A DNA stretch of 64,000 nucleotides, taken from positions 1,302,001 to 1,366,000 of the forward strand of contig JBCAMK010000019.1 of NCBI GenBank assembly GCA_038503065.1. The letters are read 5' to 3'. Positions 1 to 64,000 of this stretch are shown piece after piece. The first letter of the stretch is position 1. The number at the start of each line of letters is the position of its first letter. Origin of the DNA: Paragyromitra xinjiangensis (Eukaryota > Ascomycota > Pezizomycetes > Pezizales > Discinaceae). The notes under the pieces were generated by a model, which ran no database searches, was not told the origin of the DNA, and saw only the letters and a program-made list of their open reading frames with translations. Both the position numbers and the translations under genes were made by a program.

Positions 1-560
1 TAAGGTAGGGGGTTCGAAACCGCTTAGGCACTCGCGTGAGTGGGAACATCAGCAAAAAGGGATGCCCGCCTGGGCGCGATGGGCAAGAACCTGGGCGTGG
101 CCCCAACGCCCAGTACGCCTGCTTGCGTCCAGCTGCGTCCATACGTCTAATATGCTGGTACTATGGTACGCTATCCCACCCAATCTCGCCCAATGCGCTC
201 GTACGTCTTATATTTGGATATCCTCGTACTGTAGGATGCTTCCATGCGCCTACTGCGTTAGTACGTCAGTACGCTCATAGTATGGTACTCCCTGCCTCGT
301 CTAATGCTTCTATACGCCTAATATCCAGATACTCACGTACGGTAGTATGCTTCCATGCGCCCACTGCGTGGTATGTATAGTACGCTGGCAGAATGGTACA
401 TCCACTTTCGCCCAATGCGCTTATACCCCCAATAAGCTGGTACTACGGTACGTCTAGGTCTCGCCCCATACTCTTGTACACCCAATGAGCTGAAGCTTTG
501 GTACGTTAGTACGCTTAGCCCTACCTGCAGTACATCTATGCATGTGCCCAAGTGCCCCAT
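1..560. repeat. Degenerate tandem repeat, period about 111 bp
   Basis: Similar blocks recur at a spacing of 111 bp. For example atgcttccatgcgcc starts at 236 and again at 347, and the preceding segments starting near 190, 301 and 412 align to each other with substitutions. The copies are strongly diverged and no protein-like reading frame runs through them. The array continues to the left window edge, so its full size is unknown. It could be a decayed minisatellite or the end of a larger element. Confidence 0.6.
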
Positions 561-782
561 ATGTAGTTTCACCCATCCAATGGCCTAGCTGGGTCTAAGG
601 CGCGTGTTGGATTATCACAAGAGATCACTCGAGTATCCTCTTCAGGCGACAACGCAAACTTTGGTCTCAATATACTAGATTATGATACAATATCTCGGGC
701 AATCTCACAATCCCTTCTCCTCTCGCCCACCCAGGATTGGCGACCTAGCTAGGATGTGTCGGCCAGCGCCCGATACCCACTA

Positions 783-3700
783 TCAGTATATCTCGTTGAA
801 GGTATCTAGATCTATGGTGTTGTTGACATACCACCGCGTATTCTCAGGTCCAGGCAATTCAGGTACGAGGTGAGCCATACTGGTGATGCTTTTGATGTTG
901 ATAATCCATGTCTCATCGTTCGCGCTAGGGCGAGATACTCGTACCATCCTGTGGATAGGGTCCACCTGGCCGCCTGATTCAGGTCGCAAGGGCTGTACCG
1001 CTGCCAGAAGTAATGGCCTTTGTGTTGGATCCCGAAGCTTTAGAAAGCGTAGGACCCGAGCTGGTCGCTTGCCTCGTAGGGCTCCATACTGATCTTCCGG
1101 GCCGAACTTGCACCAGGCCCAGTCGCTTCTTGCCTCACGACCCCGGAAGGGTTCTCCTCCAGTCGCTCGAAGGATATGGACCACTGACTCGTCTCCTAGC
1201 CCGAGGCGGTGGACTGGTACATGAAGAGCGTTGAAAGCAGTAACTTTCCATAGCCCAATATTCGGCATGACGCTGCGGGCATGGCCAAATTCTCGACGGT
1301 AGTACTGGACGAGGTATGCTTCCAAGGGAAGCCTCGCCCCAGGTAGGACGAATTCACATACAGATACGGTTTCCCTCTCCGAGACGACGCGCCGCCTAAC
1401 ATTGATAGGTTCAACTGTATCAGGGAATTGAGGATGTATGGTGGTACTGACTGGGGCGTTTGGGCCATCCCAAGGGTCTTGATCTTTCCTGCGGCAGGCG
1501 CTAACCAGCCGATTGGTCTCTGGGGGCAGGAGATGTAGGACGTCTGCCATCTCGGTGGTATAGTGACCCTCACGCGCAAGCTGGATCAGGTTTTGCTGGC
1601 GCATGGCCAGTCCGTACTCACGATTATACCCTGCTAGGATCTGGAGCGTGGCATCAACCCTATTCGTCCGACGGTATGGCTCTTTGATCTGATCCTTGTG
1701 GGCCGTTTCCCCTGCCTCAGTCGAGTACTGAGAAATACCGCCATACCTGCATATCTGCTCCGAGAAGTGGGACAAAAGATGCATCTTGGGGAAGTTGAAA
1801 TGGGAGTGCTCACGGTACGCCTCAGCAACAGCCTCGTCCAGCTCTAATCGTTGGTCCGCTTGGAGGCGTCGTTTCTTGGTCTGGGTCATGCCTTGCGTTG
1901 ATCAGATCTCGGTCTCGTGCTGTTCCTTCATAGTTTGACGTACATGGGCCGCTAGGATATCCGAGGTCTTGCCCCCTCGGTACTTGAGAAAGACGCCTTT
2001 ATGGGCATGAAACTGCTCGATATACTCATCCATATACGCTATAGTCTGGTCAGTATGAGACGGATACTGGGCCATTAGTACCCATCCAACGAGTGCCTTG
2101 ACACAGCGAAGTGCTTGACTAAAGATCAGACGTTGGGCATCATTTGCGGGGTTTCTCAAGGCCCCAGCTAAGGCAGGTAGGACGATCCTGCCAAAATTGC
2201 GCATCTCTTTGCCTTGCCATTGGGTCACCTCTCGATATGCCTTACGAGGCGGTGTGAACCCAGGATAAGTCAGTATACTCTTCCAGATACTGTCAAAGTC
2301 ATCCAATTGCCCGAATTCTTGCAGGAACGGGCTGAGCCAATCCATCAGGTGCTTCAAAATACCCAAATATACCACGTGCAGAGTATCGGGCATGTGGAGA
2401 TCGGAGGCGTTGACGAAGGGGAGTCCCCAGAAGGGATTGGGCGCAGATCTGAGGCCACGCTGCTCGAACCAGCCTTCAATTATCGCTATTTGTTCACGTA
2501 TGCTCCGAGTATTGCTATTACTAGCACTATTAGTAGTATTAGGTTCTAGCATTTGCTGCAACTGATCGTACTCGTCCATTTTAGCCTCATAGGCATCCTG
2601 AGTCCGACGGTACGTGGATCCAGGGTCTTTGATGTAGGTACCTAGATCCTCTTTCGGTATCTCGCACTTCGGGCACTGATTATGCTTGACGTTCTGAAGA
2701 TTGCAGTGCTCCACGTGGTCCGCCAGCCACGCAGCTAGTACTGGCCAGCATTCTCTTATCTTACCATCCGAACTGTGCATGGTAATACTGTGGGTCGTAT
2801 CTATACCACGCAAAGGATCCATAATCGTCCGCATGACCTGGTATAGGACCTCACAATTCCAGGTACGCTGTCGATCTTGGGCTGCTGCATTCCCTTTGAA
2901 TTTGGGCAGTATGGGAAGTAGGGCAACACATATTTGGGCACGATACCGGGAGCTGTTGCGTACACGCCTCAGGAGGTTGCCTATAGTCATATATATGGGC
3001 CACGCTTTCTTGTCGCCTGAGAAGTTGGTCAAATGAGTGGCATCGGACCCACAGATCACGGGGACAACTGTAGCCCCAGGAGGCAGCTGGGACTGGATAT
3101 CCCACCACCAATCCGCTGTGTGGAGCTCAGAGTACAATCTATTACCGTCCCTGTCGAATTCCTTCACTGGGGCGTAGACCATATGAGGCGCGTAGCAGCG
3201 CTGACGCATGAGATATCAGGCGCAAGTGAGTATATCACGGTAGTAGAAGTGGATAATACCTCCCCGCTCTCCCGAGACCGATCCATGCTGCCACGGAGGT
3301 AAGGATTCTGAGCCAGGCATACGATCAAGGTGCTGGTCCAAGGTGTGGGCGGACTGGAAAGTACGACGGGAGTGGGATGGCTTCCCGAGCCCAGCATTGA
3401 AGAAATCGTTGATCTTCTGCTTGGGTGTTTTTGACTCAATGAACCAGCAAGCAAGCTGCCATTCTTCTGCATCCGAGAAGGGCGACCAAGGATCCCAATC
3501 GTCCGAGAGATGGTCTTCATACCCAGGTACCTCGCCCAATGGCGCTCCGCTGGCAGGCCAGTACTCAGGAGGATAGACGCTATCACTGTCTGTTTCGGGC
3601 TCGTCTGAGCCCTCTATGGATTCAAGGTCTGAGTCTGAGTCTGAGTCTGGGTTTGCGTCCGAGCCAAAAGAATCAAGTAAATCCGAGTCTTGAGATGGCT

Positions 3701-3800
3701 CATATTCGATATCCTGATGGCAGCGAGCAAGGTGCGTATTGAAAGCTCCGGCCAGAGCATAGCGGCACGGGCAATGGGGGCATTTGGTCTCCTGAGGCAT
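783..3800 (-). pseudogene. Plavaka-type DNA transposase, interrupted by two in-frame TGA codons
   Basis: Three open segments (3923-3216, 3209-1902 and 1889-783) lie in one reading frame, separated only by TGA at 3218-3216 and TGA at 1904-1902. Together they give about 1,000 codons resembling the Plavaka family of fungal cut-and-paste transposases. The N-terminal segment has a C2H2-like finger (CPHC...HLARCH) and an acidic Asp/Ser stretch. The middle segment has the recognisable YAPV...HTADWWW and FSGDKKAWPIY blocks and a CPKC motif. The last segment ends in WYVNNTIDLDTFNEIY, as the family usually does. Alignment to the family shape continues smoothly across both stops, so they look like nonsense mutations rather than gene ends. 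I chose the ATG at 3800 because the frame further upstream opens only with a TTG inside a tandem repeat. Small introns removing the stops cannot be fully excluded. No terminal inverted repeats were found by eye. Confidence 0.8.
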
Positions 3801-3900
3801 ACCGTCTCTGCTAGTCGTATCAGCCCTAGAGTCAAGATATATGTAGGGCACCGCATACCTGACTATTCTCGTGTAATCGCCTGAATAGGGCAAAAGAGTT

Positions 3901-3939
3901 GGTGATCCAAGGTGGTGATCCAAGGTGGTGATCCAAGGT
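3901..3939. repeat. 13-bp tandem repeat, three copies
   Basis: The unit ggtgatccaaggt occurs three times in a row without change, just upstream of the transposase start on the minus strand. It may be a binding-site array of the transposon or simple slippage. Confidence 0.85.
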
Positions 3940-4324
3940 GGTGTGGTTTGGTGTGGGGCAGTACCGGATTAGGCATGAGCTTGCGAGATCTTGGCGTCTT
4001 GGCATTGGGCGTCATCGCCTACTTAGGCAATTAGCGACGTCACCTCCCCCCTCAACCACACCAACACCGCTCACCACTCCTTTGTTTGCTCCCTTCGCCC
4101 AACGGCCCTCTATTTCCTTTGTTTCTCGTCCTATCCTTTCTTTGTTGTATCCTTTGACTCGGTACGGTAGAGGCTATTCCGCCAGCTGATCCTTCTCATA
4201 CCAGAGGCAGGGGTGGTGGGATTGGGCGGGGGTGGTAGGTAGCAGTATGGCAGGCGACTGATGAGCATGTTAGAAAGGGCCCGGGCGCAAAAAGGAATAT
4301 GGAGTGTTTGTTTTGATAGAACGC

Positions 4325-4334
4325 CCTATATATG
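4325..4334 (+). promoter_or_regulatory. Candidate TATA box of the 4468 gene
   Basis: The sequence ctatatatgg lies about 135 bp upstream of the ATG at 4468, followed by a CT-rich leader typical of fungal promoters. This is inferred from sequence only. Confidence 0.4.
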
Positions 4335-4467
4335 GGGCTCAGGCTGCCCTTCGCTCTCAGTCAGCTCCTTCACTCCTTCCTCTACCGCCTCAGGCTTGTT
4401 TGCTATCTCGTACGCTCTCTCGTACGCTTCCTTCTATACTATCCGATCTAATCCTCAGCTCCTACCA

Positions 4468-5414
4468 ATGGCCCCAGGCAAAGCAACACCCAAGAAAGAT
4501 AAGGGGAAAGGAATCGCGGATCCTCTCGCTAAGGTTGTTAAGAAGGCTAAGGCTAAGGCTAAGGCTAAGGTTAAACCAGCCAAACCTAAAGCTCCTGTAT
4601 GGATACTGGGACTACCAAAGGAGGAGACCGATGCCCTCGTGAGTCGCAGCGCCTGATCCTATACTGACTACGTATCTCTACTAATACTAATCAATCTTAT
4701 AGGATAAAGCACGTCTCAAGATCAACGAGTCAAAGGCGATCTTGGGCAACATGAGCGCTGAGGCATGGAAAACCTTTCGTACCGACATGAAGCAATACTA
4801 CGCCACGAATAAGATCAGGAACAAGACTGCGGCCGGCGCTCCCGCTTGGGCAGCTGCTATGCAACATGCTCTGACGCTCGAGCCACTGGTCCAGTTTGCT
4901 GGGATATTTGGGAAAGGGGATGAGCAGGCTGCGGTACTCCAAGCAGCCATCAATACCTTGCTGACCGACGCCGCAAAGAATAAGGGCAATGCTGCTGTGC
5001 GGGCAGTACTCGCTGGGCCGACTACTCGGGCGCGGGCCAGAGCTGAAGAGGATGAGGAGGATGGGGAGGAGGAGGATGAGGAGGATGAGGAGGAAGAAGA
5101 GGAGCTGGATATTGATACTAGGGAAATACAAGGTACAGCAAATCCTATCCTACTGCGGAGTATGATATTAACTCATCGGCGGCTTAGGTATATGTAGGGC
5201 GAATCGTCACGCATACTTTGGCCGACCCGTAGCCGTTAGCTACCACTGGCCCAATGACTGCCGTATCGAGCAACCTCCAGCTGCAGGGGCTGGTGACGCA
5301 GCCGGGCCTGCTGGGGCAGCTGGGGCAGCTGGGGCAGCAGGTGCAGCCCCACTCTCAGGGAGCGAGGTTTCGTCAAGCCCTTTGGTATCCCCAAAGGTGA
5401 GCAGTGCTACTTGA
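4468..5414 (+). pseudogene. Small Lys-rich/acidic-tailed protein gene, 3' end replaced by an LTR
   Basis: This gene runs divergently from the Plavaka transposase. The model has exons 4468-4638, 4703-5132 and 5188-5352; both introns (64 and 55 bp) have GT...AG ends and keep frame. The product starts with a lysine-rich, alternating Lys-Ala segment, continues with a helical middle region (residues about 60-155), then a run of Glu/Asp (EEDEEDGEEEDEEDEEEEEE), and ends in a Gly-Ala-Ala repeat. At position 5353 the reading frame runs into the LTR of the Gypsy element and stops at 5412-5414, so the natural C-terminus is lost. The composition suggests a nuclear, nucleic-acid- or histone-binding protein, but I recognise no family. 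Because it lies head-to-head with the transposase, it may be a passenger gene of the Plavaka element; that is inference. Confidence 0.6.
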
Positions 5415-5761
5415 GAGAGACTTCGCTACAATGATAATACAATGTTTTCCACAGGCCTCTCGTGAGGTAAGAATCGAAGTGATTCTGGGGTGTGACAGCG
5501 GCAGCGACGATGATGTTTCTGAGGTAGAAACAGAGATGGTATTTCTATAACAGTACGGTAGAAGTAAAGTAAGAGACGTTGCTTAAGGAAAGAAAGAAAA
5601 GAACAATCACAACCACGGAAATCCTTCGCTTATATACCCAATCTTCCCCTTTCCATGACTCATCCATTCGAGGCAACCCAACCGAATCACAAGGAAACAC
5701 AACGAAATAATACAATGACTAATCCTTAACACCGCACATGTACTTGACCCTATCCATGAAA
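5353..5761 (-). repeat. 3' LTR of the Gypsy element
   Basis: This 409-bp copy aligns end to end with 10960-11368. It starts inside the third exon of the gene beginning at 4468. It is the 3' LTR because the element reads on the minus strand and a polypurine tract adjoins its inner edge. Confidence 0.93.
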
Positions 5762-5764
5762 GTA

Positions 5765-5776
5765 GCCCCCCCTTCA
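5765..5776 (-). promoter_or_regulatory. Polypurine tract of the Gypsy element
   Basis: On the minus strand the sequence TGAAGGGGGGGC lies just inside the 3' LTR, where plus-strand priming occurs in LTR retrotransposons. Confidence 0.75.
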
Positions 5777-5795
5777 AGCGTGAGCTCCTGCGAAC

Positions 5796-8700
5796 CTAAG
5801 GTACCATATCATTAAGTTTATCGGGATACCGTTGGTGAAAAATCTCCACGGCCTGTGTTTCTTGATGATCCTTTGCCGACTCCCAGATAGGTTGAGCATA
5901 GCCCGTCCATTTGACCAAGTATTCCAGGTTTCCATATTGTATCCTCGAATCCAGGATTTCGTCAATATAGTATTCCTCATGATCGTTGACTTGTACCGGA
6001 GGTGGTGGTGGAATTATCTGTCCCGGCAAGGGGTCTGTCGCGGTTGGCTTTATCAAGGATACGTGAAAGACAGAGTGGTATTTGACTGAGGCAGGGAGGT
6101 CAATCTCGTAAGCGTAGGGTGACACGACTCTTTTAACCGGGTAGGGGCCCATCCATTTCCAGTCCAATTTCTTTGAAGCCCGGGAAGTGCGTATATTTTT
6201 GGTAGATACAAAAACTTGATCTCCTACTCGATAGGCCGGGGCTGGGATTCGATGCCTATTGGTGCTTATTTCATAAACATCTTGGGCCGTCCGGATCTGT
6301 GTTCGTAGGAAGTTTCGAAGTTCTTCCATGCGCTGGGCAAAATCCTTGGCGTCGCGGGCTTGTGGATCCCGGGATGTTGGCATTATCAAGGTGTTAAAGC
6401 GAGGGTGGTAACCGTAATTAGCAAAGAAAGGTGTCACCTTTGTACTTGCCGATTCTTGATTATTTGCTGCGAACTCCGCGATTGGTAACCACTTAACCCA
6501 GTCTTCTTGCTGATAAGACACGTAGCACCGGAGATACTGTTCCATTATTGCATTGAGTCTCTCGGTTTGTCCGTCCGTTTCTGGGTGGAAGGAGGTTGAC
6601 ATCCTGGCCTTGATTTGTAGCCGTTGGCATAACTCTTTCCAAAACTTGGCGGTGAACTGTGTACCACGGTCGGAAGTGATATGGGAGGGTAAGCCATGGA
6701 TTTTCCAGACATTCAGGAGGTACAAATCAGCCACTTGTCGAGCATTCACAGTGGTGTTGCAAGGAATTAGGTGTCTCATTTTCGACAATCGATCAACAAT
6801 AACCATTATCGCATCAAAGCCTTCCGATTCCGGTAACCCTGTCACAAAATCCATTGATAATTCTTCCCAAGGTCTATTCGGAATAGGTAGGGGGCGTAAA
6901 ACTCCTTGTGTGCCTTGCGTTGTTGGCTTTGCTCGTTGACAAACGTGGCAATTCCTGATGTAGCTGCCGATATATTCCCTCATCTTTGGCCAATAGAAAT
7001 CCCTGGATACCAGCTCGAAGGTTTTTTCTCGTCCTGAGTGCCCTGCTGCCGGTGTATCGTGATATTGCTTCAGGATTTCAAGGCGTAATGGATCGAAATC
7101 GGGGACGAAGAAACATTGGCGGTACTTGAGGAGTCCATTACTGTTAGTGCATTCGGCCAGTGAGATTTCCTTTGATTGTCTATCTCCTTTTTCTAATGCT
7201 GTAAGGATTTTCTCCAGGAATGGGTCAGCTTTATATCCTTCTTTGAATAATAAAAATAGGGTGGCGTCCATTTCAGCGGGTTCGTTTGATAAAGAGCCCG
7301 CCAACAAACTTAGCTTAGGATCCAGATTTTCCTTTTTTAATACCACTTGACTCTGGTGTGCGAGTCTTTCATCCCCTTCTTCAGGGAGATCTCCTGATCT
7401 CCTTGTCAATGCGTCCGGTTTTCCCCCTTGTTTTCCTGGTCGATAGGTAATAACGAAATTAAAACATGAAAGGTACTCAGCCCATCTTGCTTGTCGACGA
7501 TTTAATTGTTTGGTGGTCATGAAGTATTCCAAATTCTTATGGTCAGAAATAACTGAGATGGGGTGTGCTGCCCCTTCCAATTCCGGTCTCCATTCCTCGA
7601 ATGTGCGAATAATGGCTAGTAGTTCCTTGTCATATATTTCATAGTTGCATTCTGCGGGGGAATGTTTCTTTGAAAAGAAGGCTACCGGGTGCAAAACTCC
7701 ATTATCGTCATATTGAGATAGAATACCAGCGGATACATAATCAGAAGCGTCAGTTTCCACAAAGATTTTCTTATCGGGATCGAAGTGCATGAGGATTGGG
7801 GCGGTAGTGAAAGCAAGTTTTAATGCATCGAAAGCTTGCTGTGCCTTAGGGGACCATTCAAACGGAGTATCCTTTTTTGTTAATGCCGAAAGGGGGGAGG
7901 AAAGTCGTGAAAATCCGAATATAAATCATCAATAAAAATTCGCAAACCCCAAGAAAGCCTGGACATCTTTAACCGATCTTGGTACACCCCACTCTCTTAC
8001 GGCTTTTAGCTTTTCTTCATCCATGCTGATGCCATCTGGGGAGAGGATCAATCCCAAATATTTCGTTGATTGGGTATGAAATTCGCATTTCTCAGGTTTG
8101 AGGAGGATTCCTTGCTGTTTCAAAGCTTGAAGTACCTTATTAACGTGTTCCTTATGCTCCTCCAGGTTATCACTGTAAATTAAGATATCATCGAGGTAGG
8201 CAGTACAGAAAATATCCAAGTATTCAGTGAGGCAATCGTTAACGAAGCGTTGGAAGGTGCCAGGTGCATTGGTGAGTCCAAAGGGCATAACTTTGTACTC
8301 GTAGAGGCCATAACGGGTACGGAAGGCCGTTTTCCACTCTTCCCCTTCTCCCATTCGTATTTGATTGTAACCCATGCGAAGGTCCAACTTGGTATACCAT
8401 TTAGCTTTGGCCAGGCGATCCAGGGTTTCGCGGATGAGGGGGGAAGTATAACGATCTTTAATGGTGATACTGTTTAATCCACGGTAATCCACGCACAAAC
8501 GGAGGGATCCATCAGCTTTCTTCACAAAGAGAACCGGGGCTCCGGCTGGTGACGAGCTGGCTTGGATAAACCCTTTTCCAAGGTTATCTTCAATATACTC
8601 TTTTAATACCAAGAGTTCTTCTCTTGACATCCCATAGAGAGGCCCGAAGGGTGGTTCTTTTCCGGCGAGAAGGGGTATCTTGTGATCATAAGGACGGCGT

Positions 8701-9362
8701 GGGGGGAGTCCATTGGCTTTGGATTCATCAAACATGTCCAGGAACTCATGGTATTCCAGGGGGATCCGTTGTTTCCATTCTTCCTTTGTGGCTTGTTTGT
8801 CTAAAATCTTATTGATTTCGCACAGGGAAATGGCGTAAATCTGGGATGTCCGTTTCTTAGCTAGCCGGCTAAAAGCTGCAGCTCCGATGAAATGGATTTT
8901 AAGTTCTTTTGGAGGTTGAATGCCGTGAGTTGTGACCGGAATTTTGGTGGGGGCGCAATGAGTGCGGCAGTGTTCGGATCCAAAGGTAACTTTATTGGCT
9001 GCGAATTGTAGGAAAACATCATGATGCTTCATCCAAGGGATTCCTAGGACCAGCGGATAGTGACCAAGTTGTGTCACAAAGAAGGGGGCTTTTTCCTGAT
9101 GATCTTGAATAGAAAGCCCGCAATGTACAAGATGAGTGATGGCGCCCGAAGAAATGGGCCTGCCATCAATAACCTCGAGTTGGCGAGGAACTTTGAGAGG
9201 GATAAGGGGGAGATTATGGTGACGCGCGAATTCTTCATCCATGAATGCAAATCCCGAGGCTCCCGTGTCCAATAGTGCGTGAGTTTGTATGGTTTTATTG
9301 TTACTTGAAAGGTTACAAGAGATAACAAAATGTTCCCCATCCAATTTATCCTCCACGCACAC
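5796..9362 (-). pseudogene. pol: Gypsy pol polyprotein (PR-RT-RH-IN-chromodomain) with two stops
   Basis: Segment 9362-7929 carries an aspartic protease (LLDTGAS) and a reverse transcriptase (VDYRGLN, catalytic YLDD). Segment 7790-5796 carries RNase H (ETDASDY...), the HHCC zinc finger and DDE core of integrase (MDFVTGLP, ITSDRGTQF, HPETDGQTER), and a C-terminal chromodomain (YLVKWTGY). Both segments share one frame. They are separated by adjacent TGA codons at 7931-7926, at a point in the RT region where relatives usually have basic residues, followed by readable family sequence. The open frame extends upstream of 9362, overlaps the end of gag and is offset by -1, as expected for a gag-pol frameshift. 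Confidence 0.9.
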
Positions 9363-9448
9363 ATCAGATACCGAAAATCCCGAAATAGAAAAAACAGACA
9401 GAGAAGAAGAAAAAGAAACCAGAGCAGGGTCACATAGCGACTCTGGTT

Positions 9449-10737
9449 TTACAAGTTTAAAGACTGGGAAATATCTGCAGCCGTGAAAGAAGGTAATGGA
9501 TCAACAGATCCCGACGAGGAAGACGCTGCGGGAGCCGTATTAACCAGGGCTCCCCTCATTGCGGGTTTTTTTGGCGCTGAGGGGCAGTTGGCGTAGGAGT
9601 GGTTTTCACCCGCGCAAAACATACATTTGCCAGTGGACCGACGCCACTGTTTCTCGAGATCCGAAAGCTTTTTTCGTCCGTTAATCATGGTGAACCGTTG
9701 GTCTGGTGCAGGGCGATCCATATTGCTGGTTCTTCCAAAGGAAAGGTCCATGGGGGCCAGCCCTCCCGGGGTGTGGGAAGGATGGGGGGCAAAGGAGGCA
9801 GGAGCGGGGGCGACAAATTGTCCCATGTTGTTTCGGTTGGTATTTTTCTTCTCCTCCTTGTGGGCCCTGATACGATTATCTAACCGAAGGAGGAGCGAAG
9901 TGAAGGTGTTGAAGGTGGTAGGAGGATCTACTATAACAACCATTGCTTCCTTTAATTCTTCCGAGATCCCATATTCCAAGGCGTCCATTTTCGCGGTTTC
10001 CCCATACTGAAGGCGTCCCATGATGCGTTGGAAATCTGCTAGGTAGGCGGAGAACTCCCTTTTTCCTTGTTTCAGTTGGTGGAGTTCCCTCCTCGCTGTT
10101 CCGGTTGGGTCGGGGTCGCCAAAGGCGGTTTCTGCGCAGTAATGAGTTCGGCGGCGTTGGTCCAAGTGGTTGTCCCATTAGGGAGGACAGTATGACGGAC
10201 TTGTTCAAGAGCAGCCCCTTCCAAACGATTGATGGTATAGAGAATCTTATTATTCTCATTGGTGAAGCGGTCGTTGTTGACCGATAGCTTGGAGCGGAGC
10301 TGGAGAACAAAGCCGGGGAGTTTATCGCGAGACCCATCGAACTTCTCTGGGTCGGGCATTTTTTCTGACCGGTGTTGACTTACCAATGGAGGGGGTGGAG
10401 GTGGTGCTGGGGAGTGGGGACGTGATTCTCTTTGTGCTCCCAAGCGAGCTTGATCCCTTTCCCTTCGTAAGCGGTCAGTGGTTTGGTTGGCTTGTTGGAG
10501 GGTTGCATTGGCGTTGGTGAGCTGTATTTGGGTCGTGCCCAGGGTTTGTTCCGCATGTTCACGGGCTTCGTCGCTTGCTTCGATTTGTATTTCAAGCCTA
10601 TGGATGTAGGCGCGGGTATCTTGGTAAAGCCTAGCGATATCCGTGCCAGCCAGTTCGGCGAAACGGTCTTGGGTTGGGAAATCCCAAGTTGCGGATGTTT
10701 GGGCATCGGAGGGCGCGGGGTTCGGTACTGCCGACAT
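9449..10737 (-). pseudogene. gag: Gypsy gag with an internal frameshift
   Basis: The ATG at 10737 opens a gag-like protein with an N-terminal coiled coil, a proline-rich linker and the capsid-like segment MPDPEKFDGSRDKLPGF. After the TWTNAAELI segment the frame is lost: homology continues in another frame (ARRELHQLKQGKREFSAYLA, then a CX2CX4HX4C zinc knuckle CMFCAGENHSYANC) and ends at 9449. The switch lies near 10115-10140 and is best explained by a small insertion or deletion, because a second frameshift site is already used between gag and pol. Confidence 0.85.
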
Positions 10738-10959
10738 GGTAAAGATATTTCCTTAGGTGATTTTGGAAATGGTGGAGTGTGTTGAGTTGGTCCTTAGGTA
10801 TTCGTGGTCCAACCAGTCGGGTACTACTAGCGTTGGTTCAGGGGTTCTTCGGGCAGTTGTGCAAGGGAAAAGGTGAAGGATGGATTGGTAAATCCGCGAT
10901 GCAATGCCCATAGAGCGTGTGTTCTTATGGTGAGGGGTGTGGATGAGGAAGCAACGTAA

Positions 10960-11368
10960 TCTCAGGGAGCGAGGTTTCGTCAAGCCCTTTGGTATCCCCA
11001 AAGGTGAGCAGTGCTACTTGAGAGAGACTTCGCTACAATGATAATACAATGTTTTCCACAGGCCTCTCGTGAGGTAAGAATCGAAGTGATTCTGGGGTGC
11101 GACAGCGGCAGCGACAATGATGTTTCTGAGGTAGAAACAGAGATGGTATTTCTATAACAGTACGGTAGAAGTAAAGTAAGAGACGTTGCTTAAGGAAAGA
11201 AAGAAAAGAACAATCACAACCGCGGAAATCCATCGCTTATATACCCAATCTTCCCCTTTCCATGACTCATCCATTTGAGGCAACCCAACTGAATCACAAG
11301 GAAACACAACGAAATAATACAATAACTAATCTTTAACACTGCACATGTACTTGACCCTATCCATGAAA
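10960..11368 (-). repeat. 5' LTR of the Gypsy element
   Basis: Partner of 5353-5761, with the same length. The differences include five sites where one copy has CG and the other TG or CA. Its outer edge (11368) abuts the minus-strand gene remnant described next. Confidence 0.93.
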
Positions 11369-12127
11369 TGTATGCTGCTTCATGAGCTCTGCGCAATGCA
11401 CAACAACCATTTGTGCTGGCCCCATAATCCTCGATACACTTCTGCGACCTACATGCCTGGCCGGGATACTCTCATTGCTGGAATCGGACACTGGAGAGGA
11501 TGGAGAGGGGGGGGGGGGTTGGAGGAGATGAAGCAGAAGAATCGGGTTGCTGTGGCTCTGTGGAGTGCTTCTGAGCTCTCGATCCAGCTTTTACCCGAGA
11601 GTTTAGGCGGGATCCGATTACCATCCTGCCACGTCAGTTCTTGTGGGTCAATAAAAGGGAGTGCTCCCTACCTTCACAACGTCCAACCGCACATCAGAGG
11701 CAGCTATTACCTCCGAGGCTTTCTTCTTGATTGCTGCTGCAGCCTTCGTCGAAACCTGCACAGCTTTCCTCGATCTCTTCCTTCCTAGCTTGCTAGTGGT
11801 AATACGTGTCTTTGGAGGAGGGAGCAACTTCTTCATAGTCTTCATCTCCCTCGCCCTCCGAAGTTAAATATTCTTCATTCTCACGATCACCGAGTTCGTC
11901 ATCCGAATCCAGGGCGTGCGTTGCCCAAAGAAACTCGATATCGGAAAACTCCTCGGAGCCTTCACGGAGGCCCTGGCGGCTATCTTCATTGCTATCAACG
12001 TCTTCTTCGGTTGTCCCCTCATTGAACTCAAGATAATCTGGATGGGAGGATCAAGCCCCGCTTTCTTTGTAGCTGATGATTTGGATGCTGGAAAGGCTCT
12101 GGAGGAGCTTCGCTTGTGAGATGACAT
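11369..12127 (-). pseudogene. Remnant of a basic/acidic protein gene cut by the LTR
   Basis: An ATG at 12127 opens a Ser/Lys/Arg-rich N-terminus (MSSHKRSSSRAFPASKSS). The most protein-like continuation is a strongly acidic segment in another frame (EEDVDSNEDSRQGLREGSEE, about 12035-11800), then a basic segment back in the first frame (LGRKRSRKAVQVSTKAAAA, 11790-11665) that ends at a possible donor (GTAGGG). A Pro/Ser-rich stretch follows down to the LTR at 11368. The two frame changes have no convincing introns, so I call it a decayed gene. The alternating basic/acidic composition resembles the 4468 gene, but no family is recognised. Confidence 0.4.
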
Positions 12128-12589
12128 AGTATGACAAATGGAAGATAAGGAACGTGGATATAGAAGGTGAATAGGAGAATGTAATATTACGCTGTAAAGA
12201 CTGAATATAAGAAGACAATGTGTGCAGAGAGCTTAGAGAGCTTTGGCGAAGGTTGAGGGGGCATTTACCCCTTTATTTGGTGCTTTGATACTCGTAACCC
12301 TAAACCACCACAATACGTGTCACTTCGGATGATGTCAAAACTCGTGAGACAATATCAATTTCCTCCTATCAGCCACTAGCTACGAATGGAAGCAGCCTGG
12401 ATCATACTCCTGAAGAATAGCTTAGAGAAATGAGCTATAGAAAATAATGCTCTACGAGTACTCGCAACAGCTCTCTCAACCCTCTCCAAAGCCCAAAACA
12501 TATGCCCGAAACTGATACGAGGTAATAATAGTAACAAATAAATAGATAAGGAAATGATATCAATAAGCCCCCAACCTAACGTGGACGAC

Positions 12590-12885
12590 ATCTGTAGCCC
12601 ATCAAAATCCTCCGTACAACCCTCAGAATACTCGCGAATACCCAAATCCAGACGTAAATAGAAAAGAGAAAGAAGAAAGAAAGAAGAAACCAAAAGATAT
12701 ATAAAAAAGTAATACTAGCTCCCAAAACCTTCACCATAGCCCCCAGAGCACTCACGAAAAGCCAGATCCAGACGTATATGGAAGAAAAATATGGAAGGAA
12801 AATAGAAGAAACCAAAAGATATGGAGAAAAAAAAAAACCTGGCCCCCAAAGCACTTACCATAGCCCCCATGGCTCTCACAAGAGC
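12590..12885. repeat. Two diverged copies of a purine-rich segment
   Basis: Segments near 12640-12705 and 12760-12830 share tccagacgta(a/t)at followed by A/G-rich sequence and gaagaaaccaaaagatat. Further partial copies of ccatagcccccag occur nearby. The minus strand gives short hydrophobic open frames here, which follow from the T-rich composition and are not called as genes. The rest of 12128-12894 holds nothing I can identify. Confidence 0.45.
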
Positions 12886-12894
12886 TTGCCTAAT

Positions 12895-14176
12895 TCAAGC
12901 TGCACCACCAGCGCCAGCATCAGCTCCGCTGCCAGCATCAGCTCCGCCGCCAGCATCAGCTCCGCCGCCAGCATCACCACCACCGTCGGTATTCTCACCT
13001 CCAGGCGGAGGCCCTGGAGGAGGTGGTGGAGGAGGAGGAGGTGGTGGTGGTGCCTCAGCTCCGCCGCCAGCATTACCATCATCGTTGGTATTCTCGTCAT
13101 CTTCAGGCAGAGGCCCTGGAGGTGGTGGTGGAGGTGGTGGAGGTGGTGGAGGTGGAGGGGCTGGTAGCCCAGCGAGATACTCAGCCCGGTCTGCCGCAGT
13201 CCAGATCTTGTCATCCCTCCAATGAGGACTGTTTGGAGCGAAGCCAGTAGGGTATTTCCTGAGGTAGGCATTGCTCACTCGAGTAAGTGCAGCTTCCTGG
13301 CGGTCCCTCCTTGCAACGAGTTTCCTGAGGAGCCTCTGGAAGGATGCGTCAGCTCTGGGCATTGCCACCTTTTCCCCGGTCTTAGTGACGCGAGCATTGT
13401 CGTCGTGCTCAGAATCCTCCGCAGGAAGGTCAAGCATATCATAGTCTTGGTCCTGAACGTACACAAAGCCATCTGGAGGGGGTGTCTGGGCGTCTCTCTC
13501 GGCTCTGTGGAGAACCACCAGGACTCTCAGCGGCTTTGCATTGCTACTGGAGACCCAAGCTTCGACCTCTTCTGCATCTGTGAGGAGTGAATAGCTAGGA
13601 TTGCCAAAATTCACATCTGCAGAGGCGCCAGCTGGTGCAGGTCCAGGGTTCTCGGTAGCTCCGTAGAGAGCTCGGAGAGCTCTCCCGACGGGCATATGCT
13701 TTTTTGCTAGATTAACCATCTCACGCATGGTGGTATGGGCAAGGACTCCAGTATAGACTGGCCGGGTCAGAACGCCAAACCATGGATAGGGTACACCAAT
13801 TGGAGGGAAGCCAATGTTATCCGGATCAACCATATGAACGTGAACCACAGGCCGAGGCGGCGGCTGGATGATTGCGGGGATCATCGCGGCGGCTTTGAGA
13901 GCAGTCCTCTTGCGCTTTTTGGGCCTGGCCTCCTCCTCCTCGTCGTCGTCGTCCTCCTCCTCTTCTTCGGGGTTCTCTACCTCAAAATGGCGATCACCAG
14001 CACCGGCAGATTTCTTTTCCTTGGCTCCGACGTCAGCGATGAGAGCCTGGAAAGCCTTCTGGATGTTCTCAGAGGCTCTCTGGTTCTTTTTATACTTATC
14101 CTTCCAGGTGGCACGCAGTGGTTTGATATAAGGGTGTTTGGAGATCCAGTTGCAAAGCTCATCAAACGCCGCCTGG
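12895..14176 (-). pseudogene. Hypothetical nuclear-type protein, 5' end removed by an LTR element
   Basis: One open frame runs from the LTR border at 14176 to a TGA at 12895 (about 426 codons, no stop). It begins inside the protein (AAFDELCNWISKHPYIKPLR), has a helical Lys-rich region, an acidic run (PEEEEEDDDDEEEE), a monopartite nuclear localisation signal (RPKKRKR), a conserved-looking central domain (about 13850-13220), then polyproline runs and Gly/Ala/Asp repeats at the C-terminus. The start codon and first exon are missing because the non-autonomous LTR element begins at 14177, so the ATG at 13884 is only an internal methionine. No family is recognised. Nuclear location is inferred from the basic signal. 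Confidence 0.6.
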
Positions 14177-14700
14177 TGTAACGACCATGCCGTTCACGAT
14201 CGTTGCACGACATTAAGTCAAGAATATGACAGTCCCATAACATGGTTTTTGTTACTCAAGCGTCAATCGATCCTCGTGTTTCAACTCACTTTGTCGTTGT
14301 CTTTAGTGTAGACATTCTATAAGTGTTGTCGTAGTTGAGTAAGGAATTCGATTTATAACTTAGAAGATTGCGTACAGAACTAAACTAACTATCTACTCGA
14401 CCTCTCTTATATAGAGGTCGATACATGACCTTTGTATTCCTCCTACGCAATATCATTGCGTAGTCTCTGATGCGTTCATTAGCAATGACTCTATGCCTAC
14501 GCAAGCTCTTGCGTAGTCATGACTCAGTACATGATGTCATAAGAAATCCAACTGCGTAATACATTGCGCGTCCCCTCGTCATGATCTTCATGACGCAATA
14601 CATGACCTAGTTTCTCCCTCCGTTAGGTAGTTTCTCCCTCCATTAGTTTCTTTCATGACATAATAGACAAAACGAAAGTGCTAAATCAAGATTCGTGACA
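14177..14700 (-). repeat. LTR copy 1 of the non-autonomous element
   Basis: It is 524 bp with TG...CA ends. It contains several short hairpins, including two with the same arms (ctacgcaa...ttgcgtag) and cgacctct...agaggtcg around a TATA-like ttatata. It replaces the 5' end of the gene at 12895-14176. Confidence 0.9.
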
Positions 14701-14840
14701 TTAGTTCCCTTCTCCAAAGTCGTTTTCCACAACGACTGGTAACCCTTAACTTGATAACGTGAATTCCCTTCAAAACTTGAAAATATAACTCGAAATAAAC
14801 TTTAACAATTTGACTCGGTAACCTCGGAAACATGACTTGA

Positions 14841-15226
14841 TTACCATCCGTACTCGACTCCCCAGCGTTCCATTTGTTCGTTCGTTAGAGGTTGACGTCC
14901 TCTTCGTCTCCGAGCTTGTCGTCGCGTGGGTCTTCGAGGCCAGTGGTTTGTTGCTATTTTCTCGGCTTCGTGGATCAAACATTGGTCGTCGTAGCATACC
15001 GACCAACTTAGCAGAGCGTGCTCCTCCTCTTGGGTCAATGGTAGGAGGCAGTCGTCTTCGTGGTCCTTATCTTGGACCCATTGTAGGCATCTTCGACAAT
15101 ATCGCGTACTGTCTTGGTCTTCGGGAAAGTCTCGACGGATTGGAAAGCCCATCTCGATGGAATTTTTCTTATGTTTGGAGGTATGTATGATGGTTCGTGA
15201 GCTTTGTAGCGAACTACTTTTCTCAT
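14841..15226 (-). pseudogene. Cys/His-rich small ORF inside the LTR element
   Basis: Frame 15152-14841 encodes 103 aa with CRRC...HEDDC and CYDDQCLIH spacing, then an Arg-rich tail (RRPTRRQARRRRGRQ). An overlapping frame (15226-15035) supplies a plausible upstream part (KVVRYKAHEPSYIPPNIRK), so one frameshift probably separates them. It looks like a zinc-binding nucleocapsid-type remnant. I associate similar Cys/His blocks with fungal retroelements, but from memory only. Confidence 0.45.
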
Positions 15227-15284
15227 GGTCCTTCCCCTCTCTTATAAGTTAATTCTTCCTGGCTTCTTCGTGACTGAATTTGCA

Positions 15285-15620
15285 CTCTTGGTAGTGATGA
15301 TTTTCCTTAATTCCTTGATTTTTGTGATCGGCACGATTGTCGCGAGGTTTCCTTGATTTTTCTTGACATCGCCCTGTGATGGTCCTGTGCATAACAGGAT
15401 CGTCGCCGGGTTTCTTTGATTTCCTTGGCTGAAATATGCCTTGTCGGCAGTGATGATTTTCCTTAATTCCTTGATTTTTGTGATCGGCACAATCGTCGCG
15501 AGGTTTCCTTGATTTTTCTTGACATCGCCCTGTGATGGTCCTGTGCATAACAGGATCGTCGCCGGGTTTCTTTGATTTCCTTGGCTGAAATATGCCTTGT
15601 CGGCAGTGATGATTTCTCAT
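15285..15620. repeat. 156-bp tandem repeat, two copies plus a partial third
   Basis: The block starting tgatgattttcc at 15295 returns at 15451 and partly at 15606. On the minus strand the two copies encode a 52-residue repeat in an open frame (15713-15249). The copies differ at only a few positions. Confidence 0.85.
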
Positions 15621-16066
15621 CCGAAAAGTTTCAAATTTTCCAGTTCTTTCAGGTTCCAAGTTCTTGACTGTTCCTGTAACCTTATACTGTATTTGTAATC
15701 TTTCGTAGTTCATGGTTCGTGATCTGTCGTATCCTTTTTGTCCTATCTGCGCTTCGCTACGCTCTTTTGATCACTTCGTCTTCCATCGCCTTCGCTAGTC
15801 TCGTTCTCAAAGTCGCTAGTCGTCCTTAAGGATACTTTATTCCTTCCTTATTCTTCCTCCTACTAGTTTCTCCCTCCTAAATCGTCGTCCTCGACGATTG
15901 GTAACTCCTCTCTCCCCCCTCCTCTCCAAAAAAATTCTCCGGTTTTCATGTCTTTTCACAGTGTTTTCTTAGTCATTCCTGACTAATCTATTACCGTCTG
16001 TGACCGTTCTTTTCTTCGACTGTTCTTCGCATAGTTGAACATGTAGTGGGTGGGGTGTGTTTTGTC

Positions 16067-16280
16067 TGAATTTGCCTCGTTGGTAGTGATGGTTCTTGGG
16101 GTGCCGTCGCTGGCTGAGCATGACTTGACTGAATTTGCCTCGTTGGTAGTGATGGTTCTTGGGGTGCCGTCGCTGGCTGAGCATGACTTGACTGAATTTG
16201 CCTCGTTGGTAGTGATGGTTCTTGGGGTGCCGTCGCTGGCTGAGCATGACTTGACTGAATTTACCTCGTTGGTAGTGATG
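16067..16280. repeat. 63-bp tandem repeat, about 3.4 copies
   Basis: The phrase tgaatttgcctcgttggtag starts at 16067, 16130 and 16193, with a variant at 16256, giving a 63-bp period. On the minus strand it encodes a 21-residue repeat (SQRRHPKNHHYQRGKF) in the same frame as the 156-bp array upstream. Confidence 0.92.
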
Positions 16281-16350
16281 TAGTTTCTCCCTCCATTAGG
16301 TTCCTGGATACTACCTTGTCATATCGTTGACTAGATAGGACGCAATCTTA

Positions 16351-16874
16351 TGTAACGACCATGCCGTTCACGATCGTTGCACGACATTAAGTCAAGAATA
16401 TGACAGTCCCATAACATGGTTTTTGTTACTCAAGCGTCAATCGATCCTCGTGTTTCAACTCACTTTGTCGTTGTCTTTAGTGTAGACATTCTATAAGTGT
16501 TGTCGTAGTTGAGTAAGGAATTCGATTTATAACTTAGAAGATTGCGTACAGAACTAAACTAACTATCTACTCGACCTCTCTTATATAGAGGTCGATACAT
16601 GACCTTTGTATTCCTCCTACGCAATATCATTGCGTAGTCTCTGATGCGTTCATTAGCAATGACTCTATGCCTACGCAAGCTCTTGCGTAGTCATGACTCA
16701 GTACATGATGTCATAAGAAATCCAACTGCGTAATACATTGCGCGTCCCCTCGTCATGATCTTCATGACGCAATACATGACCTAGTTTCTCCCTCCGTTAG
16801 GTAGTTTCTCCCTCCATTAGTTTCTTTCATGACATAATAGACAAAACGAAAGTGCTAAATTGAGATTCGTGACA
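16351..16874 (-). repeat. LTR copy 2 of the non-autonomous element
   Basis: This 524-bp copy is almost identical to 14177-14700. The only differences seen are tg in place of ca, as in aattgagatt versus aatcaagatt. Confidence 0.9.
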
Positions 16875-16917
16875 GTTACATCCTTATCAAACCGTAGCTA
16901 TCTCCTTAATTTTAACT

Positions 16918-17260
16918 ATCCCCTCCCCTCCCCTTCTACTTCAACTGCCCTCTCCATATCCACTATTTCTTCCACCTCGACCACCTTTTCAGGCTTTCCC
17001 TCTACCTCGAACATTCCCTCTACCTTCATCATCCTCTCTATCTTGACTGTATTCTCAGCCTCAACTATTCTCTCCATCATGACCTTCGCCGTCCCTTCTA
17101 TCTCAACCATACCCTCAACCTCAACTGTCCCTTCCACCTCAACCATTCTCTCTACCATCTCTTTTACTGCCTCCTTTCCTTCAACTTTAACTATCCCTCA
17201 ACTTTCACTGTCCTTTCCATCTCAACTCTACTCTTAACCTCAACCATTTCCTCCACCTAG
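16918..17260. repeat. CT-rich minisatellite, period about 18 bp
   Basis: Degenerate units close to ctcaactrtccyytcyac repeat about 19 times. The length is kept in multiples of three, so the minus strand reads as a hexapeptide repeat (VEVEGM/VEIEGT-like), but it has no gene context. It lies between the LTR element and the 3' end of the hAT gene. Confidence 0.7.
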
Positions 17261-17314
17261 TTTTTTCATTAATATATATCTACACTCAATGTCAAAAACC
17301 ACTAACCTTTGTTA

Positions 17315-19811
17315 TCATGATAGTGTTTCCAGCGTCAAGGTATTTTGTTCCGCCATATCCAAAACATCAGAAATATCTGAAGCAGAGTTAAATTTAATCA
17401 ACCCTGCCCATGCCCATGACTTTTGACATTCTCCAGCTTCGATACTTGCTTCATCCAAACGATTTCTTCGATCAGTCAAAAGCAGTTTTGCACTATTACA
17501 CCGTATTCCCCATTAATAACACATAAAACCTTCAAGAATAATAAAACTTACCTACTAAATACACGCTCACATTCAGCTGACATTGCTGGGACAGAAAAGG
17601 CGTCCAGAGCCAAAATTGATAGTCGAGGATAAAGCTTACGAGCTTCAATCCACCAGGTTATTGGACTAACAATCTCATGTTCATTCATCGCCAACCATGA
17701 TAAGTATCGAGTTAACTCATCTTCTCTCGCTTCCATTGAAAGTCTTGGTTTTTTAAAACTTCTTACTGATAGAAAATTAGAACTGTCGGGATTTAAATTT
17801 CGCTTTGGTGATGCCGGTGACGCCTGTGGTATATTATGTAAAGGTAGTTTCTTATACATAACTTCCCATAATTTCCGAACCAACTCTTTCGCTACTATTC
17901 CCCACTCCGGTCGCAAACCCCATCCCAACTCTTCATCCTCAAAAAAGTTGTCCATATTTGGATGAAGTACAATTGAAGCGCATATTATCGGTGATAGTTG
18001 GCTGACACTATAATACTTTTGCATTTTTTCACGTGCAAGTTGAAATGAGATATCCAAATGTTGTGATTGCCCAATTAGTGCTGTTTGAGTTTTGAGAAGA
18101 TGTTGCCAAAGCCTTTCCATCGAGGGATATATTTCGTAAAGTGATCCTTGAGTACAATGTCCTTCTAAACGTAGTGTTTCTTGTTGAAAGGGTTTTAAAA
18201 AGTCAAATATTTGTTTCAAAAAATGCCAGTCTGCAACAGTCAACTCATCTTTGGATATCGATAGTCGTGGTTCATCTCGTATGACTTGATGAATGTAAAA
18301 GTCAACTGCATGTCGAAATAACAAAGCTCGCTCCAGCCCATCATAATCTCCAGTCCATCTTGTAACGTTTCCTAAGATCATTCCTTGAGCTCGTGTTGTT
18401 TTACCCAATATCCGACTTACCACTTTGCAAAATGCTTCCCTTCGTTGCGAACTCCCTTGTATCCAAATTGTGATGTTTCGAAGTTTACCAAATGCACCTA
18501 TCTTTCTCCATTGTTCCATTTCTTGGTTTTCCCTTTCAATGGTTTTTTTTTCCTCTTTGTTGACCAGTAGAGATGACCTTTTCCCGTAGAGAAAGACTTT
18601 GACCACGAGGTTCAAAATGTGTCCGTAACAACGAACATACTTAGAACTGTTAATAAAAGCTAACTCCGTTGGCTCAACTCTCATCGTTTCCACCAACTTC
18701 GTTTGGAGGTATCGTAGGGCAGTAGAATTGTTGCTTGCGTTGTCCAAAGTATAGTATCCCAGTGTACGTTGAATTTCAAACTCTACAACAATAGTCCATA
18801 CAAGCTCAGCTTGATTTTCTCCACTATGTGTTCCAAACAGTCGACGTAAACCTAATAATCCATGTCTTAAACTTCCACCATCATCGAGCCAATGTCCAAC
18901 TACTCCTAGTAAGGACATATTGTTTGGAGAAGACCAAAGATCAAAACTTAAATGAATTGACGAAATAGCATTGCTTAGTAAGGTTTTTATCCCTTCACGG
19001 CGTTGGTGAAAGGAAGTTGAGATCCAATTACTGATCGTTGTTGATGACTTTGGTAGGATTTTACCAAGATCGGTAAAAGAGGCTTGCTATTAAACATGAT
19101 CATATTAGTAATGTTATAAACCCCATTAATTTTTAAAGTAAATTACCGTGGCAGACAAATACAAAAGTAAAAACCGTAACTCAAGAGAAACAGTTTGCTT
19201 GAATGATATATTATTGATAATAATCCATCGCAAAAAAAGATGTTTAAAGACATCGCTATTAAATATAAGATGAGGAATGGAGTTGATGAGATTTTGCCGT
19301 ATTTCTTGTTGTGGCGATAGTGCTGTTAAGCTGAGATTTTCTGTTGGAAATGTGGGCTCGATTCGTAGTTCTCCATTGGGATAGAAATTGTGTATTTTGA
19401 TAAGGTGGGCAATTGAATTTTTTGTTGTTGTATCAGCATAATTAGCTGCCGTTTGGACGTTGGGACCTAAATACAATTATCATATTAGCTTGTTTTTGTT
19501 AAAGTAAAAGTATTTTTTTATTTACATAAGTTACATCTCCATCGATCTTTCATTATCCCATCTTTATTTGGTCCTTGATATACACTACCATGTTTCCAAA
19601 CCCAACTTGTTCGTTCTTTTGGCCGTGCTAGAAATGAAGCTGGAACTTGGCCTTGTGAAAGGCTGCGCCGTAATCCAGGCATGGGGGTGCCAATAACCGA
19701 AGATGCGTGTGAACTACCGGATACAGATTCATCATCATCTAATGAAATTCCTAGTTCGTTTGGACCTGGATGTGCTTTAACAAAAAGACGAGGATCAAAT
19801 CTGCTATCCAT
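17315..19811 (-). CDS. hAT-family transposase, four exons, apparently intact
   Basis: Exons 19811-19526, 19466-19147, 19086-17552 and 17492-17315 join through three introns of 59, 60 and 59 bp with GT...AG ends, all keeping frame, to give 772 aa. Exons 1-2 encode a BED-type zinc finger (RWRCNLC, later HLIKIH, residues about 66-116). Exon 3 holds the RNase H-like core: SFDLWSSP with Asp251, YYTLDNASNN with Asp317, and the CYGH motif (Cys355, His358). The C-terminal dimerisation region spans the last intron (SAECERVFSS, then AKLLLTDRRNRL). Length and order fit fungal hAT transposases, which move DNA by cut and paste and usually make 8-bp target duplications. No inactivating change is seen. I did not find the terminal inverted repeats, so whether the whole element is mobile is open. 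Confidence 0.9.
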
Positions 19812-19984
19812 TATCTTTTTTAAGTATTTGTAGTTTATCGAGATAGTGATATGAGTTGTGATGTTGTGAGATGGAAAATTTCGTATTTATGTGTGGGGAA
19901 TGCTTTTACCCCTCTTTTATTTTTTTTGCTAAATAAACTATGGCGTGACAGTCGAGCCAGTCCATTTGATAAAGACTGGATGCA

Positions 19985-20150
19985 TTTGGAAGGACTATAG
20001 TCGACTGCAGTCCAGCCAAGCCAGTCCGTCCAACTTTTGGACGGACTGGCTTGGCTGTAGGACTATAGTCAACTGTAGTCTACATAGTCTATGGACGGAT
20101 TTGCTTGGCATAATTTGACTATGGTCGACTGCAGTCAGACGAGACCATTG
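19985..20150. repeat. Palindrome and three subterminal-type repeats beside the hAT gene
   Basis: Positions 20014-20033 and 20037-20056 form a perfect 20-bp inverted repeat around a 3-base loop. Around it the phrase gactatrgtcractgyagtc occurs three times (near 19993, 20062 and 20117). Such clustered repeats are typical of the subterminal transposase-binding regions of hAT elements. The block lies about 200 bp upstream of the hAT start codon. Confidence 0.75.
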
Positions 20151-20159
20151 GTGGCACTG

Positions 20160-22497
20160 GTCACATTCGAATAAGCTTTTTTTTGGTTTGTTGGTTGGCT
20201 AACAATCTTGGGCGGGGTTTAATGGGGGTTATCTGTGTGAGTTGGATAAAAAAAGGCTGGCTTGCATTACATTGTGTTTGTGTGATAGGAATCCGGGGGA
20301 TAGACTACATTTCCCAGCCTCCACATCACCCTTAGGTCATTATACCCTCATGCACTAGGAGCAGAAGAAATAACAAAATTTATGGATTAGTTATAAGCTA
20401 TAAGTTCTTCGTCCGATACCAACTCACTGCATATGGCGTTGTAGGTTATTTGACATCACAACCCCACGACATAAAATGGGACGCGTCATTTCGTCGCCTT
20501 TAGGGAACTTGGTGTCTCCTAGAAGGCTGATAACCCCAGTTCTTGTACAAGGCGTGCACGTTTTCAACTACATATACCATGACATTGAAGATTGCATAGG
20601 TATTCATGCAAGACAGTGTCACTTGGCGCGTATATCAGAAAACTGCCTTGGGGTGTACCTATTCACAGCAACCTAGGAGCGGATAGACCGTTCGGTTCGA
20701 CTGCGGCTTGTATAACGGGTGAACGGATAGCGAGAGAGCCAGGGATGATTATAGTGACCGGGATCTTTGTGCAGGTCCCACAGCTCTGAGTTCTGGAAAT
20801 GTGGGCTGCAAAGTGGAATAGAAAAGCAACTTAGAACTCATTTTCTGATAGCGATGGATGGTATATACCCCTGAAAATGAATAGATCGTGTAGTTTCAGC
20901 CTTGAATATTGTCTTGCTGCCTGCAGTGGGTGTAGTTTCAAGTTCTCGCACAGCCCCACAGCCACAGTTACGCTCATGGGTAGTGCGATAATTTGTTCTC
21001 GCGACTTGCACTATCAGTTATCTCCAGAGATTTCTTGGTTCTCTAGGCATCCTCCTCTGGAAGCTGCCGAGCCCTATCTACCTTCCCAATATTCAATCTT
21101 TTGCAGAACGGATCTCGCCACCACTGGATAGTGATTTTTCCTATCCTAGTCTTAGCACACTTGTTTTCGCTGCTCTTATGGGCTGGGAAATTAGAGTTGA
21201 TACAATAGCTTTAGTTCACCGGGAAAAAGAAAAAGCGAACCGCTGGGAGACTAGTTGTTTTTCAGTGGGGATGAGATGGATTGAAGATTAATAATCGCTA
21301 AGGTAATTAGTAAACCACAGTCAGGAAGTTGATAATCACCTATCATACAGTTCATGGGGGTGTTGAATCTGATGCCTAGATTAGCGTTCGCAATGGTGAA
21401 GAGTTTTGGGCTCGCTTGGCATCGAAACGATCATCGCTATGTCGCACATGAAACCGGCGACCTGCGTCAGTCAAGGTGGATCTGGGAGTACAGTCTTTAG
21501 GAGGCTGTACAAGATTGTCAGTAGTACCAGTTTCCGTTAAAATAGCACCGGAAATGGTGGGGATATTGGTGGTGGAGGCTGCCGCTTTAAAAACCTTGTT
21601 TTTGTTTTTTTCTTCTGGTGTCAGGGTCCACGATGAACCAAGGAGGCCAGAAAACACCATGCTGATTTCTCCTGCCCAAAACTCTGGGGAAGTTTGCTAG
21701 GGCTTGTTTAGTGTATCTATCGCCGTTGGCTCTTGGAGGCTATCGGAAGTTTAAAGCATTCTCGTTCTTGGTGCTTTCGCGGCCGCTAGACTGCAATTGG
21801 GCTTACCACCCCCGAAACGCGGCTGACTTTCCTGCATCGGGATGGTTGCCCGGTCTTTATGTAATGTTTGTTCCCGTCAGAGGGGAAAGGAAGGAGCAGC
21901 AAGGCGGCCAATTTCCAGAACGCCTGGAGCCGATGGTAGCCACGAGAAATCCCATAGCTGGATGGTAGCAATAGTTTCCGTTGGTGAAAGCCACTTAACT
22001 CTAGGTGCAATAATGACCGTTATCGTTGGGCAGTGCCAAGTGGAGGGGCCGCTTGTCTTAGGATGGTGAGATGCTATTTGATCGGCGCTGTACCAAACGA
22101 GAGTAGGAGACCCTATAACCTTCCTACTCCACCGGCTTATGCAGTCTTTGGAAGGTGCCTCGCAGAATTACAGATAGAGATATAGCTACACGAGGCAAAT
22201 TTGATTCCCTGTCTTGTGTGTTGGGTTGTATTTTCGTTCCCTCACGTGGTATAATCGTACCCATTGTGATCATTATATTTACCTCTCGCCCCACGTCGCC
22301 TTCAGATTCAGCTTTGGTTATCGTGCATTATTCGTAGCTCGCTCCCCAACAAACGTGACAATCTTTGGCCGTTTTCAAAATAGGGACACCTTATCAGCGG
22401 TAGCAATACTTAGGACGCGCCTTGCCCGTGGGGAAAGACCGTCGCCACCAAGACTCTTTCTTTTCTCCGGATTCGGCCAAAGGCAGATACAACCACC
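20160..22497. other. Gene-free stretch with the permease promoter
   Basis: No convincing gene is seen. Short open frames are unlike each other and have no family features. Close to the permease start, CTTATC (22390, a reverse GATAAG) and AGATAG (about 22166) match the HGATAR sites used by fungal nitrogen regulators, which would suit a permease, but such sites are common by chance. Confidence 0.4.
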
Positions 22498-24541
22498 ATG
22501 AACCGCAGAGGAAATGTCAGTACTTCGTCTTCGGACACCTCACCTCAGGAAGGAGTCCGCAATGAGAAAATTCTACAATCAGAGTTTCTCGAGCCTAGGA
22601 GCGAGCTGGTCGAGATCGATGATGCCCATGATTTGCATCGCGGCCTGAAGGCCAGGCACATTACTATGATTGCTATTGGAGGCGCTATTGGAACTGGGTT
22701 GATTATTGGAACGTAAGTTTGCTGGCGTGCCTGGCTTGGATTATATGGAATTTTACTAAATGGTGATATTCCTTTATTTGTGGGTAATATAGTGGTTCTG
22801 CGCTTGCTCGTGCTGGTCCTGGATCAATTCTCATCTCTTACACTATTGTTGGGTTTTTGGTCTACTTGGTTATGTGCGCACTTGGTGAGATGGCAGCATG
22901 GTTGCCGATGGCTTCTGGGTTTACGGGTTATGCCGCGAGATTCTGTGATCCTGCACTTGGATTTGCGTTGGGATATACTTATTGGTTTAAGTACGTGTTC
23001 TTCGTGGCTGGCGCCTTATTTTTTTTCATTGGTTCAGTTGATTTCTGACAGGTAAAAATAGATATATCATTGTTACGCCAAACCAATTGACAGCAGCAGC
23101 ACTTGTGATACAGTACTGGCTTCCTAGAGACAAGGTTAACCCAGGAGTATGGATTGCTATATTCTTAGTGGTCATTTTGTTCATCAATTATTTCGGTATC
23201 AAATTCTTTGGGGAGTTTGAATTCTGGCTTTCCAGTAAGTGACAACTACTGCCATTCTCTCCTAGATCTTTTTACTGGTTAAGTTCCTAATTTCATCATT
23301 TAGGCATTAAGGTCGTCACTATTGTGGCTTTAATCCTCCTATCATTGGTCCTTGTCTTAGGAGGTGGCCCAGATCACGACAGGAAAGGTTTCCGCTACTG
23401 GAGGGATCCCGGTGCATTCAAAACCTACATTGCAGACGGCAACACTGGCCGCTTCCTTGCCCTCTGGTCTACTTTTGTCTCAGCAACATTTGCGTATCTT
23501 GGCACTGAGCTTGTTGGTGTTACTGTCGGCGAAGCCCAGAACCCACGCAAAACCATCCCTCGCGCTATCAAGCTTACTTTCTACCGAATTGTTTTTTTCT
23601 ATGTCCTTTCGGTCCTTTTGCTCGGCATGCTGGTTCCTTACAATTCCAAGGAGCTCATTGACGCTACTGGTAAATCTTCCTCTGCTGCTGCTAGTCCTTT
23701 CGTTGTGGCTATTGTTTTGAGCGGTATTCCACATCTACCTGGGATTTTGAATGCTTGCATTCTTATTTTCGTGTTCTCTGCATCTAATTCCGGTAAGTAA
23801 TACTTGAAGTCCTAGTTATTGGATTGCGTGTGCTAAGCATTTGGTAGACTTGTACATTGCATCAAGAACAATCTACGGCTTAGCCAAGGAAGGAAAAGCA
23901 CCCGCTTTCCTGGCTAAAACCGACAAACGTGGCGTCCCATATAACGCTTTAGGATGCAGCGCATTATTCGCATTATTAGCCTTCATGAACGTTAGCGAAG
24001 ATTCCAAAACCGTGTTTGGGTATTTCGTCAACCTTACAACCATCTTCGGTAATCTCCACAAACCTAATCCGATCCTACGTGCCACCATACTAACCCCATT
24101 TCTCCAGGTATCCTAACCTGGATCTCAATCCTAGTCTCCCACATCTACTTCGTCCGCGCCCGCCGCGCCCAAGGCGTCACCGATGACCAACTAGCCTACA
24201 CTGCACCATTCGGCGTCAAAGGATCCTATGGCGCCCTCTTCCTCTGCATCATCATCGCTATCTTCAAGAACTTCAATGTATTCACTCCATCTAAAACCTA
24301 CGGTAAATGGGACTATAAGAACTTCATCACCGGGTATCTCGGAATCCCACTGTATCTCATCATGATCTTTGGATATAAGTTCATGTATAGTAATAGTGGG
24401 ATCAGGCCTGAGGATGCGGATCTGTTTACCGGAAAGGATAAAATTGATCGTGATGAGGCGGAGTTTCTTAGGTTGCAGGAGGAGAAGGGGACGAAACAGG
24501 GAAGTTGGTTTTATACACATTTTGTCTCTTGGCTGTTTTAG
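22498..24541 (+). CDS. Amino-acid permease (APC superfamily, Dip5-like)
   Basis: Six exons (22498-22712, 22793-22990, 23062-23234, 23304-23792, 23848-24048, 24108-24541) splice in frame to 569 aa. The product is a plasma-membrane proton-coupled amino-acid transporter with about 12 membrane helices. The first helix carries the AAP signature GGAIGTGLIIGTG; further hallmarks are ALGEMAAWLPMASGFTGYAA, the GVTVGEAQNPRKTIPRAI loop and SASNSDLYIASRTIYGLAKEG. The overall pattern resembles the dicarboxylic amino-acid permease Dip5 more than general permeases, but substrate choice is inference. For intron 2 an earlier AG (23051-23052) would break the frame, so the acceptor at 23060-23061 was chosen. 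Candidate GATA sites upstream suggest nitrogen control. The gene appears intact. Confidence 0.93.
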
Positions 24542-25617
24542 GGGGTTGGTTTGGTTACGGACGAGGGTTTTCTTTTGTCTGGTTTTAGCGGGTCGAGTTG
24601 CTATGTCTGCGTTTTAATGTGTCTCCTTGATTATGCGTTGAAATGTTTGATAAAGGCTGGATGTTAGGTTATGCGTGGTTGACTGTATTTACTGGGGATT
24701 TTAGAGGCCCAAATTGAAAACTTGGGGATTCATGGTTGAAGGTTATGGGGTTCTATTGAGCTAGTGATATTTTAAGGCATATTGGGCGAAGCCCTTCAGT
24801 CCAATGATAGTCACATGTCTTGTAAATCGCTATTCTAGACCCAAATCAAGCTAAGAGAATACGTACACTGTAGCACGTTAGCGTGCCCTCACAAATACAC
24901 AAGCTTCGACAACAGAGAATATATTTTGGAATGGTGCCATAGTGAAGCTTGAGAAAAGGTGGAAGGATTCATGGCTTCGCAAGGAAGAGTGATTGAGAAG
25001 GAAGTATTTTTGCGTAGAAAAGGGTAAGCTATCACTCACTAAACGCGCGACAACCTTGATCGAGCCACAGCTTACTCGAAATATTGGTTACTACCTATGC
25101 ATCACCTGACCTAATCACTAACTGGTAGGCCTACATGTATCTCTGACGGAGGATGGTACGTGCCTAACAAAAAATCTATTTACCCAACTTAGGAGATTTA
25201 CCGAGTGATAATTCATGATTGACTTTACTAGAAATCAAGCTAGAATTATAAAAGATTAGTCCTTACGAAAAAGGAAGATTCTGTTTTTAGATTGTGATGC
25301 ATGCTGTAGTTTTGGAAGACGCTAAGTATGCACTCCATATAGCGCTCACGGCCGGGTTATTCCTGTCAGGTTTGGGTTCGAATTGAAGATAAATCTAAAG
25401 TTTATGCTGGTTGGTATCTACCAGTTCGGTATATATTAATATTAAATTTTGAATAAGAATCAAAACAACACCGGGCTTATGCTAGAAATACTAAAAATAC
25501 AACTAAGTAATTTTACAGGTTATGTGTACGTTTCCCCACAAAGTCGAATACACAAGCAAAATCATCCACGAGCTTTGATGATGTCGGCAGCCTATCAGAG
25601 AATTCAATTAGTTTATA
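24542..25617. other. Intergenic region between the permease and GMC genes
   Basis: The two genes converge here, so this holds both 3' ends. I see no further coding sequence, RNA gene or repeat. Confidence 0.5.
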
Positions 25618-27906
25618 TTACCACACTTCTACGGACGAGGTTTGATTCTTTACCTTTTCAGCTATAGCGTAAATGGTGGATTGAATATGAGTGGCAGGTG
25701 TCATTGGGATAATAGAACCGTCAACGATGCTCAAATTCTTGACGCCGTATACAAGCAGGTCTGAACTGACAACACCGCCATATTCACGTCTCATCATGGA
25801 GCATGTAGAACTTGGATGGGCAAATGTTGGAACCAATGATGCTCTGATTGCCGCTTTGATTTGATCGTCGGAAGAAAGAGCAGGATTGGGGCTTGTGCAA
25901 GCGGCTCCAAGCTCTTGAAGCGCGGGGGTTTGGTAGACCTTCCAGGTGAATCTAACCATTTCAGTCATTATATCAAGGTCAACGGGGTTCGTGAGAACAC
26001 CATAGTTGACTACTGGAGCACTCCATGGGTTTGTGCTGTTAATATTGATTGTCCCACGGCTGAAGGGCTTCTCAAGAGCAATCGCTGCACCAGACCCTCC
26101 TCCAAAGGCAAATTCTTGCACAGCAACTCTGCCTGACCTTATGTAGTTCGAGAGAAGTTCGGTTTGTCGGTGGTAACCTTCAATGACAGTTGAATCAGCG
26201 TCTTCGGGGAGGTAATCGGTCAATTTCTGGCGTTGGACAGAGTCTATGATGCGGTTGGCGGTAGCGTCGGAACTGACATCTGGAAGCGTATTAAAAGCGA
26301 CCGAATTGCCTCTACTAATAGTGTATGGACCTATCTTGAATTAGCTTTCTAGGTTCAGATTGGAATAAAGCCGCGACTCAATAGCTTTCTCGTCATCTTA
26401 CCCTGACGTTTGTCCACATAAAGTTTGAACATCTCAGCGTCGAATGTTGCATTGTTAGTAATATTTGTTGGATTTAAGCTATAATCATTGGAAACTAGGA
26501 AAAGTTAGACTGGAAATAAGTGCGAAAAGAAGACTTGGGGGTTCGTACAAGTCCCTCCGACATAGAGCACGGGGTGATCCTGGAAGTTCTTTCCCACACC
26601 AGGAAGATCAACAATGGTTCTAATCCCGAGACTTTGCAAGAGTGCCTTGGGGCCGATCCCAGACAGCTGTAGGAGCTGAGGAGTGTGACCAGCCCCAGCT
26701 GCCATGACAACTTCTTTCTTAGCAGACACTTTTGTGACTGCGTCACTTGCACTTGCGGCAAACTTTGGCAAAGATTAGCTAGTACTCTCAAGTTAACATC
26801 GAGTAATTGGAATCAAGAGGACTAACCTCAACACCTGTTACAGTGGTACCAGATAACACCAACTTTGTTACAGTCCTGCCGGTGATAAGATGATAATTCG
26901 AGCGCTTCTTGCTAGCCTCATAATACTCTCTCGCATATGACCGAGTTTGGTTCACGGCATCCAAGGAGTTAGGAACCCAGAACGCTCCAATTGCATTACC
27001 ATTCGCGCCATCTTTCGGGACTTTGATGCCAAGCTGCTTGAATGCGTTGAACCAATTTTCTAAGAGGTTTCTGTTAGTGTAACCCGGAAGAGATTGGTAT
27101 TGGTGTGTACATACTGACTCCCGGGTACTGGAAGTTTGGGAAGCTGGATTTTATCGGTCCGTTAGTACCGTGTGCGCTTGGGTCATACTCGATTCCAAAC
27201 TCTGCCGCCAGTTTAGGATTTGGGGGGGTAAATGTTTCGCTCTATAAACAGTCAGTTGAGGAAATTTAAAGCTATCCCAGTCTCGCTACCTGCATAGACT
27301 AACCTTTTTAAAGTACGGAAGCAATCCCGACCAACCCCATCCTGCATTTCCCAATGCCTCCCATAGATCGTAGTCTCCGGAAGAACCCCTGTCGAAAAAC
27401 ATACCATTGACTACGGTACCTCCCCCGACAACATGAGCTGCAATAAGGCTGTATGTGCGGTTATTAATCCCCTTCTGAGGGATACATGTTATGTTGTACA
27501 TATATTTCTGACCAGTACCACCAGCCCTGCCAGGAACCAGGACCCCATCCTCTCGGTCGTCCCTAAAAATCTCCGTTAGAAGAGCTCGGAGCCCCCAAAT
27601 GCAAGGATGGATTTGCTCACAAATTTCCAGACTCAATGACAAGTACAGTCTCTACGTATATATTATTAGCTGCCAAAGGTAGCATAAATATGCTCTATCT
27701 TGCCAGTTGGGGAACAAACTGGATGAATTCTCGGTAAGTCTGTCGGCGACGATCAAACCACTCGTTCCCCCTCCAACAACCACATAATCATAAGAAGACA
27801 GCAGCGCAGTATCTCGTCCAACCAACTGTGCTCGTTCAATGGGCGATGCCAAAGTGAAGGAAGCCAACGATAAGGCTGAAAATAAAAAGGCTGTCAACCC
27901 AGGCAT
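25618..27906 (-). CDS. Secreted GMC-family FAD oxidoreductase
   Basis: Eight exons (27906-27720, 27651-27621, 27562-27304, 27241-27115, 27059-26827, 26762-26549, 26494-26402, 26330-25618) give 618 aa. A signal peptide (residues 1-20) precedes the Rossmann FAD-binding motif [10 protein letters not shown] (about 42-51). Family landmarks follow: [18 protein letters not shown], the second GMC signature around [16 protein letters not shown], and two C-terminal histidines (His553 in TFAHPSSTC, His596 in PATHIQST) at the expected catalytic sites. Such enzymes oxidise alcohols or sugars using FAD outside the cell or in secretory compartments; the substrate cannot be read here. Exon 2 is only 31 bp, and an in-frame TAA near 26505 falls inside a 54-bp intron with a CTAAC branch site, so the gene appears intact. 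Confidence 0.9.
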
Positions 27907-30645
27907 TTTGAGTAACGAATGTGTTTTCAGACAAGTGATAGTTAACTTAGTGTAGGAAAAGACTGATGGAGCAAAGAACAGTAGGGAAGGAATCAGCTTC
28001 TAGGCAAATAGATTCAAAGGAGACGTACTTATAGAGGTTCACGATAGGTATCGTAATATACCGTCCTGCGCCACGTTTCTGCATGCGCACCGGGTATCGC
28101 GTTGTGCTCACATGGAATCCAAACTAGCAGGAACCCTGGGTATCTCGGGATCCGGGATTTCAAGTGGGGCAAATATCCCAAAGAGTAGTAAGTGGAGATA
28201 TACAGGAAAATGGTACCACGCTCGTAAGTCTGCCTAGCATTATAGAACATTCAAGTACCCAAGAGTCATGCAAAAGGAACCGTGTGTACCCCTCTACGTA
28301 CTACTAATGATTGGAACAAATTGGCATCTTCACCACTTTCCTGCTTTCGGCCTGCGGGAGCTAGGAATAGCTGTGCTATAATATGGGAAATCCAGTTGAC
28401 AGTCTACATCAAAGTAAGCGAGAATGGCAGGATACTGCTAGATCAAACGTCTCCACTTTGCCACGTTAGTGGTTATATATTCCGACGGCTAATTTTCAGA
28501 AATTGGCCCTCTGCTCAACCATTCTTAATTTTAGGTGCTGATGTAGATATTTCTAGGATAGGACAATGTATGAGAGAATCCTTAATGTGATGGGATGTGC
28601 CTTCGAGCAGGCAGGGGTTCATCTCATAACGTAAAGGACTCTTTGGTCGGCTCGGTAGGAAAGATCCATGTTCAGTTTTTGGGCTTCCTGAGAGTACAAT
28701 GAAGTGAAGTTGTTACCAATACATACAAGCATCCCTACAACTAGTCATACTCTAAGCATATCTACGATAGGTACAGGGTCTGGCTGCCGCATCGCGACTT
28801 ATACGTAGAAACCTTTTTTGATATATAAGCATGACTGTAACAGACATTTTGTACTGGATTTAGTAGGGAACCATCACACCCAGAGGGTCCCATCATTGGC
28901 TTCTTGGGGTCCTGTACGGTATTTATCACCCATTTCCTAGCCCTTGAGATCCGTCAATAGCCCCCTATAGATAGATTTCAGGAAGAGACGGGTACACCAG
29001 AACCATAACACACCTGCCCTTCATTGAACTGCTTAGAGTAGTTTGACCAATATCTAAGAAAAACTACCGGCTGCGCCGCTGCCGTGCTTACCCTCGCACC
29101 CAGATACGCCACATTTTATAGTACTTCGCTAACAAGGATATGTTCCCGCTTACAAGAACTCGGCTAAAGCAAAATCGACCAGCTTCATGAAACTAGGAAA
29201 TATAGGACTTAGTGTTGCGCTAAATTCTAAGTTGTGCGTTGGTTTTGCCACACTTTATTTCGACATCTTGGTATCTATTCCAGTATGTAGCAGTCAGATA
29301 TAAGACTTACCAACTAATCGTAGCAGATGTGTGGCAATTTCTACGTCTCTTATTGGCTGTTATTCCTTCTGGTACGGTGACAGTGATACCACATTTTAAA
29401 AGCAAGGTCTCCAGGATTAAACATGTAGGGATCTCATGGTACGTCTGTGGCATACTCCCGCTAGAGTAGTTGCTTCCGCAATTCATGGTCAGACGAACTT
29501 ACTTGAATTCACTCGACGGGTAACTGTGGCTTCTAACAAAGATTTTAGTTAGAGTAAATAAAACCGAGTTGATGCATATCAGTGAGAAACTTAAAAGTGC
29601 TTAAAAGGCTAACGCGTCTAAAGAGTTACCAGGTGTCATTTAGACCATGGATAAGGAAGGAGGTAATGAAACAGCGGGGCTAATATCCCTCATACTTGCA
29701 CTTGTACATGGTCATAGATAAAACTCAGAAAGCATGCAGTCCTTGTTGTACAAGTACCTATTCTATAGGCATAGGAATTGAAGCCCCCTGGCCTTTGCTT
29801 GAAAAGCAGTAACTGTTCTATTCTATACGTTACCAAACCACCGCAGAATCTCAGAGTGGATATTCTTACACTAACTTTGAAGAAGTTCCGTTCCATGCCA
29901 CCTATTATAGATCAACCAAAAACTTAAAGGAGCTATGAAATTATCAAAAGCACGTCCTATTCGATAACTACTGTGAAAACAGCCTAAAATCCCTAGTAGA
30001 CACGGCTTGTGGAAAAATAATTGGTTCCGGTACCTGGCAAAAGCACTTTGTTGCTCTCCGGTATTTACTAGCTAGGTGGTTGCCTACCGAGCTAGTCGTC
30101 AGGACGATTGTTTACAATCAATATTTTAAAAGGTCTAGTAAAAAATAGGGTATAAAAGAACGAAAAAGCGTTGTAAAAAGAAGCCTTCTACCTAGGCCTC
30201 TCTAGACATTCGTAAATCTACACGGATGTGATTGTTGCCACTGCCGAGAAATACCAAGAGTCCCCCTGGTAGTAGAAGCGGTTGATTTGAACGAATCGTG
30301 TCTCATTATCCCGAGTTCGTTTATATTCAGGTGTAACATTGATGAGTATGTACAAGGATGCTATACAAGAATCACTACATGTAGCTCCTTGTAAAGTGCT
30401 TCAGGATCTCTGCCGATACATAGATTTATAATCAGAATCCAGCAAGCTCGCAACACTAGGCTAAACCTGTGAATAATTGGTAGTTTTCCTTTCTTTTCTT
30501 TCCTAAGACACGCCATGTGTTGTAATCTCAGTTCATTGGTAACCCGCAAGCTTAAAGTCTAGCTGGCTGCTCCCGAAGTCTCACAAGAGCCTCACGGCAA
30601 CACCCGAATGCCCGAAACCCGGCGTGGGGAAATAAAGCAGCAGTA
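27907..30645. other. Gene-free stretch
   Basis: Upstream of the GMC gene I see no gene-like frame, only short random open frames. No repeat or RNA gene was recognised. Confidence 0.4.
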
Positions 30646-30937
30646 CAGTCACCCCCGGCCTGATGGCGCGCCTAGTCAGCTGGCGGACACGGGCCACCTC
30701 TCAGCTAGCGAGAAGGTTCGATTGGGTAAAACTTATGGTTGTAGCCGGTCAATAGGAAATCCACTACAGCAAGAGGGGAGTGACTACAAGATGCTGATAT
30801 TCTAATTAGTCTAGTATTAACTATAATTTTCTCAATTACCACTTTGCAAACTTTGTTAAGGTGGCTCTATGTGCATCTGCGTGGGTATAATCAGGTCCGC
30901 CAACTGACCAGGCACGCCATCAGGCCGGGGGTGACTG
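30646..30937. mobile_element. MITE with 43-bp TIRs and TA target duplication
   Basis: The left end (from 30646) and the reverse complement of the right end (from 30937) match over about 43 bp with three differences, all transitions, starting CAGTCACCCCCGGCCTGATG. Both ends are flanked by TA (30644-30645 and 30938-30939). A CAGT start, TA duplication and a 292-bp non-coding body fit a non-autonomous Tc1/mariner-Fot1/pogo element. Confidence 0.88.
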
Positions 30938-32699
30938 TAAATATGTGTGCTTCATCTCGGTTGCCGGGTGTGTTACGAGAAGATGGTTCGGGAAAAGATC
31001 ATATCGAAATAAAACCGAGTATGTAACCCCAAATTGCTTCGCTATTTACACTATATACTACATTTTTGAAACAGAAGAAGCAATGATGGTACGGATTTTG
31101 GTAAAGCGCGGAAAGGATTATTTGCTGGAAGCCCGGAGTGTCAAATCATCCGGAATTTAGTGGCGTATTGTTGTCTTATGCTACAGTGGTGACAGTTATG
31201 TTTCTTTATTCTGTACAGCAATTCCTGCAGAACACATACGATCTCGTTACTGCGAGTCCTCGGTTGGAGAAAGCAAGGTGAGACTGTATCTCCCAGGAAA
31301 TAATACATAACTATAAAAACGGCCCGTGTGGAAGAAGCCTAGAACTAATACATGCCATAGTAAGATCTTAACAACGCAGAGTCAAGATGCGGGGAGACTT
31401 ATTCTACCACTATCTCAGCCTTGGTATAAGGGGTCTCACGCTTACCCAGGATTGATTCCACATGAGCAAGCGCGGCGGGGGCGCATTTACGAATGGGGGT
31501 TTTCCCATTGCCCCGGTAGGAGATAAAGACAGTACCCAGGTTTAACAACTTGCTCAAGACACGGTTCCGGGAAAATCGCCACGTGCAATCTTTCGTTGGT
31601 GAAGAGTCCACCGATGGCTGAGTTCTGGGGCCACGCTGTGGGAAGATTAACTAATTGCCTACTTGAGACTTCTTCTTTCTTCGCATGGTAATTAATCATT
31701 GCCACTTAGGATAGCGATTGCCCCATAGCTCTTGTTCCGCACTATGCTACACAATGAGATTAGCATCGATATCCAGTGTTGAGTACAGCACAAGGAGGGA
31801 ATTTTGTTGGTTAGTGCTAATGCCACCTACAAAGAATAAAATATCTTGGATCTGGGTAAATAATAGGTTTCCATCGCAACATACATACTTCATATATGGA
31901 TTGCATCCTTCGAGATGTGTCTCTAATATGGGTGGAAGAAACTCTATTCCACGTCCCGGTTTCTAGATACATACGTATACAAGGTGCATAGGTGTGTGAA
32001 GGAGTATGTGTGAATGCAAAAGCTTTTGTGAGATTTTATGATACTGAACTGTTCAGTGTATGCACCACGCAGTACTCCTGGGGAGTGAACTCTTACCTTC
32101 AAGCCCACGGAATCGCCTATGAAGGACTACTCTTCTCGGCTTGGGTGGCTTTGCTTGCAGACACTCCTATGTTTGTAGAGTGTCGCTGCGATCCCCTATG
32201 TAGATTACGCCAGGACTAAGATCGCAACAAAATGCAAAACACGATCAGCATGTTCACAATCCGATTGCGCAGACACTGATACACTGATTCCCAGCTGGTC
32301 TCGAAATTTCTTGCCCCAAAAAGTCGAGACTAACCCCTATACCACAACGGCTTATAAGTCCGAGTCCGATGGGGGTCCGTGAGTTACTAATTTCAGACAT
32401 GCAGCATTTTAGAACCTTGTTTGAGTTCGAGTCAAACTCGCCAGGCGCTGCCAGAACCAAGTTTGATATCATGAAAGTTATTTACGCTTATACTCCGGAT
32501 GATGTGGGTGATTTGTGTTCAGGTTTTCGGCCCGCATGCGTATCAGGCTTAGTCTCGGGATATATAGATATTGGAAAGTAAACCTACCAACCTTTCTCAA
32601 ATGGAAGTTTTTAAAACTCCAATGCCCGGCATTTAGAGAAGATCTTACCTCGAGATTTCTGCTCCGACTTCAATTTGACTTTGTACAAGCCGAAGCACC
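30938..32699. other. Gene-free stretch upstream of the rhodopsin-domain gene
   Basis: No supported gene, RNA or repeat is seen here. Confidence 0.4.
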
Positions 32700-34209
32700 A
32701 TGTCGGCGAGCTGGCCAACGCCTAACTATGTCAACCCACCAACCCGAGCGCCCATGGTAGTAGGCGTGAATACGGCCATGATTTGCACTTCGCTATTTTT
32801 CGTAGGTCTGCGAGTTTTTACGAGGTTTAGGCTCACATCGATCGGTACTGATGACATTCTGATATGTATTGCATGGGTATGTCAAGAATTTACGATACTT
32901 TCCCCATTTTCCGTATTCTTTCGAATGTAGCTTTAACACCCAGCCTCTAGTCGCTTTCGTTTTCAATGACACTTTGTATTATCCTCTGTAAGCTTAGCGC
33001 TCCTAATAACCCCTCAAACTTTCCACTAATAAGCTTGATAGCAACTAAGTATGGTAACGGAAGGCATCTATGGGATATTCCACCTGACTGGCTTCCTATG
33101 AGTGGAAAGGTATTTCTGGGCTCCAGTTAACCTCATCCATAGCCTGCTAACGATGGTACTAGCTAGGGTACACATTCACGGCTTTCTACAACCCGACTCT
33201 CATGATGACAAAAGCTTCAATACTCACCTTCTACCTAAACAAACTGGGCACCGAGAAAGGATTCCGAAAGATTTGTTGGGTAGTTCTGGGCTATGTTATC
33301 TGCAGTAGCACCTCCATCTTCTTTTCAAATATTTTCCAGTGCAGACCCGTATCGGGTGGGTGGGATAGATCAGCCCCGGGGCGTAAATGCATCAACGTAA
33401 GAAGCACTACTAGTCGATCTTATCTCCTTCCTAGCTGACCTTTTTTTTTCTTCAGACAAATGCTCTTTACTATTACTCGGGCGCGAACAACCTTATCACC
33501 GATCTAGTATTGTTATTTCTCCCAATGCCAATCATCTGGAAACTCAAACTACCTCTCAGACAGAAAGTGGGATTAGTGTTTGTTTTCTCAATGGGCGCCT
33601 TGTGAGTGTATTCGGATAGGACCTTTGCGCATTCTATCCCACTAGTACTAATTTCTCCAAAGCGTAACTGGAGTCAGTATTATCCGCATCCACATGGTGA
33701 CAGTCGCAGTTACCAGCAATGATTTACCCTGTGAGTACCCCATCTACAGCCGTACATCCTCCCTCTGACTATTTGATTTAGGGACCGGTGCCGTCTCCTC
33801 CACTTGGTCCGCGGTAGAACTTAACGTCGCAATAGTCTGCGCTTGCATGCCAGCGTTCAAACAATTTCTATCATGGGTAGCACCTGGCGTAATGGGGTCT
33901 ACAATGAAAAGGAGTCAATACTACGGTCCTGGAGGAGGTTCTGGAGGGCTCAAGTACCACGATGGCACAAATGGGCGGAAGAGCATCAATGGACTAAAGC
34001 CCACCCGATCAGCCCATGGACCTAACACTACAACCATCACTGCAACCCATGACGGCGATAGCGAAGAGTACATTATGAATGATCTTGATGGCGGCTCGGG
34101 AGGCTCGGGGTCAAATATGGGTATCAATAAGACGATAGAGGTTACGGTGGAGTCGGAGGAGGTGAAGGACGAGATTTCTCAGGCTACAGATGGAAGGAAA
34201 AATTGGTAG
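32700..34209 (+). CDS. Fungal rhodopsin-domain integral membrane protein
   Basis: Seven exons (32700-32876, 32944-32987, 33034-33109, 33163-33396, 33456-33601, 33663-33730, 33782-34209) give 390 aa with about seven membrane helices. The pattern is typical of the large fungal family of SAT4/PTH11-like rhodopsin-domain proteins: ATKYGNGRHLWDIP, FTAFYNPTLMMTKASILTFY, FQCRPVSGGWD, then ALYYYSGANNLITDLVLLFL and a terminal hydrophobic segment with WSAVELNVAIVCACMPAFK. The last about 90 residues are a soluble Gly/Ser/Thr-rich tail. Members are suspected to be receptors or transport-related proteins, but most have no known ligand. Exon 2 (44 bp) is the least certain; other exon boundaries follow clear GT...AG sites. 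Confidence 0.87.
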
Positions 34210-36513
34210 CCTTGAGACGGTGAAGCTGGTCTGCATTTATGTCTCGTGTAATAGATCCTGTTATTATTTGTAATTTTTTTGAGGGTTCTTAATCCCTCAC
34301 GAAAGCATGGCATTATGATAAACCCACATATCCTCGTCTCATCGACTCGTATTGTACCGATGTGGTCCTTAAAATGTGGTTTCTGCACTCCTACCAATTC
34401 TTAGAAGCGCTCGCCCAGCTAGCGTCAGGCGAAGTTTAACCAATTGCAATCTTAGCGCATAAGCACAAAATATCCCGATGGTCAACAGCCTCTATCTGTA
34501 TTTCACACTATTCAAAAATGATGAAATAGGTACTAGAGGCGATTATGCCGCTAGGGTATGCTAAATACTTGGTATTAGTCCGAAGATTGTGAATATGCTG
34601 TTACGATCCATATTAGACATCCTGATCCAAATCATCAGCAAAAGCAAGTGAACCCCCAAGACCTAGCGAAGCAATCCAAGACAACGACTAGACTCGTCCG
34701 ATAGAAAGCCACCACAAAATCCGAAACCATAACGAAAGCTTAGTAGAGACATATGTGTAACTTCAGAGTCTCGTTTCAATCTAGGGTAGGCTCAGAAACT
34801 CACAACTACCCCTCTCTTGCACCGATAATCTCCAGACTAGTGGGCTTCATTTCCTGCTTGCTGTAGTCAAAGCTTATAATACGATATCGGATGTCTTTTT
34901 ACAGCCTCGTAAGAGTATATACGTATACAGTGAAAAACGTACGATCAAGAGTACACATCAGTTCCTTTTTTGACAGGACACCCATTATGTTACCCAAGAT
35001 TCCTAAAGCCTCGTCGGTTAGTTTAATAGTGGGGGCGCGTACAAGCTTATTCGAACCGAACCAAATCCGTGGGCTCGGCTTTTGAGGGGTGAGGCTTGGA
35101 GAATCTGGCTTGCAGAACCCAAGCATACCCGAGTTAGCCCTAGTGATGAGGCGAATACCAGGAACCAAGAGCTCTAGGCCGTGTTTCTAACTAACCAAAA
35201 CATCAACTCACACAAGTCTAATGAGCGGAAGTAGCCATAAAGGGATAATTCCAGGGCATCCGAGAGTCTAGAAACATGGTTTTGAAGGTACCAAGCTAGC
35301 TATCGAGATCGGTGAATACGAATATTGGTCTATTATGATTAGTATTAAAAGGCTCGAGCCCATGGGCTCAGTTTGGCTCATGTGAGTCTCCAATCAGTGA
35401 TGGTATCTACTTGAGACGAACTGCTTACCGAACCGCGTTATGTGTGTTACGTACGGCATATAAGGGTCTCAAATTCCGAAACCACGATTCGGTACGATGG
35501 CGATTCACACGAAAATTTAGCGAACTTAGCACCCTTAGAATAAGAAAAATATTACGAGGACGCCACTGTCGTCATTTTAGGATCTTTTAATCTTTAGGGT
35601 AGAACAGCATAACGCCCTTCTGAACCATACCACACCGGTTATCCAAATATTCTTGAGAGTCTCGGCCTGCCTCCCTCGGCAGTTATTGCTGTTCAATTGA
35701 GAAGTAAAACGGTCCTAGGCCTGAGCAGACCTAGTTCTGTTGGGCCACAGTATATCACTCGCAACATTCAAGCGAGGTGCTAGAAACGAGTTTCCTAATA
35801 CGTGCGGTGCAATATCAGCCCCGGAGAAAGGAAATATATCGGTTAGCCGGAGTTTGTCAAACAACACCCAGCACCTAGGGGCGCACATGTAGAACCTGTA
35901 GAGGTGGCTGTTTGTGAGACAATACACCTGATATTGATACCCCATACACCCCAGTAGGATCCCAGCCACATTTATTAACTACCCAGAGTAACGGAATACA
36001 TTGACGTAAGGCTCGTGGAAGCGCACTCAGCCTTCAGAAGAAGAGTATTTGGAATTACTACCTGTATAGGCCTGGGTATCACCTAGATCAGCCTTGAACA
36101 GCAAGGACACATGTATGTATCAAGTCAACCAATCTATAGTCCTAGTCCTTGCCGTTCCCATGAGGGCTGTGACTTGGGGCACTGTGAAACCCCGGGGAAA
36201 GAAAAGTACCAACCTCTTTAGTGAGGAGAGTAGAAAAGGGGACTATTTCCCAAAGAGCCTGCCTGCCTGGACCCAGCCCTAAACAAGCCTGCATCAGTGA
36301 GGTACTCACTTATTCCTCCAAGGGACACGACTATAAGTAAGACACAGCTGTAGCCTTTCCTCAAGTAAAACGGATCTTTTATCGAGGGTTGAAATTCCCA
36401 GCAGTCACATGCATCTCGGAAAGAGGCGGACCCGGAGATAGTTAACCCACGGCTCTATCTCCTCCAAAATTATTTAGAAAGTAGTACATAATTTCCCAAT
36501 TTCTCGAGATAGG
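34210..36513. other. Gene-free stretch
   Basis: Short open frames only; no family or repeat recognised. Confidence 0.4.
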
Positions 36514-37156
36514 ATATATGTTCTGACTCGTATTCCAAGGATGCCCATTTTAAAATGGGTTGACCCGTTTTGCAATTGGAGCCCTTTGAACACCGGCCGG
36601 CCCATATACAAAGTGAACCTAAGAGATGGCTGATATTCAAAATTTCCACTAAAGTAAAAATTTTCCAAGCCCCCCCTCAACCACTAGTGTGCTACTTTAG
36701 GTTCTTGCAACTTCAGTATAGTTGTGATATATAAATAAACCCCAAGCCCTCTTCCATCACATATTAGTGAGCAAAGGTGCAAGCTGCCTTCCAATCTAGA
36801 TCTAGATACCAGTAGAGGTGTGGTTACAGAATACTCTGCAGGTGTAAACCCCACCAACACTACGGTGTAGTGATAGGTTGAAGGGTAGTTTACACCCACA
36901 GAGCACCTTGGAACTGCACCTTTGCCAGTGCTCTATACTAGATAGGTAGATATATAGATAAATCATACACACATTGGGTTGGAAAGGGTGTTTCCACAGT
37001 GTATTCTTTGAATATCAGCCATCTCATAGCTTCACTTTGTGTATGGGTCGGCCGGTGTTCAAAGCGCTCCCATTTTAAAATGGGTCAACCTGTTTTCAAA
37101 GTGGCCTGACCCGTTTTAAAATGGGCATCTTTGGAATACGGGTCAGAACATATATA
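36514..37156. mobile_element. Foldback/MITE-like element with long inverted arms
   Basis: The left arm (36514-36641) and right arm (37008-37156, inverted) align through gttctgac, the cgtattccaa block, cccattttaaaatgggt, ctttgaacaccggccg and gagatggctgatattcaaa. The right arm has about 20 bp more, because it holds an extra copy of the palindrome cccattttaaaatggg. The 366-bp centre has no reading frame of note. The boundaries were set at the outermost matching bases (tatatgttctg), with a possible TA or ATAT duplication. Confidence 0.82.
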
Positions 37157-37984
37157 ACTTTGACTTTTGGTAGCGCAGCTACGGCATCATCATAAACTAT
37201 CACTCGTTTATGTATATATTGCTCTGTTGAAGAAATCTCGTGAAAAATAGAAATTGTGTAATTCCTCCTTGCTAGAGGCGAAGTCTCTCTCTCTCTATAT
37301 GTGTGTTTAGTCAATAGAGATAACTCCACGAGATGCCACCAGAATGCTATAATATCCCTACTAAGCTAATAACTAAATAACGAGAAACCAATTCCCCAAT
37401 TCATACGACTGGGAGGGGGCCTATCAATAGGGTGTTGCGGGTTTGGTAGCATGTATAGAGGCTTCTTGTAGCATCTAGAGGTTATTTGTGGGGTGAAAAC
37501 AAACAAGCCACTGGGGGCAGTGGGGTAGAGCCTAACCCAATTGACTCTAGTCCTCAAGAAACCATGTAGTTTTTAGAGATCGAGAGGTGAAAGAAGACTT
37601 GATTGATATGCCTCCTACTGAGGTACTGACCCCGAATTTATAGGCTGCACATGCAGCTAGTATACAAGAAAATTTCTTCACAGGTTCCGGAACTTCCGAC
37701 CTCGTTCTCTAGCCTAGTGGGCCCTGCCACTAGAGCCTCTACTAGAGCCTCCTATCGATCCTCGATTAGGAAGCCCGTTTTCAACAAACCACCTACACTT
37801 GAGACCGAGTGATACCTCATGACTAAACCACCCAAAACTCAGCTAATGTAGAGATCAAACACTGAGTAGAAATTTTCCATCACATCATAAAAGATCCAAC
37901 CAAAGTAACTCCTAAGCGATTACAAACCACATCACAAACCCGCATAGTGGCCACAAACACTCTATTATTACGGCAATGCCATAC
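37157..37984. other. Gene-free stretch downstream of the F-box/ankyrin array
   Basis: Nothing recognisable is seen apart from the probable 3' end of the gene at 37985. Confidence 0.4.
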
Positions 37985-39061
37985 CTACTCGACTCTCCTC
38001 TCCACAAATACCTTCATAACATCCTCATATCCTCCCGCAGCCGCTAGATCATACGGCGACTTCCCCTCCGCATCTACTCCTACCTCTGCCCCACCATCAA
38101 GCAGCATCCCCACTACCACATCATACCCCTTCTCCGCCGCAACATGCAGCGCCGTACGTCCTTTTACATCCCTAAACTCAATCTGCGACGCAAAGCCTTG
38201 ATTAATCAAACAACTCACCAACACCTCAAGCCCATATAAAGCAGCTAAATAAATCGCCGGTCTCCCAGCGTCCGAAAAAAGCCCCCAGGTGATGATGCTC
38301 CTCTCAAGCAACAACCTTGCCAACTCCTCATCCCCCTTCGCATCCGCAGCGCCAAAATGGGTTTCCGGCCGTCCATATCTCGGTTCATAAAGAACCCGCG
38401 CACCATGGTCTAGTAGTAGCCGGGCAATACCGATGCGCCCGTACTCAACGGCGGTGCTGAGCGGCTTTGGAATGCCATCTCGGTCCGGGTGGATATCCTG
38501 CTCGAGGAAAATACTGATGACTTTTTCGTGGCCTAGTTTTATGGCCATGGTGATTGCAAGTCCCCGTGCGTTGCGGCCTCCGTAGGCAGAGTTTTTGAGG
38601 ACTAGTCTAAGAAGGGAGTGGTGGGGTTGCTTGACTGCCCAGCTGAGGGCGGTATCGCATTTTGTGTCCATCGAGCCGAGGAAGTAGGGGGGAGATATTG
38701 TGCCTGGGTCTCCGAGAAGGAGATGGCGGTGTTGGCCCATGACCCAGTCTAGTGTCGTGGGATCACATGGTCCGGGGGATTTGAAGCCGAGTTCAACTAG
38801 AAAGCTTGGTTGGCCGAACTTGGGGATGAGGATGTTTGGGGCGCCTGAGAGAACATGTTGAGCGAGTGGTCGATTTTCAGATACGACAGCCCAGAAAAGG
38901 GCAGTGAAAGAGTGAGATGGATCTGTGGCGAAGGAGTAAAGGCGGGTGCTAAAGAGGGAGGAGAAGCGGTGGTTAACGAGAATAAGGGAATAGAGGTCGT
39001 GAGCTGGGAGATGGTCACCAACAAGGATGATGAGTTCGTTGGGGAGGTTACTGAGAAGCAT
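37985..39061 (-). CDS. F-box/ankyrin-repeat protein, full-length member of the array
   Basis: A single exon encodes 358 aa. Residues about 4-45 form an F-box-like domain (LPNELIILVGDHLPAHDLYS), which usually binds Skp1 in SCF ubiquitin ligases. From about residue 125 to the C-terminus there are six to seven ankyrin repeats, the best being GRTALHVAAEKGYDVVVGML and GKSPYDLAAAGGYEDVMKVF. A substrate-recruiting role for the ankyrin part is inference. It is the first of three related genes on the same strand, spaced about 440 and 200 bp apart, and the only one with a complete repeat domain. Confidence 0.88.
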   Translation of the reverse strand: MLLSNLPNELIILVGDHLPAHDLYSLILVNHRFSSLFSTRLYSFATDPSHSFTALFWAVVSENRPLAQHVLSGAPNILIPKFGQPSFLVELGFKSPGPCDPTTLDWVMGQHRHLLLGDPGTISPPYFLGSMDTKCDTALSWAVKQPHHSLLRLVLKNSAYGGRNARGLAITMAIKLGHEKVISIFLEQDIHPDRDGIPKPLSTAVEYGRIGIARLLLDHGARVLYEPRYGRPETHFGAADAKGDEELARLLLERSIITWGLFSDAGRPAIYLAALYGLEVLVSCLINQGFASQIEFRDVKGRTALHVAAEKGYDVVVGMLLDGGAEVGVDAEGKSPYDLAAAGGYEDVMKVFVERRVE

Positions 39062-39502
39062 ATTGGGATCTTATCGTGACAGGAATTTTGGTAAGGATAA
39101 GGGAGGGGGTTATTCTTTAGTGTGCAGTCCTGAGAGTGTAACCGCCCAACCGCCTAGTAAGGGATGCAGCCACACGTTACACATAAGCCCTTCTGTTCGC
39201 ATTACCAGAAAAGCAAGTGGGGCCAATGTGCCCCTCCACAGCTAGCAAGGCTCCTGCAAATGTCGAGAAAAACGAGAGTAAATCTCTGGGACTTCAAGTC
39301 TGGCCGTTGTTTGTATCCATAGGTACTCGAACCGTCACACTTTTTCACACTCAATTTCGTTTCTAGCCCCAAGTTAAACTTGTTTTATAGAATACCAATA
39401 AGGTGCCTTCCAGCGGCAGCATAATGTCCTTGCGTCTATCTGTTTCAGCCTGACATAAAAACCCCACTATCCAATTCCTGCCTCAATAAAAACCTGACCA
39501 GC

Positions 39503-40096
39503 CTAACGAAAAATTTCCACCATAATCTCTATCCGCGGCCGCGGTGTCCCTTCTCCATCTGGGTTAACTCCATGCTCCAAGAGCATTCGCACAGCCTTCT
39601 CACGCCCCAACTGCGCAGCCTGAACCAACGCGGTCTCAGCCGAAGCAGGGCACCCATACGCTCTGGTATCAAGAACCAATTTAAGGAGGGGGTAATGCTC
39701 GTGCATGATCGCCCATGAGAGGGCTGTTGTAGACTGTAGAGGTGTGAGGTCTACGAGACGGAGTTGTCCCTGCTGACTCATGATCCACTCTAGAGTTTCA
39801 GGGTCGCATGGTGCGGGGGATTTGAGGACGACTGAGGCACGACGATTGTTGGATTTGAAGATGGTGATGTTGGGGGCTGTCGAGAGAATATGTTCGACGA
39901 GCGGACGGTTATTTTTTAGGACCGACCAATAAAGTGCGGGGAAGGAATGGGACGCAAGTGTGGCGAGAGAGCGGAGTCGAGAGCTGAGGAGAGAGGCAAG
40001 ACGACGGTTGACAAGGGAAAGATAGTAGACATCGCGAGCCGGAAGTTGCTCGCCTACGAGGATTACGAGCTCGTTAGGAAGATCGATAAAAGACAT
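39503..40096 (-). CDS. Truncated F-box/ankyrin paralogue
   Basis: This 197-aa frame aligns with the first about 200 residues of the 37985-39061 product: F-box LPNELVILVGEQLPARDVYY, then ALSWAIMHEHYPLLKLVLD and AAQLGREKAVRMLLEHGVNP. It stops right after GTPRP, where the longer gene continues with four to five more repeats. It may be a short functional protein or a truncated copy. Confidence 0.72.
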   Translation of the reverse strand: MSFIDLPNELVILVGEQLPARDVYYLSLVNRRLASLLSSRLRSLATLASHSFPALYWSVLKNNRPLVEHILSTAPNITIFKSNNRRASVVLKSPAPCDPETLEWIMSQQGQLRLVDLTPLQSTTALSWAIMHEHYPLLKLVLDTRAYGCPASAETALVQAAQLGREKAVRMLLEHGVNPDGEGTPRPRIEIMVEIFR

Positions 40097-40139
40097 AATA
40101 ATTGCGTGATGATGGTGTTTGGTGAGAGTGGTATTTTGT

Positions 40140-40297
40140 GAGGCGTATTCCGGTTTGGCGAGGTGTCTATATCCGGCATATCCTCCAATAGCAGCTCAAC
40201 CATCTTCTCATTCTTACTCGCTGTTGCCTGACTTCTTGGAATAATCCCACCAATCAAAACCCCATTTTCTAGGAAAAATGCTATAATCCCAAAATGG
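40140..40297 (-). pseudogene. Ankyrin-repeat remnant of the third paralogue
   Basis: Beyond the stop of the 40298-40828 frame, another frame reads FGIIAFFLENGVLIGG and NEKMVELLLEDMPDID, which resemble ankyrin repeats of the full-length gene. A frameshift or stop has separated them from their F-box part. Confidence 0.5.
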
Positions 40298-40828
40298 CTA
40301 TTCCTGGGCCTTATGCAGCAGCATTTCCTCCGCATCCGTTGCGACCTTGTGCTCCAGCAGTATTTGCGCCGCTTTTTGGTCTCCCAGCTCCACGGCTTCC
40401 CTCTGCGCCACCTCTAGGTCTCGGTAACCGTATCGACCATACACGTGTTTATTGAGGGCCAGTCTGAGGATGTCATAGTGCGAAGTCTTGACCGCCCACT
40501 CAATTACTGATATCTTTTGGCCGTCATCACCACGGGGCATCATCCAGCGTAGAGTTAATGGTGCACTAGTGGATGCAAATGATAATAAGCGACTATATTC
40601 TGTAAAGCTGACAGGTCCATGGGCTATTATGTATTTAAAGAACGGTTCATCGTTGGATATGACGGCCCAGGTGAGGGCGGTCAGAGCGTTAGATGGGTGA
40701 GTAGCGAGGGAATGCAGGTGGGACCTGAATAGGGTGGTGAAGCGGTGGTTGACAAGAGTGAGTGAGTAGAGGTCGTGGAGGGGAAGGTACTCGCCGATGA
40801 GAAGGATTATTTCGTTTGGGAGACGCAT
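40298..40828 (-). CDS. Truncated F-box/ankyrin paralogue, probably decaying
   Basis: A 176-aa frame starts with the F-box segment LPNEIILLIGEYLPLHDLYS and includes diverged ankyrin-like segments (VIEWAVKTSHYDILRLALNK, REAVELGDQKAAQILLEHKV). It ends where the next repeat should begin, and a repeat-like remnant follows in another frame. Protein-level similarity to its neighbours is clear but low, so the duplication is old. Confidence 0.65.
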   Translation of the reverse strand: MRLPNEIILLIGEYLPLHDLYSLTLVNHRFTTLFRSHLHSLATHPSNALTALTWAVISNDEPFFKYIIAHGPVSFTEYSRLLSFASTSAPLTLRWMMPRGDDGQKISVIEWAVKTSHYDILRLALNKHVYGRYGYRDLEVAQREAVELGDQKAAQILLEHKVATDAEEMLLHKAQE

Positions 40829-43800
40829 GGTGGGTTTGCTTCGTGGTGGGGTTGAGCTATGTCGTGGGGGGCTTTAATACTAGTAGGGTTAGGGCTGTGG
40901 GGTGTTTTGCTGTTTCCTTCACCTCGTATCACTCGTCTTCCTGCTCATTTACTTGTGTTAGAGAATCAACGCTTTGCACCGTACATTGTTCACCGTACAA
41001 CGCATTCAATCAATAAAACTTTCTGTCTCTTGATCTTATATTCTACAACGTTATGTGTTGAAAATGGGCTTCCTAATCGGGTATCGATAGTAGACTCTAG
41101 TAAACTCCAGTGGGGAGGACATCGGATGTCCCGAAGGTGAAGGTTTTTTCATGCACTTGTGTGCGGGCTCTGTCTACGATTATTTGTTATGGATTTCGAT
41201 GCGTTGGTTATGTCCTATTTGTTGTGGATTATCTATCTAACATTATGATTATGCTGTTTTCCGAGTGATCCTTTGTGAAGCACCATAATAATCTAAACTT
41301 CCAGAACCACCAACACTGCCGTCCACTATAATACTCTAATCACCCTAAGAACCAGCGGCTAGCTGCTCTCATAAACATAGCGACTATATCTCTCTTACTA
41401 AACTCTTAGATGACGCAGGAAACAGATGATAAGCCGACTTGATAGGTTTAGTCCAAGCTATGATTACCAAACACTTAAGAAAGACATACCAGAAAGTAAT
41501 AAAAGGTGTATTGAAATATATATATGGTTTCGTGTCATCCCATATCACTCACTTTCCCCGTCAACGCTAACGCCATACATGTTGAAATACGACTCCATAC
41601 CTACCAAGATAACAAGGCTAATAATATAACCCCACCACATCCCGCTCGAGACCATTTTTCCGGCTACGTTTAGGGTTCAAACAAGCTTTATAGTCAGAGA
41701 AATTTCAGGAGCTACATGTAATGACGTCTAGCTAAGCTTCATCGATTGTTCCAAGCTTAGAGTAGATTCTCTGTCCAGTATGAGATAGATTTACTATTTG
41801 TCGTCGTTCTCTCGGGTGTCATTTCGAGCCTGCGGATGATGGCGGGAATGACGGGAGTCAGATAGATTGTGTGTAGCTGCTTCGTAGTTGTGGGGTTGGG
41901 TGTGGTGTGATGGGGGAATGAGTGGGGAATTGTGGGGATCGTTGGTTGGTATTATTTTAGTCATCTTCTAGTCTGGAGGTTCTCGTCGTTGTGAACGACT
42001 GCAATGCTAAAAAGGGGGACGTAGTTTTTCCACCAATACAGTATTAGATTCATCATGTTTTTTCATAGCTAGGGCGTATCTCGTCAAGTTATTTGCGGTG
42101 TTATCTTTTGAACTGTTGTCTGTCGTGACCTTGTGGGCGGTATCGATTACCGCTGAGCGTAGCACGTCGATTGGTGACTCGACCGAAACGCCAAAGAGTC
42201 GAGAACGAAAATGTTAGTGAAGATGACTGACACACGCGATAAGTCTTCAACGAACCAACCGAAACGTCTCAACCCACCTCAAACGGTCCATCTTCTGGAA
42301 GCGAGGGATACGTCAAGATTCCGTGATGATCTGGGTGGTCTCAAAACGGTAAAGCTCCCGGTAGCCTTGGCGGGGGCATCGTCTTGGAAGTTGGTTGGAT
42401 TCAATTGCGAGCCCATGGAATCCACCTTGGAGCTTAATTCTCTGGGCATTAGAAGGTATCGGTATGGTCGCATCTTCGGTTTCTGTCTGGGTTTCCTGAA
42501 ACGGCGTTGTGACACCAGGCTGAAACGCGGACAGCGTCGCGTACCAGCGCATGGGTGTCAAATCGGAGTCCCGCCATGAGCAACTCTTTGTGGTCAGCGC
42601 TTCCAAACCCCAACTTTCTCGGAGAAGGATGGAAAATTGGTTCTTTGGTGTATGGAAGGTTCGACCTGGTCGCTTATCTGCCTCGTCGCGTCTTTGGATC
42701 TTGGATATTGGATCATTCGCAATTGAATTGTTTCACGCGGAGGCCGTACTGATTGATTGCCCACTCCTCAGCGGTGTTTTGGGACTCTATGCTAACAACT
42801 CTCTGCCCACCCCCAAAGTCTGTGCCCAGGTTCTCTAGCCGAAGATGGCCTTTACTTCACCAACTTTTGTGCCTGTCACTGTCGTACCTGCATCAGTGTT
42901 CCAGGTTCCAGTCTCACATACCTTATCCTCCTGATTCCCCTCCAAGAAGGACCCCTCTTTCCCCTTTGAACAGCCACTGGCGTTACATGGTACGTACCGG
43001 TGTTGTACAGTAGCACTATGAAAAACGACTCGCCGTTTCCTAATACGGTTCCCAACCTTCCCAGACTGAAGGATGGGGCACGATAGGGAGTAAAGAAAGG
43101 AAGAGCATATTTTACGCTCCGACCTCTCTCTTCTCTTTCTCTCCCCTTTTCCCGCTTTCCCCCCACTAGCGCCGCCAGGCAAGTCGGTTCATTACGACTT
43201 TTCTTTCCTTCATTTCCTTTCCTGCGCGGGCAAGTCCTCAGCTGCACAGTCCTAATTTGTAAAATTTTCACAGATCCCTTCCTTCTGCTGTACAATTTTT
43301 TATTATTATTAAATTTTTTTATTGTTTATTATTTCTACGCAATTCTGGCTTTTAGGGGCGGGCCTCATACACTCTTCACCTTCACCTCGCTTTCGCATCA
43401 ACGTACCGACGGGAAGCCTGGACGCGTCGAAGTAATAATCAAATCGCGAGAACTGTCTTAGGCTTGGAAGGTTTGTTGTTACCGCTTTCGTCTTGTCAAC
43501 CAATAGTGGTAGTTGCTTACACTAACAACTTGGACAGTAGGCGCTTAGTAGTCCTATCGAGTGAGTGAACCCGCGCTTTTACCTTACTTTTTGGAATTCC
43601 AGTTGGAGGCTCAGTAACCATTGCGGCGGAGAAACATTGCTCTCGTCAGCCATTACTTCCTTTGCATACATTGTTCTTTCCATTTTCTTCTATTCTTTGC
43701 TCTAACTGTTTCCCCCCCACCTTTAGGGTTTGTGGACACGAGGTCGGGTCACCTAATAACTACGACTGGTTCGAAACACATTCATTCAAACAGTCTCCTT

Positions 43801-43951
43801 TTTGGTATCGTTATCATTTGATTTGATTTGATTTTTCTGGAAGAAATTTTATAATTTTGTTCAAACATCGCTTTGGATACCCACGCCTTCAGCCTGGAGG
43901 GAGACCTCAAGCTCTGTAGTAGACAACGGAGCTACTAATCACCGGGTCGTC
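40829..43951. other. Long intergenic region upstream of the giant gene
   Basis: No convincing gene is seen. Overlapping open frames on both strands at 42.2-43.3 kb lack repeats or motifs that would choose one. A strong CT-rich stretch (about 43100-43170) and further T-rich sequence up to 43850 look like a fungal promoter and leader for the gene starting at 43952. Confidence 0.4.
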
Positions 43952-46900
43952 ATGGAAGCCGCTGGTGTTCTTTCCGTAGCTTTCGGACTGTATGAATTTA
44001 AAACCTCTTCTTGGTTTTTACATTATACTAACCAACTCACAGTGGACTTCTTCTCCATGCCTCACAAGCAGCCTTCTTCACCGCCATAAGCGGACACATA
44101 AAGACGCTATTCCTCCACCGTCGAAGGCTGGTCCTTCTCTCCTTCCTCCTATGCGTGTCCATATTCTCCATAACCCAGTTCGCGACACTACTACTACTAG
44201 AAGACGCATCATGCGGGGTCGCAGTACGGTTCACGCTCTTCTTCGACCAAGCAGCACGCGTAGCAGCACTCGCGCTCATAATCTGGAAAGTGTGCGATGA
44301 AGCCGGCGCAAGGACCGAGGCGGTGATGTGGGTGTCGATTATTGTGTTGCGGATACTCATGGGTGGGATTATGGTGGGATTCACCGGGATGACGTTCATG
44401 CCGGTGTGTTTTCCGCAGCCGATGCATGTGGTTGTTGGGATTGTCCTTACGTCGTTTGATGGGACGGTGTGGGCTGTGCTTGGGTGGAGGATTATTGGGA
44501 TTTGGATGCTGTTTGTGGATCAGGGACGAGCAGGGAATGGAGGTGGGAAGAGTCAGGGGTATGGGTTGTTTTTGATCGTGTTGGGGTTTGTGGGGTGGAC
44601 GATTGTAAGTGTTATAGGCTTCCTGGAAGGAGAGGGGAGGAATGGGCTGACTGGTGGGCAGGGGAGTTTTCCATATATGATGAGTGTAGGGGGAAGTATT
44701 TTCATCAGGATGATCCCGTATATTTTGACACTCGCACTCTCACTCGGTAAGAACCCCTAGATATCTTTAAAGAGATCAAATTAACCTTTACTTCTATCCA
44801 TAGGTGTCCTTAGTTGTTTCCCATCAATCGTATTCTCTGTCCCTATTAAGGACGACTCCTACAACTCCCACAAACTGCGACGTTTCGGATCATCCGTGTC
44901 CAGTCCTCCAAGACGAGGCAGATCTGCCTCCTCGCCTACCTTCAACGATCCGGAAGCGAATAAATTCACGTCCTACGGAATGGGCAGTTTCGACAAGAAC
45001 TATAACGGCGCGCGTAATAGCCAGATGTTTAGAAGCATACTCGGTGCGCCGATCGTTCACCCGGGTACTGCACTCCCTTGGTCACTCGACACGGATGTTA
45101 CAGAAAACATCACTCGACCGAAGCCGGTGAAGGCCTCTGAGAATCGAAGACCGAGTGTAGCACCTTCCCATGGTGGTAAAGCGAGTATATCTGGGCCGAT
45201 GGGGCCAATACTGAGGAATGGGTCTTTCGATGCAGCAGAAGGGACGGCGGAGGGACAGGTGCCGACTAGCAACCCGTTTGGAAAGGTAAAGACAATAGAT
45301 CTAAGGACAGCAGCAGAGGCGGAACGACAACGGATAGATGCAGCATTTGAGCGGGAACAAGAGAGGAAGTCCGCAACTCCGTCTACAGCGAAGAGCACAA
45401 CACCGGGTAGGAGTATGGATAGGTCAACGAGCGTTAAGAGGAAGCCGTTGATTCCGCAGCTTCCTTCAGGCCCGGCAGCGTATAGGGTTAGTGCGGTTAG
45501 TGGACTACGTGGGGTGCCGCGGGAGAGTGGAGTGGATAGCCCGTCGAGTTTGAGGCAGTCGGTATATGCGGGTGAGGATTGGGGCACGGGGTATGTTACG
45601 CGTGCGAATAGCATATCTACGGAGGACGACGATACTACACGATACACGGTTGTTTCGCATGCTCCGTATACGCTTGGTGTACCATCAAGGGGTCCACCAC
45701 CAAGGATTCCGCAACTGGAGGGGGTGGGGGGTGATGCGAAAGTCATGTTTGTGAATGAGATAGTGTATGATCATCCAGCACTAGTGAACTCGATTGTGGG
45801 AAATTCGATCGCGGGGAAACCAGATATTGCTTTATCGACTTCGAGATATTCATATTCTTCAGGGACAACAGTGAGAAGGAGCCCCTCATCAGCTTCTAAG
45901 CAGCTTCCTGGGATCTTATCACCTACCAGGGAGGGCGACAAGCCATTTACGTCTTCGCTTTCAGCACCAGTTATGGATAGGCCAAGAAATCTGAAGAAGG
46001 AGCTGGATAGAGGAATTTTCCCGCCAAATAGGGACTATGAATTAGCTGCGGAAATGAAGTATAAGAAGGAACGTTTGACAATGACATTGGAGAGAGCGTC
46101 GAATCTCCCGCCACCAGCGTCTAGTTCTAAACCACTATTCTCCCCGCCGAAGCAACAGGGGACTGTTAAGAAGAAACCATCTAGAGAGCTGGTATTTCCA
46201 ATTCCCCCCATTAGAGCAACGAGTAGGAAACCTGCTCCTCCTCCAATCTCGATTACTTTTCCTGCGATTTTCTCTCCAGAAATTGTACAAAGGCTGCCAA
46301 CTCCTGACACCCCGGAGGAAATCCCAAGTGCCAAACCTGCTATTCCCGAAAAGTCTGAGAAGCGTACGACGCCTGGCGTTAGCGAGCACCGGGCTATGAA
46401 TATGCAAGACGAAGATGCTACCTACGAGACTGCACAGGCGTGGTTAGACAGTATGTCTCCAATTGAAGAGACCACACGCTCTTCCTATTCCGATAGTCTG
46501 GTTGAACCCCTCCCTTCAACCGCGTACATGCCCGAGAGCCGTATCAGTTCAATGAGTAGTTTGAACATGTCAGGGTTCACGGCTAGCACGATACTACGTG
46601 GGAGTTTGATATCGCTCACGATATCGCCAAAAAATAAGGAAGAGGATGAAGGGGAGTTCACAGATATTGATATCGATTCTTGCTCTGAGATGGAAGAAAA
46701 CGATGATGAGGGCTCCGACGAGCTTACCCAAAGCGAAGCAGACGAAATGATCATGAGCGGTGGCGAGGGTTACTCCTCAGAAGGGGAGTCCTACGAGGAG
46801 GACTATTTCACCGATAGTGATGAAGGACGAGGATATCGTGATGATGGTGTTGTGATCTCAGACGTCGAGGACGGAACTACATACGACAAAATCGCACTGA

Positions 46901-49900
46901 CAGAAAGAAAACTTAACGCGAAACTACACGCCTTCACGGCCGACCCCCTACCCGATGCTATTCCCCGTCATTTCCGGATTGGGGACCGGATCCCCACATT
47001 CTCTGAAAGTCGGCGCAAGTATGGAAACCGAAGAAAGCCTCCGCCATCTCCGATTGGGTTCCTTATGCGTCAAAGGCGCGAGTCTCAGCAACAGATCCAG
47101 TCAAGGCTTATGATGTTGGCTGGGAACCAGACCCTCGCTCCTCTTGAGGATCTCATGAATAGGCTCCCTGCTGGCAGCAAGAGAGATACCCGAGTGAGCT
47201 ACATCTCCGATGGTCGAAACTCCCTTCTTGCTCGTCTCGAAATGGAAATGGGCCAGCAAGAAAGTCAATGGATGGGTATGCAGCAAGACCTGAAGAGAGG
47301 TTCGATAGAATCTAGCGAAGACTCTCCAACACAAAAGATGGCACGACTATCTCAGAATCTTGCTCAACGTCGCTCGTTACTGGCAAAGCTCAACAATGGT
47401 ATCGATAGAAGACTTAATGCACAGACGACGATGACTTCCAGAACGAATATTTCGCCCCTGCCTTCGCCTGGCGCGTCAGATATGTGGCAACAGAAATTGG
47501 CAGAAGCTCAGATGGAGTACTTGGCACAGGCACCATCATTTTCAAATAAGGTAGGTGAAATGTCACTCAAACCGATGTCTATCTTGGCGAGTCAGCACAC
47601 ACCAGTCTCGGTGGTTTTAGGGTCAGAATTTGATCACTCAGAGGTTGAATCGCCTTTGAGCATTCATGGTGAGGCCCAGAGGATGTCCTTTTACCAGAAT
47701 GATAACTTGAACTTTGTCATAGAAGAAGACGACACGGAGGAAGAAATTGAGGATTATGAGGTTGAATATGAAGAGGAAGAAGAGGAGGAAGAGGAGAAAT
47801 ATTACGAAGAAGTTATTCAACCATTGCAGGCCACTGTGTATTGTCCTAGCATTCGCTCCGCCAGTCTCCGGCAAGAGTCCCCAGCTCAGGGTGTCTACTC
47901 CTCAACTACTGAATCCTTCTCACCAAGGACTAAACCTCCTGTCTCACTTCTCTGGAACCTGCGCATCCCTCGGGAAACAACATCGGGAAAAAACCTATTA
48001 TGGAGCTACCGTCCATCGACGCCAAAATCCGCCTTCGTCTTCCCTCCCGCTATTGATTTGCGGCCAAAGCAACGTATTTCCACCGCACCCATTGCGAAAC
48101 CTACTTCGCACCTATGGACCAAACCCCGCCCTACTCGTTCTACTTCCGTAAATGGATTATGGCATAACCCGAAGGAAGTCAGAACGAAGAGTATCATTAT
48201 TCTCCCGTCCGAAACTGGCCGTACAAGGCGTTCCCTCAAGAGGGTAACGTTTGTTGAAGAAGTAGTAATTGGTAAGTTTCACACAAAATTATTGAGAAGT
48301 TATTTTATGGCTAACTATCTATGCTACTGAATAGTCGAGCCTACGGGTATCTTTGGGAGACTGAAGAAGCTTTGGGGAACACCAAAGAAAGCCCCTCAAC
48401 CAACAACAGACGTTTCTGCTATCCCAACTGTCTCGAAATCTTCCAATGCTCAACAATCTAAAGTCGAAGAGAAATCTATTGGGAAGGTTATGGACGCCAT
48501 CGCCATCAAGTATGCGAACAAAATGCTCCCACCACTTCCAGTTGAAGAGTCCGAAGCGCCTGAAGTACCGGCTAAGGACCCGCGAACCATCGTCCATAAT
48601 GCGCTCTGGTCCAAGAAAGAGAACATGGCATTGACTTTAGACAATACAAAGCTGTGGGTTTCGACCCCGACACCAAAACCTGAGCAAGCGCTGTTCACAA
48701 AGGACGTATCAGAAATCCGCACAAAGCCTAGAGCAGCCGTACCTTCGGTCCTTGAGTCAAGTAATCTTTGGGGAATAACAAAACCCACGGTATCCGCCAC
48801 ACTCTGGAAAAAAATACATCCCGGATATCTCTGGCCTCAAGGTCCAACTGTTGCTACTCCTTCGGGACATCTCTGGCCTTCCGCTCCCTCATTGCCTGTA
48901 GCTGAATATGGTCCCGTTCCTCGGTTTACTCGAGCACCATCAGCACTTGCTCTGGCGCCTTTGGAATCCACCGAACTCTGGAAAGCCGTAGTTGTCAACC
49001 GGGAGGCTGAGGAGTCAACTGGGCTCTGGTCTGGCACATCTACTGGTGGTCAAGGTCTTTGTTTACTCGGGTCTGCAGATATCCGTACATTTGACTACCT
49101 CTGGCCCACAGCCGCCCCTCTTCCGACCTCGTATCTGATACTTGACGTACAACCCGCTATTCGGTCTCGCCCAACAGCCACGCTAGAGGTCCTGACATCC
49201 CATAAACTCTGGAAGTCAGCACCAACCGTCACTACGTCAGCACTATGGACCGCTCCGGTGAAAAAGAGTGCACTATGGCCACAAGGGGAGGTTATCAAAG
49301 CCACAACTGGGAGTCTCTGGCCTTCTGCAGCCTCAATAAAATTCCAGATTCAAGCCAGGCCTCACTCGTATAGAGCACCATCCACACTCGGTCTAGCATC
49401 ATTGGAGTCTGCTGAACTTTGGAAAGCGGTTGTTGAGCTTGAAATGGAATCAACCGGGCTCTGGTCTGGCAAATCTAACCTTACCCACGAAGAAATCTAT
49501 TTCGAAGAGTCTGCAGAAACTCGTACATTTGACTACCTTTGGCCCACAGCATCTCCTCTGCCTACTTCATACCTGGTCAACGTGGTACCTCTTCGATCTC
49601 GCTCATCTACTGCTGTCCTCCCAACCCTAGAATCTTGCGAACTCTGGCGGCCAATATCAGCTGCCGCTCCACCAAAGTTATGGACTGCTCCATCTAAAAA
49701 GAGTGCACTGTGGCCACACGGGGAGGTTTTGAGGGTAGATTCAGGGGCCCTCTGGCCTTCTGCCGCTTTGCTATCACTCGAAGTTGAAGCTATACCTCAC
49801 ACTCACAGAGCTCAATCAGAACTTGCTTTGACACCATTAGAGTCTACCAAGCTCTGGAAAGCAACAGTTACTAAATACGAAGAGAGGTCAACCGGACTCT

Positions 49901-52900
49901 GGTCAAGCAAATCTATCCCTTCTCATGACCAAGAATTCTGTTCTGAGGGGCCAACATATACCCATACACGCGACTACCTCTGGCCCACAGCCGCCTCTCT
50001 CCCAGTTTCACATCTAGCCATCGATTTATCACCTCTTCTCCGATCCCGCCCACCCAACACCGTCCTCCCAACCCTAACATCCCACGACCTCTGGCAGCCA
50101 GCATTGGCTACGCCAAAACTATGGACCGCACCAACGATGAACAGCGCACTATGGCCACAGGGCGAAGCCTCGAGAACCTCAGGAAGTCTCTGGCCATCCG
50201 CTGCCTCACTACCATCTGAGATGCAAGTTGTGCCACACTCATATAGGGCTCCATCAACACTTCCCATGCCACCACTCGAATCTACTGAGCTTTGGAAAGC
50301 AGTGGTTGAGCAAGAGGTCGAAGAGCCAACTGGGCTTTGGTCTGGCGGATCCTGCTCTTACGATCAAGAAGTGTGTTTCGAAGAGCCTGCGCAGACTCGT
50401 AAGGTCGAGTATCTTTGGCCTGCAGCTTCTTTGCCAGTTGAATATCTAATCGTTGATGTACTACCTTTTGGCCGGTCTCGCCGATCTACCACCCTTACAA
50501 CCCTGGAGTCCCGTGAGCTCTGGCAGCCGGTATCAGCTATTAGTGCGCCAGTGCTATGGGCCGCTCCAATGAAAAAGAGCGAGTTATGGCCACAGGGTGA
50601 AATATTGAGGGCTTCAGGAAGTCTCTGGCCTTCTGCTGCTACATTACCGCTTGAAACTGAGGTTAGGGCTCACTCATACAAGACACCGAGAACAGTCGCA
50701 CTAGGATCATTGCAGTCTACAGGTCTCTGGGGCACGACAGCTGTCACACCAACACTATGGACCGCTCCAACGAAGAAAAACGCGTTATGGCCGCAGGGTG
50801 AAATATCAAGAGCTTCAGGAAGTCTCTGGCCTTCCGCCACTACCCTACCATCCAATCTCGAAGCTAGACTTCACACATACAGAGCACCAAAACTCATACT
50901 AACACCACTACACTCCACACATCTCTGGGGTACTGCAGCTGTCGCACCAACACTATGGACTGCCCCAGCGAAGAAAAATGCGTTGTGGCCACAGGGTGAA
51001 ATATCAAGAGCCTCAGGAAGTCTCTGGCCTTCCGCCGCCGCACTACCATTTAGATCCGAAGCTAGACTTCGCTCATACAAGACACCGAGAACACTTGCAC
51101 CAGCACCACTACACTCCACACATCTCTGGGGTACTGCAGTTATTACACCAACACTCTGGACCACCCCAACGAAGAACAACCCACTATGGCCACACGGGGA
51201 AATCTCAAAAGCCCCAGGAAGCCTCTGGCCCTCCACCACTACCCTACCATCTACCCCTGAAGCTAGACTCCACACTCATAGAGTACCAACACTTGCATTA
51301 GCACCACTACGGTCTACACATCTCTGGGGCACGACAGTTGCTGCACCGACACTATGGACAGCCCCGATAAAGAGGAGTGCGTTATGGCCACAAGGGCAGT
51401 TGGTTAAATCCATAGTAGGGGGTATGTGGCCTTCTGCGGCGGACTTGGGTGGTGTGGCCGAGGCTGTTGTTCGTGTTCGGTCACGGCGCGTCACTGTGGT
51501 AGGTGTTGTGTCTGGTGCGCTTTGGGTGTGTTGTGAGGAGAGAGGGGAGGTGGTGGGAGGTGGGCTTTGGAGGGGGGAGAGGGTGGGGATGGATGTTGGG
51601 GGTGTGGAGAGTATTGAGGAGGAGGAAGAGGAGGAGGAGGAAGTAGAGCAGTCAATCAAAGCCAACCTCTGGACAAGGCCGCAAAATACACCTAGCACCG
51701 CTTCTAGCCATCTCTGGCCCTCAGCACGCCAACTACCCGCATACCCCTTACTTGCGTCCAACACCCATACCCATTCCCTCCCCGCCCCGCTTCAACTACT
51801 TCAATCTACCTCCCTATGGCCTGCCAAACCTGCCCAAGCCACACTATGGTCTTGCCAAACCCAACAACCCGGACTCTGGCCCTCTGGAGCCCCCGCCAAG
51901 ACCGCTCTTTGGCCATCCGCCTGCCCAATCCCTACCCTAACCCTTGAATCCACACCACATAGGTCTCAACCCCTCTGCGCACCCACAATTTTGCAATCCC
52001 ACCACCTCAGGAACGAGCCCATCAAGGGACTCTGGAGCCAAGTCCCGACGGCCGTGGCAGCGGGATTAGGTCGCCAAGATGCGCGTAATTTCCGAGCCGA
52101 GACCACGGCACAGCTTTGGAGCGCGAAGCCGCAGGTTATAAAGAATGGGCTGTGGCCCGGAGGAGAGGTTGATAGGATTGGTCTTTGGCCTTCTGCGAGT
52201 TTGCTTTCGGTACCGATGGATAGAACTGTTATTCGTGCCCGGTACGTACCGAAGGATCCTACGATATTGGAGTCGAGGGAGCTGTGGAAGACGGATAGTG
52301 CACCGACATTGTGGACGAATCCGGAGTCGAGTAGATTGTGGCCCTGTGGTAAGGGTAGGGTTGTTTCTTCCGGGCTTTGGTGTGCGCCGGATAATGCGGT
52401 AATTTCCAGAAGGTCGAATCTTACGTTGGAGATAACAGTTGGAGAGAGGGTGGTCAGAAGGAGGGATGTAATGGGCACGATTAAGACCGTTTCGGGGGCA
52501 CTTTGGAGCCGGCCGGAAGAATCACGATTAGAGATCGATTATACCAGTTTGCCGGTTTTTGATATTACTGGGTCGGAAGCGGCAGTCGGTTTGGCAGTGC
52601 CGGGATTATGGGTGAGGCCATCTCCCGGCGGTGTTGCTCCACGGAGAAAGACGGTTCTCTGGGCTTCGCCTTTACCCGAAGCATCGCATCAACGCACATC
52701 GACGCTGTGGGATTCGACTGCAGCTCTTGCGCAAATCAACGCGCGCGCGCGAGATAGATGTGAATTGTGGAGCAGACCGATCTCTGCACGCCTGCCCGCG
52801 GCCTCTCGCTCGAAGAGACGCACTTCCAGCCCATTGGAACCTGCCACGGGCTCGCTGTGGTCTCCAGCGCGCGATGAAGATCCCGCTGTTCATTCTGGAC

Positions 52901-55900
52901 TGTGGGAGTCTCGGGCTTTGGCATTCGTTCCCCCGAAATGTGACAAACCACACCACCACCCGGCAATTCCGGTGCCAATCCCTGCCGCGCGATCAAAGTC
53001 GGTGAATAAGCGAGCGTCGAATATCACCACTTTTGCTCCCCCGCTTTTCTTGGCGTCACCACCAGAATCACCGCGCGCTCCTGCCCGGATGTGGCCCGCT
53101 TCGGAATCTTTCTCCCGTCCACGTGAACTATGGCGTCCGCCAATATCAGGTACGGAGAACGCTCCTTGGTCTTCAAACACCACACCTGCCCTGAACGAAT
53201 TGGCCACCACAGAGACAGAATCGAAACTCTGGTCGAAATTGCATTCTGGAAACTTGCTATTCTCCGACACAACACAATCCATCCGGTCAGTTAGGAATCC
53301 CGGAACCTCAATCACTGTCTCTATGGAAGGCCCACTCTGGAAATCCCCCGAGAACGTCTCGGATCTATGGCGTAAGAAGGAGGAGTTGTCGGAACTATGG
53401 TCCGTCAATGGCATCACTGCGTCAGTGACCGTCCCCGTTGCAACGACACATTTGTGGTGCGAAAACCCGAGCGCCACGGCACCCATCTTCGCAGATCTAT
53501 CTCTCGAGTCTTCTCGCAGCCGCCGTGAATTCACCAGCAAAGCTTTTTCAGCTCCTCCAGAGGGACTATGGAAGAAAGCAAGTGAGCCGGCAATTGAACC
53601 GAACACTGGGCTCTGGGGGACGGTCGAAACACCGACTCCCGAGAAGCCTCTTTCATTATGGCAGAAAGACAGTACTGCGGCCCCCATGTTCGCTAATCTA
53701 CCTGTTGAGTCTTATCGCTCGAAGAAGGATCACTCGACCGTCACACTCCCCGTTTTCTCCGAGGGAATGTGGAAGAAGCGTGTGGCTCTTCCAGAAGAGC
53801 CACAGCTATGGAAGCCAACCCCGAAATCGACATATCTATGGGACAGCAGCTCAAAAACAAAGACGTTAGCGCAGATACTGCTAGAGAAGAAGGCAAAGGA
53901 GATTAAAAAGCCACTCTGGACGAAGAACCAAGCTTCAAGGACAACTACAAAGACCCCACAGAGGTCACCACTCGTGACAGTACGGATATCGGACGACACA
54001 ACTCTCCCAAAGGTATCCGGTGGCCTCTGGAAGCCAAAGACGGCCGCGAAACAACTCCCACAGCTCTGGACACCGCCAAAGGTAGTTGCAAAACCAGCAA
54101 GCACACCTCTATGGGCAAAGGAACACGCATCAAGGAGAACAGAAGCTGTTCCAGAAAGAACCAAGGTCGCCTTCATACCCTCGGACACCCCACTCCCTGT
54201 TGTCTCCGGCACGCTCTGGAAGCCAAAGTCACCAGAGAAGAAAATCGGCCTCTGGCAGCGCCCCATCAAGACAGTGGCTACATACCGTCGCACGAGCGTC
54301 TCTGTGCCTCTCTGGGCGAAGGAAACAGCTTCCCGCACTACTACAGCCCGTCCAGAACGCCACACATTCGTTCCAAAGAAGAAAGAAGCCTCAACCACAC
54401 TCAGCAGAGTCTCCGGCTCCCTCTGGCAACCTAAAGCCGCACCACCCGACAAACTCTGGGAAGCACCCACACCAGCACCCAAGCCCCGCCGCGGAAGTCT
54501 TCTATGGGCCAAACACGCAGCATCCCAAGTGACGACACCCCTCCGCACATCCGTCCCAAAACACGTCATCGACCCGCCACTCCCCGTTGTCTCGGGCACA
54601 CTCTGGCACCAAAAACCCACCTCAGACGCCAAAACCCTCTGGAAACCCTCCGTCGAAACCACCCCACCCCACACCACCTCCCCACTCTGGTCGAGGGAAC
54701 ACGCATCGCGAACCACAACCGCCCGTCCCTCCCGCGCCCCATTCGTCCCAAAACCGTCCCCCAAATCCCACATTCTCCCCGCCGCAACCGGCGACCTCTG
54801 GAAACCCGCCCCAGTCCCAATCCCAGTCGCACTATGGACCCGCAAGTCCTCCACCACTGGTGTCTGGGACGCCGAAGGCCGCACTCCTTCTCTAGCTGAA
54901 ATCAACCGTCGTCTCGAGGCCCGTCAGAACTCACTATGGCAGCGCCGATCAGTCCTTACGTCGAAAGCAGCATCTGCAGACCCAGTCATCACTAAGCCAT
55001 TCGCGCAGAAGAAAAAAATCGACACAACCACTCCACCCGCAATTGGGAACCTCTGGCAGCCCATCTCACCTGTTGTCCATAGTTCCGTAATGTGGATTAC
55101 GCGCTCGTCGAGAAGCTCCTCGGTTGATGGGGAGTTTGTGTCACCGAACTTATCGCGTGCGTCGACACTGTCGGATATGAGCGAGGGTGAGATGTCGCCG
55201 ACGGCGATGGAGGATAGGTTTGAGCCGGGGATTGCGAGGGTGCATTCTACTAAGGCGAGTATTTCGTCTTCAGCTGGGGAGATGTTGTGGCGTCCGGCGG
55301 AGTATGGGAAGAAGAAGGAGCTGGCGTTGTGGTCTGGTGAAGGTCGGGAGGAGAGGAAAAGCGTGTTGGTTTCTGAAAGGCCGACGAGGGTTCCGTTACC
55401 GGGGGATCAGGAGCGGGAGTTACCAATGTTTGATGCGAGCCATTCACTATGGAAGCCAAGTGTTGAGGAGACGAAGGTGAGAACCCCTCCCCCCTGAAGT
55501 GGTAGTAATGTCTAACCGTAATAGACGATCTGGACCAATTACGAAACCCTCTGCGATTCCAGCTGCTCAGAAACCGACTTCCATGATGCCGAATCCCGCG
55601 ACGACGACGAGTGTTCATCCCACGACGCAGAATCTGATTTTCACGACGCCGAGTCCCAGCTATCCGACGACTCACACTATGAAGACTTCGAACACATCTC
55701 TCCTCAACGTCAAACATTCGAACTCGACCATTCCCCTGCTTCACAATCACATGTCGTCGTTGGTCAATTCCGACGCGACAACTACCTCCCTCGTAAGTCC
55801 CTTACTTCTCTCCGAGAAGCACGTGCTAACCTTCTAGACTCGAGTCAAGCTGAACAAGTGCTTCCGGAGGGTTCGCCCTTCGCGAGTAATCTCCGGATCC

Positions 55901-56076
55901 GCTCGCTGCGCCGGAAGCTGCGCCCGACTATCACACATCCGGAGGAGAGGCGTCGTGAGGCTACGGCCGCGGAGGAGAGTTTGAGGGAGAATTTGAAGGG
56001 TGGGGATGGTGATGTCGGGGAGATGAGCCCGGTGGCGCCGGGCGCGGGGTGGTTGTGGGGTAAGGGGATTGTTTAA
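43952..56076 (+). CDS. Giant seven-helix membrane protein with an LW-repeat tail
   Basis: Six exons (43952-43989, 44043-44746, 44804-48271, 48335-55476, 55525-55792, 55838-56076) join in frame to about 3,952 aa. The first about 250 residues contain seven hydrophobic segments, ending near LALSLGVLSCFPSIVF. The remaining about 3,700 residues are soluble, low in predicted order, rich in Ser/Thr/Pro, with acidic clusters (about 46640-46860, 47725-47810, 51613-51650). The striking feature is a Leu-Trp (occasionally Met-Trp) pair repeated about 110 times, mostly every 10-30 residues, in contexts such as SGSLWPSA, TAPTKKNALWPQGE, STELWKAVV and FDYLWPTA. The first pairs appear near 47950 and the very last lies at the C-terminus (GWLWGKGIV). 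No frame break occurs over 12 kb. I recognise no described function; a membrane-anchored multivalent scaffold or tether is inference. The strongest evidence for one gene is that all five junctions keep frame and the motif spans three exons. Confidence 0.88.
48965..51440 (+). repeat. Coding higher-order repeats: four of about 145 aa, then four of about 66 aa
   Basis: Within exon 4 of the giant gene, a unit of about 145 residues with seven LW pairs repeats four times (48965 to about 50720). A shortened unit of about 66 residues with four LW pairs then repeats four times (to about 51440). The short unit equals the long one without its ELWKAVV-TGLWSG-YLWPTA part. The DNA copies are diverged, so the arrays are not very recent. 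Confidence 0.85.
54000..54850 (+). repeat. Second coding repeat class in the giant gene, about 60 aa, five copies
   Basis: Copies share LPVVSGTLWKPK, then an LW pair, then PLWAKEHASRTTTARPER. They are distinct from the upstream class except for the LW pairs. Spacing varies by a few residues. Confidence 0.8.
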
Positions 56077-57328
56077 AATGTGATTATTTTGTTTGGGGTC
56101 GTTTTGATAGGTTGGGTTTTAAGGTGGAGGGTGGTGGTGAGGTTGAGGGGAAAATTTAGGGAGGGGGTTTCCTTATTGTCTTGCTTTTTTTTACTTATTA
56201 GGGAGGGGGATGGTGTGAGATGGGTTGTAAATGGCGTCGGGCTTTTTGATTTGCTTTTTTTTTGGTTCGAAGTCGGGATTGTGCGGGTTTTTCTTGTGCG
56301 GAACTTTTTTATTTTACTTTTTTGTCCGGGGACGGGGAAGTGGGGATGTATGGAGACGTGGGCGAAAATGTGGGAGTACGAAACTTGAGTAGTTTATGTT
56401 TCTTTTTTTTGTTTCCATTTTCCTTATATGATGGATCGTTATTGAAGGGGGGGTATTTATTGACCTTTATTATTATCTGTCGTGTTTTAGTTTAGTTAGC
56501 TAGCGTTTGGAGGGAAGTTTTTAATTTAAGCTTTTTCTTCTTTCTTAGTGCTACGCCCTAGCAAGCGTCATGGGTAGTCACTCGATATACCCGCGGGGTT
56601 TTATTTATCCCTTCTTCGTAAGCGGGATTAACCCATCTTCCGTTTATCGGGTATCGCATCCCCATAGGTCCTGGCTTCTAATTGGTGCTTGTGTGGAAGG
56701 GTCTAGAAGCACTATCGCGTGATATCACGATATATATAGTGGAGCTGTTCGCCCTCTCCTTTCTTCGAAGCACCAACTCACTTATCTTTCGCCAGATAGC
56801 TTTTGTTCTCGTCTACTGGATTGGCACCGGAACTCGCCGGAGTCTGAAAACGCATTGTTAGACTAAAACCGGATTGCATAGACAGGAAGCGCTTTTGGTA
56901 TCTGTTGCCGAGGGACGGGTTCGAACCGCCCAATGGAAATGCGAGGCCTCGGAAAACTAAAGTAAGATCATAACCGCCACTCCAATCAGAATAAGGAAGG
57001 AGGAACTGAATTTGATGTGTTGTAGGAACCGACTAATTCGGTAATCTGCTTCGGTTGAGCTGTGCGAGTGATATCTCATGATGCGCAGATCCTACGGCGT
57101 TAAGGAAAGAAGCTGTATACGATATTGCGGATTGATCCGAGGCGACCTGAGATAACATCTTTTCATGTTGGGGATGACATGTCTCAGAACCTGCAAAAAC
57201 ACCATAAATCCGGTTCCAACATGATATTCACCAATCGAACTATATAACAAAGCCTTCAACAAACTCCATTATTCCCCCCCCCTCCTCTACCCCACACGAA
57301 ATCCCGCACACCACAATAAAAACCAATC
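56077..57328. other. Intergenic region with a tRNA-like B box and a TATA-like site
   Basis: On the minus strand GGTTCGAACCC (56928-56918) matches the RNA polymerase III B box and is followed by CCTCGGCA like a tRNA 3' end, but no matching 5' acceptor or anticodon arm was found. A TATA-like ctatataac at about 57239-57247 precedes the next gene. Otherwise nothing is seen. Confidence 0.35.
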
Positions 57329-58111
57329 ATGAACTCAAGACCGTATACCACCCGCTTCAGAGAGCACTTTGGAACCCCCTTTATCACGCGTATAGCCAAC
57401 GTCTCTCTCTCCGAGTCACTCCGTCTCGAACTCATCGATGCTGAACAAACTCGTGACGCTATTGCAAAAGCTATCGTTCCGGTCGCGACGGAGTTAGACT
57501 CGATCGCTACAATCCATAGGGACCTGACCACCGTTCTTGCGAATTACCACCACTTCTATACCTCACGGGGCCTGAAAGATCCTGCAAAACAGGCGAATCC
57601 GTTAGATGTACAGGCTATCGAGTTAGGGAATAGGGTTGCATATCTGCAGGAGCATAAAAGGCTGTTAGAGGAGCGCTTGGGGATATGGAATGCGAAGGTT
57701 GATGGATTAAAGTCGAAGCTGCTTGCTGCGTGTCATATGAGGCCGTATATGCATCCTCCACCGTTGGCACCCTCAGGATTACCTCCTTCGAGAACACCAC
57801 CCTCTTTGAGAACATCACCCTCTTTGAGAGCATCACCCTCGCTGAGAGCATCACCCTCTTTGAGAACATCACCCTCTTCGAGAACCCCACTCTCTTCGAG
57901 ACCCTTACCTCCTCCGGGACCCCCACCTTCGTCGGCACTCCCAGCATTACCTCCTTCACCACCTTCATCTCCTTCGAGACCTTTACCCTCTCCGGGGCCC
58001 CCGCCCCCTCCGAAAACTTCTCCATTGCCGCCCCCACGGCCACCGCCTTCGCCGCCTTCGAGATCTCCACCTCCACCTCCTTCAAGACCGCCGCCTCCAC
58101 CACCGATATAG
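57329..58111 (+). CDS. Hypothetical coiled-coil protein with proline-rich tail
   Basis: A 260-aa frame starts at the first ATG after a TATA-like site. Residues 1-135 are helical with heptad-like spacing (LRLELIDAEQTRDAIAKAIV, LGNRVAYLQEHKRLLEERLG), suggesting a coiled coil. The rest is a Ser/Pro/Arg repeat (SLRTSP, SLRASP) encoded by an 18-bp tandem repeat, then proline runs. The repeat region is also open in a second plus frame (57730-58209) and on the minus strand (58103-57615). The second plus frame ends in a protein-like segment (ALFLSLLEPL...LLAAFEGALF), so a splice or frameshift joining the coiled coil to that frame is possible. No family is recognised. Confidence 0.6.
   Translation: MNSRPYTTRFREHFGTPFITRIANVSLSESLRLELIDAEQTRDAIAKAIVPVATELDSIATIHRDLTTVLANYHHFYTSRGLKDPAKQANPLDVQAIELGNRVAYLQEHKRLLEERLGIWNAKVDGLKSKLLAACHMRPYMHPPPLAPSGLPPSRTPPSLRTSPSLRASPSLRASPSLRTSPSSRTPLSSRPLPPPGPPPSSALPALPPSPPSSPSRPLPSPGPPPPPKTSPLPPPRPPPSPPSRSPPPPPSRPPPPPPI
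57790..57910. repeat. 18-bp coding tandem repeat, about seven copies
   Basis: Units close to tttgagaacatcaccctc repeat head to tail. They give SLRTSP in one frame, LFENIT in the next, and FSKRVM on the minus strand, with no stop in any of the three. Confidence 0.85.
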
Positions 58112-58209
58112 CCCTATTCTTGTCGCTCTTAGAGCCTCTGACTCCGTCTACTCCATCTATTCCTGAAAACCCGGAGCTCTTGGCCGCATTCGAGGGCGCT
58201 TTGTTCTAG

Positions 58210-58776
58210 GATCGTTAGGTGGTCGGTAATATCGCGTGATTGATTATTACGTTGTCTGAGTCGTTTGTACTTTCTGCTTGTATTTTGTAGGTTAGTGCTT
58301 TTGAGCGATGTGAAACACTAGATATACTATAGCCTATGACTAATGGACTTATTTTGGTTATTCGAGTGATTTCTCATGATCAAATCTGTTCTTTTGCATT
58401 CACTTTCCAACATTCCAGCGGCCTAGTAATCCCTACAAAACCTCAATTAATTCCTTAATAAAGTTCTTTCTAGTAAAACAAACCTAATATAAAAAACAAG
58501 CTGAACTGGCCCCCAGCCAATAATCCCATACCAATAACTACTTCTCTCTCCACCTAACAGAAAGCATCAAAGCCACACCAAATAAAAATAAAAGTTAATC
58601 GACAAGGCTCCTCTAACCTCAACCAAGCCCAACATATAATCTTTTTTTCGGCCCACCTAACCTTAATAGATACCTGGAAACGAAAGAATTTTAAGTAGTT
58701 TTCATGTGTGATCGCTCGCCCAGCCTTTCATAAACACCACAAAGCCTGTTCCATGAGTCCTTCAAACATCCCAGCC
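58210..58776. other. Intergenic region between convergent genes
   Basis: AT-rich 3' flanks of both neighbours; nothing else is seen. Confidence 0.5.
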
Positions 58777-61362
58777 TCAAAGAAAAACCATCGGACTGTC
58801 TCTCCTCTCCAGTCCTATTTTCTCTCGGGACGCCTCCTTCCACCCCATCTCCCCACCACCGGCCACCACCGGCCCAAACTGTGAATTAACCGCATTCTCG
58901 ATATCCACGGTCGACATCTGGCTCAATACACTGCGGCTGCGGTAAATCACTGGCTGCAGCCCTAGACCCTGGCTACCAGACCTGAGCATATTTTTGCCCT
59001 TAATCTTTTTCTTGCTATCATTAATCTTGCTCTGAGACTCGTTTTCCTTGTTCTTGGACTTGTTGATATTGGAGCCATAGCTTCCGTTATTATTATTATT
59101 GCTAGAGGTGGTCCTAGGGGCGCTTTTGAGAGTATTGTTGTAATTTTCATTAGTGGCAAGGATACTGCTACGACTCCAGTTAGGATTATAATCTTTGATT
59201 TTAAGCCCGCTTTTGATCTTCAGTTTTACTGGAAGGGCGTTAAGATTGGTATTGCCGTTGCTACGGTGCATATACTCACTACGCCTCTGTGGTAGTGGCA
59301 TTTTCTCGGGCGGGGTATTAGTAGTGGTGCTGTTGGTGTAAACGCTCGAGTTACTATCCATAACTCCTGTAGCTTTCCTATACGGGCTTGGGGTCGACTC
59401 CCTCACGACTTCGTCAACAGAACTTGAGTATGGGAAGAATGTCGATGTAGATCTAGCCACACGCAATCTCCTCTCTGGCGTTGAAATTTGCGTAGTCGGT
59501 AGGGCATGCAATGGTGCCGGGGTAATGCCATCAAGCTTGCTATTCCGGCTAGTTGTTGCCCTCGAATTCAAATTCATCACCCCCTCTACTTCTGCTGCCG
59601 GAGTCCTATTCAGCCACACGTTGGCACCGCTAGGAGTCTCACCCGCAGCCTCTTGGCGATAAAACATTGGCAACGCCGGCACAGGCGGAACATAAAACGA
59701 TTCTTTTTCATCTTCTGAGTTCTGCCTCCATCTGCCACTATTTTTCCTAATTGCAGTAACCACAGTATTTGTCGATGCAGCTGTGTACGGTCTTTCAAAT
59801 ATGCCTTCCTCCTCTGGCCGCAGTCCTAATCCTGGTGCAAAGTAGTATCCGGGACCATGGATATATTCTGCCTCTTCTTTCTTTGCACGAGGGGAGCCCC
59901 TATCTAGACGTTTCATCAATGCCGAGTAAACCCGTTTTGCTTCATAACTTTTCTGAGATTGCTGCTTATCAAACGATGGTGGAGAATAAATATTTTCCTT
60001 CACTTTGTTTGGCACATTCTCGTCAATAATAGATAACCGCTTCTTACTCGCGAGATAATTTCTGTCGAGTGTAGCATTCCATGTCGACATACTATCTGTA
60101 GTCACTGACATATCTCTGTGAGGAGGTGGCATTGGTGGAGTTGCCTCGCCGATTGATCCCGTCGCAGAGCGCAGCATTTCGTATGAAGGGACATGCCTAA
60201 AGGTTGGAGCCCTCGATACAACAGCTGGTCGAATCGTCAAGTTATTTGGATCAGGAATATCCAAAATATTCTCATGCAGCTCATTAGGTGAGACATAATC
60301 TCTGAAATGTTGTCTCGTGCTCGTAACGTGCTGTTCTGGGAATGCTGGCTCCAACTTCACCTGCTTCCCGAAAGCCCTCCTCATAGTGCCAAAGAATGAA
60401 GCTGACATCTTTCTCGCCTTTTCACCAACTGCCTTCCTGACTGAAAGCTCCTTTTCATCACTTGGCTCCTTTTTCTTCCCACGAACTGTTTCGGGAAACA
60501 CAATCGGTTTCTGTTCACGTCTTGCAGATGCAGAAAGATAAAATGACTTTCGTTCCTTCACAATTGGCTTTTCTGCATACTGCTTCCTCAACGACTCTGG
60601 CATGAAATCCGTCCCCCCACGAAGAAACGACATAGATCGTCTCCGACTCCCAACGCCCTCCGGAGACAGTTCAGACGAATAGACAACAGACGACGGATAT
60701 TCGTTGGTTGGCTGTTGGGGCACCTGCCCAACACTAAACACAGACTTCGTCTTGCGAAGCCTACGGTACGAGGATTGCGTCCCGGTATCGGAAGGGCAGT
60801 CTCCAGCATCAGCTGCCGTGAAATTCAATGAGTGGCGAGGACGAGGTGTAAATCGTTGCTGCTGGAGATCCTCCTGCATGCTCCATCTTCTTGCCTTGGC
60901 AGTGCCAGCCTCACTGATATATTCTGGAGATGAAGCAGCATCATAAGACATCCGCTGGCCGGCTGCTCCAGATGCCTTGGCAGTATTAATATCGGCAAGG
61001 GCAGTTGTCCCAGCAACGGCAGTAACAGCAGTATTATTGGGTACGGTTGACGACATTTTCACAGCAACTGTCGAGTATCCGTCATCTCCATCTGTATCTG
61101 TTGTACTCTCATCTGTGTAACGGTTATCAAGAGGAGTTAAAAATCTGACTATCTGGGATTTGCGACGTTGTAGATCATCACCGTAGGCACGCTGAGCTGC
61201 AGCAATAGCCTGTTGGCTTCTCTCCTCGGGTGCCAGCATCTCAGACTTCGTTATTGTGGGATGTGAAACGGTTTTCGACCTACGGAGCCGACTGTTACGG
61301 CGGATAGTGGCATGTGCGGTTGTTGGGCTGGGAGAAGCGATGGTGTTGCGACGGGAGAGCAT
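58777..61362 (-). CDS. Uncharacterised basic, Ser-rich 861-aa protein
   Basis: One uninterrupted frame of 861 codons starts at the ATG at 61362. The protein is basic and mostly disordered, with many Arg-rich serine sites of the kind used by basophilic kinases and 14-3-3 proteins (RRKSQ, SRRRSMSF, RRSEY, RSRSV). One short amphipathic basic helix is likely (SASFFGTMRRAFGKQVK), which could bind membranes. Towards the C-terminus there is an Asn run followed by a Lys-rich part and a conserved-looking end (SQMSTVDIENAVNSQFGPVV). No enzymatic domain is visible and I recognise no family. Length and clean frame make it very likely a real gene. Confidence 0.85.
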   Translation of the reverse strand: MLSRRNTIASPSPTTAHATIRRNSRLRRSKTVSHPTITKSEMLAPEERSQQAIAAAQRAYGDDLQRRKSQIVRFLTPLDNRYTDESTTDTDGDDGYSTVAVKMSSTVPNNTAVTAVAGTTALADINTAKASGAAGQRMSYDAASSPEYISEAGTAKARRWSMQEDLQQQRFTPRPRHSLNFTAADAGDCPSDTGTQSSYRRLRKTKSVFSVGQVPQQPTNEYPSSVVYSSELSPEGVGSRRRSMSFLRGGTDFMPESLRKQYAEKPIVKERKSFYLSASARREQKPIVFPETVRGKKKEPSDEKELSVRKAVGEKARKMSASFFGTMRRAFGKQVKLEPAFPEQHVTSTRQHFRDYVSPNELHENILDIPDPNNLTIRPAVVSRAPTFRHVPSYEMLRSATGSIGEATPPMPPPHRDMSVTTDSMSTWNATLDRNYLASKKRLSIIDENVPNKVKENIYSPPSFDKQQSQKSYEAKRVYSALMKRLDRGSPRAKKEEAEYIHGPGYYFAPGLGLRPEEEGIFERPYTAASTNTVVTAIRKNSGRWRQNSEDEKESFYVPPVPALPMFYRQEAAGETPSGANVWLNRTPAAEVEGVMNLNSRATTSRNSKLDGITPAPLHALPTTQISTPERRLRVARSTSTFFPYSSSVDEVVRESTPSPYRKATGVMDSNSSVYTNSTTTNTPPEKMPLPQRRSEYMHRSNGNTNLNALPVKLKIKSGLKIKDYNPNWSRSSILATNENYNNTLKSAPRTTSSNNNNNGSYGSNINKSKNKENESQSKINDSKKKIKGKNMLRSGSQGLGLQPVIYRSRSVLSQMSTVDIENAVNSQFGPVVAGGGEMGWKEASREKIGLERRDSPMVFL

Positions 61363-61784
61363 TGTGGTGGGAATTTGATCAATGGATTGGAGTTAAATTG
61401 TCCACAACTGTTGGTGATGAAAGCTATTTGCTGTGTTATAGTTATGGGGTGGTATATTAGAGACAAATGGGATGTCGTTGGAAGCTGTGGTTTGAAGTTA
61501 TATCACGCGCAAGTGGCAACGTTAGCGTCACAAAGGGTCACTCGAGGCAAAGCATGGTAACTCTAGATTAGCTTTTCCAAAGTATCGAATTTTGTTTCGG
61601 ATAACTTGCATATGCATAGAAAACCAAGAATCTTGTTCAATTTTACCTCGGAATGAAAGGAAAGTGAAGAACCAGAACCAATGTATCCAGCCAAAATCAA
61701 AAACCCCCAGGTATAGAGCTACATATTTTCGTAAACGGTTACAAAATAGTACAACACCCCCTTTACACAAATTAAACCCGCCAA
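61363..61784. other. Short intergenic region
   Basis: Holds the promoter of the 861-aa gene and the 3' end of the peptidase gene; no other feature is seen. Confidence 0.5.
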
Positions 61785-63536
61785 CTAAGCGAGACTTCCC
61801 ATCGGATCCCACACCGGCAAAGCGAGGGGATCCTGCTTAAGTACGTCCAAAATCTCCTTGCTAACATACGCGGGGTCAACCACCGCCTGATAACAGTACT
61901 CGCTCATCCACTCGTCACTCATAACGAAATAGCCCTTATTTCCAGAAGCATCACCCCATGAGTTCTCAATTCGCCATTTTACTGGCTTTCTATCAAGGAT
62001 GTGCACCCCGCTGATAACCATGGCGTGAGTCATTAAGCTCTCACCGGTGAGAAGCCTTTGTGCTTTATTCATTCCCAAATTGACGTTGAATCCGAGTTCG
62101 TAGTCGAATAAGTTGACGTCCATGACACCTTTTTGGGTTTCTGAAAACTTCCCAACGTCGCATCCGAAGAAGACGGGGCGTTGCGCTTTGATCATGGAGA
62201 TACAGGCAGCCTTCATGGTCTTTTATTTTGTTAGTCTGGCATATGAATATGGGAGTTGAGTAACTTACGTCCATATCGACATTGACATATCGTATGCCCC
62301 TCCCGCCAACGACGTTCCCCAGTCGCTCCACAGTTAACAGCCTATTATAAGGGTTCCTCGGATCATTGATGAGTGAGAACCTTGCCCCTACGCCTTTATC
62401 CCCCGTACCCAAAATATCGCCTCCCAAAACATTCTCCAGCATCCCAGCAGCGCCGAGACAAACAACCCCAATATTCTCCTTATAGAAGTCCAGCGGGGTG
62501 ATAGTTAGGGAATTGTGCTTCCCATCCTTCTCATAGTAATTCCATGTGAATGTATCGTCTGGTTTCGGAGGAACACCGAGCGATAGAACGAGGATACCAT
62601 AGACTTGCTGGATGATTTTAGCTTTGTATTTTTGGAGCTCATCAGACTTGTTACTACTAGAGGAACTGGCGATATCGCGGCTAAGGAGGTAGATTGTTAG
62701 TTTTATATTATTTTAGGAGAGGAACTGTACTCACAGGGTCAAGGCTGCTTCGCGGAGTTTGGCTGTGATGAGCCAATTGATGCGGGATGAGGCCTTGGCG
62801 TTGAATGAATCAGGGTAGAGAATTTGCGGGACTAATCCATATTTCTCAACCAAGTTGACAACCATATCCCATTGGCCGCCATCATTAACTGGTGCATGAA
62901 GCAACCACTGCACCAGCCTGCCATCTAGCGGTTCATCGGTAGTATCGATGACCTCTGTTCGCAGCCATGCTTCGTCAGCAACCATATCTAAAGCGTGGAT
63001 AAAACAAACATACGTTCCAAAAAGAAATTCGCTTTTTCTAGTTTGTCCCAGAAAAACAAATAACTTTGTGACAACTCAAATCCACCGAGTTTGTATTTCT
63101 TAATCAAGCCCACTCGAAACACGTTGGTGGCTGCAAATAGCCAGCATCTTCCTGAGGATCGTTGATGTGTTACTGGCGAGCCCTCTAAGTCAATCTTGTC
63201 GCTGAAGATATGCGAGTCATTGAGCAAAACTGATGGCCTCTGTAGGATATCTGTCGCTGCATGTGTAGTAAGTGCAGAAAGAGCAAGTCGGTTCTGGTAT
63301 TCTTGTTAATTGTGACGAATGTGGCTAAATGTCAAGGGTCCTACCTTAGGATCGGCAAGAAGTTTCTCTTCCCATCTGATAACCGATGAAACCTGAAGGG
63401 AGAGCGAAGGCTCAATTTCGGAATCTGTGTCTTCGTCGCGTAACGACAGATTACTGAGTTTAGAGTCCAAACAGGATTTGTTCTTTTCAGAGGTAGGATA
63501 TGTGACCACACGGGGTTTGGAGTGAGAGGAGCCCAT
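61785..63536 (-). CDS. LAP3: Bleomycin hydrolase (peptidase family C1B)
   Basis: Five exons (63536-63345, 63293-63014, 62987-62735, 62680-62269, 62219-61785) give 523 aa. This papain-fold aminopeptidase, called bleomycin hydrolase, Lap3 or Gal6 in yeast, normally forms a hexameric barrel in the cytosol and detoxifies homocysteine thiolactone and bleomycin. The catalytic triad is visible: Cys114 in QRSSGRCWLFAATNVFR, His444 in SLMTHAMVISGVH and Asn465 in RIENSWGD. The C-terminal arm ends LPVWDPMGSLA, the self-processed tail of the family. The ATG at 63536 (MGSSHSKP) was chosen over one six codons upstream because it gives the N-terminus usual in fungal relatives; MGSSHSK also fits an N-myristoylation signal. 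The gene appears intact. Confidence 0.95.
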
Positions 63537-64000
63537 TTTTTGTAGATGAAGCAAAAAAATCAGAGGGTCACGAGACGGAGGATGAGAACAAAGCTAAATA
63601 GTAGAAAAGGAGCAGAATGAGATTATATATTGGGGACGAACAGGAGGATGAGAGCTGCTTATCTACCAAGGGACTCATAATAAGCTGAGGACGAGCACAC
63701 CAATCGTGGCATAGAACCCATACCCATACAAGGATTCTCTACCCTTCAAACTCCGAGGTGCATGTGTGTTGATACGCTTACCGTAAAGCCGTGGGGGAAT
63801 GAAATATTACAGCATCCGGGCCTTGCTTTAACCTGCACTTTCTCCGCATCTTTTGGCGCATAGCGCTTCTCCACATCCATCAGCTCAAGCTGCCCAACAA
63901 GGTGTTACCAAATGCCAGATATGAAGATAACATGGGATCGCCCGATAACACCCACGCTATACTGCTTCCAGTGGGTGCTGTCACGAGTCTTCCACGCTGA
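63537..64000. other. Promoter side of the peptidase gene to the window end
   Basis: No coding feature is recognised. The neighbour beyond the window is unknown. Confidence 0.4.

Follow-up and report, generated by a model that had tools for sequence, protein, structure and literature searches.

Chains that carry many weak motifs, either unfolded or linked to a membrane, constitute a known type of device, exemplified by FG nucleoporins, GW hooks and the Rubisco-binding-motif proteins of the pyrenoid. The FG/GLFG nucleoporins are unfolded chains with many hydrophobic dipeptide motifs (FG/GLFG repeats), and the GW/WG Argonaute hooks (GW182, NRPE1) are disordered proteins whose many Trp dipeptides dock into Trp pockets while the flanks drift. 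The Rubisco-binding motif also contains Trp. Besides, Trp can serve in the Atg8-binding (AIM/LIR) core, [WFY]-x-x-[LIV], which often has acidic residues upstream. Among seven-transmembrane proteins, the rhodopsin-like receptors possess a characteristic Cys pair forming a disulphide. In Chlamydomonas, the cited account describes the Rubisco-binding motif as recurring in several proteins, including the transmembrane RBMP1 and RBMP2, proposes that it ties an abundant partner to the membrane, and presents EPYC1 binding as weak and multivalent (PMC10473226). In the Pezizomycotina, Leashin (Lah) has been described as a giant protein that tethers Woronin bodies and combines repeats with a membrane region (PMC2690989, PMC5345055). 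Its repeats, as characterized there, are acidic and PELS-rich (LPVDEDLDLLPALPES, PEEVELPASP), with coiled coils (PMC2690989), and its single membrane segment is placed at the C-terminus (PMC5345055). The septal pore proteins SPA/SPP, in the description given, are disordered, rich in R/H and poor in K/G (PMC10023807).

The present study concerns a window of 64,000 nucleotides from Paragyromitra xinjiangensis (the whole stretch of DNA analysed), in which an earlier note, made from the sequence alone, had read a gene of about 3,950 residues whose five introns keep the frame. That five-intron model forms one frame from the ATG at 43952 to the stop at 56074-56076 and encodes 3,952 aa. The frame is intact; however, a sixth intron had been missed. 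In alignment, P0002 (Morchella snyderi) and P0003 (Choiromyces venosus) are devoid of a 19-residue stretch of exon 2, and since these missing residues fit the coordinates exactly, we infer an extra 57-nt in-frame intron. The better gene model has six introns and seven exons, and its predicted protein is 3,933 aa long. The N-terminus reads MEAAGVLS both here and in P0003, and the C-terminus reads GAGWLWGKGIV here versus SAGYLWSKGIV in P0003. Thus, both ends of the model are supported. The features of the locus are as follows.

43952..56076, forward strand: the predicted gene as a whole, with frame-consistent splicing and both ends matching Choiromyces P0003
43952-43989, 44043-44604, 44662-44746, 44804-48271, 48335-55476, 55525-55792 and 55838-56076, forward strand: exons of the better model
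44605..44661, forward strand: sixth intron, 57 nt, in frame (GTAAGT...CTGAC...CAG), its residues being absent from P0002 and P0003
43952..44853, forward strand: N-terminal domain (residues 1-245 after splicing), predicted to cross the membrane seven times, from hydropathy, loop charges, Cys and low-confidence AlphaFold helices
44854..47931, forward strand: linker, residues 246-1271, almost without LW, from alignment with relatives
47932..56073, forward strand: LW tail, residues 1272-3933, 2,662 aa, with 113 [LM]W among 117 Trp
50554..51392, forward strand: tandem 67-aa (201-bp) LW modules, 4.2 copies with 78% matches, from Tandem Repeats Finder
53401..54480, forward strand: conserved LW block, 360 residues with 16 LW/MW, from alignment with 15 relatives
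55525..56073, forward strand: conserved C-terminal end (VGQFRRDNY...SPFASNLRIRSLRRKLRPT...LWGKGIV) with the last LW at its end, from alignment with P0003 and P0005

The linker holds conserved boxes, such as HFRIGDRIPTFSESRRKYG...KPPPSPIGFLM, and its identity to five relatives is 0.31-0.56 over residues 301-1260. The C-terminal end is 0.24-0.50 identical to that of P0002, P0003, P0005 and P0019.

Protein searches recovered at least 19 relatives (P0001-P0019). Six of them are identified to species (Morchella snyderi, Choiromyces venosus, Tuber borchii, T. aestivum, T. melanosporum and T. magnatum), and all six are annotated as 'hypothetical' or 'unnamed', with no named function. The relatives span few lineages, and several are Tuber. 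The searches need shared 5-residue words and are limited by protein length, and two of the three scored the best candidates only. No named match lay in Pezizomycotina beyond the truffle and morel genera, searches of this reach being too limited for a claim of absence. When its own genome (48.2 Mb, 22 contigs) was queried with the tail and with P0009, this gene alone appeared among the best candidates scored. A plasmid search gave no match. Several of the public predictions resemble gene fragments. P0001 and P0011, on contigs both 43,285 long, may be two halves of one gene, and these two, as well as P0004 and P0006, seem to be split or cut short close to the intron that precedes the long exon of the tail; given this appearance, the gene may be under-annotated elsewhere.

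The most striking property of the tail is the residue in front of Trp. Leu or Met precedes 113 of the 117 Trp. When the tail was shuffled 1,000 times with its composition preserved, the count averaged 12.5 and never exceeded 24. The dipeptides include 109 LW, 3 LF and no LY, and Trp (117) outnumbers Phe (39) and Tyr (30). All six Leu codons are used for the Leu before Trp, so the recurrence is not a plain DNA repeat; this codon usage, together with dN lower than dS in similar repeats, ruled out a DNA-repeat artefact. The tail is net basic (K+R 311, D+E 247) and rich in P, S, T and A. Steps from one LW pair to the next are most commonly ~10, 13, 15 and 32-38 residues, in a range of 9-171. Thus, the spacing is not simply the 10-30 residues given by the earlier note. 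The pairs are organised in ~67-residue repeats, mostly with 3-4 LW each. A fixed rule, which left out the tail stretches outside it, delimited 27 modules. These are 46-86 residues long, and their LW pairs typically follow one another at steps of 10-12, 10, 13 and 34-38. Fifteen module pairs were more than 55% identical, a cut that favours low dN, and gave dN of 0.14-0.36, dS of 0.33-1.83 and dN/dS of 0.15-0.43. The number of [LM]W pairs is 60-115 in the five predictions longer than 2,700 aa, at least one of which is truncated, and 55 in P0019. Changes in copy number seem to arise from tandem duplication. AlphaFold, run on the 360-aa tail block with 16 sequences, returned a mean pLDDT of 49.6 and one short helix, i.e., a chain predicted to be unfolded, which agrees for that block with the low order first ascribed to the tail. 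Against PDB profiles, the tail had no match up to E 1.

Whether the LW pairs are conserved while their flanks drift was run as a refutation test on the 360-residue block, which was picked from the best conserved part of the tail. Fifteen relatives entered this test; the remaining four (P0001, P0004, P0006 and P0009) were unmatched and, from their length and few LW, were judged to end before the block. Trp was kept in 238 of 239 aligned cells and the preceding Leu/Met in 234 of 239. Corresponding counts were 119 of 149 for Gly, the next best type, 208 of 533 for Ser, and 2,409 of 4,816 for all other positions. Over the whole tail, in seven relatives (819 cells in all), 494 of the 534 aligned Trp cells were Trp, and the 40 others included 7 Tyr and 3 Phe. 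In the relatives' own tails (n = 15), L or M precedes Trp in 932 of 1,009 cases. The spacing also runs in parallel, with steps of 37-13-10-26-37-13-15-35-12-20 here and 37-13-10-24-36-13-18-35-12-19 in T. aestivum.

Since aligners favour placing Trp on Trp, the pairs were masked before a control alignment. In the masked block, Trp coincided in 197 of 240 cells versus 2,652 of 4,868 (54%) for other positions; the direction is the same and the effect weaker. For P0019, the most distant relative, the control fails, with 5 of 16 Trp coinciding. The relatives' stretches in this control were too wide (706-765 aa), which harmed the register. In a larger masked test of the C-terminal block, 13 of the 15 relatives matched 21-31 of the 34 Trp, and P0008 and P0019 barely aligned there (0 and 6 of 34) with no Trp matched. 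Masked alignments of the whole tail were poor (46/81 aligned for P0002, 4/81 for P0019 and 1/27 for P0008), probably because the repeats lost register. Unmasked, P0019 kept 53 of 73 Trp. The expectation of conserved pairs within drifting flanks thus came through the test, with the masked control weaker and P0019 failing it. Gap openings per 100 were 3.1-6.3 in the LW block (seven relatives) versus 4.6-7.8 in the linker (five relatives) and were equal in P0002. These near-equal indel rates suggest that LW spacing is not strongly constrained, and strict spacing, weakly supported by indels just slightly rarer in the LW block, was set aside as a constrained feature.

Seven hydrophobic segments had been noticed at the N-terminus, and six of them exceed a hydropathy mean of 1.6 (19-residue window). 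The third (residues ~76-94) is weaker, peaking at 1.52, and forms a helix in a low-confidence AlphaFold model. Beyond residue 245, no 19-residue window exceeds 1.26. The stretches after segments 1 (+4/-0) and 7 (+7/-2) are clearly basic, the loop after segment 5 is weakly basic (+2/-1), that after segment 3, at +2/-3, is neutral or slightly acidic, and the loops following segments 2, 4 and 6 have zero positive charges. The basic stretches past segments 1 and 7 place the tail on the cytosolic side, and the charge pattern favours a predicted orientation with the N-terminus outside and the C-terminus inside. The weakness of segment 3 and the +2/-3 loop that follows it make this topology uncertain. 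C50, C70 and C135 are matched by Cys in P0003, P0009 and P0019, and C70 and C135 sit in the predicted outer loops preceding segments 3 and 5. The domain resembles rhodopsin-like receptors in its seven predicted segments (the third weak), its predicted outside N-terminus and its two kept outer-loop Cys, but differs in a far longer tail. Neither Pfam nor Foldseek gave a match that would support its membership of this receptor class. The AlphaFold model of the seven-segment part was poor (pLDDT 48), exon 2 having been submitted with the 19 intron-encoded residues included, and with this model Foldseek found no structural match at E 0.001, the best being at E 1.9. Pfam returned no accepted match up to E 10 for the membrane part (exon 2, P0003 and P0009), none at E 1 for P0002, P0003 and P0009, and none at E 0.1 for four pieces of the window; the best for P0019 was DUF29 at E 0.36, below the cut-off of DUF29. 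A PDB profile search of the seven-segment part also gave zinc transporter 7 (E 0.11), which was not accepted as evidence.

How does this locus compare with the described systems? The likeness to EPYC1, RBMP1 and RBMP2, drawn from their published description, lies in a short recurring motif that is partly carried by transmembrane proteins; EPYC1 is described with five binding regions, versus 113 pairs here. Rubisco is not the expected partner, as the named relatives are fungi. The FG nucleoporins differ in the dipeptide itself, FG there and LW here. FG-type repeats are not found in the tail, where 39 F stand against 117 W in 2,662 aa and LW is by far the prevailing pair, and the present protein has seven predicted N-terminal membrane segments. 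Similarly, GW/WG hooks have G beside W where L/M stands here. Of the 116 Trp past residue 1300 in the five-intron model, Gly precedes one and follows eight, whereas L/M precedes 112; a predicted membrane anchor is a further difference. As for the composition reported for SPA/SPP, residues 1401-3952 of the five-intron model contain 6.0% R, 5.4% K, 2.3% H and 4.7% G, given here as plain percentages and not on the scale of the cited description (PMC10023807).

We consider it moderately probable that the tail, predicted to be membrane-anchored and cytosolic, is a multivalent scaffold in which each LW/MW docks into the hydrophobic pocket of a putative partner. The main rival is a self-cohesive gel: the LW pairs would be mutually binding stickers, and the tail would self-associate as a membrane-attached gel or condensate, like FG nucleoporins, without a specific pocket. 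Regular aromatic-aliphatic pairs on a chain predicted unfolded where modelled, in a copy number that varies among the predictions, would all suit such stickers. Simple stickers, though, are expected to be more interchangeable than the W and its L/M are here, where 10 of 534 cells have F/Y in place of W and the position before it is taken by L/M, with V, I or F as rare exceptions. This consideration disfavours the gel, which we regard as rather doubtful. The same selectivity for L/M before W fits, as far as can be inferred from sequence, a pocket of defined shape more readily than unspecific stickiness, and it is the retention of L/M together with the near-absence of F/Y substitutions that makes us prefer the pocket. 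An elastic, length-setting tether like Leashin, whose tail would span the distance from membrane to organelle and bind at its ends alone, is unlikely. The present protein is indeed giant, predicted disordered, repeat-rich and membrane-linked, and its C-terminal end is conserved; yet a pure spacer is not expected to retain W in all but one of 239 cells. Moreover, the tail is net basic with LW modules as its repeats, in contrast to the acidic, PELS-rich, coiled-coil-bearing repeats that the source gives for Leashin (PMC2690989), and its membrane part is at the opposite end, with hydrophobic segments in residues 1-245 alone rather than in the C-terminal position described for Leashin.

Two further readings fare worse. 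A tail folded into solenoid-like or bladed repeats, with the LW as core residues, would account for the ~67-residue period and its 3-4 LW per repeat, and we regard it as distinctly improbable in view of the low pLDDT and single short helix of the modelled block, the P/S/T/A-rich composition and the PDB profile result given above. The suggestion that the pairs are Atg8-binding (AIM/LIR) motifs, which would make the protein a selective-autophagy receptor, is very improbable. The earlier note had remarked that several LW pairs, such as LWKAVV, have the W-x-x-[LIV] shape, and 10 of the 117 Trp do fit it; however, with the W core alone scored, composition predicts 22. Acidic residues just upstream of Trp are also scarcer (0.056) than the background (0.093). 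With both the core and the upstream acid below expectation, the Atg8 idea is not supported.

Under the docking scaffold that we prefer, an anchored chain with more than 100 weak [LM]W sites would gather many copies of a partner at one membrane and would thereby build up a membrane-bound cluster or hold an organelle in place. The spacers between the pairs evolve more freely and the copy number seems to shift via tandem duplication, so the valence may be tunable. A candidate site for the scaffold would be the region around the septal pore. A bolder and more tentative proposal is that [LM]W is read by a dedicated Pezizomycetes pocket protein, and that the receptor-like anchor with its >100 sites sets up a duplication-tuned membrane condensate, possibly a septal-pore or organelle gate of truffles and morels. 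A literature search with LW terms found no such protein, by title or abstract start, among the papers listed, subscription journals being mostly outside its scope. If the scaffold reading is true, a new short-motif system ([LM]W and its reader) would join the few known multivalent disordered scaffolds. It would also offer an extreme natural test of valence, with >100 similar sites per anchored chain in a number that varies between species, and a molecular handle on the cell biology of the truffle and morel group.

Elsewhere in the window, retroelement remains lie at 5796-10752 on the reverse strand, with RNase H, integrase and chromo domain (Pfam on 5796-7925) and upstream ORFs that, read by eye, are protease/RT-like and gag-like. 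A hAT-type transposase ORF (Pfam Dimer_Tnp_hAT) occupies 17548-19086 on the reverse strand. Two adjoining ankyrin-repeat ORFs with similar starts, at 37985-40195 on the reverse strand, are likely a tandem duplicate pair, and the first has an F-box match below cut-off. Downstream of the gene, 57320-58209 contains 6.4 copies of an 18-bp unit in tandem (57786-57901); both strands have long open frames there, and one of these frames is rich in Pro. At 58777-62712 on the reverse strand, an 871-aa ORF without Pfam match adjoins a Peptidase_C1_2 gene in two frames, presumably split by an intron, which we take to be of the bleomycin-hydrolase type. The 871-aa ORF and the Peptidase_C1_2 gene are possible synteny markers.
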